Assembly (NCBI RefSeq): GCF_038396675.1 | Contig: NC_088931.1 | Span: 36,663,501-36,727,500 of the forward strand | DNA length: 64,000 nt | Direction: 5' to 3' | Source: Hydra vulgaris | Taxonomy: Eukaryota; Cnidaria; Hydrozoa; Anthoathecata; Hydridae | Shown here: positions 1 to 64,000 of the stretch, in pieces | Numbering within the stretch: position 1 is the stretch's first letter | Layout: each line of letters opens with the position of its first letter | Program-made: the position numbers and the translations under genes | Notes under the pieces: model-generated | What the model was told of the DNA's origin: nothing | Seen by the model: only the letters and a program-made list of their open reading frames with translations | Databases searched by the model: none

Positions 1-1065
1 ACCGTTAATATTATAATAAATAATCAATATTAAAATAAATGATCAATATTTAAATAAATATCAGTAAAGTAAATCTGAAAAAATAACTAACAAAAGGTTA
101 CATATAACAGATGTAAAAAATATAGTAGATTGAGTTTGAGAATCTTTTGAAAAACTGTATCAATAAAAAACAATTAACAAACAACAGACTTTAATAACAA
201 CAAATCATCAATAAGAAAACATAAAAAATTGAAACGATGGCAACAGATACTAATATCAGACACTAGATAAATAAAAAAAACTAGTTGCAGCAAAAAAAAA
301 ACATTAGAATTGAATGTTTTTTACAGCAGTTACATCTTCAGCATGTCATTGTCATGCTGGTCAAAGTTATTATTTTTATTTTTTTGCAGTTATAATGGAG
401 CCCAAAAAGAAGTGATCTTTTTTTATGATGAACTCAAAAAGTATTTAACCTTTACTTTTGCATTACCTTTAAAAATAAAGATTAGTTGTACAACAGGCAG
501 CACTACAAACTATTTGAATGAACATATACTTTTTATATTCACAAAAATTGTTGAGTCATTTCAATAAATTCAACCAGTTGCAGATCAATATAGTCTCATA
601 AATAGTAAAACTCAGGTAATGCTAGAAATAATCATTTTGTTCATAAGTTCTTAATGTTTTTTGTATGAATTTAGTTATCAAGCAGATTAACAAAATTGCG
701 TTTATGTACGACGACTTGATGAGAATAAATGTCTTCTTAAGGGCTATTTAATTACGACCCAGGATTTGAAGCCCAACCATCTATAATGCTTTCGAGAAAC
801 AACCTGACTGATTACATAGAGCAACTATTGCATAGAGTTGCATAGAGCAACTATTCACTTAGTTTAAAAAAAATTGTTTAGTATAAAATAAAAGACGCAC
901 ACAAATAATGAACAAAATTTAGTCTTAAAGTTTTAATTTAATTTATTGATTATGTTTTTTTCAAATTCATTTTTAGTTATTTTTTACAAGTAATTTTTAT
1001 TAATTTTTACAAACCATCAGCTTCATTTCCGTCACTATTTTTGTAAATTAATAACATTTTGTTTT
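1..1065. other. AT-rich stretch, no supported gene
   Basis: No confident gene is seen. One weak candidate is a terminal exon on the + strand at 390-567: a pyrimidine-rich tract ending in TTTTTTTGCAG (AG at 388-389) is followed by an open frame beginning YNGAQKEV and ending at TAA. There is no recognisable domain and no partner exon, so this may be chance in AT-rich DNA. Confidence 0.3.
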
Positions 1066-1370
1066 TTTAGTTATTTTGGTGCTCCAAGAAATCCTAATAG
1101 TCTCATCAGAGAGCACCGCGGAAAAGTATTTAACCAAGGGCCGTATTCTCATCTCTCCGTTAATAAAAAAATTATTTAAAATTATAATTTTTTAAACATA
1201 AATGTTTTATTTTAACGAATTTATATAAATTTTCGTCATTTCTTTACTTAGAAATATTCTAATGCAATTTCAGACAAAAGCTTAACGGAGAGATGAGAAT
1301 ACGGCCCCGGGAAGTTAAATGCTATTATGCCTCCTTCCTTACCAGAGATACATATACGGCCAAAGCGGTT
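1066..1370 (-). repeat. tRNA-derived SINE remnant (3' part), interrupted by a MITE
   Basis: Read on the minus strand, this shares its body with the SINEs at 44.2, 48.4 and 52.3 kb: a GGTAAGGAAGGAGGC block, a GTTAAAT block, then TTCCGCGGTGCTCT, then GATGAGACTATTAGGATTTC, ending in an A-rich tail near 1066. The tRNA-like head is not clearly preserved beyond about 1370. The copy is split by the inverted-repeat element at 1138-1307. The family assignment rests on comparison within this window. Confidence 0.5.
1138..1307. mobile_element. 170-bp MITE with perfect 26-bp terminal inverted repeats
   Basis: The ends at 1138-1163 and 1282-1307 are perfect inverted repeats beginning GGGCCGTATTCTCATCTCTC. 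The interior is AT-rich with no coding capacity. The element lies inside a SINE, so it inserted after the SINE. The target duplication cannot be read cleanly, because the flanks are aaccaa on the left and ggaagtt on the right. The superfamily is not assigned. Confidence 0.8.
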
Positions 1371-4300
1371 ACAAAACACGGACCTCCAGTTTTAAAGCCA
1401 CAATTAATAACAGCAACGATAAAAAAAATTCAATACAATAAAAGCTAACAAATAGGCACTTGTATATATTCGTAAGAAGGGCGGATCCAGCATTTATTGG
1501 TCTTTGAGACAGTTAACTTCCAGATATGGAGAAAACTCCAAGTATTTATATGATTATATTTACGCAAATAATGATGCTTTGCAAAAAATTGCGATGATTA
1601 GTGTCTGGGAACAAAAAGCCTCAAAATTTTCTCCCCCATGCCCTAAACGTGACAGCAACAAGTTGATATAATAAGTTTTGTACTATTCTTAACTAGACTT
1701 ATATTTATCAATAAATTTTAAATTTCATACTAAAATATTTTAGCGTTCAAGTTATCGACCCAAAAACTGACCCAATAATTGTAATTTGGTGAAGACAGGC
1801 GTTAGGCGAAACAAGAGTGCGCCACTATTTATGAAACAAATTTTTTGAAAGTTAGCAGTTAGTACAAAGATTAGCCTAAATTTAGATTTGTAGATTAGTT
1901 TAAAAGTAAAGAACATATAAATTTTGATACATTTGTAGATTACTTAAAAAGTAAAGAACATATAAATATTAACATCGTAAGAGGTCACAATTTTTCTGTG
2001 AATCACAGCTCTATAAGTTTTGGAGGGGTTCTAATGAAACTTGGAAGGCAATTAGATTTATTTATCTTACAAGGTAACAAATTTCAAGTAAATCAGATAA
2101 TGTGCACATTAATTTTGAGTTTTCTTAAGAATCCTTGATATTACTATGAAGTAAAAGATTTCTAACCGTGTTACACTGCGTTTGCATATACTTCATTTCT
2201 GGGGATTACAAGATATATTATGAAATTCCGATTGGTACAAAATGTATCTTTAATAATTCGTTTTTTTAAAATAAGTTACCTGGTGGGAATTTTCTAAATA
2301 TTAAAAAAAAAATGTTCAATTTCTTATTTATGCTTTTAGTTTATAACTTTGATTAGTGGTTCGACGTATTAAACAATTTGTTATCGTATAGTAGTTTCAT
2401 TTATTACTCAATAACAAGATACAATCAAAAATGAATTATAATTTTTGCTTTGTTTTGCTTTTTTTTTGTTTTTTTGTTTTTGTTAACTTATCTTAGAGTG
2501 TTAACTTGACATTTTGTTTTGTTTTCTTAAATTATCTTAGAGTTTTTAAAATTTTTATTTTGTTTAGAGAAGGTTAGAGCATTACGCGCTCTACCCTCTA
2601 ACCAAATCTCTAATACTATGGACCTTTGTAGTCCTTTCATACATCTATCTTTTGATACCAAGTTATATGCATTTAGATAAGAACTGAAGCTGTTTAAGTT
2701 AAGATTAAGGTCCTTATAAATTGGTAGCAAAATACTTGTAATAATAATTTGTTTCTAAAATGTTTATAACTTTTTGTAGAATCATACAATTTTCAGTTTT
2801 GTAACTTTTAAAAGAATTTTAAGTTTTGTAGTTTTTCAAAGCCTTTTCTAATGATATATAACAACTTAATGTTTAAATTGAAATTTTACACGCGTATCTA
2901 CAACAAAGACCAAACTTCTTTTAATCTTTAAAGCTTCTAACAATAAAGCGAACAGAAATGTTAAACAAACATTTATAACAATATAGCTTAAACCGTAGTC
3001 ACAAGAATTATTCTTCTGACTATGCTTAAGCAAATACATAAAACCAAACTGTAAGAATACGTAAAACAATTTAAAACGATTTAAAACAAACAAAATGCGA
3101 ACGATTTAAAAGATAAAAAAAAGTTGTCACATTACTACGTCTCTATATGTTGCTTGATAAAAGACGAAGTCTTCGACGACTTCGTAATAAGAACAAAAAA
3201 AAGTGTTTTGTTTTTTTATAGAAAAATGACGTAAGATAAACTTAATAAGTAGTAATCTAGAAATGAGTAGATCCAGAACAACATAAAGTTCGTATAAAGT
3301 TTTTTTTAACCATTATTTATACTAAAACTTTGACCTGTTATTTTAAAAAGATTCAAAATGCTTATTTCTCCAAAAACATAAAAATAGTTTGAAGCTGGCT
3401 CAAAACAGCAAAATATTGTTTACTATCATTAGTTTCATTCTCTTCTTCTTTGTTACCTTTATATACATCCTTTACTGATTCGTAATTGTTTTCTTTATCG
3501 CTTGCTTTTTCTGTCTCATATCATCATACTGATCACCGCAGCATCATTTTCACTTTGCATTTTAGCAATTAATATAAAATAGTTTTTTTTTAATATTCTA
3601 ATACTTCCTTTGACAGTCGAATAGGTTTAACTTGTGTTTTTCACAACAAACCTTTTGAAATTACTTTACCAACTTAAACCCCGAATGATTTAGTAAGTTA
3701 GAGACAATTTTAATAATACAAAAATGTAATTTTAATAATACAGAAATGTAGAACTTCGATCGTATAAAAATATTTTGATGCTTTTTCAAAACTTTATAAA
3801 ACAATAATATCTTGGCGCAAGTTTTTAGAACTTTAAAGGTGAAAGTTTGTTAGAGTTTTGAAATGTTGAATTTTATTTGATGCAAAATTAGTTAATTGGC
3901 AATTTTATTAAACATTACCAAAAATTAAAAGTTTCGAATAACATTTTTTAAAAATTTTACTTACAAATTTAGCTTCGTAAACCTTATTTGCTAATCACTG
4001 ACGTCACTTAAACATTTTCAACTTTTCAGACTAGATTACGCTGTACAACAATGATAAACTTGCACGAAGAATGAAATTATTGAATTGATTAGTGTTGCAC
4101 AAATCCACAAAACAAAAAAATAAAAAAAAATAAATAATAAATAAAATAAAATTAAAGTATCAGAATATTTTCATTACTTTGCTTAAAAAAAGTTTTGGTT
4201 TTTTATTTTTTTATTTTTATTAAATATTTTTAAGGTATTTTAAAAAAACTTATTTTTGCCAGTTCTAACAACGATAACTTTAATAATCCAACTTTCAATT

Positions 4301-4410
4301 TTTATATTTTTAATTTTATAAATTTTATATTTTTAATTTTATAAATTTTATATTTCAATTTTTATATTTAACTTGATCTTTTAATAATCTAGTTAGCGTC
4401 ATTGGCGCGT
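1371..4410. other. AT-rich intergenic DNA, nothing recognised
   Basis: There are short open frames on the minus strand at 2527-2730 and 2866-3093. They have no recognisable domain, no clear splice partners and the local composition, so they are not called as genes. A short tandem repeat of an AATTTTATAAATTTTATATT unit lies at about 4305-4370. Confidence 0.4.
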
Positions 4411-4582
4411 GAAGTTATTACTATTTATATTTGAAACCTAAGTCAAACAAAAGAAAATCTTAGAAGAGTGAAGTTATTACTGTTTATATTTATGATATTT
4501 ATATTTTGTGAATCTTAGAATAGTGAAGTTATTACTATTTATATTTGAAACTTAAGCCAACGAAAGAAAATCTTAGAAGAAA
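4411..4582. repeat. Tandem repeat, three units of about 54-59 bp
   Basis: Three units begin with GAAGTTATTACT at 4411, 4470 and 4524 and end with an AATCTTAGAA block. Units one and three are nearly identical. Unit two differs in its middle. Confidence 0.75.
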
Positions 4583-5490
4583 CCATTTTGTTTATTAGGT
4601 TAGGAAAACCCTTAATAATTCGTGATTCATGATAGGCTGTTCTTACAATCACAGGAAAGTCTTTACTGTCTGTAGGTATCGAGTCTATACTTTAGACAAA
4701 AATAAGAATATTTTTTTATTTTATAGTCTTGTGGATATTTTAAATACATCGTGCTTGTATTCAGAATGCGTTGTCAGTATGCGTTTTTAATTTAATTTAA
4801 AAAATGATAACTTTTTAAGAAAATATTATGAGCCATTTATTAAAAATAATTATGTTGCAAAAATTTTTACAAAGTTAAAAATCTGTAAAAAGTTAAATTC
4901 TGTATAAAGCAGCAGTTTGATCTGGCAACTTTGTTGTTTCAATTTTTTAATTAGTTTTTTAAATACATTGTGCTTTTTGTTTTCAATATTTTAAATGCTT
5001 TATGTTTTTATATTACATTTTCCAGCAACTTGATTAATATGGAAAAAAATGTACATCAATAATCTTTACAGATGCATTTTTAGTTCAAATAACTGAGTTA
5101 CAATTAAAACATTAACTCGTAAGTAACGACTAATACTCCGAATGGAGTGTTATTTTAATATTTTGTGTAGAGTTTCATAGTTTTTCAAATCTCATCGTAA
5201 GATATATATATCCTAAATAGATTTTATTCTATATTCCATGCAAAATTATTTTTGCATGTACACAAAACAACTTAATATATTTATTTTTGTCACATCTTGA
5301 TGGTAATGAAATATTCAATTCATTTTTTATTGTTAAAGTGCTTAAAATTATTATTTCAGAGTAAACACAATTTAAAAAAATTTAAACAAATTTCAGAACA
5401 AAAGATAATCTTTTTAACAAAGCAATGCTTAAGAAAAAAAAAACATATGAAGTTCTTAAAACTTGGACTGCTTATTAAAACATTATGTCT

Positions 5491-5577
5491 ATAATATGAA
5501 ACATTATAATATGAAACATTATAATATGAAACATTAAAAATCCATTATAATATGAAACATTAAAAATCCATTATAAT
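5491..5577. repeat. Minisatellite with a 15-bp unit
   Basis: The unit ATAATATGAAACATT starts at 5491, 5506 and 5521. A fourth copy follows, separated by an AAAAATCCATT insert that is itself repeated. Confidence 0.8.
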
Positions 5578-5723
5578 TCAAAAATATTGACTAGTTTGTT
5601 ATGTTTGAGTGCCAAAAGACAAAAAAAAAAAAAAATTGACAATTTTTTTTTTTTGACAATTTTTTAAATTATGGGTTTTGGTCATCAAAAGCATAGACAA
5701 ACTATTTTTTACTATTTTCTCAT

Positions 5724-6830
<1,107 letters not shown>

Positions 6831-6839
6831 TAATAATAA

Positions 6840-7240
6840 TATATGGTGCTGTGGCATTTAAATACCAGAACCTAACCTATATATGTTAGGCTTTAACAGC
6901 TTTAAATTTATCCAAATTTTTTTTGAAAACATTGGTTCCTTATGCATTAATAGTTTTTTTGAGGGAGGTTGTTCCACCTGTTTATTATTTGTTGGGTAAA
7001 AATGTTGTATCTTGCTATGTATATATATATACAGTGGCATGATTTCCAGGCTGATTTCCCCCAAACTCCAATACTTAATAATTCAATGTCTTTATTAGCA
7101 AGCAACCTCTTCTTAATTGACTCTTTTTTATATAAAAAAACATTTAGATCAGTAGCAGGAATAATGCAACTTTCCAGATACATGTCACACTTTTAGAGAT
7201 CCAAACTCAACTCTGATTATTCTTGGAAAGTATTACACCA
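6840..7240 (-). pseudogene. 3' end of a CR1-like LINE reverse transcriptase
   Basis: On the minus strand the translation contains IFTQQIINRWNNLPQK. This matches the F..RV...WN.LP motif near the C-terminus of CR1/Jockey-type LINE reverse transcriptases. It is followed by a degenerate tail resembling the usual FKN.LD segment. The 3' end runs into a TATTATTAT tail and the adjoining TA tract. The rest of the protein is absent or shifted. This is a 5'-truncated dead copy. Confidence 0.55.
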
Positions 7241-8479
7241 ATCCTAGACCCATTCTATCCCTTGTAGGATCAACTCTCTTTCTTCAAAAAAATTTCTTTA
7301 TTTTAAAAAACATATACTTCCAATTTATTTCTGAAAATTTTCATAACACAACACTATCTTCTTATGTTTGCTTTCTCATAATTTAGTTTTTTTTTTTTTA
7401 AAATAGGGGACTATTTTTTATGGGTGAGGTTTTTAATAGTCAAAAAATAAATACTATCAACAATTTTTTTTTGACATTTTTGCTTTAGCAAAATCTTCAT
7501 CTACTACTCATAAACTAGTTAATCATTTCTAGCAACATTCATTTTATGATCCATCTAAAAAGTTTATAACAATGAAAAAACTTTTCTTAAAAAGCAATTT
7601 TTATATATTAACACTTTGAAAATGAAAAAAGTTTGTTTTGAAATTATAAATAAATAAACTATAAACTATATAAAAAAAGTTGAATGTAAAACAAACATAA
7701 AAAATTAATTTAAATTAAGTTTGATAAAAATAATTTTTTTTTTGACATGGTTCAGAAATTAAAAAAAGTAAAAAAAAAAGGACTGAGTTTTTTAAATTAA
7801 AAAAAAAAATTTAAGTTAAAATTTAATAAAATAAATTTTAATTTATTAATATTTAATAATAAATTTAATTTAAATAATAAATTTACTTTAAATTGAAGAT
7901 TTTTAAAAAATGGAAAGAAAAAAATTATTTAATTACTTGTTTTTGTTGTTTGTTTTTTTTTATCAAAAAAAGAAAATAGTTTCACAATTGCAGTTAAAAT
8001 GTTTTTTTACAACAATTAATTACTGCTTAATGTTTCAAAACTATTTCAACAGATTGCTCACACAAAAAGCTATCTATATGAGCAGCTGGCTTGTAAAATA
8101 CCTTACCTGTTTTACATTAACTTTTCTCAGGTTACACATTTATTTCCTTTATTGACCTTAAAGATTGCTTTAGCTAATAAGTTAGCCAGTTTTTTAAAAA
8201 GATGATTAAAAAGTTAGAAAATACCTATAATATCTCTTAGAAAATATTATATGGTAAATAAAAGCATATAAAAATTTATAAAGAAGTAGCGTTTTAGTTT
8301 TTATCGATTAGGGAAGTCAAAATATATAATGCTAAAATATTCACTTTTTAATATTGGGTTTTAAAAAGCTCTTACTTTCTCATTTGGTAGCAAATGGTAG
8401 TTTCAAGCAATTAAATACAACAATTAAATACAACAATTAACAATAGTATTTCTCTAACATAACTGAGTTGGATGACACT
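7241..8479. other. AT-rich DNA, nothing recognised
   Basis: There are poly-A and poly-T rich runs. The open frame at 7910-8155 is low-complexity F/L/K-rich translation with no domain. Confidence 0.4.
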
Positions 8480-8700
8480 CATCATAACAATATGGATCAA
8501 TTTAAACAAGCTAAAGCGAAGACAAAAAACGATGTTTACAAGAATGATAATAACGCTGGTGGAATTACTTAATTCAGACCTTCCAAGCAGAAATGAAGTT
8601 TGGGAATGATGGGAGATTATTGATGAAACACAATTGCTGCAACAAAGGCTGTTAGCAAACTTTCAATTGAGCTTTTTTAAAAGGCACGGTTGTTGCAAAA
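8480..8700 (+). pseudogene. Unrecognised coding-like remnant
   Basis: Two adjoining + frames read like protein. MDQFKQAKAKTKNDVYKND is followed, after a frame change, by LLNSDLPSRNEVWE, one TGA stop, then WEIIDETQLLQQRLLANFQL. GC is slightly above the surroundings. No family is recognised. It may be a fragment of an old element. Confidence 0.2.
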
Positions 8701-8869
8701 AGAAAATTTTTTTTTTTTTTGCAACAAAAGAGCGCCAATTGAAAAGCAAATGTTTTTGCAAATGTTTATATATGTATATATATTTTCTTTTTTTGTTGTT
8801 GTTATTATTATTATTAATTAGTTACAAGGACAATACATGAACCGTAAGTTCATCATTAACTAGTAAAGC

Positions 8870-9614
8870 TAGTTCGTATAGCAGAATTGAAGCAACCACG
8901 GAAAATGATGTACTATGGTAACTGTTTTAGATGCCGGTCTAAATTAGTTTTAAACTTTTTCATTGAAGTAGTATCTACGACATTGTCTGGCAAGGCAAAT
9001 TAACAAAAACTGTCAGGTTTGATATAACTTTAAAAAGTTATATGGGACCTGACATATATTTAACTCAATATTATTCTCTAATATAATTTTTGAATTAGAT
9101 CCAATCGTTTTCTTGGTTCGCATAGAGAAGTGAGACCAAGTTTGATACACCTTGATTGATAGTCAAAAGGCTTCTTTTTTTGCGGTACTTTTGTAATACG
9201 CCGTTGAATGCTTTCAATTATAGAAATGTCCTTTTCTAAATAAGGACACCAAGTAGTAATGAAAAATTCTAGAAGTGGGTGTATATAAGCTGTATTTAGC
9301 TTTTTCCAGAGTTGTGCATCTCTACTTATGAAGCAATGTTTTAGGATACCAAGCATTTTGTTAGCCTTGGCTGCAGCAATAGAAGTTTGGTATTTTTGTT
9401 TTAGGTCATTGGAAATTAAAACACCAAAGTCGCTTTCTGATGAGGTTGATTCAAGTTGAACTCTGTTGAGACTGTTGTTTGAGCTTCGTTCATCAATAAA
9501 GTATAGGTGTGGAACGGATTTGGATTGGTTGAAATGCATTATTTTACATTTCCTAATATTTATTTCCATAAGCCATTCTTGAACCCAATTAACAATGTTG
9601 TCAATGAAAAGCAT
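8870..9614 (-). pseudogene. LINE reverse transcriptase C-terminal part
   Basis: An intact 178-codon open stretch (9078-9614) reads VNWVQEWLMEINIRKCKIMH, then LGVLISNDLK-type and AAAKANKMLGILKHCF blocks, then PLLEFFITTWCPYLEKDI and SIQRRITKV. This is the thumb/C-terminal region of CR1-type RTs. After a frame change the end continues as DNVVDTTSMKKFKTNLDRHL near 8.99-8.90 kb, then stops. Confidence 0.8.
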
Positions 9615-9965
9615 GTTTAAAAAAACTATTTTTTTAAAACTTGAAAATAATGACTTTTTTTATTTTCAGCTCAAAAACAATAGTTTTTATGCATTTATTT
9701 AAGAAAAAAGTTATTTTTTTGTAAATTGATTATTATTTTTAAAGTTTTTATATAATTATGCTTCTTTTGAGTACCAGGTTGACATACTTTAGAAGAACTT
9801 TTATTTTCAAAATTTTAGGGACCAGTCAAATTTTTAAGGGTCTTGAGCTACCCCTAAAATAATTTTTTGTTCAAAAAAATTTTAAACCTAGTGTTTTAGT
9901 ATTATATAGAACAAAGTAAAGGGGTAGGAACAGGTTTTTTTCAAAAATGTTGTTTTAAGAGCCAC
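9615..9965. mobile_element. Palindromic-family element inserted in the LINE RT
   Basis: The RT frame stops at YANNTKIL on one side and resumes at MLFIDNIVNWVQEW on the other. The intervening 350 bp resembles the right arm of the 5942-6420 element: GGGTCTTGAGCTACCCC, then TAGTGTTTTAGTATTATATAGAACAA, ending CCACCCTAC. Confidence 0.6.
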
Positions 9966-11343
9966 CCTACACACTAAGGATTTTTGTGTTGTTTGCATAC
10001 ATTTTGCATATATTTTTGTTACTAATTTGTTCTGGTAAATCATTAATGAAGGTAGTAAAAAGCGTTGGACCAAGAACTGAGCCTTAAGGAATGCCACTAG
10101 TAACCTTTTCCCATTCCAATGTTACATTACCAAGTTGGGTACATTGAGTATGATTTGAAAGAAACGCTTTAATTCAGTTTAAAATTTTACCTTCAATTCC
10201 ATATGATTTCAGCTTTTGTAGCAGTTTAGTGTGATAAACTTTGTCAAACGCCTTAGCGAAATCTAAAAAGACAACGTCAACAGGAAGCTTACGTGATGTA
10301 TTTTAGGTCAGAAAATCCATAGTCTCAAGTAAATTAGTAGCACAAGATTTTTTGTTTATGAAACCATGCTGACAATTCCATATAAGATTTTGAGACAGAT
10401 GCTGCATTATCTTATTTTTAACAATTTTCTCCATTATTTTGCATGGCACAGAAGTAATGGAAATGGGTCTGAAGTTGTTTGGATCCATTTTAGAACCTCC
10501 TTTGAACAAAGGAGTCACATTTGCTACAAGCCATGCCTTTGGTAACATGCCTTGTTTCATTGATTTTTGGTAGATCGTGGCTAGTGGAGTTGCTATTGTG
10601 TTAGAGCATGCTTTGAGTATGTAAGGACTTATCTGATTTTCACCCATAGATTTATAATCATCAAGAGTAACGAGGTGACTTTGAACAGACTCATAATCAA
10701 AGGAGATATAAAAAAGTGATATAGTTGTGCGTTTAGTAAAAAGTGGTAAATTTTGAATGTGAGGTTCAATGGTAAAGACAGATTGAAACTGTTTTTTAGA
10801 GTGTTGGCAATAAAACCTTGGTTGTTACTAATTTTCCCAGCCATTGATTGTAATGACACAATCTGGTTGCTTACAGTGTGTTTGCTATTAATATAAGCAA
10901 AAAATTTCTTTGGGTTTTTCTTGTCGTTAGATAAATTAATTTCATAGGTACGGATTGCACCACGAGTTGCTTTCTTTACCAGATTACGAGTTTGTTTGTA
11001 CTCATTAACAAGAGGAATGGTTTTCCATTTGCTATTGACGTTGAGAAACCAGAGCTTTCTCTTGTGTTTAACAATAACAGTTCATTGAATAACAGTTCAT
11101 GGGTTATCCAAGGTAATTTTCGTTTTGTTTTTTTAAAATAGTGAAAGGGATGAAATTTTGGCAGCATTTCTCGAAGATATTACAAAACAGTTGGTAACAT
11201 TCATTTGCATCTAAATTTTCAAAAAGTTTTTCTCATTCCAAATTGGAAAGATAATTATTAAATGCATTGTAATCCCCTTTATTGTATGCAAATTTTGAAC
11301 ATCTGGAAAGCTTATTGCTGACAGTAACATTAGATAACTGAAA
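9960..11343 (-). pseudogene. LINE reverse transcriptase, N-terminal and central part (broken)
   Basis: The minus-strand translation runs through KRKLPWITHELL, then ISPYILKACSNTIATPLATI, PKAWLVANVTPLFKGGSK, NNFRPISITSVPCKIMEKIV, NCQHGFINKKSCATNLL, then SVLGPTLFTTFINDLP and MYANNTKIL. These are RT motifs in the correct order. The catalytic YADD is read as YANN, so the enzyme would be dead even if the frame were whole. Several stops and frameshifts are present. Confidence 0.8.
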
Positions 11344-12936
11344 CAGGCTTGGTTGGGAAGCGGGAGCGATTGCTCTCGATTACTGACCACAGAAATAATA
11401 TTTAGTTGCAAAAAACTGGCCAGGTTTTGTAATCGTTTTGAGAACATTTAAGTTTATGTATGTCCGTAAAACAAAAATTTTTTGTTTTCGGACATACATG
11501 GGAACATACATAAACGTGAATGTTCTCAAAACATCTTGGTGCGAATAAAAGAATATTCGCGAACACTAAAAACCTGCCAAATCTATGAACAAACTAATTC
11601 TATTGATTCAAAAAATACGCTGACGAAGCGAAATAAAGTACTAGAGTTTTCTGTTGAATTGTTATAAAAAAATGCATTATTTGAAATTTGTTGAGTTTTG
11701 ATATCTCTAGCGTAAATTGCTTTAAGAATATACTATCAAACGAGCTATTACTTTAATACTATGGCTCATTCTCAGAGCCACATCTGCAAAGCCATAAATC
11801 TTTTAAACTAATATTATTTGTTTACAAAAATAAATGTTTTAAATATATATTTTTAAATTGTTAATGTTTTGAAAGTTTATTATGTATTATTGATTTTTAT
11901 TAGTATATTCTTATTTTTTATTTACAAAGTATATATTTTTTATGTAAATGTAATTTTGTGTATCTGTTTTTTATTCTTATGTAATCTTTTAAAGCAATTT
12001 TTACAATTTATTTTGTAAGCAAAAAGACTTTCAACAATGTTTGCGTTTCAAATTTTCAAATTGTTAATAATCATCGAAGTTAATAAAACTAATTATGAAA
12101 TAATGAAGTTTCTGGTTACTAAACACAAATATGCATACAAAGTAACTTGTGCTATATATATATTTAGAAAGTTATTAAATATAAAGAAAAGTTTTTAAGT
12201 TCTTTGATATGTTTACTAGCTCTAAATATTTTTGCTTCAGTTGCCATTCTTACAAACTCGTTATACTTAAACTTAAAGTTACTTTTTTCTGTTTTAAATA
12301 CTAATTAAAATTAAAAAGCCCACTCACTAAACATCAGCAATATTGTGAATCATATTAAAATAAATTTTTAACCTTTTTAGTTGGGGCCGGCGGCTATTTT
12401 TATATTGGAGGCCTTTTTATGTGCCACAGCATAAAAATGATAAAAAAAAAGTCTTCTTGACTATTTTGAGGCCCCTAATATTGCGGGGCCCTGGGCTGAA
12501 GCCCCCTTTGAACTCCAACCCTCCTTAATTCAGCACTGGAAATAAGACACGAGTATATAAATAAAAATTATATTAAACTCTTTAATAAATAAAAGAACAA
12601 ATGTTTCCTTATCAAGCAATCGTAAGATGTTACTTTAATAAAAAAAATTTGGCTTAATTTTATAAAAGTTTTTAAAAAGACGATGTTTCGAAAATATTTG
12701 TTCTAAACGTAATTTTAATTTTTTTTCGCATAAGAAGTTATTTTCTTTTTCTAGCTTTTTTTTCTTCTTGTAGTTGTATCTCATCAGTCCAATTAATTTT
12801 TTTTTGAAAACTTTTTTTTTTTGTTTTTTGAAATGTTCCCAAAAGGACTAAAAAATCTGGCCAGTTTTTTGCAACTAAATATTATTCCTGTGTTCAGTTA
12901 TCGAGAGCGATCGTTCCCGATTCCCGACAAAGCCTG
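11344..12936. mobile_element. 1.6-kb TIR element inserted in the LINE
   Basis: The ends at 11344-11428 and 12853-12936 are inverted repeats of about 85 bp. They include a near-identical block AAATATTATT(C/T)CTGTG and the sequence GCAAAAAACTGGCCAG. Outside both ends the LINE protein resumes (endonuclease to the right, the linker LSRCSKFAYNKGDYNAFN to the left), so this is an insertion. A further inner inverted repeat (GAACATTTAAGTTTATGTATGTCC and its complement) lies at about 11440-11535. No transposase is recognised. The target duplication is unclear. Confidence 0.65.
12384..12538 (-). mobile_element. Fragment of a hAT-like element end
   Basis: Reading leftwards from 12538, the sequence starts CAGTGCTGAATTAAGG and is strikingly GC-rich (GGGGGCTTCAGCCCAGGGCC) against its AT-rich host. 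CAG-type termini with a GC-rich subterminal region are common in hAT non-autonomous elements. The opposite end and target duplication were not found, so this is an end fragment nested inside the 11344-12936 element. Confidence 0.4.
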
Positions 12937-12939
12937 CTG

Positions 12940-13540
12940 ATACTGCCAGGACAAAGTGCAGTGACCTTGGTTTGGTTACATGTTGATAGAGGTGAAGTTC
13001 AAAAATAATATTAGCAAATTTGGCGTCCAAACTGGTTTCACCGCCTGTTGTATTCAACCAACTTTTGTTCCATTTGATGTTTGCAAAGTTGAAATCCCCA
13101 GTAATAATAAGGCCTTGGAAATTTTTGTTTTCAATTAGAGATTTTGAATATAAAATGGATCTAGCAATTTTATTGAAGTCTGATACACTACTAGTTGGTG
13201 GGCGATAAATACATTCTATAAGAGATAATACATCCTATAAGAGATTCTTTATTTAATATAAGTTCAAGCCAGAGTTGTTCTGAATGTTTAATTCCTTTTT
13301 GCAATTTATATTTTGTGCATTCATGTATGCTATAATAACTTTTTATATATATTGCGATAGCACCACCGTGAGTAGATCGATTTTTTCTATAAATGTTGTA
13401 ATTAGGAAAAAAAGGTGCTGAAAATTCATTAAATCAAGTTTCTGTAATAAAAAATAAGTAGCAGCTAGAAAAAGCTCTTGGAGTTTTTGGTGGTTTAATG
13501 AGTTTTTAGTGGTTCAATGAGCATTGGTGTAAAAACAGTT
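12940..13540 (-). pseudogene. LINE apurinic/apyrimidinic endonuclease domain (broken)
   Basis: The minus-strand translation carries THGGAIAIYIK, SYRMYLSPTNS and GLIITGDFNFANIKW, then HVTKP. The TGDFN..W motif is the typical metal-binding/catalytic block of the endonuclease/exonuclease/phosphatase fold in LINEs, which nicks target DNA. The domain is cut after HVTKP by the inserted element at 11344-12936. Confidence 0.7.
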
Positions 13541-14470
13541 TAGATAACTAGCAGATAATAAGTTGTTTTAATTGTTGGGTGTGTAGCTGATTGTTTATAT
13601 TGTTTGGAGGGCATTGCTCTAATTGTTTGTGGTTGATATGGGTGCTTGCAAGGATTCAACCATTTTAACTTTTCTTGCATCTGCAGCTGTTTTTTCGTCC
13701 ACGAAGGGATGCTTATCGATTCCATGAATTGAGATTGTTTTGGTGACATTGATACAGCAAACAATATCTCCGTGGAAAACATATCTAAAGGGCTGATCAA
13801 GTTTTAGATTAGATTGGAGCTGCTCATTCAATTTTTTTTTTCAGCATATAGCTTATTGAAATTTGCTTGCTCTGGTGGAGTACGATTTGGTCGGATAAAG
13901 ATTTCTTTATATTTTGTGTTACATAATTTTTTTGCTGAGGAGATTACCTTATTACGAGCATCTATAAAGTCAAATTCAACTATAATAGTACCAGGAAGGT
14001 TATTTTGTATAAAATGTGCCGATATACAGCTTGAATTAGTCTGACAATTAATAGATTTTGTATTTACAGGTAGGTTGATTGCTTGGAGTATATCACTAAC
14101 TGTACTTGTATCTTCAATTAAACATTCTTCAGGAGAATTCATTTAAGAGTTTTGCACTCCAATAAACACTACTTTAGTAGCTCTATTAGCCTGCATGCAT
14201 TGGTTTTTTTCTATTGTACTCATAAGAGTGTAGTACCAACTTTGGTGATATCAGAATAAGAAGGCTTTAAAGAATGTTGCTTTTGTCGAACGGTTTTTTC
14301 TTTTCTAAGATTCTTAAGTTGTTAACGCAGTATACAATTTTCATCTTTAAGTAACTGTAACTTTTTCCATGGCTGTTTTAAAAGCAAGAAATTCGTTACA
14401 TAGTACTTCATTTTTATTTAAGGCATAGGCAACTGAGTTTGTTTTCAGTAGAGCTGACATAATTGATCAA
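13540..14470 (-). pseudogene. LINE ORF1-like region (broken)
   Basis: Open stretches include MNSPEECLIEDTSTVSDI and GTIIVEFDFIDARNKVIS, then PNRTPPEQANFNKLYAE. This is the basic, RRM-like organisation found in ORF1 proteins of several LINE groups. An upstream piece reading LNKNEVLCNEFLAFKTAMEK looks like a coiled-coil start. A frame change near 13.83 kb links to the next open piece. The predicted role is RNA binding within the retrotransposon particle. Non-functional. Confidence 0.5.
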
Positions 14471-14550
14471 GCACTTCTGACAATTGATGCAGAACACAAA
14501 TATAAATCAATAGGAGGGCTACCACCCTGAATGGTTGTACGTAATATGGT

Positions 14551-14612
14551 CATATATAAATATAATATATATTATAAATATATATAATATATATATATAT
14601 ATAATATATATA

Positions 14613-14710
<98 letters not shown>

Positions 14711-14897
14711 TCATATATAATTATAATATGTATTTTATATACATATCAAAATTTGAGAATGTTTTTTGTTTTTTTTTACGTTTTTTATGGCAAATATTGT
14801 TTTTTCGCTAAAAAATGCAGTTTTTCTGCTATATTTCTCTGGGACGAGGGGTACTGCTGCCCAAATTTTTTTTGTAGAATAGGCCCTGATAATTATG

Positions 14898-14985
<88 letters not shown>
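14551..14985. repeat. (TA)n tracts flanking a short unique segment
   Basis: TA-rich DNA at about 14551-14708 (pure from about 14620) and a second tract at 14897-14985. The sequence ATGGTCATATATAA occurs on both sides of the first tract. The 170-bp spacer has no recognisable feature. Confidence 0.9.
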
Positions 14986-14987
<2 letters not shown>

Positions 14988-15309
14988 CTAAGTCTGTAGT
15001 GTTCAGAAGCTCTAAACATGTTTGTTGACTTATGATCTACTATAAGAAAAAAATTCATGAGATTTAATGCCTTGAAACTTATTGTTTTTAAGCCCAGAGT
15101 CCTGGAGTCCTGAAGTCCTTGCTGCCATTATACTTAAGGACTCCGGGCTCAAAAAATGATTGTTCCTCCAACCTAAAAGTCTTAATTTTTTTCTTATTAG
15201 TAGTTCATAAACTTATTTATATTTTTAGAGCTCCTGGATACCAAAAACCAGGATAAAGTAATCTTTTTGTGACTTTCAAATCCGGAGTCCTTTTTGGGAC
15301 TCCGCATCC

Positions 15310-15312
<3 letters not shown>
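14986..15312. mobile_element. hAT-type MITE, left end missing
   Basis: This matches the complete element at 22039-22412 over nearly its whole length: AAGTCTGTAGTG, then GAAGCTCTAAACATG, then the GGACTCCGGG centre, ending GACTCCGCATCCCTG at 15312. The first 50 or so bases of the family are replaced by a TA tract, and the right end also abuts a TA tract. No coding sequence. Confidence 0.8.
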
Positions 15313-15369
<57 letters not shown>

Positions 15370-15390
15370 CATACATACATACATACGTAT
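15313..15390. repeat. (TA)n then (CATA)n microsatellite
   Basis: A TA tract at 15313-15362 is followed by about six CATA units to about 15387. Confidence 0.95.
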
Positions 15391-15393
15391 ATA

Positions 15394-16188
15394 CAGGTTT
15401 AGCCAGGAAGGTGTGTGGTTTCACGTCATAATATGACCACGCAAATGCTATTTGATTTTACTTAACTTGACCACTGCTGTTAATATGTTTTGAAAATTTG
15501 TATACATTTTAAAAACGCACTAAAAAAATTATCTTAACTTAACTATAAAGACACTTAAAAAAAAACTTATTGTTAAAGAAGCAAATAAATCTTTGTAAAA
15601 AAAATAGTAAAAAACAAAATAAAAATAACTAAGTAATAATAATTAAATTGTTTATTTAAAAAATTGAAATTTTTTAAATAAACAATTTAATTTGTTACTT
15701 TATTTTAATGCGTTTCAATAATATAAAATAGTAAGTAAAGATCAAAGTTATTTAAATCAGGCAGCTTTCAAAAATGTTTTTTTTTCTTCTTAACAAAAAC
15801 TTTAATGGTTCTAATATAAAGTTTATTAGAGACTTTCGCTGTTGAAAGTTGTCACTTATAAAATTTCATTTTTTTTTTTGTTTTAATTTTTATTCTTTTT
15901 TTTAAGATAAAAAAATTAAAAAAAAATCTTATAATTAATAATATAAATAAAAAATTATACAACTTTCAATGATACTTTAATTAAAATCATTAGCTACTTT
16001 ATTTAAAAACATTTTGCTAATATAAAAACATTAGTAAAGATAAACGTGTTGAATTTATTTATTTTCAACATAATCAACAACCAAGTGTTTCAGTGCATTT
16101 GTTAAAAACCGTAGTTAAATCATCAAAACAAAATATTATTTGTGTAGATATAAAGACTTAAATTTGCACACCTTCCTAGCCAAGTCTG
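15394..16188. mobile_element. 795-bp TA-flanked non-autonomous element
   Basis: The left end CAGGTTTAGCCAGGAAGGTG and the right end, read inwards, CAGACTTGGCTAGGAAGGTG form imperfect terminal inverted repeats of about 25 bp. TA dinucleotides flank both (15392-15393 and 16189-16190). CAG ends plus TA duplication suggest the Tc1/mariner superfamily. The interior is AT-rich without coding signal. It includes a strong palindrome at about 15645-15692 (AAATTGTTTATTTAAAAAATT and its complement). Confidence 0.7.
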
Positions 16189-16267
16189 TATATATGTCTT
16201 ATACTGTTGATTTAGGTGAGTATTGTGACATTGTACTGAAATAGCCTGCTGGCGGGGGCTCCAATAC

Positions 16268-16510
16268 TTTTTTTTTTGTTTTTTTTTTGTTTGTTTAAAC
16301 TTCCCAAGGCCAATAAGGCCACTACAGATGAGGAGGCTACTTGTGGTTATAACCCTCTCTCAACTTTATAACTCCGAAACACAAACCTTGACAAACAAGG
16401 CTGCTGCGCGGAGAAACAAGTTGAGTTTTTTACTACCAGGGGCGTGGTGGGGATCAAACTCAAAACCTCTCGCTTATAAAGCGAGCACTCTACCATGACA
16501 CCACTACCGC
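16268..16510 (-). repeat. tRNA-derived SINE (second family)
   Basis: On the minus strand it begins at 16510 with a tRNA-like head. The A-box-like TGGTAGAGTGC and the B-box-like GGTTTTGAGTTTGATCCC are separated by a stem-forming GCTCGCTTTATAAGCGAG. The head is followed by a GC-richer body (CTCCGCGCAGCAGCC, CCTCCTCATCTG) and an A-rich tail (T-rich on +, 16268-16296). The internal boxes would drive RNA polymerase III. The sequence differs from the 44/48/52-kb SINE family. Confidence 0.75.
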
Positions 16511-16691
16511 ATACATACATTGACTGACAAATAGCAAGACTCGCAGCGGAGTGCTGCTACATCGACTGAGGGTTTGACATGGGGCAGCAATCTTTTCATT
16601 CATTATTTATTTTTTTCTTCTTTTTAAAAAAAAGTCATATCAATTTAGATAAGCAAAAAAAGTGAGCAAATGCTTACATAAGTATGCTATA

Positions 16692-16802
<111 letters not shown>

Positions 16803-17199
16803 ACAAGATACAAATTTCACTTTAATTTAAAACAAAATTTAAAAGAAAACACCATACAGATAATTTTTTTAAATTATACTTTTGTACAGGAACTTTTTCC
16901 GCACCCTGTATTTATATATAGTCATATATCAGATAACAAAAACGAGCCTCTTTGAGTGTTCTTGTTGGGGAGGTGAATAAAGTAAAAAAAAAAAAAAGGT
17001 CATTCTTTTCCTTGAGTATTTTATTTTGTTAATTGGATATAAAAAATACAGTTTTAAATATAAAAAAAATTAAAGGGGTATTAAAAATCTAATGATGCAT
17101 AACAGCATGTATGTTTTTTTGTAGATTTCTTTTTATACAACATAATACAAATTTTAAAAACAAATATGAGTTAAACCACTATCTCTTTTCTTCTTTTTT

Positions 17200-18030
17200 C
17201 CCCCAGATATTTGTCTGCTGAAAGTTCTTGCCAGTACTTGCGAATGGAATAGATGTTTCAACTGAAATGTTGTATCACACTTTTAATCAATTTCATCTCT
17301 TATATTTGAAATTTTTGGAATATTTAAAGCAAAATTTTCAGTTTTTGCTGCATTATCTATATCATTTTTTGATTTCATTGCTAAATTATATTGCATTTAA
17401 TTATCAACATCTTGCTGTTACCAGTTCTCAGAATAGTTTTAGATGATGCAATTTTCTTTGCGTGAATCTTTTTCATAGCTAAGCTTATTAAAAGTTGAGC
17501 TGTTGAGATTTAAATTTTTTTTTGTACATAACTTGTAATGTTAAAAAATTAATTTTTTATTTGACTATATGTATAGTCAAATAAAAAATTAATTCTTTAA
17601 ATAGGTCCGATGAAGTTGATATTTAAATTAATAACTTTTATTATAGATTTCCACAAAATTTTCAATTTCATCAAGAATTTCAGTTTTAATAGTTTCATTA
17701 CCTTTAAGGAATTTCAAAAATTCTTCTGAATGATTCTTCTCTGTAAACTTGTTTCCTTTGCATTTGTTACTTTTGGGTTTATTGATAAGCTCAAGTTTCC
17801 TTTTAAACTGGAATTCAACTGGACTGGTTCCAAGACTAGCTGTTATAATTCTTCTTTTTTTAATAATTAATTATTTTTTCAAGTATTAAGTTGGTCTGGA
17901 TTTTGAATGATTTTTTCTGATACAAAATTAATATCAGCTGCTGTTGATGTAGGTTTGAACTCAGTTTTTATTATTATTTTTTCTTTCCTTGTCTCAGAAT
18001 AGTATTTCTTTTGATGATGATTGCATATAA
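17200..18030 (-). pseudogene. Unrecognised coding-like remnant
   Basis: Several minus-strand frames look protein-coding although none has a whole ORF. At about 18010-17888 one reads KYYSETRKEKIIIKTEFKPT to a stop. At 17868-17626 an 80-codon stretch includes TASLGTSPVEFQFKRKLELI and GNETIKTEILDEIENFVEIY before its stop. At 17.40-17.20 kb there are AAKTENFALNIPKISNIRDE and IPFASTGKNFQQTNIWG. A 30-bp-arm palindrome (about 17535-17600) lies between pieces. No family is recognised. It could be a decayed gene or element, or exons of a gene reading left. Confidence 0.35.
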
Positions 18031-18142
18031 TTTAGCCTATTGTTTTTTTTTATAAATTTTTGTGGTTTTGAAGTGTTTTTTTTATAAATTTTTTAAGTGT
18101 TTTTTTTATAAATTTTTGAAATTTATTTTGATTCACTCCTAA

Positions 18143-20470
18143 CAAGGCTGCAAGCAACCACTATTAAGTTGGGAGTTACTGGAAAGAAAAAAACGAGTTA
18201 TAGAGCAAGGAAACAGTTGATAGAAGACTTAAAAAGTTGAAGGTTGTATGAGTCAGGAAAACATGATGATAGAAGAGAGTTTCAAAGGTTTGAAGTGCGG
18301 GGAAACTAGATGAATAAAAGTTTTTAGAGCATGCAGGGACATGCAGGGACATTTTAGAGCATACAGGGACGTTTTTAGAGCATGCAGGAAAAGAATGAGA
18401 CTTTGCTAAATGGTGAGTAAAGCAAGAATGATTTTTAGTTGGTGGAACTAGAGATGATAGCTCCTTTTAGCAGCCACCATGATAGTATTTGTAGAAAAGA
18501 AAAAGAGATAAAACTTTATGACGATGGGAAAGAGGCTCAAACTTAGCAGATAGAACAGGACCAACTATGTTTACAAGCGTATTGGGCCTTGTCAAGAAGA
18601 GAAAGAGCATCATTAGAAGAATCACCACAAATATGATAATAGTATTCTATACAGGGACAAGTAAGAGATTTATAGAGGTAGAGAATAGAATCAGAAGTTA
18701 GAAAATTGTGAGCATGATAAAGAGAGGCAACCTTAGCAGATACTAATTTAGCAATCAATTGTATATATGGTTTCCATGAAAGGTCAGAAGACATAAAGAA
18801 GAGAACTCAGTGAGAGGGTTGCCTTTTATTAATATAAGAATGTTGACAGTATTGTGATAGTTGTTTATTCTGTTACAGAAGAGAGATCAGATTCACGATC
18901 GGTGCCTGTTTTAAGCGATCAAAAAAAGAAGACTTTTTGTTAAGACAGGAGTATAAAGTTGAGTCACCAGCAAAAAGAGCTACTTTAGATGTTAGGTTGT
19001 CAGAAAGATCATTAATGTAGATAAAAAAAAAAACAGGACCATAGATAGAGCCTTGCTAATAAGAGAAAGAAGACTGATTGAACAATAATTGGAGGGATAA
19101 GAATGTTCACCGGAGTTTTTAAAAATTGGAGCAACAGATGCCATTTTCCAGCAGGCTGGAAGAACAAGTTTCAGTTAAGTACTTATAAAATAGTTTAGAG
19201 AGAATTAAAGAGAGTTCTGGAGAACAATTTTGTAAGACTATGACAGGAATGTTGTCTGAAACACAAGCCGCAGAAGAGCTTAACCAAGATTGAGTTTGGC
19301 GATGGAAGCTGGAGTGATTTGAATGTCTAACAATGGGTTAATCTGTTTAATTGGAATGGATGGAAGAGAATGACCATAAGATTCAAGGCTTGAATTAAAA
19401 GAAAAGCACTTTGTAAAAAGTTCTATCCTTGGGAGAGGTAATAAGATCAGTCTCAAGAATGAAAGATGGAATGTTAGACCTACATTTGTTAATGACGCTG
19501 TTGAAGATTTTCCAAAAGTTAAGTTTCGAGATAAAATACAAGATTTAGTGAATTGAGAATAATGGAGCTTAGCATCTGACAGCTCATTTTAACATCGATT
19601 TCTTACAATAATAAATAGCCGTTTGTCCTCGAAAGTTGTTCTCTTGAAAAAGATGAAAAAAATGATCACGATTAAATATAGCAGCTGCACAAGAGGGTGA
19701 AAACCATGGAGTAGAATGAGGCTTGACTTTGGAACTAACAAGATGGAATAAAAGCTTCTATTCCTGTCTGAATCCAGGTTACATAAAAAGCATATTTCTC
19801 AGCTGAAAGAGAAAGGACATCAGCCCAAGCACCGTCACAAAGAAAGTTGCGAGAATAATCCCATTCAGCTTTAGGGTAGTAGTAAGTAGTGCAATGATAG
19901 GGTGAGTCTGAAAAGGAAGTAGGAGATAAAAGATTTAAAGATATTGCAATGTCAGAACCACCTAAAAAAGAAAAAGGAAAAATTGACCACAAGCTAGGTG
20001 CAGAGACAAGACATAAATCAAGGAGTGAAGGTAAGTGATTAGGGAAAATGAGTCACAAAGTTAGCTATCTAAGAAAGAGATTGAGAAATGCAGAAGTTAT
20101 AGGCTTTAGTTTCATCATGGTCAGTGGCGTTAGAGCCAAGCCATTCAGTGTGATAAATATTAAAGTCACCAAAAACAACAACATTGGCAGAGGGGTAAAG
20201 AGAGAGGGCATGGTCAATTTGATCAGAAGTTACATCTAAAAGAGTGTTGTCTTGGGAAGAAGGAGAACGATAAAAAACAAAGAGGAAGGTGATAGAGTGA
20301 TAGGTCGCTAAGCAGAAGCACATAAAAGTATGGTCAAAGGATTTGAACCTGATTTCACGAAAAACTGGTGAATTGATTTGTCTGTATACCCCCAAGTCAA
20401 TCGTGTGACTATTGGAGTCTTTGTGAATCAAATGATAGTACCCATCAACACTGAGATCAGAAAAAGGAAT
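18143..20470 (-). mobile_element. Second LINE (Jockey-like), 5'-truncated and broken
   Basis: Read on the minus strand, an endonuclease piece (20431-20069) contains VVVFGDFNIYHTEWLGSNAT. It is followed by a linker (19992-19735; SPYHCTTYYYPKAEWDYSRN), basic regions, a heavily eroded RT core near 19.1 kb (APIFKNSGE), and an RT C-terminal piece (18794-18543; SSDLSWKPYIQLIAKLVSAK, then LYKSLTCPCIEYYYHICG). The tail reads KSHSFPACSKNVPVCSK, with a small internal tandem duplication near 18330-18385. Many frame changes occur. Its protein is distinct from the 8.8-14.5 kb LINE. Confidence 0.75.
20069..20431 (-). pseudogene. LINE endonuclease fragment
   Basis: A 120-codon open stretch includes the GDFN...W catalytic/metal-binding block and FRPIDHT-like substrate-fold residues (SFDHTFMCFCLATYHSITFL). 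It belongs to the AP-endonuclease domain of the surrounding LINE. It lacks the N-terminal strands and runs into stops. Confidence 0.7.
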
Positions 20471-22038
20471 AGCAGTTTAAATCAGTCATGACCTCTTAAG
20501 CAATGTGCTATGCAATTTTCTTAGTCCTGTTAATTAATCCTAAGTAAGTAATTTTTCAGCAGTTGATGGAATGAGTCTCTCTATAAACTACCACAGAGTT
20601 CAGGAAACCTTACTACCAGCCGGCTTCAGAACCATTAAACTGAGTTTTAGAGCTGTACTCTCATTAGGAGATAACAGAAAGAGTTGCATAGCTACTATCA
20701 AGGAGGTTCATTGTTAAAGAGGACATTCCTGTCTCTTTTAATATTATAATTTTAAAATTACAATTGCTGGCAGAACTCCACATTTAAAGAGAATCATATC
20801 ACGGAGTTCACTTTGCTGGCAATCAATGTCACTTTATGCTAAATGATGGGGATCCAGCAAACAGCAGAAAAAAGTTCAGCCTTTCAAATTTTTGGTTTTA
20901 TTAACACATTAAAATTTTCGGCTATTTTTACTTTTTGCTTTTTGTTTTGGCATGACACTGAAGAAAGACTTTGCTGAAAGTTAAAGACTTTGCAGTTCAT
21001 GAATTCTATTTAGCATTACAAAACTGCAGCATCACTCCAAAAGTCCATCTGAATCAGTTTATCATCTCTTCAGTACTCACTAAACAAAGTATCGTTCAGA
21101 ATATGCAGAAAGGCTTCTGAGCTGCCTTGATTAACAGCAAGCAATTGTTTTTAAAAATTTTAATTTTTCTCTGTCAGAATTTTCTACATTAATAGAAAAT
21201 TTTCCTGTTGGAATTTTTTTTATTAAAATATGACTATTATAAATGAAAAAAATGTTGTTTTGTAAGGTATTTTCTTACTTGAAAAATAGAATTTTGAGTG
21301 CTGTAAAAATGCAAATGTTTGAGATGCTGTCATTCTGCTCTTATGTTCAATAAAAAATTAACCAAAAAATTTAAAGCATGAATTATCTATTTTAACATTT
21401 TTAAGTCTAAACCAGTCTATAAATAATAATTAAGTGAATATCTATATAAATAAAAAATATTTTGAAAGTCCAAATTTTCCAATCTAGTACTAAAAGATTA
21501 TTAAGAATTTCTGAAGTTAATATGATATATGCATTTCATTCGAAATGGAATGGAATTTTATTTGCTTGCACCTCAAATCAAATATCTATTTAAACTATTA
21601 TTCTGCATTGTAGGTAATGCTTTTTAAGTTGGTTTTATGTTAATGCGATATGTAGGTAAAATCTTAGAATAAATTCCTGGAACTCTTGATAAAATAAGTT
21701 TCTTGTCAAAAAGTAACTTAATACTAATAGTTTCTTAAGATTTTGTGGTTGTACTAGTTTCTTATGAACAAGTTTTATTTAAAAAAAACTCTGTTTAAGT
21801 TTTGTTTTAATTTCAAGTTTTAGAAAGAAACTTTTAAGTCTAGAGAACCAATAATACATTATAAAAATTAAGGAATCCTAGTCTATTAATATTGTTGTAT
21901 GGTATAATAATATATATTGTTACTATAAAAACAAATTTAACAAATAGAAATTTTAAGATTACAAAAATAAATTTTTAATTATTGTCTGATTCTTACAGGA
22001 AATGGCTCTCAAATGGTAAAAATACTTATGGTAAAAAG
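20471..22038. other. No gene recognised; possible LINE 5' debris then AT-rich DNA
   Basis: 20.47-20.9 kb is somewhat less AT-rich and may be the upstream part of the adjacent LINE, but no protein match is visible. 20.9-22.0 kb is ordinary AT-rich sequence. Confidence 0.3.
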
Positions 22039-22412
22039 CAGGGATGTGGAGTCCCAAAAGGACTCCAGCTTTATATCTCTACTTGTTCCAAGTCTGTAGT
22101 GTCCAGAAGCTCTAAACATGATTGTTGACTTATGATCTGCTATAAGAAAAAAGTTCATGGTATTTAATGACTTGAAACTTATTGTTTTTTACCCCGGAGT
22201 CCTGGATTCCCGGAGTCCTTGCCGCCATTATACCTAAGAACTCCGGGTTCAAAAAGCGATTGTTCTTCTAATCTAAAAGTCTAAATTTTTTTCCTATTAG
22301 TAGTTTATAAACTTATTTATATTTTTAGAACTCCTTGATACCAAAAACTAAGATAAAGTAATCTTTTTGTAACTTTCAAATCCTTAGTCCTTTTTAGGAC
22401 TCCGTATCCCTG
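22039..22412. mobile_element. Intact 374-bp hAT-type MITE
   Basis: The ends are CAGGGATG and, read inwards, CAGGGATA. Subterminal palindromes follow (GGAGTCCCAAAAGGACTCC on the left, AGTCCTTTTTAGGACT on the right). A perfect 8-bp target duplication GTAAAAAG flanks it (22031-22038 and 22413-22420). CAG..CTG ends with an 8-bp duplication are diagnostic of hAT superfamily insertion. It is non-coding, so mobilised in trans. A second copy lies at 14986-15312. Confidence 0.9.
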
Positions 22413-23055
22413 GTAAAAAGTAGTAAAGCAAAATAAATTTGAACCAATTTTTATCTTACCCAAAATTATGAAACAATCAAAATGTAATGTATAATGAAAA
22501 CATAAGATTTAACTTAACCTGAAAACAACCATAAATATTTGTTTTTTGTTCATCAATATATTATTTTAATATATTAATGTATAAGTAAATATTTTGATGT
22601 CATTAATTAATTTTTCTGTCAAAATGTTAACAATAGTCTTGGAAACATAAATAAATAAAAACTAAGAATAAAATTTGTACATAAATTTGCAAAGCTGTGA
22701 AATTTATAAAATCTGATAATTAACAGATAAAGATAAAGATATAAACATGCTGAAAAAATTATAATTCAATTAAAATTTTTTGAAGATAAAAAGTACATAT
22801 TTTTTGAACTCTGATCATAAAATAGTATTTATCTTATGAATATTTTTGTTTTTTTGTCATATTCAATATTCTCGATAATTATTTATACAGAGATCAAGAG
22901 AGTCAATGATTTTTAAAGGCTTTTATAACTAACTCTTTGACTTGTTGAGTTAGTTGAGCAAATTAAGTACTCTAATTAAGAACTCTATAAGTAACTAAAT
23001 TAAGAACTCTATAAGTAACTCTATTAATAAATTAGTTACTAAATTAATAAGGGAT
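22413..23055. other. AT-rich DNA, nothing recognised
   Basis: There are no coding or repeat signals beyond short CTCTATAAGTAACT repeats at about 22980-23035. Confidence 0.4.
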
Positions 23056-23300
23056 CTTCCTTAAAGTACATACGCTCGGGTGGGGGAGAGGGGTCTGCAA
23101 TGGCGTATATAAGATGGGGGGCAGGTGGTTAATTATAAAAGTAAGAAACACTAAATTAAAAAAAGACAATATAAAATGTTGGGTAGGTAGGTTAAAAGTG
23201 TAGGTACTTTTAGGGAGGTAGAAGATACTCAAAAAAGCGTATACCAAATTGCAGGGGGGGGGGGGTTGAAATAAAAGCGTATGTACTTTATGGACCACTC
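23056..23300. mobile_element. Small MITE with G-rich interior
   Basis: Inverted AAAGTACATACGCT occurs at 23063-23076 and 23277-23290, with related flanks (CTT and CAT). The interior includes several G-runs, one of 12 consecutive G (23254-23265), and partial copies of the end motif (AAAAAGCGTATACC). No coding. The target duplication was not resolved. Confidence 0.55.
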
Positions 23301-23404
23301 CTAAGTTAGTGAGTCTGGTTGGTTGTGGTAAACCTATATAACTCAAAATTGTTACTTAAAATTCATTAAAGTTTAAAAAATGTTTTAAAAATTATGTTGA
23401 ACAG

Positions 23405-24370
23405 ATTTGTTACTGTTTTATTTGAACTAACAAATTTATAACTGATTTGGTATCATCTTATATTCCCCCTGAATTGTCTGTGCAGCTACATAAACATTTT
23501 AAATATTTTTCAAAAAAGATTTTTTTGTCATTTATGGTCCTAGATTGTTTGATGCATGATGCAATTATTATTAGAGTAAAAAGTTTATATTTAGTAAGTC
23601 TATGCTATATGGTTCAATTGTTTGCATATCTTTAAGTAAATGTCTATACAAATATATAATAGTATTTTATTATTTTTTAATGCCGTCACCTTGATCCTCT
23701 TAAAATATGTAAAGCAATTACATTTTTATCTCAGAAAAAGGAAGGAAAAAAAAAAAGTGAATACTAAAAGCTTAAAAACAAACTCATTGATTGCTATTAA
23801 ATTATAAATACAATAATGCAAACATTAAAAAAAGTGACTTCAGTTTAATTTTTTCCTATATTATAAAATTTATTTTAGTAAAATTGAATGATTTATCTAG
23901 CTATGAAACTAACTCTGCAAAAAACTTGTATTACTTTTTTTTATTGTTTTATATATTTTAATATTTATAAATTTAACATATTTTTTACTGTTTTATAGCT
24001 AACAATTTATAAGTATTTTAAATTTATAACTGGTCTGGTATCAACTTTATATTAACACTGAATTTTTTGAATTGTTTTTCAAAAAAAAAAAATTGTTATT
24101 TTTCTAAATTGATACATGCATAATGCAATTATTATTAGAATAAAAAGTTTATATTTAGTAAGTCTATGCTATATGATTTAATGCTTTGCAAATTTTTAAG
24201 AAAATGTCTATACAAATATTTTATGGTATTTTAATATTTTTAATACCATTACCTTGATCCTCTTAAAATATGTAAAGCAATTTTTTTTTATCTTGGTGCA
24301 AGGAAAATAATAGTAAAAAAAAATTCCAAAAGCTTGAAAACAAACTTATTGACAGCTATTATAAATACCT
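23405..24370. repeat. Direct duplication of about 390 bp
   Basis: 23405-23815 and 23985-24370 are diverged direct copies. They share blocks such as TTTATATTTAGTAAGTCTAT, ACCTTGATCCTCTTAAAATA and TGCAATTATTATTAGA. No coding signal. This is a local duplication or two copies of an unidentified repeat. Confidence 0.75.
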
Positions 24371-26028
<1,658 letters not shown>

Positions 26029-26046
26029 GAAAGTTTTTTATGTGAC

Positions 26047-26249
26047 ATGGTACGCAATATGAATGATTTATCAACGAATTACTGCACCTCAAAAACACTT
26101 TCACTTTCAAATGCAGATGAGAAAAATTGTAAAATCTATTCATTAGAAAGCGAAAAATCTAATAAACCTAGTGTTCGTGTTGGTATTCCTGCTTTGTTTA
26201 CTTTGCAAAGAAGCATTGATGAAGATACAATGCATGAGTTTCCTGATAG
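26047..26249 (+). CDS. shroom: Shroom gene, first identified coding exon
   Basis: Encodes residues 1-67 plus two bases, starting MVRNMNDL and including VRVGIPALFTLQRSIDEDT. The donor TGATAG|GTTAGA ends in phase 2. Without this splice the frame stops within 7 codons. An AG acceptor at 26028-26029 lies just upstream of the ATG and could take a cis exon or a spliced leader. Confidence 0.6.
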
Positions 26250-29200
26250 GTTAGATCTTTGTTCGATGTGATTTTCTTAGCTTTTCAAATAACCATTTTA
26301 AATTTAAGCTCATTGTTTTATGTGCCTTTGCCTATTATTAAACTGTTACAAACTTAACTGCTATCATCAAGTTAGGCTTAAAATTGAAATTAATTGATTA
26401 AATTTGTAAAATGTAAATCTTGAAATCTAGTTGGAAGTCGTTTGGAAATTATTCCTTACAATGCAGTCGTAGAATTATTAAAAAAAAATTACAGATCTGT
26501 ACTGCTTTTTAAAGTAAAAATAAATTTTTGAGTTGAAAAAAAGTATATAATAGAATTATGGTTATTATTATTAAACTTTAAAAGTATTTTTAAAATAGTA
26601 ATCAGCCTATTGTGTTGAAAGTTGTACTTACTGAGCTACTGTGGAAATCTTATTTTTGATTTTTGATTTTTTTATCATATTATTTTTATGAAAACTTTGA
26701 AATAAAAGTTTTTATTTTTATTTTTTGGCTGTATTAGAAAAATGAAAAAGCTAATCAGTTTTTACTTTTACACTTTGAACACAATATGAATTAGACTCAT
26801 CATAATAACATCTAGATATTAAAACAAAAAACCCAGCTTAAGCATTGAAATTCATAAACAGGATGCATATGGATAATTTTGTTTATGTAAAACAAACATA
26901 AACAAAATATCGAAAAACACGTATTTAATTTTTTTAAAGTATTTTTTTTTATCATTGTTTATAATCAAAAGTAAATAAAGTTAAGCACCCAAGACTAAGA
27001 TTTTTATTTCTTATCAAGTAAATCAAAATAAACCAAACCAAGGCTCAGGTTTTTATTTTCTATCTAATATAAAATATACTAAACAAGCAAGTGAGAACTT
27101 AAGCTCATAAAAATAAACTTTATACTAACAATAAATAATAATTTTAACAATAAACAAACATAAGCTCTTTTTTTAAGAGAAATTATAATCCAAACAAAGA
27201 ATGCTAATAACTTTTTCATTGTTTTGTAACCTACTATTAACTTAAGGAAAGCATAGTTATTTACTATTTAAATATTTTTTATAAATATTCAAATGTGAAG
27301 TTTTTATCAGATGACAACTTAAAATCTGACTTATTAGATATACTTTAAATATAAGAAAATTTCAAAGTTGACATTATTTAGAGCATGGTTCCTATTGTTT
27401 ATTAATAAGATATATGTACTCAAAAGCATATATTTTGTCAAATATGGGTTTTTAATAACAAAATAATGAAATTTAAAGAAAAAAGTTTTTAATGACACAA
27501 AATTTACTAAACGACAAGATATATTTGAAAATGTAAAGTTATTTTAATGCTTCTTTAAACCACAACTTTGGTATCTCGACTCAATAATCATAATCACAGT
27601 TCCCAATGTGGATATCCAACATATTCTTTTGAAGATGTGAAAATATTTGGTTTGTAACACCAAATTTAGATTTTTCTAAAAAAACTAATCATCCCATTTA
27701 TAAGGTGTTCTAGGTGAGATATCTTACAAGAGAAAAGCTGTAAATAGTTTGACATGTTGTTTGTTTCAAGACCTTTCTCAGATAAGTTTATGGCCACAAC
27801 CGCCATTAAGAATGAATAGTTCGGCAAAGGAGTGAAGGACTTTGTTATAAATGCGTTTAAGTTTTCCTATGACATATTTGTAATAGTTTTGACTATATTA
27901 TTAAAGCATAGCAAATAAAGTTCATTAATATTAACTTTATGTTGGCAAGAACCTCTATGAAAGATAAGATTATAATCTGTAATAGCAACATGTTATTTTT
28001 GTACATACAAGTTACATACAAATACAAAGGTCTTTTGAGCATTTGATTTTTCTTATGTGTTATCAGTAATATAGAAACACATTCACATTCATTCTTAAAA
28101 GACAACCATCTTTTAAGCGCATTGGATACTTATTACCATTTACGAAATAAAATAACTTTTAATTATATTTAAAATAGAATCATACTTGGAAGTTCTTTGT
28201 ATTGAACAGAATTACCTTTACCATTCAAAGTATAAGTAATTTTGCGGCAAAGTTTTTTCTTCCAGTAAATTACTGAAAAATAGATGTCTTAAATTTAAAA
28301 AAAATTAATTTTTATTATTTTTTTTTTTTTGCATTGTCAGACATTTTTGTTTCATAGCGTTGTCACTTATCTATTCAAACTCTTATGAGGTTAATGTTAT
28401 TCCAAAGGTTTTTAAAAGTGTTTATTTGATAATTGAATAAGTTAGTGAGTTAGATTTGATAAGTTTGAATAAATTGTGTGAAAAAATCAATTCATGAGAT
28501 ACTTTTAACATTTTTGTTTTTCTCTTTTATATTAATTCATTCAATTTAATTCATTCATTTTATTTTTACTAAAATACAAACAAAATAAAGTTGTATTAGA
28601 AAACAATTTTTTTCTTACTTTTAACCCAAAATTAAATATTTAAATATATTCAAGATTTATAAATTTTCTATATAAATAAAGATTGCTTTAGCATATTTAA
28701 AAGAAATTATAAATTTTTTAAAAACTTATAAACACAGTATTATTGTGGTTTTTTAAATAAGAAAAGACACAAGTGTACAACAAAATTACTTTAATAAGTT
28801 TAAAAAAACTCAAATACATTTTTTTTTTAATTTGCATGTTTTTGTTTGATTTATTTCCCTATTTTTAGATATAGTTTTGATGGAACTTCTATGACTTTTA
28901 TGCAAAAAACAATTTTTGTTTAATTAAACTTCTTACTAAAACCGTTATTCAAAAACACATACTCAAAAAAAGTACTTTACAACACTATTCTTTAATTGTT
29001 TTCTATATAATAAAATAAAACCTAATTTTAAAACAGTTATCAATATAAAAAGAAAAGATGTCTGTTAGTTCTTACATTTCTACATAATTTCCACTTCCAG
29101 ACAGGTTTTCATTTTTTTAAATATTGTTGACACATTACATAAGCAAGGAGGCTTTTTGGAAAAAAATATTTAACAGCTTATTTAAATTGTTATTTTATAA

Positions 29201-32200
29201 TTTAGATCACAAATAGGGTTGTGAAGTATAATTCATTATTTCCTTTATAATATATTCAAATTATTATATTCATCATAGTAGTTAGCCCACAGAATTTTTT
29301 ATACTTTTTAAAAAGAACTTGTGTGAGTCTATTAAAAAGATTTTTTATTTGTTTTATCAAAAAAAACATACAAAGATATGTTAAAATTATTGTTACAAAA
29401 GAATATTCTATTACTGTAAATAACAAATTTTTGTAACTATTTAGTTTAAATATTTTTTAGAAAGTTTCAAAAATATAGAAAATAAATGGTATGTCACAAA
29501 TGATGTATTCTTATGTACATAAAGTGTGTGCATGCATGTGTGTGTGTGAGTGTAAGTCTGTTAACAGTCACATTTTAGCAGTTGGACATATTTATGCCTG
29601 GGTGCTAAAATTTGATTATATTTTTCAAAAGACTGGAATATAATCCTGTCCATAATAATTTTTTTTTGGTCATGTTAAGTATCATAAAGTTTATTATAAG
29701 ATAACTTTGATCTGTGAGTCATAACAACAAATACTAAACTATTTCACTGAACATACAGATGCACAAGGACCAATAAATTGAATTGTAAGTTAATTTTATT
29801 TGAAATTTTTTATATAGAGATGAGCAAGAATGATGTGTGATTGCACAACAGAGTGAAGTGCATTGCAGATACAGGAAAAATCTGTTCTAGCATAAGTAAA
29901 ATTAAATTGTCTCATTGTCTCGCACAAAAGAGTTAAATCTTTCTACAGTTTTTGATTAAATACTAGTATAAAAATGATTTCACTTTCTTTCTTGATTCAT
30001 GTGTTAACTTCAGATTAGTAATTATTACTATGTAAATATCCTTGATGTAAAAACTTTTCAAAATATATTTGATTTAATAAGAGTTATACTTTAAGTAAAG
30101 AAACCATTTACAAAAGGATTTAAAAATTTAAATAAATAAATTCTATTGAGCTAGTAGTGTTAAGCAAGGTTTTTGCAATATTTTGAGCAGTTAATTTTAA
30201 AAGATTAGAGATAAACTTTCATTAGTTTGTTAATTTTAGCCAATTATCTTCCAGTCGTAGCAGGTTAAACAGCACTGAAAATAGAGAAGTTATTGAAGTT
30301 GGATCTATAAAAAAAGTATCAGATGCAAAGGCAATGTTTGAAAACATGTCTGTTGAACTTAAACATAGAGGAAATACCCCAAAGCATATTGCAAAAGCAT
30401 TGTAAGTTTAATTTATATTTTTTATTTATTATATTAATTTATTTTTTCTTTTTTTTTTTAACTAAATTTTAGCTGAGTTACTTTACAAAATTATAAAATT
30501 TATTTCCACACTCACAAAAAAAAAAAATTATATTAAGTATATTATAACATTAAAAAAAAAAAAAACTTTTTCAGTAAAATTCTCATTTCTCTCAATTCAC
30601 TCAAATTCTCATCCGATTTGTGTTGTTAAATATTACTTTCACATTAGCAATAAACATGATCTAAAATCAAAATGGTTGATTTTTTAAAAATAGAGCTTTA
30701 GAACTCTGACCGCTAGGCTCCTAGTCTGCAACATCCCATCTCTTTTAAGTTTTAAGGCTAATATTGCCTCTTTTAAAATAAAATACTTTTGACATCTTAA
30801 TTTTTAATTTTTCACAACTTTTTTACAAAAGTAGTTATGAAGTTGTTATATGCATCAAATTGTACTTATAGTCATATCACCTGCATGTCTTTACAAGCAT
30901 CTAATCATCCATTTTATGATATACATGTCTTAACCACTTTAATAATTTTTGATGAACTCTACAATATCCTAACTCACTATTTTTAATCTATGCATAAGTT
31001 TATCATTCGTTTTTTTGTTTTTGACATTGCCTTATATCTATCTAATAACAGATTATAAGGTATTGATAATTAGACGGAATTATGCTTTAAAAAATTAGGA
31101 TAGTGAGTAACTCTATCAAACTAATCAAATGAATATAACCTTAGTGATACAGTAATAATGACCGGTTTGAAACGTATTTCTCTATTTTTAAAGATTTATT
31201 TCTAAAAATAAATGATGAAAATGTTACTAACTAAAAATCAATAAAATTCAAAATAATAATTTTTATAATTTAAAAATTGATAAAATTCAAAAAAAGTAAT
31301 TGTTATAATTATAAAAATCGATAAGATTAATTAAGTATATAAAATTAATAATTTGATACTTATTTAGTTTTATTATTTTTTAAAACAAAAAAATTAAGTC
31401 TTAATTAAGATAACTATAGATAGAATTAGCATATATTAGATAAATGAAGAAAATCTTTTGTTTTCTTTTGTTGTTTTTTTTTCAAATTAGTTCTTATTTA
31501 ATTTTAACCACAAAATAAATAATTTTCACTTCCTATATTAAAGCAAACATAACACTGTTAATTTTGATTTTAGAAATTTAAACACCAATGAAAAAAATTT
31601 TAATAAGGTGGTTAGCAAAAACTCAATCGAAGATGGAATGCCAATGCATGCAAAAACTAGATCATTACCTGTAGATGTTATGACAAAAGATTTGCACAAC
31701 TATGCAGGTACAACTTTGAATTATAAGAATAATCGCTTATATAAAGATTCTGTTTCGGATATTCAAAAATCAGCATATTTTGATGAGAAAGATGATCAAG
31801 AAGATGTATCTAATTGTACGGATATTAATAAGTCGTATGATAACAACAAATCGTATCATTATAAAACTACTGGGAATAACAACCAACTTGATCAGCAATT
31901 GTTTCCTAGTTATTCAACTGATGATGTTAGATACGATCAAAAAGATAAGTGCAAAACTACTATAAAAAATGATCCAGCTGATGAGTTGAGGCAGGCTGCT
32001 AACAGATACCATCAAGAACTTATCAAAAACTACCCAAAATTTAGACATTCAATTTTCTTAAATGACAATGCATCAAAAATGTCACGGAAGGTTTCTAATC
32101 AACCAGAAAATACATTTAATAGGGGAGAACCAACTCGAGCAACTATTGCATCAACAAGCTCAAACTTTAAAGCACTCTCTAAATCAGTTAGTAATTCTTC

Positions 32201-35200
32201 TGAATTATGTGATATGAATAATTTAATGCTTAGTAATAATTCTATAATGCTTAGCAACAATTCTATAATGGGTAGGTTATTAAATGATGAAAGTCAAGGA
32301 GCTTCTGTATATAAAATTGACGGAGCAAACACAAGGACATTTTCAAACAGTTCTAGAGAGGACACTCCTCTTGTTCAATCAAATCGTATATTAACACAAG
32401 CACCTAAAGCACAAGAACCTAAAGTCATTCAAATTAAAGATACAGATGATTGTAGTCAAGTTATTGATGAAAAAACAACTTCAGAACTGTAAGTTTTTTT
32501 GTTGTTGTTTTATTTCATTTTGTTGTCTTAGATTGTTTTATAAACATTTTAAAACTACAAATTATTTTTTTTTATTTTTTTTTATAAAGATATAGTAATC
32601 TATTATTATATGCAAGCATTATACGACTCAATACATACGAAAAATATTGAAAACTTTGAATAAACTGTTATGTACATTTAATTGTGAATAATTACTTATT
32701 AACCTCAAGTATTTGGTATTATACATTAGCTTTTGTTTTTTTTATTAACTTATATAAATAAACTATGAAATAATCTTGTGAAAAAAAACACACGCAGCAA
32801 CAACAAGCATCAGTTGTCACACTTCAGCGTCAATTAGTCGCACTTCAGTTAATATTAAATCCTAACTTTGTAAATAAAAATATTACAATAAATAAAAAAT
32901 TAAAACAAAAAACAAACATTAAAATATCTTTAATTAATAGTAATATTAGTGTATGGTTTCATAAATTTTTGGCTTCTTTTTGTCGTGTTTGAATTGTTTC
33001 TTTTTTACTTTTAATGGTTAAAAAAAAGAAAATTCCAGTCATGAAATATACACAATTTCTGTCATGAAATATACTAAGTTTTGATGATGAAATATACTAA
33101 ATTCCGGTTGCTAAATTAAACAGTTCTTTTATAGCAACACTTAAATAAAGATAAATTTAAAAAACTTTACAAAATAAATCAGTTTGTAAAAAAATATTTT
33201 TTGCTCCTTCAAAACATCTTAGAAAAAAAACTTGTTTCTATGAAGTTTTGATTTTTTTTGTCTCTATGACGTTCAGAGATTCAAAAATTATTGACTTGAG
33301 TAAATTAATTTAGAGTCTCTGGTTGCAATAACACATAAAGATTTATGATTCAAAAAAGATAGTTTCTAGGAAACAATGCTGCACAAGAAAAATATGAAAT
33401 ATTTTAAAGAATTCAAATAGAATATACATATAAATATAAATGGAAGTGATCAATTAAAAAAATATGGCTAGTAAGCAACACCATATAAAAATTGTTGATA
33501 GCTTTCCATTAGTACTTTTGTTTTGTAATGTTAGCCTTGGAACGCTTTAAAGAAACCAATATTAAAGAAGACTTAAAGAAAAGAAAAAAAGAATATGGTT
33601 TGCCATTAAAATATTTGTAGCAAAAAGCAAGCCTCAAAGAAATTTTGTATTAAAAATTAAATTTCATTAAACAAATTTTTATTGTTAATTTTTCGGTTTC
33701 AAATTCAACTACTTAATAATCCATTTTTGCTCAATAAAAAATTTAATTAATTTTTTGAGTTAAATATAAAAAAAATAAGTCTATATCTTGTTTAATATTG
33801 ATGCATTTCAAATTATATGTTTTATATGCAATCTAAACTTATCACTTTCTCTGTTAATATTACAACATTTAAACTGTAACTTACTCTGTAACTTTGAATC
33901 ATTAATTTTGTTAACAATCATAAATGAAACATCCGAGTCAAAAATAAAACATGCTTAGATTATTTTGTATAAAGATTATATTCAAAGTATATATTCAATA
34001 TATTCAATATATATTTTGTAATTATATTATTATTATTGTTAATTATAAATCTTTGTACATGATAAAGCACCTAATATTATGTACAATAAAAATATATATT
34101 TATATATTTTTTATATACACAGTGTGTCCTAAAAATAACCGAACTTCATATTTAAATCATATAACATGCAGCGCCATCCATTGATAATTTGCAGCATGAA
34201 AAAGATACTTTTATCCTCTTTTAAATGCACCTACATTCATGTAAATCGGATGACAGATGTGAAAGTTACAGCCATTTCAATAAAAGAAAAACGCGTCCTA
34301 ATCTTACAAAACCAAAATGGAACAAAGAGCGAATATAAAATTTTGTGTTGAACTTGAAAAAAAATTTGCTGAGACATACGAATTGATGAAAAAAGTTTAT
34401 GGTGATGATTGTATGAGTCGTACTCAAGTTTATACGTGGTTTAAAAATAGTCAAGAGGATTTAAATGACGATCTGAGGTCAGGTTGTCCAGAAGCTAGTA
34501 ATCATGCTGAATTGGTGGAAAAAGTCTGTGAAATCATTGGTATCAATGCAAATTTTACTACGAGAATGTTGGCTGAGGAATTAAATACAAGTAAAAACAC
34601 TATTTGGAGAATTTTAACTCAAGATTTAGGTAAAAGCAAGATATGTGCGCGTTTGCACATGAATTAAATGAAGACCAATAAATCACTCTTGTGGAGCATT
34701 GCAAAGACATTGAAACTGTTGAAAACGATCCAGACTTTCTTGATTCGATCATAACTGGTGATGAGTCATGGTGGTTTAAATATGACCTTGAAACTAAGTG
34801 TCAATCTGCTGAATGGAAGTCCAAAGGCAAGCCAAAACCAAAGAAATTGCGTTTCCAGAAGTCTCGAATCAAGACAATGTTGATTACTTTTTATGATTCA
34901 AAAGGTTTTGTCCACAAGGAATTTGCTCCAGAAGGTTGAGCTGTTAATGGAGAATACTATTTAGGCGTTTTAGATCGTTTGTGGAAAAGAATTTGTCGTG
35001 TTAGACCTGAATATCCAGCAGGAAAGCAACTGTTTTTATTGCACGACAATGCACCGCCTCACAAGACCAAAAAAGTGAACGAATTTTTGATGAAAAAACG
35101 GATTTCTCTCATCAGCCACCCTCCATATTCGCCTGATCTATCATCATGTGACTACTTTCTATTTCCAAAACTGAAAACCAAGATGAAAGGAGCATTTTAT

Positions 35201-36127
35201 GATGATATCCCAGCCATTCAAGCAGCTGTAACCGAGATGCTGAAGAACATTCCTATAAATGACATAAAAAAATCTATGCATGCGCTGGTTGATTGTGCCA
35301 AATGTTGTATTGAGTCTTATGGAACCTATTTTGAATAAATAATAACTTTCAATGATGATATAATATGTGTTTTATTTTATATCCAAAAAGTTCGGTTATT
35401 TTTGGGACACACCATGTAAATACTTGTGCAAATGTTATCAGTGTCCATCCTGTTTCCATAAATAATAAGATGCTTACATTACAACATTGTTAAAAGTCCA
35501 CCTGAGAAACCAAAATGAAAACAAAAATATAAAAGACGAAAGTTTCAAATTAAGAAAAAATCAAAAGTATAATTGCAGGATTAATGCTTAATGAATTTTA
35601 AAAATTGAGGATTGGTATAAACCAAAATAAAAGATAAAATAAATTAATAATAAGATTAAAAATTTTTTTTTTTAGTTTAATTTAATTTTTTTTTATCTTA
35701 TTACTTATGTTCTGGTTAATTCAACTTTATTATAAGTGACAGTAATCTTGTTTTTTGCATTTATTTTCCTGGATAATGTTAATTGTGTGTTAATGTTTGC
35801 TACGTTTTTCTTTTGCTTTTATTATTATTGATATGTGTTTTTATAAGTAGAAAATTATCCATAAAAAATTGGCTAGAAATATTTTGTGAAATTGTTAAAT
35901 ATAATAGTAATGAAAAAGCAAGAATAAATAAATTAGAAATCAAAATCTTTTTGGTTATATAAAAAAAAACCTATCAGGTCTATTTTTGTCTGTTGTGATT
36001 CTTATTATAAGAAGTTTTCCTTGAACTCTTAGTTATAGTCTAAAAGGTAAGGCTTTCAAGGTTTATACTTTTTGTATGCTTTCCTAATTTTTTGACTAAA
36101 TTAGCAATTTTTACTGTAAATGTGTAT

Positions 36128-36215
<88 letters not shown>

Positions 36216-39200
36216 TTTTTGAAGATTGAATAGTGCAAAAAGTGATATTTGATAATTTTTGCATGCGGGGATTTAATATTTAAAGTTTTAACGTTGTTTA
36301 ACATTTTTTTTGGAAACGGTACGGCAATGTAATGCAATTTTATTTAATAATACTTACTTAAATTAAACTTTTATTATTAAAGTATTTTGATTATACTACT
36401 AGAAATGTCAGATAGGGCTAAGTTGGGTTGTACTGGACAAATAGGACCTAACTTTTATAGCCAAAAAGCTTGGGTGAATGGAAAATTATTTACTAAACTG
36501 TGAGACAAGAAACTGATTTTTAATAGCAAAATTTATTATGAAACGTTCTAATATGGCACGTTATATACCTTCTTATGATGCCAATGTGTTAAGATTTGTT
36601 TTGCAGCATTTTAATATATCAAAACATAAATAATGCCAAAAATATTTAACATAAAGATACTAAAATTAAACATTTAAAATATAATGTCGTGTATATTATT
36701 TACTATTGTGTGTAAAATATTGTCGTGTAAAGCCATGTTTCTTTTTTACACATATTTTTACACAAAACTCAATAAACATTTTCTCAAAAATACTATCAAA
36801 AATATCTTTTTTTTGAGACTTTATAAGTTGTTTCTAAATTGATATCTAAATCTTTCAATCAACTTATTTATACCTCTTTATTATAGATTAGAGTACTGAT
36901 AAATTACAGTTTTAAATAACAGTCAACAAGCTAACTTGAAAGTAATATATAAATTTTTTTTTGAACTTTTTACTGAACCGTTCGTCCATTTTACTAAATT
37001 GTACGCATTTGATTTTACTGAACTGTCCGATTTTCCTGAATTGAACGCCCGGTTTTACTTACCGTTTTAGGAAAAAATAGAATATATTAAAATCTTACAT
37101 GATTTATTTAAACATTGCTTTGAATGAATGATTAAAGCATAAATTACTGAGATACTTGTATTGTTATTTTTTTTTAAATTTTTTTTTCTTTTCCCTTTCT
37201 AATTATTAAGTGAAGCAAATTAATTATTATCCATGGCGCTATTAACGATAAATTTATTTCCATAGTTATTTAATTATATAATAAGCAACTCGGTTTAAAT
37301 AATATAAGTAACGACTTTGCAACATTATTTAACAAATTATTTCGAAGAAGAAAAAAAGATGTTTGAACACTGTTAGATATAAATAAAAATAATTTGCAAT
37401 ACGAACTTAAAATATTTTATAAACCGATTTTAAAAAGAAAACAATATATATTACTTTAAGATATTTTAAGCCAATTTACAAAACTAAATTTACCATTGTA
37501 TGTATATATAGCTGTTGGTTTATGACAACTTGTTTTTTTTCTAGCTATACTAAATAGTATTTTGAAAGGAAGTGATGGAATTTTTAACTTTTATTTCCGT
37601 GTAGCAAACGCGTTGTGTTGAGTTTATTTTTATAAGTATTCATGCAAATATTTTAACCGTTTAGCGCTACTAACGACACTTTCATGAATCGACTTGATAG
37701 CATAACTTCTATAGCTGATTCGACCAAATCAAGCCAATATGAAGGCAACCAAGGTCTTTATTTTCGTTCAAATTCGCCAGCTTGTAGCCAGAATCTTGTT
37801 TCAACAAATGTTTACCCAATACCCAACGCGTTATATAGGCATGTAGAAACTGATATAGACTCACCAGAGGCTGAAGCTTTAATTCATCAAAGAGCCTTAA
37901 GTAGTGACAGTGCTGTTTACTTGAGCGAGAATCAACATAAATGTGACTTAAATAACCAATATACAAGTATGAGTGATTTAGATATAGTCTCTTTAAAGCA
38001 CTCTGCTCAAAATGATTCTGACGATATAAATTTGTTACCGCCTCCTCCAGACGATTTTTTATGTGATGAAATTACGAATGAAACAAATATAGAAAGAGAA
38101 AAACCACAGCGCACAATTAATCGTAAAAAGAATAACTATTATGGTTTAAATAGCCGAAATAACTCTTGCGTAAGCACAGACTCGACTACAAGCACTGGTA
38201 CAGCAGATTCGGGTATTGGGGTTCGATCTGACAATAGCCCTAGTCCAATATCTAACGATGAGTATTTTTTAAATAAACCTTTATATGGATCACAAGAATG
38301 TCTTGATGATGATGTTGCTGAGTTAGATATTATGCCTCACTCTGCGTCTACTCCAGACCATCGCACAGACAATTACACATATACTGATGAAACGGACTTT
38401 AATGAGAGAAATTGTTCCTATAACAAAACAGAGAGTACAGAGTGTTTAGCCAGTGGTAAGAAGGTAAATGATTTGGACGGCGAAAAGGTAAGACGTTTTT
38501 ATCGCAATATTTTATAAATTAGGCTATTTATAAAATTACGAACGTAATTTGTTTTTTTCTTTCATGTTTACGTGCGTTGAAATATAGTCATATTTAAGAC
38601 ATATTTGACATTTTAAACATAGTTGATACTATAAAAAATAAACTTTAGACACATTTTAGACATTTCAAAAAAGTTTCACGAACTTTTTAAACGTAAATAT
38701 TTTTCATGTGAATTTATAGAAATAGTAATATAAATCTCTATATGATTCTACTTAAATGATTTTAATACAAATTCAAATTAAATTTAGAGTAAATTAATAG
38801 AAAGCATGCGCGAAAAAATCAACGAGTTACGACTGCAAGAGCAAGAGATTACGGATGAAATTCGTGTCAATGATAACTTAGGAAAGATGGTGCTTAATAT
38901 GGTAGAATCAAAAGCCACTCAAAGCGAATTTTCGAAATTCGAATTGTTTATAGGTGAACTTAATAAAATAGTTGCTCTTCTTCTTTCGCTAACCCAAAGA
39001 TTGCATAGATACGAGTTAATGCTACAAGAGCTTGACATGTCAAACGAAGAAGATAAATTGAAAAAGGTGAATGCTTTTTTTGATAGTCATAGAATAAAAA
39101 GTTTGCGTTTAAATTTCAATCAGTAATGTTAGTTAGACATATATTTGATATTATAGATTAATAATGTAAAATAATTTTTTAACCTGTTATAAGCCTGATA

Positions 39201-39495
39201 GGTTTCAATTAATGATTTTTAGGAGGGTTTAATCTCAAAAATTGCAAAGCTACAAAGTCAGTTGGAAGAAGCTTGTTATTTAAAAGATGTTAACAATAAA
39301 CGTGGCGATAATGTCGCGCTATTTCTTGAAAAATATTGCACCGACGATGAAATATCGGATTACCAATATTATATTGACATGAAATCGCAGCTTGCTTTAA
39401 TGCAATCTGAAATTCGCGAAAAAGTTAAATTAGGAGAAGAACGTTTATCAGCGCTAGAACGAACCGGTTCCGAATGGGAATTCAATTGTCAGTAA
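26047..39495 (+). CDS. shroom: Shroom-family actin/Rho-kinase scaffold protein (six exons, 879 aa)
   Basis: The coding exons are 26047-26249, 30255-30401, 31574-32488, 37665-38487, 38788-39066 and 39223-39495. All introns are GT-AG and all phases agree (2,2,2,0,0). The last two exons (residues about 697-870) form an ASD2 domain with FELFIGELNKIVALLLSLTQ, YCTDDEISDYQYYIDMKSQL and KLGEERLSALE. In other animals ASD2 is a coiled-coil dimer that binds Rho kinase and recruits it to apical junctions, driving myosin contraction and epithelial bending. The rest is low-complexity, S/N/D-rich and probably disordered, with LPPPPDDF at residues 546-553. The ATG at 26047 is the first usable one after an AG at 26028-26029. 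The frame stays open back to that acceptor, so an upstream coding exon is possible. No PDZ or ASD1 domain was recognised. The ASD2 call is strong; the exon joins are predicted. Confidence 0.88.
26250..30254 (+). other. Shroom intron 1, with unrecognised coding-like debris
   Basis: Mostly AT-rich. On the minus strand, about 28150-27560, non-overlapping frames look coding (for example FTPLPNYSFLMAVVAINLSE and MRLKDGCLLRMNVNVF) but are broken by stops. They probably derive from an old element that I cannot name. A short GT-rich tract lies at 29523-29550. Confidence 0.4.
30255..30401 (+). CDS. shroom: Shroom gene, exon 2
   Basis: The acceptor CTTCCAG|TCG and donor GCATT|GTAAGT are strong. The 147 bp encode residues 68-116, including VSDAKAMFENMSVELKHRGN. 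An alternative acceptor 15 bp upstream leads at once to a stop, which supports this start. Phase 2 in and phase 2 out. Confidence 0.75.
31574..32488 (+). CDS. shroom: Shroom gene, exon 3
   Basis: A 915-bp exon (residues 117-421) with acceptor TTTTAG|AAAT and donor GAACT|GTAAGT. It is hydrophilic and rich in S, N, D and K, with no known domain. It holds a tandem heptad duplication LSNNSIM at residues 336-349, from a 21-bp repeat. DPADELRQAANRYHQELIKN may form a short helix. Confidence 0.8.
34118..35416 (+). mobile_element. 1.3-kb mariner (DD34D) in Shroom intron 3
   Basis: Terminal inverted repeats of 28 bp with 3 mismatches (CACAGTGTGTCCTAAAAATA and CATGGTGTGTCCCAAAAATA read inwards) are flanked by TA at 34116-34117 and 35417-35418. 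The length is typical for mariner. It lies in the same orientation as the host gene. The transposase is broken, so the element is not autonomous. Confidence 0.95.
34317..35338 (+). pseudogene. Mariner transposase (frameshifted)
   Basis: The N-terminal helix-turn-helix part (34317-34667) includes QVYTWFKNSQEDLNDDLRSG. The catalytic part carries ITGDESWW, LLHDNAPPH and LSSCDYF, with 34 residues between the second and third Asp (DD34D). Defects are a frameshift near 34650 where the linker should be, TAA at 34679-34681 and TGA at 34937-34939. All three catalytic aspartates survive. Confidence 0.95.
36967..37066. repeat. Degenerate minisatellite, about 4-5 units of 18-27 bp
   Basis: Units begin TTTTACTGAACCG, TTTTACTAAATTG, TTTTACTGAACTG, TTTTCCTGAATTG and TTTTACTTACCG, each usually followed by a CG-containing block. 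It lies about 600 bp before Shroom exon 4. Confidence 0.6.
37665..38487 (+). CDS. shroom: Shroom gene, exon 4
   Basis: Acceptor GTTTAG|CGC and donor AAAAG|GTAAGA. Encodes residues 422-696. It is serine/threonine-rich with a polyproline stretch LLPPPPDDFL around residue 546 (a class I EVH1-ligand pattern with trailing acids) and a TDSTTSTGTADSGIG-like serine/glycine tract. Intron 3 before it is 5.2 kb and contains a mariner. Confidence 0.8.
38788..39066 (+). CDS. shroom: Shroom gene, exon 5 (ASD2, first half)
   Basis: Encodes residues 697-789 (SKLIESMREKINELRLQEQ onward), a continuous heptad-pattern helix. IRVNDNLGKMVLNMVESK and FELFIGELNKIVALLLSLTQ align with the conserved core of vertebrate and fly ASD2. 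The donor is AAAAAG|GTGAAT. Reading through it adds about 19 residues and a stop, so splicing is favoured. Confidence 0.92.
39223..39495 (+). CDS. shroom: Shroom gene, exon 6 (ASD2, second half, stop)
   Basis: The acceptor TTTTTAG|GAG is in phase 0. Encodes residues 790-879 with the second ASD2 helix: VALFLEKYCTDDEISDYQYY, IDMKSQLALM and EKVKLGEERLSALE. The stop TAA is at 39493-39495. The protein ends soon after ASD2, as in the family. Confidence 0.92.
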   Translation, partial: EGLISKIAKLQSQLEEACYLKDVNNKRGDNVALFLEKYCTDDEISDYQYYIDMKSQLALMQSEIREKVKLGEERLSALERTGSEWEFNCQ

Positions 39496-39830
39496 TTATT
39501 CCAAATGATTATAATACTTGTAAAATGTCATTGAAAATTATCGTTTTACGCTCTAGACGTATTCCTCAAAATAGATCTGTAACCACTAGTATATCTAGTT
39601 TCTTGGTAGATTCTCGGGTAGATTCGTGTTTTCAAATATTTCAATGATTGTATTTTGAGGCAATTCGGAGGGTCACCATGGTAAAGTTTATTTCGTTATG
39701 GAATTCTGTTTATGTTGTTAACTGGTTCAACATGCGAATTTCTGACATTAGGTTGTTGAATCGAAAGAGCTTTGCGTAGTTGGTGTTGAATAAATGGCTC
39801 TCTATTTTTATAGTAAAGTTATAGTTCTTG
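39496..39830 (+). promoter_or_regulatory. Predicted 3' UTR with poly(A) signal
   Basis: AATAAA at 39789-39794, about 295 bp after the Shroom stop, is a plausible cleavage signal. The end position is a prediction. Confidence 0.45.
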
Positions 39831-40872
39831 ATAAAATTGTAAACTGTACATATTTAAATCGTATACTTATGGAAATGAAATATGGTTTTCAATGCTTTAT
39901 TTGAAAATATTTTTAACGTAAAACCACCTTTCAGGTTATTGTGGGGCAGTTTTATAAATTTCTAGAATTTTTAAAAGTCTAAAAATTTTAAAAATACTTT
40001 ATTTTTTTTAATTTTTGTTTGAGGTGCTTAATCTCGATTTTTAAGACGAGTTCGTTATGACGTTATGACGATTTTTAATTATTATTGCTATATTACTTTT
40101 ATTTCCACTTCTAACTTTTTTTTTTTTTTGTCGTTAAATTATGAGAAATTAAATCTTAAAATACTTTTGATGATTGATGTATAAAATTATGATGAAATAT
40201 TTTATTTATCATTTATAATCATTTACACCTGCGTGGCTACGTAAAAAGTTACATGAATTAAACTACTCGTCCATTTTCAGTTAAACAGTATGCAAAATTT
40301 TGCATGTAAACACGCTCACATGCTTAATCGCACTGAAGTCAAAACATTTCATGGACCCTGATTTTTTTTAAATGGTATTTTTCAATTGAAATTTTGTGTC
40401 TATTTTTCTCTGAAGCTCCAGATTATTTTTTAATTTAAATTTCACATTCTTTTTATACATTAAGTAAATAAAATCACGTCTGAACTTATAGTTTAGATAA
40501 TCATTATATTAAGAAGATGATGACCTAAGTCTAACTGGATTGCAATAGTAAAATATTTATCCCGAGGCCTGTGCGACCTATCTCTGTTATTTTCTGCAGT
40601 TTAAACCATTTTGTTTGTCCTTTAAATAATAGATTTCATAAATGTTTTCCAAACTATATATCTAAAATTGACTTTAAATTAAAACGACTTTACATTTACA
40701 AGCAAGGTTAAAAAACTTACGATGTTATATATAACTTATAATGTTAAATATAAAATAATTTCTTATGTTTTTAATTCTTTAAAATAATTTGATACGGAGT
40801 CATAAGAATAAGATTTTTCTCTTAATGGAGTTATATAAATAAGATTTTTGTGTCTATGTTTTATTTGTCAGC
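39831..40872. other. Intergenic AT-rich DNA, nothing recognised
   Basis: No coding or repeat signal is seen between the Shroom 3' end and the TIR element. Confidence 0.4.
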
Positions 40873-41467
40873 TTCTTCACAGTTCTGATAATTTCGTGCG
40901 CGAAATTATTGATATTTAATAGTACGTCACGGTTCCTTATTCGCAGAATCGCATACAAAAAGTAAATACATAGATATATTATGAAAGCATTGTTGAAAGA
41001 AACAGTTGTTTACATGAGATTTCTTTTTTTCATAATAAAGGCATTGATTTTGTTCGTTGAAACTTTTTTCCAGTGAGGAAATCCAGGTTTCACATTTTTT
41101 ATAAAATCCCGACCCAAATATAATAAGTGCTTGAATATCAAATTCATTTTTGATGTAAAAGTTATAACAAATTTTGCTATAATATATTAAGAAGAATTAT
41201 TTAATATGATAAACCTAATCTATTGCAAATTATTACAAGAAAATGAGTATAAATGGTTTAATTAGATTTAAACTAATTGGGTTTTGATTTTACAGAAAAC
41301 GCGAAACTTGGATTTGAACCCAGGAAAAAAGTATCGACCGATTTTTTTTTAAATAAGTTTCTTTTAAGTTTAAAATTTATACTGTTAATATGTTTGTGTT
41401 ATAGAATATATGTGTAAGAAATAAGAGCTCTTAAAGAGTGTGAAAATGCACAATGATAGCTATATAA

Positions 41468-41544
<77 letters not shown>

Positions 41545-41882
41545 TATTACCATTTTTCATTCTTCTTTCCTGAAAACTTATTTTTATTCCTCAATATGAA
41601 ATACTATTTAGAGCTTTTACACTAAACTTGTTTTTTTTCCTTGATTACAAATATTATATAACACCAACATATAAACAGATTTTAGACTTAAAATAGTTAA
41701 AATAAAGTTGTATAAGGCTAAATCAATGTCTTTTTTATGAAAACAAAAAAAAATCTTAAACAGCGTTTCTTTGAAGGTTTTATCTAAATGTGTGTTTACT
41801 TGTTTTCATGCGATTCTGCGCATAAAGAACCATGACGTACTATTAAATACGCGTTCGCATAAACTATTGAAACTGTAAAGAC
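40873..41882. mobile_element. 1-kb non-autonomous element with about 85-bp inverted repeats
   Basis: The left end (about 40873-40960) and right end (about 41798-41882) are inverted copies sharing TATTTAATAGTACGTCA and the block CGCAGAATCGCAT. The interior is AT-rich, with a TA tract (41469-41536) and an isolated GGGTTCAAATCC-like B box on the minus strand near 41310. The exact termini and target duplication are not resolved. Confidence 0.6.
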
Positions 41883-42258
41883 ATGTATTTGGTAGGTGAG
41901 TTACATGGCTTCAAAATGATATTTTGATACCTTTAGTTGGTTTAAAATTAAATAACTTTTTGTTGATTAAGTTTTAAATTTATATATAAATGTGTACTAA
42001 ATCTGACAAAAAATTTTTTTTCCAATTCAAAGATACATTGATAATCAAATAGAGTTATATACAACTCAAATACCTCCAAAAATAGGGTTTACTAATAATA
42101 CAATTGCTCTTCCATAAAAGCTTATTTTACTTTCAAACTTGGTCCACTTGTGCATGTTAACTTTTTATAAAGAAAATAAAGAAAATAATATTTTATTTTA
42201 AAAGTTAAAATCCTTCATTATTAAAACTTTCTCCTCCCTCTTTAATTAACTTCTTATA

Positions 42259-43565
42259 CAGGGTGACCACAAAGTATCCGCACAGATAAAGAGCTTAATA
42301 AAAAGCATGTAGAAATTATTTAGAACACAAATTTTATTTTAAAACATTTATTGAACTATAACAATTATGATTCAAAGATTGAATTCGAATTTTCCTCCAT
42401 CAGCAAAATAACAGGCCTGTAGGCGTCTCGGGAATGCTTCGACGGTGGCGAGCAAGTAGGCAGGGTCCAGAGAATCCCAAGCTTTCAGTAGTGATTTTTT
42501 TAAACTTTCAATATTTTTATGCGGCTTTTGGCATGCCTTTCCTTCTTGGACGCTCCAGACTGAGAAATCCATCGGGTTAAGATCGGGGCTCGATGGCGGC
42601 CATTGAGAAAAGTTGATAAAATCAGGAAAAGTTGCCGCACAAAAATCCTGAACTGTCTTCTTTTTATGGGCTGGAGCTCCATCTTGCATGAACGTCCAAA
42701 TACGATTTCCAAGTTCTTTTTGAGCCTAAGGAACAATTTCTTTCTTGAGCATATCCAAATAATTGTCACCGTTGACCTTTATACCTTGTGGAACAAATAT
42801 GAGCGGTGTCTTAACATGAGCCGTTATCCCGGCGAATACCATAACTGAAGCAGGATGAGAACTGCGTGAAACCGAGACATTTGGTTGAGATTTTGCCCAA
42901 ACTCGATCGTTCTGCTTATTAAGAATGCTTTCCACTGTAAAAATCTTTTCGTCAGTGAACAAGATGTTGCGATAATCAATTCCGTTGAAACGGTGCAGAA
43001 GTCCAAGAGAACGGTCTTTACGTTTGACTTTAGCTGCTTGAGAAAGAAGTTGCGACTTGTTCTTCTTGTATGGTTTGAGCTTAGGCTTCTTTTTGATTAT
43101 CTTTGCCATTGAAGTTCGTTTTATCCCCATTTTCTTTGCGAGACCTCGAGCAGATTGATTGGGGTTCAAACGCAGGCGATCGCGTACCTTTTTCACATTG
43201 CTCGCAGTGATCACTGTTCGAGGTCTTCCGGATTTTGGATGATTAGAACTTGTTCCCAACTCGTCAAAGCGTTTAATTGTGTCGTAAATTGTCCGTCTTG
43301 GCGCATGTAAACGGTTCTGAATGTAGCTCGCTGAGTAGCCTTTTTTGTGAAACTCGATGATAGATTGACGATAAGGAGAAACGCGCACCATTCTAAAAAA
43401 ACCAATTGAACATAGTTTACAAAGTATATAAAGTAAAGTATATAAAGTTTATGACATAATATTAACCAAAAACAACAAATAAATAAGAAAATACATAAGT
43501 GCTTTTATGCTTATATTTTCACAAGATGAAACCGTCTCGTGTGCGGATACTTTGTGGTCACCCTG
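42259..43565 (-). mobile_element. Nearly intact 1.3-kb DD37D element (maT-like, Tc1/mariner)
   Basis: The terminal inverted repeats are perfect for 26 bp (CAGGGTGACCACAAAGTATC...) and flanked by TA at 42257-42258 and 43566-43567. One transposase gene fills the interior on the minus strand, broken by a single stop. The perfect ends and near-whole frame point to recent activity. Confidence 0.95.
42372..43391 (-). pseudogene. DD37D transposase with one premature stop (339 codons)
   Basis: Begins MVRVSPYRQSIIEFHKKGYS. Two helix-turn-helix regions flank a GRPR motif (KSGRPRTVI). The catalytic residues are D in ILFTDEKIF, D in MQDGAPAHKK and D in DLNPMDFSVW, with 37 residues between the last two. 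The frame is continuous from ATG to the stop at 42372 except for TAG at 42726-42728, in EIVP*AQKELG, probably a former CAG. DD37D is typical of maT-type elements. No frameshift was found. Confidence 0.93.
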
Positions 43566-44222
43566 TACAATGAACCCATCATTGAAGTCTTTTTCTTTGT
43601 GCTTTTGAGTTATCTGATGCGTAATTATTTAAACTTTGTATTATGCATCGGTTAACGTTATGAGAAATTATGTTAAAACACGTCAGTCTATATTCCAAGT
43701 TTGAAAAACTAGTCCAAATCAACCTTCATTGAAGTAAATGATTGCACTGTTTACACTATACTCATGAACCTAACCTACAAAGACATTTTTATTTTTTATC
43801 ATATACTCTCACATTGTCCTTGCCTTATCACAATAAATACAGCTTTTCTACAACCACAACCATCACCACTCTTTGTTGGTGACCTATTTTTGCTATTTCA
43901 AAGGTTTTCCCATGTATTATTTTTTTTATCATTTTACTATAATCTTACAAAATTGTTAAATAATTTCAGGAAACACGTTTGAAAGCAGTAGAAAGTAAAA
44001 ATTAATCACTAAGAAAGCCAGTCAGCTGTTTGCACTTTTTGACAACGCAACTTTTAACAATTAAATACAAAACAATTTGGATGTAAAACAACATTAGAAA
44101 AGAAAGAAACAAATATTTCAAGCTTCAAAGATTTTTAGGCTAATAGCAATAATTTTATTGCTGGACAGTAACACTACCTGTAAAATCGTATTTTATATAA
44201 AAGCAGTTTTACTGTATTTTTT
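43566..44222. other. AT-rich DNA, nothing recognised
   Basis: A short open frame at 43764-43982 has no domain and is not called. Confidence 0.4.
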
Positions 44223-44402
44223 TTTGCGCAGGGGTTAGCGCGTTTGCTTTAGACATTAGAGATCCCATAGTTCAACGCTACCTCTGGGCAAGTTTTATAA
44301 CATCGGTAAGGAAGTAGGCGTAAATTTCCTTTCAAATGCTCTTCCGCGGTGCTATGTGATAAGACTGTAAGAACTTCTTGAGGTACCTAAAATAAAAATA
44401 AA
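44223..44402 (+). repeat. tRNA-derived SINE
   Basis: The tRNA-like head (A-box-like GGTTAGCGCG, B-box-like TAGTTCAACGCTA) is followed by GGTAAGGAAGTAGGCG, TCTTCCGCGGTGCTATGTG and AAGACTGTAAGAACTTCTTG. It ends in an AAAATAAAAATAAAA tail. Same family as the copies at 48.4 and 52.3 kb and the fragment at 1.1 kb. Confidence 0.75.
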
Positions 44403-44689
44403 AAATATACATATAACCGTTTTTAAAAAATTGAACGCAGAGTTGTTCATCAGTATGGTTCTTTATTTTAGTTCATAATATAAGTTTTTATTTCTAATTT
44501 CCTACAATAGGTAACCATTTTAGGCAAGATTTAATATCCTTACCAAAAATGTTTAGTCATATTTATTAACAATTTACAGATTTACCAATAAATAAAAATG
44601 GTACTAAAACTTTCGAATAATTTTAATTATAAAAAAAGTCATTGGAATACTCAACTAAAACACTAAAACGAAATAAAAGTATTTACTAC

Positions 44690-44965
44690 TTTCAGGTGCT
44701 TAACACAAGATAAAGGGTGGTTGGCAATTTTACCCAGATCCAATAAACAGAGGAGGAAGGGTTGGAAACTTTTATTTTCATTAGTGAGTTAATACTTTTT
44801 ATACTTTAGGCCCGGATTGCACTGAAAGGTTTTTTTTTAGTTTTAAGATTTGAGAGTACAAATTAATACGCAGGGTTGGGGTGGGATTTTAATAAACTTG
44901 GGGTAGGTAAAAAAAATTTCCGAAATCAAATAAACGTCCCCTCCAGACTATTAAGCACCTGAGAG
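44690..44965. mobile_element. Candidate MITE with GGTGCTTAA ends
   Basis: CAGGTGCTTAA near 44694 and its complement TTAAGCACCTG near 44950 face each other. GTATTTACTA on the left and GTATTACTA on the right may be a diverged target duplication. The interior is GC-richer than its surroundings (GGTTGGGGTGGG, GGCCCGGATTGC) and non-coding. Confidence 0.4.
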
Positions 44966-45637
44966 TATTACTAATAGAATGTTATTCAAAAAACACTCAG
45001 CATGGTGTAATTTTTTCATTTAACATAAACATACTAAGTTTGGAATTTGCATAATGTCTAAAAGTATCATATCTGTAACATTAAAAAATCCTACCTACGC
45101 TATTGCTCGTATTGTTCTGCCTACGCTAGTGCTAGTACTTTTTTTTTTTCAATAATTATAATTTTCTTAATGCTACTTGGAAAAAGAGTATTATGAGTTT
45201 CTTTAAATTTCCTCTTTAAATTTTTTTCACTAGCTAATTACCTAGTTACGGAAATAAAAACTTTCAACGCTAAACATAAAATGTAGTTTTGTATTAAAAA
45301 TTCTGCTGAAGACTTTTTAAAAATTGAATTTGCTAGTTCCGGAATAAAGTAATAAAGTAAAAAGATTTCCTGTTTAATTGAACACCCTTTATTTGACACT
45401 TATTCATTAATTAGATTTAATTATGCATCCTTATATAAATATGAGTCATCCGCGTAATTTACGTGGGTGTTTTGTATTTTATGTAGTAAATTTAGCGTAA
45501 TAATAATTTTTTCAAGTTTTTACGTGACGTAAATTATTAACTTAACATAAACGTCACGTAAATTATTAAGTTAATAAAAACGTTTAATAAAAAACAATTA
45601 ATCACTTTATCTAAGTCAATTAAAAAAGATTTACACT

Positions 45638-45816
45638 ATGATGAAAACAAAAAAAACAAAAAAAAGAAATTACACTGACGAGCAACTCAATGCTACAATT
45701 GCACAAATAAAATCTGGCAACTTATCTTTATGTAAAACATGATTAATGTATAGCATTCCAAAGGCAACTTTATCGTTCAGGATAAAAAAATCTCTATTAG
45801 AACAGTCATCATTTTA
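45638..45816 (+). pseudogene. Transposase fossil with Pipsqueak-type helix-turn-helix
   Basis: From the ATG at 45638 the frame reads RNYTDEQLNATIAQIKSGNL, then an internal TGA, then YSIPKATLSFRIKKSL and a stop. The spacing Y..EQL..A......G.LS...A...Y.IPK.TL..R is that of the HTH_psq domain found at the N-terminus of Tigger/pogo/Jerky-type transposases and some host proteins. The catalytic part is not found downstream. A direct repeat ACGT(G/C)ACGTAAATTATTAA lies upstream at 45521-45571. Confidence 0.55.
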
Positions 45817-45904
45817 AGTATTTTTACTGAATTAAAAAAAGCTAAAGTGCTGATTAAGTTAGCCGATAGGATTTTTGGCCAGACCCGCAGAAAGTACTTA
45901 AACT

Positions 45905-46022
45905 TATTTGTGTGTGGATAAGTTATAAACAACTTGTTGCTTGTTATCTATCTACGAATGGTAAACCATTCGTAGATAGATAACAAGCAACAAGTTAATT
46001 ATAACTTATCCACACACAAATA
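45905..46022. repeat. 118-bp near-perfect hairpin
   Basis: Perfect 32-bp inner arms (45931-45962 and 45965-45996) are separated by only AA. They continue into perfect 22-bp outer arms (45905-45926 and 46001-46022) across a 4-nt internal loop (AAAC/AATT). The outer arm contains ATAACTTATCCACACAC, which recurs once more directly downstream (46026-46042). No coding. Confidence 0.95.
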
Positions 46023-46442
46023 ATTATAACTTATCCACACACGTAAGAATCAATCAATCAGTCTCAAATAATAATTTTAATAAATCTGCAAACAAATGTT
46101 TATCTAATTTGAACAGCTATTCAAAAAATATGAATTGCTCTAGAAAGCGCGTTAAAAGAACGGTTACGATTCGATCATGTTATCACTAAAAAGCAAAAAA
46201 AGTACCACCGTTACACAGTGGACCAGCTATAGACAAAAGTCAAAACTTTGACATGATTCAATCTGTCTATAAATCATATACAATGTTCTATATATATATA
46301 TATCTAATTAAAGTCCTGGAGTTATTTTATTATATTTATTGTTAAATAATTCTTAATCATCTTTCCGGAACAGCTTTATAATAATTTGGTGAAAAGTTAA
46401 TATATATCTTTTAATTTTGTTTACCTTCGTACACAGTTCTGT

Positions 46443-47091
46443 TTAATTATTTTTGCATAACAACAGTATTGATTGCTATTTTTTTACAATTTAACATTTA
46501 AAAAGTAATACTTAGCTACAGTTATGGATACTAATATCATTTTAAGGTGTAATAAATGAATATTAGAATAGGTATAACACAAAAGTTTAATTTTGTTACT
46601 TAAATGTGCCAAATAAAATGTATCTTTTTTGGGGCGGGTTAGGGAAGCAAATAAATGGTCATAAACCGTTCTTTAACATGCAAGGAAGCCAACACATTTG
46701 GTTTTATGGACGTATTCGAGACTACAAAATGAGTACAATTTGGTTGCTATGTACCAAATTTTACATAGCATCAACTTATTTTCACATTAAGGGTATATAA
46801 TCAGTTTTTTATTCGTGCTATGTACACTATATTAAATACTTGTATTAGAATGAGATTCACACTTCTTTCGGGAGTCATAATTTTAATTGGTTGCTATGGA
46901 TACCTAATTTTTTAAACTATTTTTGCATAGCAACAGTATTGATTGCTATTTCATTACATTTTGACATTTAAAAGGTAATACTTAGCCACAGTTATAGATG
47001 CTAATGTCATTTTAAGCTGTAATAAATGAAAAATAGAATTGCCTTAACACAAAAGTTTTGATTTGTTATTTAAATGTGCCAAATTTAAAGT
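46443..47091. repeat. Direct repeat pair of about 175 bp
   Basis: 46443-46617 and 46914-47091 share AACAGTATTGATTGCTATTT, CAGTTAT(G/A)GAT(A/G)CTAAT and TAAATGTGCCAAAT. A short open frame at 46606-46800 between them has no domain. Confidence 0.75.
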
Positions 47092-47500
47092 ATTGTGGCT
47101 GAAATTTTAAAGATGTGGATGAACAGCTTGTTGAAAATCCGATTAAAATTTATTCAAAAATCCATTTATCTGTGTGTAACTAAAGAAAATACCTGGTTGT
47201 TAAGCAATATAGATATCCATAGCAACTAAATTTAAAAAGTGCCAAATCAAGTGAATATAGCACTTATGAAAAATCTGCAACTATCAAAATAGGCTGTTGC
47301 TATGTAAATTAGGTATCTATAAAACTAGATAACCATAGCAACCATTTGATAAATATCCCCCTCATAAGAACCTCACATTAATGCAAACCTCATATTAATG
47401 CTAGTTTTAATGTATATAACACACATAAAACATTATCAGCTACCAATAATAGGTTGTCGCTAAGCAAAATTAGATATCCATAGCAACCAAATATAAAAAT
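46740..47500. repeat. Array of GTTGCTATGG / CCATAGCAAC repeats
   Basis: Oppositely oriented GTTGCTATG and CATAGCAAC motifs recur at about 46742, 46889, 46926, 47217, 47295, 47332 and 47479. They are often paired around an AAATTAG.TATC core, as in ATTAGATATCCATAGCAACC. They resemble RFX-type X-box half sites, but repeat amplification explains them equally well. Confidence 0.55.
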
Positions 47501-48064
47501 ATCACTTTCATAAGAAGCGCAGACCTCATATTAGTACTCGTGCCAAATTTAGTAAATGAAGACCTAATATTTAATTAGTTATTAATTTTGTCCATTAAAA
47601 GTGTGCCCACTGTGCAATAGCCGACCTGATAGAGAGTGTCTGAACTTACCCAAGATGCTACTCATCAAATAAGCTGAAGACCAAAAGAAATGTAAAAAAT
47701 GAACAATAGTTTACATGCAAAAATTTATGACACATTTAGAAAAAGTTGTATTTTGGTTAAAGCATATATCGTTCATTTTAGAAAATGAATTTTTAATCTA
47801 AAAAAAGCATTTTTCTTGTGCAATCTTTTCACAGCTATGCAAAGCATTTTTAGAATTAATAAATGTCAATAGTTTTGTAAATAATTTTCACAATTATGAA
47901 AAATAATTTAATATGAATATATTAAGAAATTAAACTGCACAAATTTGTTTTTTTTAACTCAACTTATATCAACATAAAAAGTGTTCAAGGTCAGTATGTT
48001 TATTTAACAGTTTCTGCTCTTGATCATGGAGAGTTACGCGTTTTAAAAAACAAACTATAACATA

Positions 48065-48345
48065 AATGATTATAATTTTACATAACAGGTAACATAACGG
48101 ATAAATACCCGTTATTTCAGATTTTAAACATAACGGTAAAATACGCATTATATAACGGTAGTTTTCCTTTCTTATAACGGCTAAATCGCGTTATGTAACC
48201 GTTATGCTTTAGGCAATTTCGCTATGACAAAACATAACGTTAAAACCGCGATGTCATTTTCATACATATCAATTATTAAACATAACAGCAATTAACCGTT
48301 ATGTGCGAGGAAAACTCCCGTTATGTTTTTTAAAAATATAATGGA
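48065..48345. repeat. Cluster of TAACGG / CCGTTA motifs
   Basis: Eight exact TAACGG or CCGTTA hexamers plus near copies (CATAACGTT, GCGTTATG) occur within about 280 bp in both orientations, mostly within CATAACGG or CCGTTATG. The order suggests an old inverted-repeat element. The hexamer also fits the Myb-site core YAACKG. Confidence 0.7.
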
Positions 48346-48420
48346 TTTTTTATTTACTGTGTATCTTTCTTTTGGTATTTTTCTGTTTTTTTTTTAGTTT
48401 TTGTTTTGTTATTTAGGTTA

Positions 48421-48570
48421 TGAACTTCCTGGTTAAATGCGGAAGTGCATTTAACCAGGAAGTTCACGCCTCCTTCCTTACCGTGACGCGAAAATATGCC
48501 CCAAGCTCGTTTTGAACCTGGATTTCCTGCTTATATAGCAAGCGCTCTAACCACTGCGCCACGGCCGGTC
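48421..48570 (-). repeat. tRNA-derived SINE ending in a fold-back
   Basis: On the minus strand the head starts at about 48570: A box TGGCGCAGTGGTTAGAGCG, B box CCAGGTTCAAAACG. The body reads GGTAAGGAAGGAGGCGTGAA. Instead of the family 3' part it ends in a perfect 20-bp inverted copy of its own body (48421-48440 against 48447-48466, loop GGAAGT). Confidence 0.85.
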
Positions 48571-49203
48571 TTTTTCTATCATATAAAGCTTCATATTTTT
48601 TATTTTTTTTTAACTTGCTAAGCGGTATGCTGGTTTCAATATATCTCGGGTTTTGGGAATGATTTTTTTGCTCTAATATGAAAACAATTTTTTTAAACAG
48701 GACATTATACAGGCATTTCAACTATTATAATTTACAAGATGTTTCTTACCATTAGTTTTGCTTTTATTGTATAAGCGTCACTTCTCAGTTTATACGCAGC
48801 TAAATCTTATTTTAAAACTATTGATGCCAACGTGTTAACGAATTGTCTGAATGAATTACTGATACCAAGCTAAACCGGCTTTTCTTTGATTTCAGTTATA
48901 ATTTTTAAGATACCCTGAATATATAATGGAGTAAATTCTAAATCATTTTTTCTGTTTGACTTTTGATGTAATTTTGATCAACCATTTTGAAATTTTTAGA
49001 TTTATACCACGATTGAATTCATTAAGAAAATAAATTTGAAAAATATATAAAATTTGATATAAATATACGTTGTATATAATATCATAGTTTAATTTTTCTT
49101 TATATACTTGATGGTCTTTAATCATTCAAACGTTCTGTAACTTTTTGAATTTACTTTATCTAAATCTGAAAATCTGTGATATATTTATTTATTAAGATTC
49201 ATC
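48571..49203. other. AT-rich DNA, nothing recognised
   Basis: No coding or repeat signal is seen. Confidence 0.4.
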
Positions 49204-49276
49204 TTAACCCTTGAGTGACGAGTGACCCGCATGACGGTTCCCGCACCTTGAGTGACGAGTGACCCGCATGACGGCT
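49204..49276. mobile_element. Possible piggyBac-like end with tandem 37-bp repeat
   Basis: TTAACCCTTGAGTGACGAGT at 49204 matches the TTAA target plus CCCTT terminus typical of piggyBac-type elements. It is followed by two 37-bp copies (49211-49247 and 49248-49276) of TGAGTGACGAGTGACCCGCA. The facing GGG-TTAA end was not found. Confidence 0.4.
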
Positions 49277-50440
49277 CATAAACAGTTTTAAATATTTCAA
49301 AACATCTATAGCAATTAAGGAAAAATTTAAATTATCTTTGAAATGTGAATAATTTCCTAAGTTAATGTTTCACTGTTACTTAACTGTTTGTTAATTGCAT
49401 TTATAGACCGCTCAAAAATCAGTTTTAAAAAATGACTAAAAACAGATTGAATTATACTGATATAATTACGATCCTTGATATTTTTTTCAATGATAGTAAT
49501 GGAGATTTTTTTGTTTGATCACCACTATAAACGCCTCATTTATTAATATCAAAAATAATATGTTTATGTATTTCTTCTGTATTTGTTTACAGTTACATAA
49601 AGAAACTATATATTTTTGTTAATTCTAGTATTTCTATATTCAATTTTTTCTGACAAGATGACATAGCACGAATAATATTAGATAACAAGATACTTTACGG
49701 CTCTAATATTTTGTTATGTTGATTTGAAACGTAATCAGTTATCAGTTTTCTATTTTTCTCACTCTACAGAAGACTTTTAGCTACATTGTCTGTTTTAGTC
49801 CTTAATCAAAAAAATCTGCAAAATCCCCCTTGATTTCTATTCTTTTGCTAATTAAATTCCAAGATATTCCTCCTTTCTACTTTAAGAAAATTAGGCTTGC
49901 TCTTTGCTTATGACGCACATAATTATTTTATTAGTTAAAGTACCATCTTCTTGAAGTCCAAAAATATCTTTCCCACAGCTTCATAATTTCTATTGATAAT
50001 GAATCTCTATTTAACTGTACATATATTTTCATATTTTTCCTTAGATAAACTACAAAGATCACAGTAAACATCTCCTAGGATTATATGTTCATCTGATACT
50101 AGGATTTTCCTAATAACAAGATGAACATCTAGTTGCTAAGAAATCACAAATCTTCTAAACATCAACATTCCTAATCTCAGCAAATTTACTTACACTTTTC
50201 TAGAGTTCTTATTTCTTTAAATTTTTACAATCGATAGATTTGATACCGTTTTATTCTCTGGCTCTATATACAATTTTTTTAATTTGTAGTCATCATCTTG
50301 ATTTAATTATTTTCATCAAATGATAGCAAAAGTTACATAGGTAAAGGTTAACATAAAAGTGTTCAATATTAGGATCTACATAATGTAATTTTATCTCAAC
50401 AAGCATGTTGGGATATTTGAAGGTGTTATGGGCAGTAAAA
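49277..50440 (-). other. Coding-like minus-strand debris, family unknown
   Basis: Between about 50140 and 49640, minus-strand frames include SDEHIILGDVYCDLCSLSKE and NYEAVGKIFLDFKKMV, broken by stops. They might belong to the element whose end lies at 49204 or to another fossil. No domain was assigned. Confidence 0.3.
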
Positions 50441-50449
50441 ATAGAATGA

Positions 50450-51260
50450 TTTTAATGTTTTAAAAGTTTCGCTCTGTTCATCTTATAAACGTTCTAAAGT
50501 TAAGAATTTAGATCATTTATAGTTTAACATTTAAATTATATATACTTAGAATTCTCATTTCAATAAAAAATGTTTCGAGTGGGAGAAGCGATCCGCAATA
50601 TTGATAATATTGCATTTGCACGTTGATTGCTCGTAGGTTGCATTTTTCTGACGGCGATAAAGAAATTAGCATCATTAAAAACTTACTATTTATTGTACCT
50701 CCAAAGACAACAACAGCATAATTTAAATAACTATGTATAAATAAATAAAAAAAATAGTTTAAAATTTTCTTAACGAGGGAAATCGTGCTTTATATAAAGT
50801 TCCTATGTTTTTAGAAGTTTTAGTGCTTTCATAATTAATATGATGATTCAGTTAATGTTTTCATCAAGATAAACATCTAAAAATTTTGTAACGGGATCTC
50901 TTTTAATTTTAACTTTATCAATAAGTTTTGAGGTAATTTTGAGGTTAAAAACTAGTGAGCAAATACAGTTAAGTTACTAGGACATTTTGTTGTGAAATAT
51001 AAAAAGAAAAGAAAAAAATTTGAGGTCAAATAGTTGTTATAAGACATAAAATGTTATTTTTATTTTAAGGTTGCTGCACTATAGTTGTGAAGCAATACAC
51101 ATTAAAATTTACAGGTACATAAGATCAGTTTTTAATAAGAGAACCAGAAGAGATTCAAGTAAGTTGTGTTCATCAATGAATTTAAAAACATCCAACATCG
51201 ACCAGTCTTTGACCTTTTTGGTATTTCTGTTAAAAGTTTTTGAAAACTTATTATAAAAGT
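50450..51260 (-). pseudogene. LINE reverse transcriptase fossil, C-terminal half
   Basis: The minus-strand translation includes KVKDWSML, IDKVKIKRDPVTKFLDVYLD and QRANAILSILRIASPTR. These correspond to the usual KV.DWF, IK....VKFLGV.ID.NL.W and Q..A.RII......TR blocks of RT C-terminal regions, in order. Stops and frame changes are frequent. It lacks an upstream catalytic core. Confidence 0.55.
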
Positions 51261-51365
51261 AGTCAATATTATAATGAACATAAGTAGCTTTTTATCACTA
51301 AACTGAGACTTTTAAATTACACAGCCTCAAACATGGTTTCTTGATGGCTCTCTACCTATCTATCC

Positions 51366-51473
51366 ATCGATGGATCTAATATATCGATGGATCTAATATA
51401 TCGATGGATCTAATATATCGATGGATATCTAATATATCGATGGATATCTAATATATCGATGGATATCTAATAC
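51366..51473. repeat. Minisatellite, 3 x 17 bp plus 3 x 19 bp
   Basis: The unit ATCGATGGATCTAATAT is repeated three times. A 19-bp variant, ATCGATGGATATCTAATAT, then occurs three times. Each unit carries the ATCGAT palindrome. The first is within CCATCGATGG. Confidence 0.95.
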
Positions 51474-51746
51474 GGATATAAGAGCTTTAAGAGTAGCTTT
51501 TCAATTACACGTTTTGCTATGCGACTCCACTCTATGCGTCTCTAGCTTCATTGCCACCTAATCATGAGTTAAACCCTTTAACTCATGACACGTTATAAAA
51601 GTAAACAAACATCAATTAAAAATAGTTTTTTTGCTATTTTCATTTCTGCGGATTCCAGATATAGTAACAGCAAATAGTGCAGCAAATTATTGATTCAAGT
51701 CCATCAATGTGAATGTATAAGAAAGTCAAAACTGAGACCAGCAGTA

Positions 51747-51769
51747 AAAAAAAAAAAAAAAAAAAAAAA
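51747..51769. repeat. Poly-A tract
   Basis: About 23 A residues. It could be a retrotransposed tail, but no body is recognised next to it. Confidence 0.8.
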
Positions 51770-52334
51770 TTAGACCTAGAGACTTTTTTTTACTTTAACT
51801 TTTTTATCTGGTAAATTTTTATATTTCTAACAGTCTTAAACATTAAGTGTGCGCTATCGAGCACGAGCCTAAAATGTTTAGTAATTTTATATCCACTATT
51901 AAGCAGTTTTTTTACATGGTTTGACTGGTCACTTATAAATTCATTCTCAGTATTTTGTGCAAGATACTGATGCTTTAATTTTATATGTGTTCCACTTTAA
52001 TCTCATAAGCTTTTATCACTGGATTATATTTAGAAAGCATTTAAGCTATCTTATAACATTCTCTTTATTCAAGAAAGACTAATTTTTTTTGTGACCAGAA
52101 AATGCAAGATTCTGCTTGATAGGCGCAACAGTGCAACTTCAAGTAAACTGTGCAAAATTTTCAAAAAAAATTTTTTAAAGTTATGTTATTAAATGAGAGA
52201 TGATTGCTTATGAGTTGAGTAGAAAAATAAAAATATCTTAAATGTTATTTTTTTCTACTCAACTCATAAATTTATCTAAGCGCTGGGCTAATATTCTAAA
52301 CTACTAATATTCTCGTTTTTTTTTCAGACTCAAA

Positions 52335-52535
52335 CTTGTAAAGCCGCGGCGCAAAGGTTAGAGATCTGGCTTAAAACTAAGAGTTTCGTTGTTCAACGTT
52401 GGCTCTAGCCCCAATAAGTGACATTGGTTAGGAATGATGCGTGAACTTTCTAGTTAAATGATTTTCCACCATGCTCTGTGATAAGACCGTAGGACTTCTG
52501 GGAGCACTCTATTAACCATAATAAAAATACAAAAA
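52335..52535 (+). repeat. tRNA-derived SINE
   Basis: The head GCGGCGCAAAGGTTAGAGA and B-box-like TTGTTCAACGTTGG are followed by GGTTAGGAATGATGCGTGAA, then CACCATGCTCTGTGATAAGA and CCGTAGGACTTCTGGGAGCA. It ends in an AATAAAAATACAAAAAAAC tail. Same family as the 44.2-kb copy. Confidence 0.75.
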
Positions 52536-53429
52536 AACAAAAAAAAGTTGCTTACTTCTATTCCTTGTTATTTTGTATCAATATACAGTTGAAATACTTC
52601 TGTTATTTTTAAAGATACATTGTAACACCAAAAGAACAATCTTTGTCAATTGAAAATTGAGGTATATTGTTGTTTATAAACCCTAAATACCATCTTATCT
52701 CGTAACTGTTGTGTCATCTAAAGCATGGATTCAGATATTGTTTTTTGGTTTCCTTTTTTTTTTTTTGTTAAAATCCACTATACCATTTTGAATAATGCAA
52801 TTCACGCAGCATTATAGAACATACTCGAACCATAAAAAAGTAATTTATTAAATAATTTAATTGCAATGTGAAAAATTTTTGAAATTAGGTTTGCGAGTTG
52901 TTTTTTTTTTAATGAGTTCTTGAAGTTCCAAAGTTTATGACGGAGTCCTAATCACGGCAACCTGTTTTCTGGTATTTAACAGTAGTTAGTGGAAGTGGAG
53001 CTTTGACTTTTTGGAGTTTTTATTCTGTTCTGCTAACTAAAAAATAATAACTCTTTACAGTTTTATTTTTTTTAAATGCTTTCTGTTTTTATTTCTTGAC
53101 TTGTAATGTACGTAGTAGCTAAAAAAAAAAGTTAAAGAGCATAGAAGTTGTGTATTCCGCCGGGATATTCTTGTATTCTGTCGAGATGTTTTATTTTTAT
53201 GCTTTATGTTTCATGCTACCTCAGAACATATTTGTCAATTTCTGGCTTAAATTATAAAATTGAAGTCTTTAACTTAAAGATAAATCTAAAGTTTAATAGT
53301 TTTTATCAAAATCTTTGATTTTATCTAAAGTTACTTCAAATTATTTAGGTATTTTATCTAAATACATTTTTTTAAGTTTTTAAAATAACTTTTTTTAATC
53401 TTGTTTCTGTTCTGTGCTATACTTCTATG

Positions 53430-53820
53430 CAGAGGGGATACAGATCATCTAGTTTTATGATTTGGTGTATCGAGACCATTTAAGAGAGAATGAGTGTGAC
53501 AGTGTTGATTTGGTTGATCCAAACTATTTAGTAAGGTAGCGGAGGGGGGAGAAGGAGGTGATTTTCAGGGTTTTTTAGTTAATGTTTTTAGAATCTTAGT
53601 CTTTCACTTTTAATCTATGTAACTATAAAATTACGTTATATCCATATACTATCAGTCCATCATTTTTTTTTGGCACTTTTTTTAAAAATTACTTCCGTTT
53701 TACAAACAACTGTTCAGTTGTATATATAAATTTACACACAAAAAAATAATTTTCAAAATATTAAGGTGGGGAGGGGAAGGGGCAATTATCCCCATTGCCC
53801 CTCTTATGGATCTGTCATTG
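53430..53820. mobile_element. 391-bp hAT-type MITE with 8-bp target duplication
   Basis: The ends are CAGAGGGGATACAGATC and, read inwards, CAATGACAGATCC. A perfect 8-bp duplication CTTCTATG lies at 53422-53429 and 53821-53828. The subterminal regions are GC-rich (GGAGGGGGGAGAAGGAGG, GGGGCAATGGGGATAATTGC). No coding. Different family from the 22.0-kb MITE. Confidence 0.88.
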
Positions 53821-53889
53821 CTTCTATGTAGGCGAGAAAAATGTTAACTACAGTAATAAAATTATTACTACAATAAAAAAAGTTTGTTA

Positions 53890-55150
53890 ATATTAGTGAA
53901 ACTAAAAAAAAATGTCGGATACTCAAGCTATGTAAAGCCTCAACTCAAATTATGTCAGCCAGGTACTCAAAAACGAGCAATAAAATGCTTGTTTTGAAAA
54001 TATTAATTTTACTTTGTAAAAATTTTTATTAAAAAGTTAGCGAAAATGTATCTGAAACTGTTTTTGCAAATTATGTAGAAAACATGGGTTTTTAACAAAA
54101 AAATATATAGGGGAGACCGGGGCTAGTTGGCCGCAGCGGTAAGTTGACAAACTGCATTTTTTTCTTCAAAGACTTTCATCAGAAAGTGACAAAAATTACA
54201 CAGAACCTTCCTAATTGACCATTTCATCATTCATTATAGGACTCGCGCATGCGAATGGGAGATATTAAGACATGCGGTTTTTGGACAAAAACGTAACTTT
54301 TGGATCATCGCTTCCTTTTTACTTTACAAAGAAAATAGTTGGTTGTATGAAAAAAAAATTATTGTAAAAGTTCCAGTCACAATTGGTTTACTATATCCAG
54401 TCAGACTTTTTATTGAAAAAAATTTATAGACTGTTTATTGAAAAAAGGCTTTCGGGTTAAGTTGGCAAAATTTTCACGGGGTAAGTTGGCTCATAGCATT
54501 TACTATGGAAAAAAAAATATTTTTATAAAACTAATTTTTTTTTTTTTAATTAACAATGTTGAAAAAATTTATACTTACAAAAAAATTAAAAAATTTTTTT
54601 TTTTTTTTTTTTTTTCACAGATAAAAAGTGGGCTACTGTTTTGGCTGTTATACGGACTAACATTTGGTGCCAGGTAAAAGTAATATTACATTTTGGGATA
54701 AAATTATTGCCAAAATTAATAGTAAATAAATTTCTATTAATTTTGCTCTAGTACATTAATAATCATTTTTATAGTTTGCGCTAACATACTCCGTGGTGGG
54801 GTAAGTTGGCGCAATTTTTTTTTTTTTGAGGGTCCGAAAAGGCCCCAAGAACTGTTAGGGCTATAGAGCTCATTGAATAAAAACCGAGTTAACTAGCCCC
54901 GGTCTTCCCTACACTTTTTATAATTTTAATTTTGAATGACAATCAACAGTTTTTTTAAAACCAGCATATAGTTCTGCATCTTTTGAGTCCCAGATTGACA
55001 TTTCTGAAAAAAATAAAGTTTCACTAATATTTGGAGAAATATTAGTGAAATAAGAGCTCCTTTAAATACAAAAATATTGTTACCATTCGCAAATCAGGAT
55101 TGATTCTTTTCAAACTTTTTTTTTTTGCTTTAAAAATTGCTCCACCCTAC
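53890..55150. mobile_element. Palindromic-family element split by another element
   Basis: The left part has TATGTCAGCCAGGTACTCAAAA (about 53950). The right part has its diverged complement, TTTTGAGTCCCAGATTGACATT (about 54978). AATATTAGTGAAA occurs near the left edge and in the right arm. The right end CTCCACCCTAC (to 55150) matches the termini at 6420 and 9965. The 800-bp element at 54110-54909 sits between the arms. Confidence 0.5.
54110..54909. mobile_element. 800-bp TA-flanked element with GTAAGTTGGC repeats
   Basis: The ends GGGGAGACCGGGGCTAGTT and, read inwards, GGGAAGACCGGGGCTAGTT have one mismatch in 19 and are flanked by TA (54108-54109 and 54910-54911). The interior repeats a GTAAGTTG(G)C motif several times (about 54141, 54462, 54483 and 54800), with long T runs. 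No transposase. Superfamily not assigned. Confidence 0.8.
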
Positions 55151-55569
55151 AGACCAAGCTGCTGAACATTAGAGCAAAAAACAGATTTTGATCACAAAAT
55201 ATCTGCCGGACATCAAGCTGCATTAAATTGTGTTTTCAGAATTTTAATAGTAGTCTCTTGAAAAAATTATTTTAACGCAAGAGAAAATTGTAACAGCAAA
55301 CGCTTTTCATATAATTAATTAAAACGCTTTTCATATAAATAATTTTGAAATAGAAATTGATCTATAAAAAATGAAAAGAGTTAAAATAGGTTGCATTCTT
55401 CATTCTACAAATGCAATATTTTCGATTATATAATTACGAAATGAGGAAATAACCTAAAACAGTCTTTAGAGCTGCGTAGAAAGCAGCGGAATAAATTCAC
55501 TATTTTTTTTGGATTTTTGAATAAAAGAGTATTTAATGCTTTACTTGAATAATTTATTCTTGTTAGATG

Positions 55570-56080
55570 ACAGAAGAATACTTGAAAAATTATTTAGTTT
55601 TTGTAACATGTGATGGCGCAAAAAGTCTTGTTAGAGTGCAACGGTGGCTTGTAGAAATTACGTAGAAAAAAATTTCCTTTAATTGTAGTTCAGAATTATA
55701 CTAACCAAAGCCTGGAATTATTAGTAGATAATACTCTTAAAGAGATTTCAAAACTATGATGCGCTTGTGAAGCATTTTCAAGAAGCAATCGTTAGTTGTA
55801 TATGGAACAAAAAATTATAAATGCAAACGTGAAGGTTTAAGATGAAAAAAAATTAAATCAACAGAACGATATAGATCTAATATTTAAATGTGATGTTCTC
55901 CAACAACTACTGGAGTTGATTTTGTACCGTCAGAAGCGCAACATAAAACTGTTCAAAAAATGAAAATACTTGTTCAAGTATTTAAAAAAAAATGTTGGTC
56001 TCTATTATAAATGAATCGGTGAATGTTAAAAGGGCGGAAGTCCAACAATGTAAACTTTCGGGAAACTAAAAAAAACAGCA
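55570..56080 (+). pseudogene. hAT-related transposase fossil
   Basis: The + frames read TEEYLKNYLVFVTCDGAKSL then VRVQRWLVEIT. After a frame change they read FPLIVVQNYTNQSLELLVDN, TLKEISKL, YDALVKHFQEA, NKKYKCKREGLR and QHKTVQKMKILVQVF. The sequence pattern recalls a hAT-like family widespread in animal genomes as uncharacterised proteins. That assignment is from memory of the family and is tentative. Several frameshifts. Confidence 0.4.
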
Positions 56081-56399
56081 CTACTTCCTCAGTAAATTTT
56101 TGTTAACGGTTTAGCAATTTTTTTTTTGAAGGGGATAATGTTTTTTATCGTAAAAGCAAACATATATTTTTTTATACTTATTTTTAAAGAACCTATTAAC
56201 CAATTAACACTGTGGACTTCAGCCCTTTAAACATTCAACAAATAATTACTACTTAATTTATTATGATTTTAATTTTGGGCTATAGAAAATAATGTCACAA
56301 ACTGCAATAAATCTTCACAAAATGTATATTTATGAATTGTTTATACATTTTAACAAAAATTATAAAGAAAAAAAGGTCAATTACATAAATTATATCAGC

Positions 56400-57780
56400 T
56401 ATGTCTAATCATTTTCCCCCAACATCTTTTGCTTCTCCATCGTTGCTTTCTGTTGTAGGCCATTGCAGTAGTCAATATGATCATGTGGGATATACTTAAT
56501 ACACTTTCTTGAATCATTCAATTTAGCAGATTTTATTGGAACCTTTCCGTTTGGGTAAAGAAGTCATTCTGGCAGGTTCACTTTGTTTTGACTATTTTTT
56601 CTCATCATAAAAGTATGTTTGACAATACCATTGATAATTTCACTGGCTTTGCATTGACCTATGTTGTCACAATTGTATTGAAAATTGTGAAACTAATTGT
56701 GTTATTGCAAACTGAGTTTGTTGGTTTGTGGGTTTACCCATTGTTTCGATTGAGGTAACGTTTCTTTTATATTGAACTGGCCACCAACATTTTAACATTG
56801 TAAATTAGAGATGAACTCTCCACTTCAGCCACTAAAAACTTTCTTTGATTACTATATTTTAATATAATTTTTTTGTTTCTTGAACGATGTACACTCTGTT
56901 ATGCCTTCTTAACTCTCTTTTTATAATCGAAGAGTCACGGTCACAGGGCAAAAAGCTGTGCCCTCTGATTGAATGACCATTTTAATCCACTCACTTACTT
57001 CACAGTCAGTGAACGCCATAAAATGTTTGAAAAGTCATGGTTTATATTTTGCCCCTCACAATTATCGGCATAAAAGTTGAGTTCATCATACTTTTAAGGA
57101 CAGGTAGACTGGTAGTGCAAACGAAAGTAGCAAGTTTCATTAGGAGACTTTCTAGTCTGCCCTTGTAATGAAGGTAGAGTGTTGCAAGATTTCTCTTCGC
57201 ATTATCAATAGAAAATACATTAACCATCAACTGCCTTAGGTAAAATAACTCTTGCACAGATATTTTGAGCAGTGAAATGTTTTGCATATAATCTTCGGTT
57301 AGGGACAGAAGATTTAGATTTTTTTCTTTCCTAGCGTCCTGTACATCTTGTTTTATGACTTGGTAAAATTTGCGCGTCTGTTATGTACTGCTAACACAGT
57401 TACTGTAACTTGAATGTACTCTTCTCAAATCTTTAACTGCTTTTCTATCCATTTTAAAACTCCTTACTCTTCAAACATTTTTTTCTGACGCAAAAAATAT
57501 TGATAAAAATGCCACAACACATAACTGCACTTGTTCATTTCCGATCAAAACATGATACTTAAATTCCTTTTTGTTTCCGCCGTTACTTTTTTTTTCATAC
57601 GGTATCTTCATTGGCATCACAAATTTCCCCTTGAACCAGGCCTCTTCCTCACAATATCCGTAACATCAACCAAGCCGCGTAAAAACAAACAGTGCTCATC
57701 TTTTGTATTGGACTTGCTGCAGAAGTTTATAAATGCATCATCGAGGTTGTCTTTGCAAATAGATTCAAAACCTTGAACAA
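56400..57780 (-). pseudogene. Decayed transposase-like gene of unassigned superfamily
   Basis: The minus-strand frames in order are RANFTKS/KFYQVIKQDVQDARKEKNLN, LRQLMVNVFSIDNAKRN, DELNFYADNCEGQN, HSIRGHSFLPCDRDS, IKRELRRHNRVYIVQE, SIETMGKPTNQQTQFAI, ASEIINGIVKHTFMMRKNSQ and NGKVPIKSAKLNDSRKCIKY, ending before 56400. The DNC-GQN and RGHSFLPCDRDF-like blocks are typical of a transposase-like family found in many invertebrates. It is frameshifted several times. The N-terminal part above 57.78 kb was not recognised. Confidence 0.6.
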
Positions 57781-58550
57781 CTGGGAAAAAAAGCACTATG
57801 TTGTAGTTTTACTTTATAAAAAAAGTTATAGGTAGTCTAGTCTAGGAAACAAAATAGAGTTTAAGTTAAAATACGATAAGTGATTGTAGACTACCCTAAA
57901 AATGTCATTCTATTGTCTTTGGCCTACAAATATTTACAACCTAAACAAGCAATCAACAACCTAGGTCTATAAGCCAACTATAAAATACAGAGCCTAAAAA
58001 ATTTTAAACAAACTAATACAATTTGGCTTAGGACTATTATTAAATTAAGAATTATTGTGTATTACTTTTTACCTGCATGGATCTCCGATAGACTTTGCAT
58101 CAACTTTTTGTCCTCTATGGTTTTCATATGCTACGCCAGTAAGCTTAGATTTCTTAATCTTGTTTCTTTTATAATCATCTGGGTTTCTTATCTTTTTTTT
58201 ATAACTTGTATGATCAGACTAACTACTACTATCATTTTTTAGGTGATTTGATAACCGTCATTTTTAATAATAAAACAGGTTGCAAAAATGATCCGGCTAT
58301 TGGTCAAAATGTTTTTTATATATCAGATATATAGCAGTCAATATAGCAGTTGAGAAAGGTTGCTTGCTAACAAAGACGATGTATTAACTTAGTTAACTTG
58401 TATGTTAGACCAAGAATATTGGCCAACAAACATTAACGTTCAAAAAATTAATAATAAATAAAATAAAAAGGCAAAATTTTTATAGTAAGGCCCTAGTTTC
58501 CTGAACTCTGGCCTTAAAATTTATGAGTTTATGACCAAGTTGAAAAAAAG
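57781..58550. other. AT-rich DNA, nothing recognised
   Basis: No coding or repeat signal stands out. Confidence 0.4.
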
Positions 58551-58559
58551 TTTAAATTG

Positions 58560-58925
58560 AAAAATTTAATGTAAATATAATGGAATAAAAAAAAAAAATT
58601 AAATTAAAATTTAATTTAAATAGTGCTGACTCACTGATCAAAATATACTATCGAACCAGAGCATAGTTTTTGATCATTTTTTTAAATTTTTGATCATTTT
58701 CAATTTTTTTAAAAAGTTTTTAATGTTGAAAAAAGCAGAGCTGTTTGGGTAATCCTCTTAATAAATTTTATAAGATTAAATTAAAAAATATTAATTTAAA
58801 TATAATGGAATAAAACCAAAAAATAAATTGAATTAAAATTTAATTTTAATAATGATGGACCACAAATCAACAAATATTGTCGAACCAGACCATTAAAAAC
58901 TTTATAAGAAAATTTTAATTAGTGT
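58560..58925. repeat. Imperfect direct duplication
   Basis: The block AATTTAATGTAAATATAATGGAATAAA...CGAACCAGA occurs at about 58560-58660 and again, diverged, at about 58780-58890. Confidence 0.6.
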
Positions 58926-58949
58926 TGTTTGTGTTTGTTTAGACTTCGG

Positions 58950-59500
58950 CTAAATCGACTTAAATTCGACTGGTCAAAAGTCTTTGAAAAGGAACTTTGA
59001 AAAATCGAATAGTCGATTTTATCAACTATGGACTTCCTACTTATTGACTAAAAATCGATTTAGTCGAATAAAAATCTCCAAAATCTATATGTTATCTATA
59101 CAATCGCATTGTAAATATGATTGTAATGACTTTTTTATATAAAGCAAGTATTTAAAACGGTCTCTAAATAATTGGGATCTGGGAATAGATTTTCCAGTTG
59201 TCGGAACAGTCCTCATCTTATATTGTTTTGCTCCATTATTATTTAAATGATATTTTTTTAAAAATAGAAAGCAAATATAAATTACTTTATTATTTTTATT
59301 ATTATTTATCTAAAAAACTACTATTAATTACTATTTATTGAAAAAATAAATTATTCCCGTACTTCGATTTAATCGACTTTTAATTGACTTGGTCGATTTA
59401 GATATAGAGGACTTATTTTATAAATAGACGATTGCGCCCCTCCACTTCGAAACCTGTGAAGTCGGCCATGATTTAGTCGACAGTCGAATTATCTAATAGT
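58950..59500. repeat. Region of dispersed AATCGACT / AGTCGA(TT) motifs
   Basis: At least a dozen TCGA-centred motifs (AATCGACTTAAATTCGACTG, TCGAATAGTCGATTT, ATCGATTTAGTCGAAT, GATTTAATCGACTTTTAATT, TTAGTCGACAGTCGAATT) occur in two clusters separated by about 250 bp. They lie in both orientations, just upstream of the dCMP deaminase gene. This is probably an inverted-repeat element. Confidence 0.6.
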
Positions 59501-59864
59501 TGTAACAACATGCTCTTAGAACCAGACCAAATAAATCAACTATGAACGGCAACCGGAAATATTTTCTAAATATTGTTTTAATTCAGCACTTTAGAGCTAT
59601 TTTAGTGAAAATTCCTTAAATTTCCTTAAATTTTTCCTTTTTTTAAAATTAAAATTTTAGAATTAAAAGTAGATAAACTATAGAAAAGTAAAGTATTACG
59701 ACAAATTTTTTTTTTATAAAAATGAAATATTTCTAGTTAAAATGAATTATGAAAATTTGCACAAAAAAAAAATTGTCTTCAATATTTACGCAATTTATAC
59801 ATGGTTAACAAGATGTTTAGGAATTTTATATGTTGTTTGTTATATACTTTAAGAAAATTATTGT

Positions 59865-60138
59865 ATGATGGAAAATACAGATGATAATAGCAAGTTTAAT
59901 GTAGATTTAAACAAAAAACGTTCAGATTATCTGTCATGGGAAGACTATTTCATGGCGATTGCATTTCTTTCAGCTCAACGAAGCAAAGATCCAGTGACAC
60001 AAGTTGGGGCTTGCATTGTTAACAATGAAAATAAAATTGTTGGGATTGGATATAACGGTATGCCAATTGGTTGCAGTGATGAGGTCTTACCATGGTCAAG
60101 AATTGGAGAAAGTTTTATGGAAACAAAATATGCTTATG
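59865..60138 (+). CDS. DCTD: dCMP deaminase, exon 1
   Basis: Starts [15 protein letters not shown] and ends at KYAY plus one base. The donor TATG|GTACTT gives phase 1. Joining restores [12 protein letters not shown], as expected for the family. Reading through would give a stop 16 codons on. AG at 59851-59852 just upstream of the ATG could be a leader acceptor. Confidence 0.93.
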
Positions 60139-63100
60139 GTACTTATCTTACAATGATATTTCTTTATTTTAACCAAAAGAGTTGTTAGTAATTAACTTAT
60201 TGTTTATTAATAAAATATGTTGTGTAAAAATAACACATTTCTTTACTTTTTTTCTGTTAGTATGCCATGCTGAACTTAATGCAGTTTTGAACAAAAACTC
60301 TGCTGATGTACAAGATTGTATTATCTATACAACACTTTTTCCATGCAATGAGTGTGCTAAAATTATTCTACAGTCTAGAATTAAGGAAATAGTTTACTAT
60401 TCCAATAAATACAAAGATCGTCCTGAGACTCAAGCAGCCGAGAAAATGTTTGATCTTGCTGGTATCAAGCATAGGTATATGTTTTTATATTTCTGGTATC
60501 AGACTGATGATAATAACTATAAACTTTAAAACTACATAAACATTTGAAGTTTTTCTGATTTTTTAATTTAATTTTTGTATTATTCTAAACATCTAATAGA
60601 TATTTTTTAACAAATTAACAAGAAATTAATTATTTATAAGATTAAATTAAATTCTTATTTTAACAAAAAGAAAATGTTTTTGTGCTATTATGGCTATGAG
60701 ACCTATGAAACTAATAAGCATAAAACCTAAAATGTAATAAATGAGATTAAGAGTTTTATATTTCAGTTACACAGAAATTTTAGGAGGATATACTGAAACT
60801 TAACCAAAATAGCTTGTAAGGAAGATATCTTTTCTTTTAGATTTGTACTTTATATTATTTGCTTAAAGTGCTTAAGCACATCATTTAAATATAGTAAAAA
60901 TTGCATGGGTGGTTAGGTTGAAAAACAAAAGAGCCTGAGGAATATAGCATTTAACAAGCATTGAGTGTGCTAGTGAGCTCTAAGTTTCGCCTTGTCTAAC
61001 AATGGCTGATGAAGATGGAAAAGTTTACCAACTTGATTATTTCAGTATTCAGGGTGCATGGCCTAATAAGTAAACTTTTGATCTATCTTCAAATCAGCTC
61101 TTTAAAATTTGAAAAAATGGGGTAATAAAAAGTTGTATTGCAGTGCATAAGACAATTAGGAGATAAAATTATTGAGCGATTTAAGGAACTGTTATCTGAA
61201 GTATCTTAAATTGGACTCTTGATTTTAATGTATTAAAGAAGAGAAGTTATACAATAAAGATTATCCTTCAAAATGAATATAGTATATTAGCAATTAAATT
61301 AAACTAAATGTTTAAGCAGCTGTAAAATGACCAGCTTTCTTAGGTAAAAAAAAAGAAGTGAATGAGAATAAAAGTGTTCTAAAAAAAAAGAAGAAAAAAA
61401 GAACAAAAACTGAACACTGCCTCTAACGTCAAAAATGTCCAGCTGAAATTGAGGATAATAAATAAATGAATTAAATAGGGGGCACATGTCTCCTTATATT
61501 TTATATTTTGATAATGAGAGTTAAATAGCTTATGAAAATTTGACCTAAAAATTTTAGTTAGATCTTAGTTTGACCTAAAAGTTTTAGTTAGATCTTAGTT
61601 TGATCCAAAAGTTTTAGTATCCAACTGGTTATAGGTTCTTGAGATATTCAAGTTTCAATTTTGCTGATTTTTAGCAGCATGATTTTTCGTCATTAAATAA
61701 TAAAATTTAACTAACAAAAAATTTTTTTCAACAATCATTTATCAGGTCTTGTTAAGAAGCATTACTATGTATGCATTTATGTACAAAATAGCAATTTCAC
61801 CTACCCGTTCAACAATTCTTTAAAGGAATGTAAAATGGTTTTGCAATATTTTTTAAAGAAATAAATGTTTTCTTATTTTTTTGCAAATTAATTCATTACA
61901 TAAATGTATTTAAATATGTTAATGAAGTTAAAACTTTTTGTTTCTTATTAATTAATGTTGTATTAAGATCTTATGACATAAGTTTTATTTATGAACATAA
62001 ATTATGTTTACTAATAACTTGTTTGTAACTAATAAAGTGTATCTATAAATTGTTATAAGCTTGACTAATAATTGTACATTGATAACTTAAAAAAAAAAAA
62101 CCACATTGATAAAGCAAGCAAAACATTATTATGCTATGTATAAAATTAAAACTAAACTTAAAAAAAACTACATTGATAAAGCAAACAAAAGATTATTATG
62201 CTATGTATAAAATTGTTTCAAGAAAAAAATGATAGGGAATTATAATCTTTTTCAATTACCGAAATTAGGTTTTATTAGTAATTATTTGTTTATTGTTTAA
62301 ATGATTTTATGAACAAAAAAAGAAAAAAGTCTGCTTATGATGGCATTAGCAGCACAGTAAAAAGAAAGAAAAAAAAGCATGTCACTGTCTTTTGCAAAGG
62401 ACAGTGTCAGTGACTGATATGTAGATAATATGTTTGAGTTTTTTAAAGCAATATAAAAAATCTTCAATTTATAATGGTAATGAAACGAAACCAAACACAG
62501 TTTGATTTCAATAAAGATTTACTATGGGAGGAACCTTGAACCTTATATTATTAAACAAATGTATAATTTATTTTAAAAGGATAAGTCAACAAATTAATTT
62601 TTATACATTTAACCTCATGCAGATATCAAATGAGATGGTTGTGCAACAGGTTGTTTATAAGTATATGGTTTTAAGAAGAAAAATGAATAAGAAGAAGTCT
62701 AATGAAATTCAATTTATGCATTCACATAGTCCCAGTCCAAATTTTTTGGATTACACACAATGTGTTAAGTGGTATCAAATTATGTTTTATGTTTTGTTGA
62801 TCTGTCATGTAAAAAATGGTTGTGTATGTAAAATTTCCGAAATTGAATCAGTAATTTAAATACAATAGTCAATATTTATATGGAAAGATTTCTATATCAG
62901 TTATTTTTATTTTATAAACTTTTTTTAAAATATATGTATGTTTGTGTGTGTATAAAATATGTGTTTTTTTAAAATATATGTTTGTGTGTATATAAATGTA
63001 TTTTTTAAATATTTTTATTTTATATACTATTTTAAAAATATATGTATGTATGTGTGTAACATGATTATCTAGTATAACAAAGAGATTAAAAGGTATGAAC

Positions 63101-63924
63101 TACAAAAAAAAATTCTTTCAGCAACTGATCTTTAAGAGAGAGTACTAAATAATAAATAATTTTTTTTCAGGGGGTTGATTAAAAAATGATCTATCCCTCC
63201 TGATTTTGAGTCCACCACAAAATTAATAGCCTTAATATATAAATTTATTTTTGACCTCAAAAAAAAAACAGTTTCAAGTTAAGATTTTCTAATTCTAAAG
63301 TTAATAATAAATTTTTTATACAATAAATGCCTACTTAACATTTAAATGAGCTTTAAAATTGTTTTAAGCTTATTTAAGTAATTATAGTTTTATACATACA
63401 TAAAAAAAAATTATACTTTTTATGTATGTATATTTTATGTTGTTAAAAGTATTTAATTTACATCTAATTATAATTCACAAAAATAATTTGATAAAATTTA
63501 ATTCAATAATATAACAATTTGAAATTAAAAATAAATTGATATTTGAATCCATCATTTAAAATACATTATCAAAACCCAAAATATAGGCTGACATTTGCCC
63601 ACTGATCAGTAATGGATTACCTATTAGGCAAGCTAAAAATTTGCCAAATTAAATAGAGACCAATAATTTTAAGGGGTATGCAAGAGATAACTAAGATTAA
63701 TTTAAATAAGTTTAAAGTCTTATTATATATTCTTTGGTAAGTTTGTAGCTTGTAATTTATTTTGCATGTTGTGCTTATTTTTCTTTCATTTTTTATTTAG
63801 GCAACATCAACCAAAGCAGAAGCAAATTGTTATTGATTTTGATCAAATAAACACGTTTAAACCTACTCCTACTGGAATGAAGTTAACTGATAACTTAAGT
63901 AAAATATCAAGCGATAAGAACTAA
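59865..63924 (+). CDS. DCTD: Deoxycytidylate (dCMP) deaminase (three exons, 203 aa)
   Basis: The exons 59865-60138, 60261-60474 and 63801-63924 join in phases 1 and 2 with GT-AG introns. The enzyme deaminates dCMP to dUMP, feeding thymidylate synthesis. It shows [20 protein letters not shown] and TQVGACIVN at the start, [19 protein letters not shown], then the zinc site [13 protein letters not shown] (His ligand and catalytic Glu) and FPCNECAK (two Cys ligands), and ends IVIDFDQIN before a divergent tail. The length and motif order match animal dCMP deaminase. The catalytic part is complete. The ATG at 59865 is chosen over the one at 59868 only because it is first. The assignment is firm. Confidence 0.95.
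60261..60474 (+). CDS. DCTD: dCMP deaminase, exon 2 (zinc site)
   Basis: The acceptor TGTTAG|TAT is preceded by a 122-bp intron. Carries [28 protein letters not shown] and [20 protein letters not shown]. The donor CATAG|GTATAT ends in phase 2. Confidence 0.95.
60475..63800 (+). other. dCMP deaminase intron 2
   Basis: A 3.3-kb AT-rich intron. It includes three 30-bp tandem units (61539-61620; TTTGACCTAAAAATTTTAGT) and a 67-bp-period duplication (62087-62147 and 62157-62214; ACATTGATAAAGCAAGCAAA). The + open frame at 62524-62859 has no domain and is taken as chance. Confidence 0.6.
63801..63924 (+). CDS. DCTD: dCMP deaminase, exon 3 (C-terminus)
   Basis: The acceptor TATTTAG|GCAAC restores Arg and reads [20 protein letters not shown]. 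The C-terminal tail [11 protein letters not shown]... is longer than usual and ends at TAA 63922-63924. Confidence 0.93.
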
Positions 63925-64000
63925 AGTTTACGTTTTATGTGAATGGAACTGTGCAGGTTGTTACTAAGTGGTGGGGTGGATAAGTTGTGAGGTTATAGAA
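63925..64000 (+). other. Start of dCMP deaminase 3' UTR
   Basis: Untranslated sequence runs to the window edge. No poly(A) signal is seen before the window ends. Confidence 0.6.

Follow-up and report, generated by a model that had tools for sequence, protein, structure and literature searches.

In bilaterians, the ASD2 (SD2) of Shroom recruits Rho kinase (ROCK) for apical constriction, and in Hydra the buds and tentacles are formed through the bending of epithelial sheets. In the nomenclature paper of the Shroom family, ASD2 is the common denominator of the members, Apx has no PDZ and KIAA1202/Shroom4 has no obvious ASD1 (PMC1481537), so neither PDZ nor ASD1 is needed for membership. On the Shroom side of the interface, an arginine in the SLSGRLA patch of SD2 is described as required for Rock binding, its loss abolishing the binding, and the available portion of the same paper states that it is present in all SD2 motifs identified (PMC4163662). 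On the ROCK side, Shroom binding is reported to require the residues QYF and KTQ; according to the same paper, C. elegans and sponges, in which no Shroom is discernible, do not conserve LYKTQ (PMC3857177). The Shroom-Rock module is called conserved in most animals in the accessible parts of these two papers (PMC3857177, PMC4163662). A 2014 survey of 26 species including Hydra and Nematostella lists SHROOM3, in its available text and without naming a phylum, among 15 families that arose after the divergence of sponges (PMC4265756), and the non-bilaterian origin of Shroom is thus not new in outline. The literature searched yielded no publication dealing with Shroom of a cnidarian; RefSeq and UniProt, which lay outside this search, may well annotate such genes. 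Shroom and ROCK are unmentioned in the accessible portion of a study of actin during the evagination of the Hydra bud (PMC5576072).

The sequence-only reading of a window of Hydra vulgaris DNA (the whole stretch analysed, 64,000 nucleotides, C12:36663501-36727500) had proposed a Shroom-family gene with six exons in agreeing phases. This gene model was borne out, as the six exons between 26047 and 39495 on the + strand encode 884 amino acids plus stop in a single frame throughout, and all five introns are of the GT-AG type with mutually consistent phases of 2, 2, 2, 0 and 0. The predicted junctions 30401/31574 and 38487/38788 were canonical and in phase in this sequence-based check. The exons are as follows:

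26047..26249, + strand, exon 1: amino acids 1-68, phase 2 at its end; open frame with a GT donor and a proposed ATG
30240..30401, + strand, exon 2: amino acids 68-122; AG/GT borders, in phase
31574..32488, + strand, exon 3: amino acids 122-427; AG/GT borders, in phase; open frame of 316 amino acids without known domain
37665..38487, + strand, exon 4: amino acids 427-701; AG/GT borders, in phase; open frame of 286 amino acids without known domain
38788..39066, + strand, exon 5: amino acids 702-794; first half of ASD2/SD2
39223..39495, + strand, exon 6 including the stop codon: amino acids 795-884; second half of ASD2

The ATG at 26047, which has an in-frame stop nine codons 5' of it, is the presumed start codon, on which the completeness of the gene at its 5' end would depend.

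The spliced protein was matched by Pfam ASD2 with 150.4 bits (E=1.1e-43), well above the cut-off of 26.4 bits, and the two exons also exceeded this cut-off singly, with 71.1 bits for exon 5 (searched as the stretch 38788-39126) and 68.0 bits for exon 6. The ASD2 core occupies amino acids 702-873 of 884, i.e. the C-terminus, within a Pfam envelope of 672-873. The ASD2 that had been read by eye at the end of the gene is therefore confirmed by the HMM search proposed for it, the score lying above and not below the threshold, and the gene belongs to the Shroom family because it carries the family's common denominator as defined in PMC1481537.

In the search against PDB sequences, only three distinct sequences were found at E<=1, namely two Shroom2 SD2 constructs (E=1.4e-23) and the SD2 of fly Shroom (E=1.3e-18). 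The protein resembles Shroom2 (PDB 5f4y; 5f5p with Rock1) in its C-terminal SD2, with 62 of 168 aligned residues identical and the Rock-binding arginine present, but differs from it in that PDZ and ASD1 were not found and similarity beyond SD2 was not detectable. With Drosophila Shroom (SD2, PDB 3thf) the identities over the aligned SD2 were 57/163, and between human Shroom2 and fly they were 59/162, so by these counts the Hydra SD2 appears about equally near to human Shroom2 and to fly as these two are to each other. A single-sequence structure model of exon 5 consisted of two long helices (mean pLDDT 86.2). The Foldseek search with this model yielded no match at E<=0.001 and adds little, since the top match, 5f5p, stood at E=0.053 amid many unrelated coiled coils.

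The family's Rock-binding arginine is present in the Hydra SD2, where the SLSGRLA patch reads SLTQRLH:

38998..39000, + strand: codon of R772, aligned with R1838 of mouse Shroom3 and R1474 of fly Shroom (SLTQRL versus SLSGRL and SLSERL)

On the 5' side of the gene, Pfam gave no match in exons 1-4 (amino acids 1-701). The genome searched comprised 911,502,276 bases in 15 contigs, and the comparison of exons 1-3 with it gave three matches, all within the Shroom gene itself (16 candidates scored). A codon model was trained on exons 3-6, with exons 1 and 2 kept out of the training, and was applied to the + strand, where open stretches between AG and GT, 100-320 bases long, formed a comparison set that includes real coding pieces; exon 1 scored 0.255, a value attained by 0.7% of the 2036 other stretches, and exon 2 scored 0.185, attained by 4.2% of them. 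Codon use in exons 1 and 2 is coding-like.

These results bear on the alternative that the ASD2 exons are those of a real Shroom but the 5' model is wrong, either because exons 1 and 2 come from a different transcript or because more coding exons, possibly of a split PDZ, lie upstream or inside the long introns. Exons 1-4 are without database match, introns 1 and 3 are long (4.0 kb and 5.2 kb), and an AG near 26025 could take an in-frame upstream coding exon, all of which would suit this alternative. However, the phases of the exons all agree, exons 1 and 2 use codons as coding sequence does, no PDZ match was obtained in the three frames of the + strand between 8001 and 38002 (where a PDZ split across exons could escape), and of the 47 PDZ matches found genome-wide, not one fell within 10 Mb of Shroom on contig C12. 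A wrong 5' model is therefore considered rather unlikely. ASD1 had no match in the 884-amino-acid protein at E<=10; the genome search scored 7 candidates, none of them at E<=1, and its control gave a match in one archaeon, below the cut-off.

Because PDZ and ASD1 were not found, attachment of the Hydra protein to actin would probably proceed through short motifs outside SD2, for which a helix in exon 2 and a site in exon 4 are candidates. Exon 2 reads KKVSDAKAMFENM and contains the following:

30316..30342, + strand: VSDAKAMFE, resembling the SFM motif, a candidate F-actin-binding helix; amino acids 94-102, with V at P1, A at P4, F at P8 and E at P9

The actin-filament motif SFM, known in Lifeact, ITPKA and SHROOM3, is described as VxxLxxxFE in a short helix with unstructured flanks; its critical positions are P1 and P8, and P4 is K in SHROOM3 (PMC13364712). 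Hydra exon 2 shares with these V at P1, F at P8 and E at P9, and VSDAKAMFE lies inside the only predicted helix of the exon (residues 25-43, mean pLDDT 71.8), whereas P4, which is L in the consensus and K in SHROOM3, is A in Hydra. The strict pattern VxxLxxxFE is absent from Hydra Shroom, and when the protein was shuffled 20000 times, V......FE turned up in 1268 of the shuffles and looser forms in roughly half. The motif is therefore a weak candidate, too near to chance to be claimed, and may serve as a lead rather than a finding. Exon 2 gave no match to PDB sequences at E<=10.

The site in exon 4 is as follows:

38035..38049, + strand: LPPPP, candidate Ena/VASP EVH1-binding site; amino acids 551-555

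LPPPP has the pattern of an Ena/VASP EVH1-binding site, and it was present in 123 of 20000 shuffles. Drosophila Shroom, in the account available, has no clear Ena/VASP motif (PMC4163662), while Hydra Shroom has this candidate.

A tentative and rather improbable reading of these motifs is that Shroom was ancestrally a scaffold lacking both PDZ and ASD1, which reached actin through a short Lifeact-like motif and an Ena/VASP site and reached ROCK through SD2. If so, PDZ and ASD1 would have been acquired later, or lost in Hydra, and the actin motif of Shroom would predate Bilateria, contrary to a 2026 paper which, in its available portion, reports no motif-positive cnidarian orthologue and places the first SHROOM3 motif in Bilateria (PMC13364712).

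The partner of SD2 was sought in the same genome with Rho_Binding, which gave two loci on the contig of the Shroom gene, at C12:77.078 and 76.987 Mb (5 candidates scored). Two linked ROCK-family genes, here called A and B, lie about 90 kb apart in C12:76.95-77.08 Mb. A comparison with the 50 kb surrounding gene B recovered 11 of the 20 gene A pieces, none of these 11 being the kinase core. Gene A was matched above the cut-offs by kinase (3.3e-14) and Rho_Binding (1.6e-11), and by a PH piece under the cut-off. The Shroom-binding stretch encoded by gene A, QMKELQDQLEAEQYFSTLYKTQVRELKEE, is identical in 27 of 29 residues to ROCK1 of PDB 5f5p and 4l2w, and it belongs to a coiled coil of which the two parts, QMKELQDQLEAEQYFS and TLYKTQVRELKEE, are split by a phase-0 intron; in the coil directly after this stretch, 22 of 49 aligned columns are identical to ROCK1. 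The corresponding stretch of gene B is less conserved than that of gene A (21/29), with QYF and LYKTQ retained. Since R772 and the ROCK stretches are kept, both halves of the Shroom-ROCK interface are, judged by their residues, present in one cnidarian genome.

No second ASD2 was found in this genome, and it is very probable, taking identity and mechanism together, that the gene is the Shroom of Hydra vulgaris, the sole one found, and that it would act by binding ROCK through SD2. Most likely, the SD2 coiled coil would bind ROCK at the conserved stretch of its coiled coil, and by analogy with mouse and fly Shroom, the bound ROCK would be gathered at actin-rich cell borders and would switch on myosin II locally, by which that face of the epithelial cell may be narrowed or stiffened. 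The binding, the activation of myosin and the place of action of Hydra Shroom are all read across from those animals, and the attachment to actin through the candidate motifs of exons 2 and 4 would be the weakest step.

The protein might instead be a Shroom homologue which in Hydra no longer acts through ROCK and has another coiled-coil partner. The argument for the SD2-ROCK interaction in Hydra is drawn from sequence, S, L, R and L of the SLSGRLA patch are kept and not all seven residues, and the conserved ROCK stretch could in part serve another ligand. Against this, the SD2 arginine is retained and the ROCK stretch keeps 27/29 residues, and a ROCK-independent Shroom is regarded as improbable.

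The earlier proposal that the Shroom-ROCK module preceded the cnidarian-bilaterian split is supported, because the ROCK docking stretch is conserved in the genome that carries the Shroom gene, and this known cell-bending switch looks older than that split. A role in epithelial bending, budding or tentacle formation, suggested in the sequence-only reading, would be a candidate function of the gene. In terms of its family, the gene is an ordinary orthologue in an informative position, i.e. a cnidarian in which both sides of the interface are kept and Shroom is pared down. Hydra, whose Shroom has no detectable PDZ or ASD1 and whose genome encodes an almost identical docking stretch in ROCK, would offer a direct test of whether bending of epithelia by Shroom-ROCK contraction is ancestral in animals, and Hydra Shroom bears on the question of which parts of Shroom are ancestral.

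Contamination with bilaterian DNA or a foreign insertion, in favour of which no point was found, is rejected as extremely improbable, as the gene sits within an 87-Mb contig, its surroundings have 27% GC with transposons in and around the gene, and no relative was found in viral or prokaryote collections (47 pattern stretches in viral contigs and 15 in prokaryote genomes, none confirmed as ASD2).

The window as a whole has a GC content of 27.0%, and neither Rfam matches nor tRNAs were found in it. Intron 3 contains a Mariner-like element (34112-35422, + strand) with Mos1-type HTH and DDE matches, an interrupted frame and imperfect inverted ends of 55 nt (76%). A Tc1/IS630-type transposase in two overlapping frames, with HTH and DDE_3 matches, is located at 42372-43448 on the - strand, and fragments of a non-LTR endonuclease-reverse transcriptase are located at 12878-13234 and 20072-20476 on the same strand. 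Tc/mariner DNA transposons and non-LTR fragments agree with the description of Hydra in the available text of PMC7642931. Long TA and CA microsatellites were observed at 5600-6900, 14600-15450 and 36118-36217. In addition, a dCMP/cytidine deaminase gene with two or more exons is present at 59853-60526 on the + strand, where PF00383 matched at 9.4e-9 and 5.5e-12.
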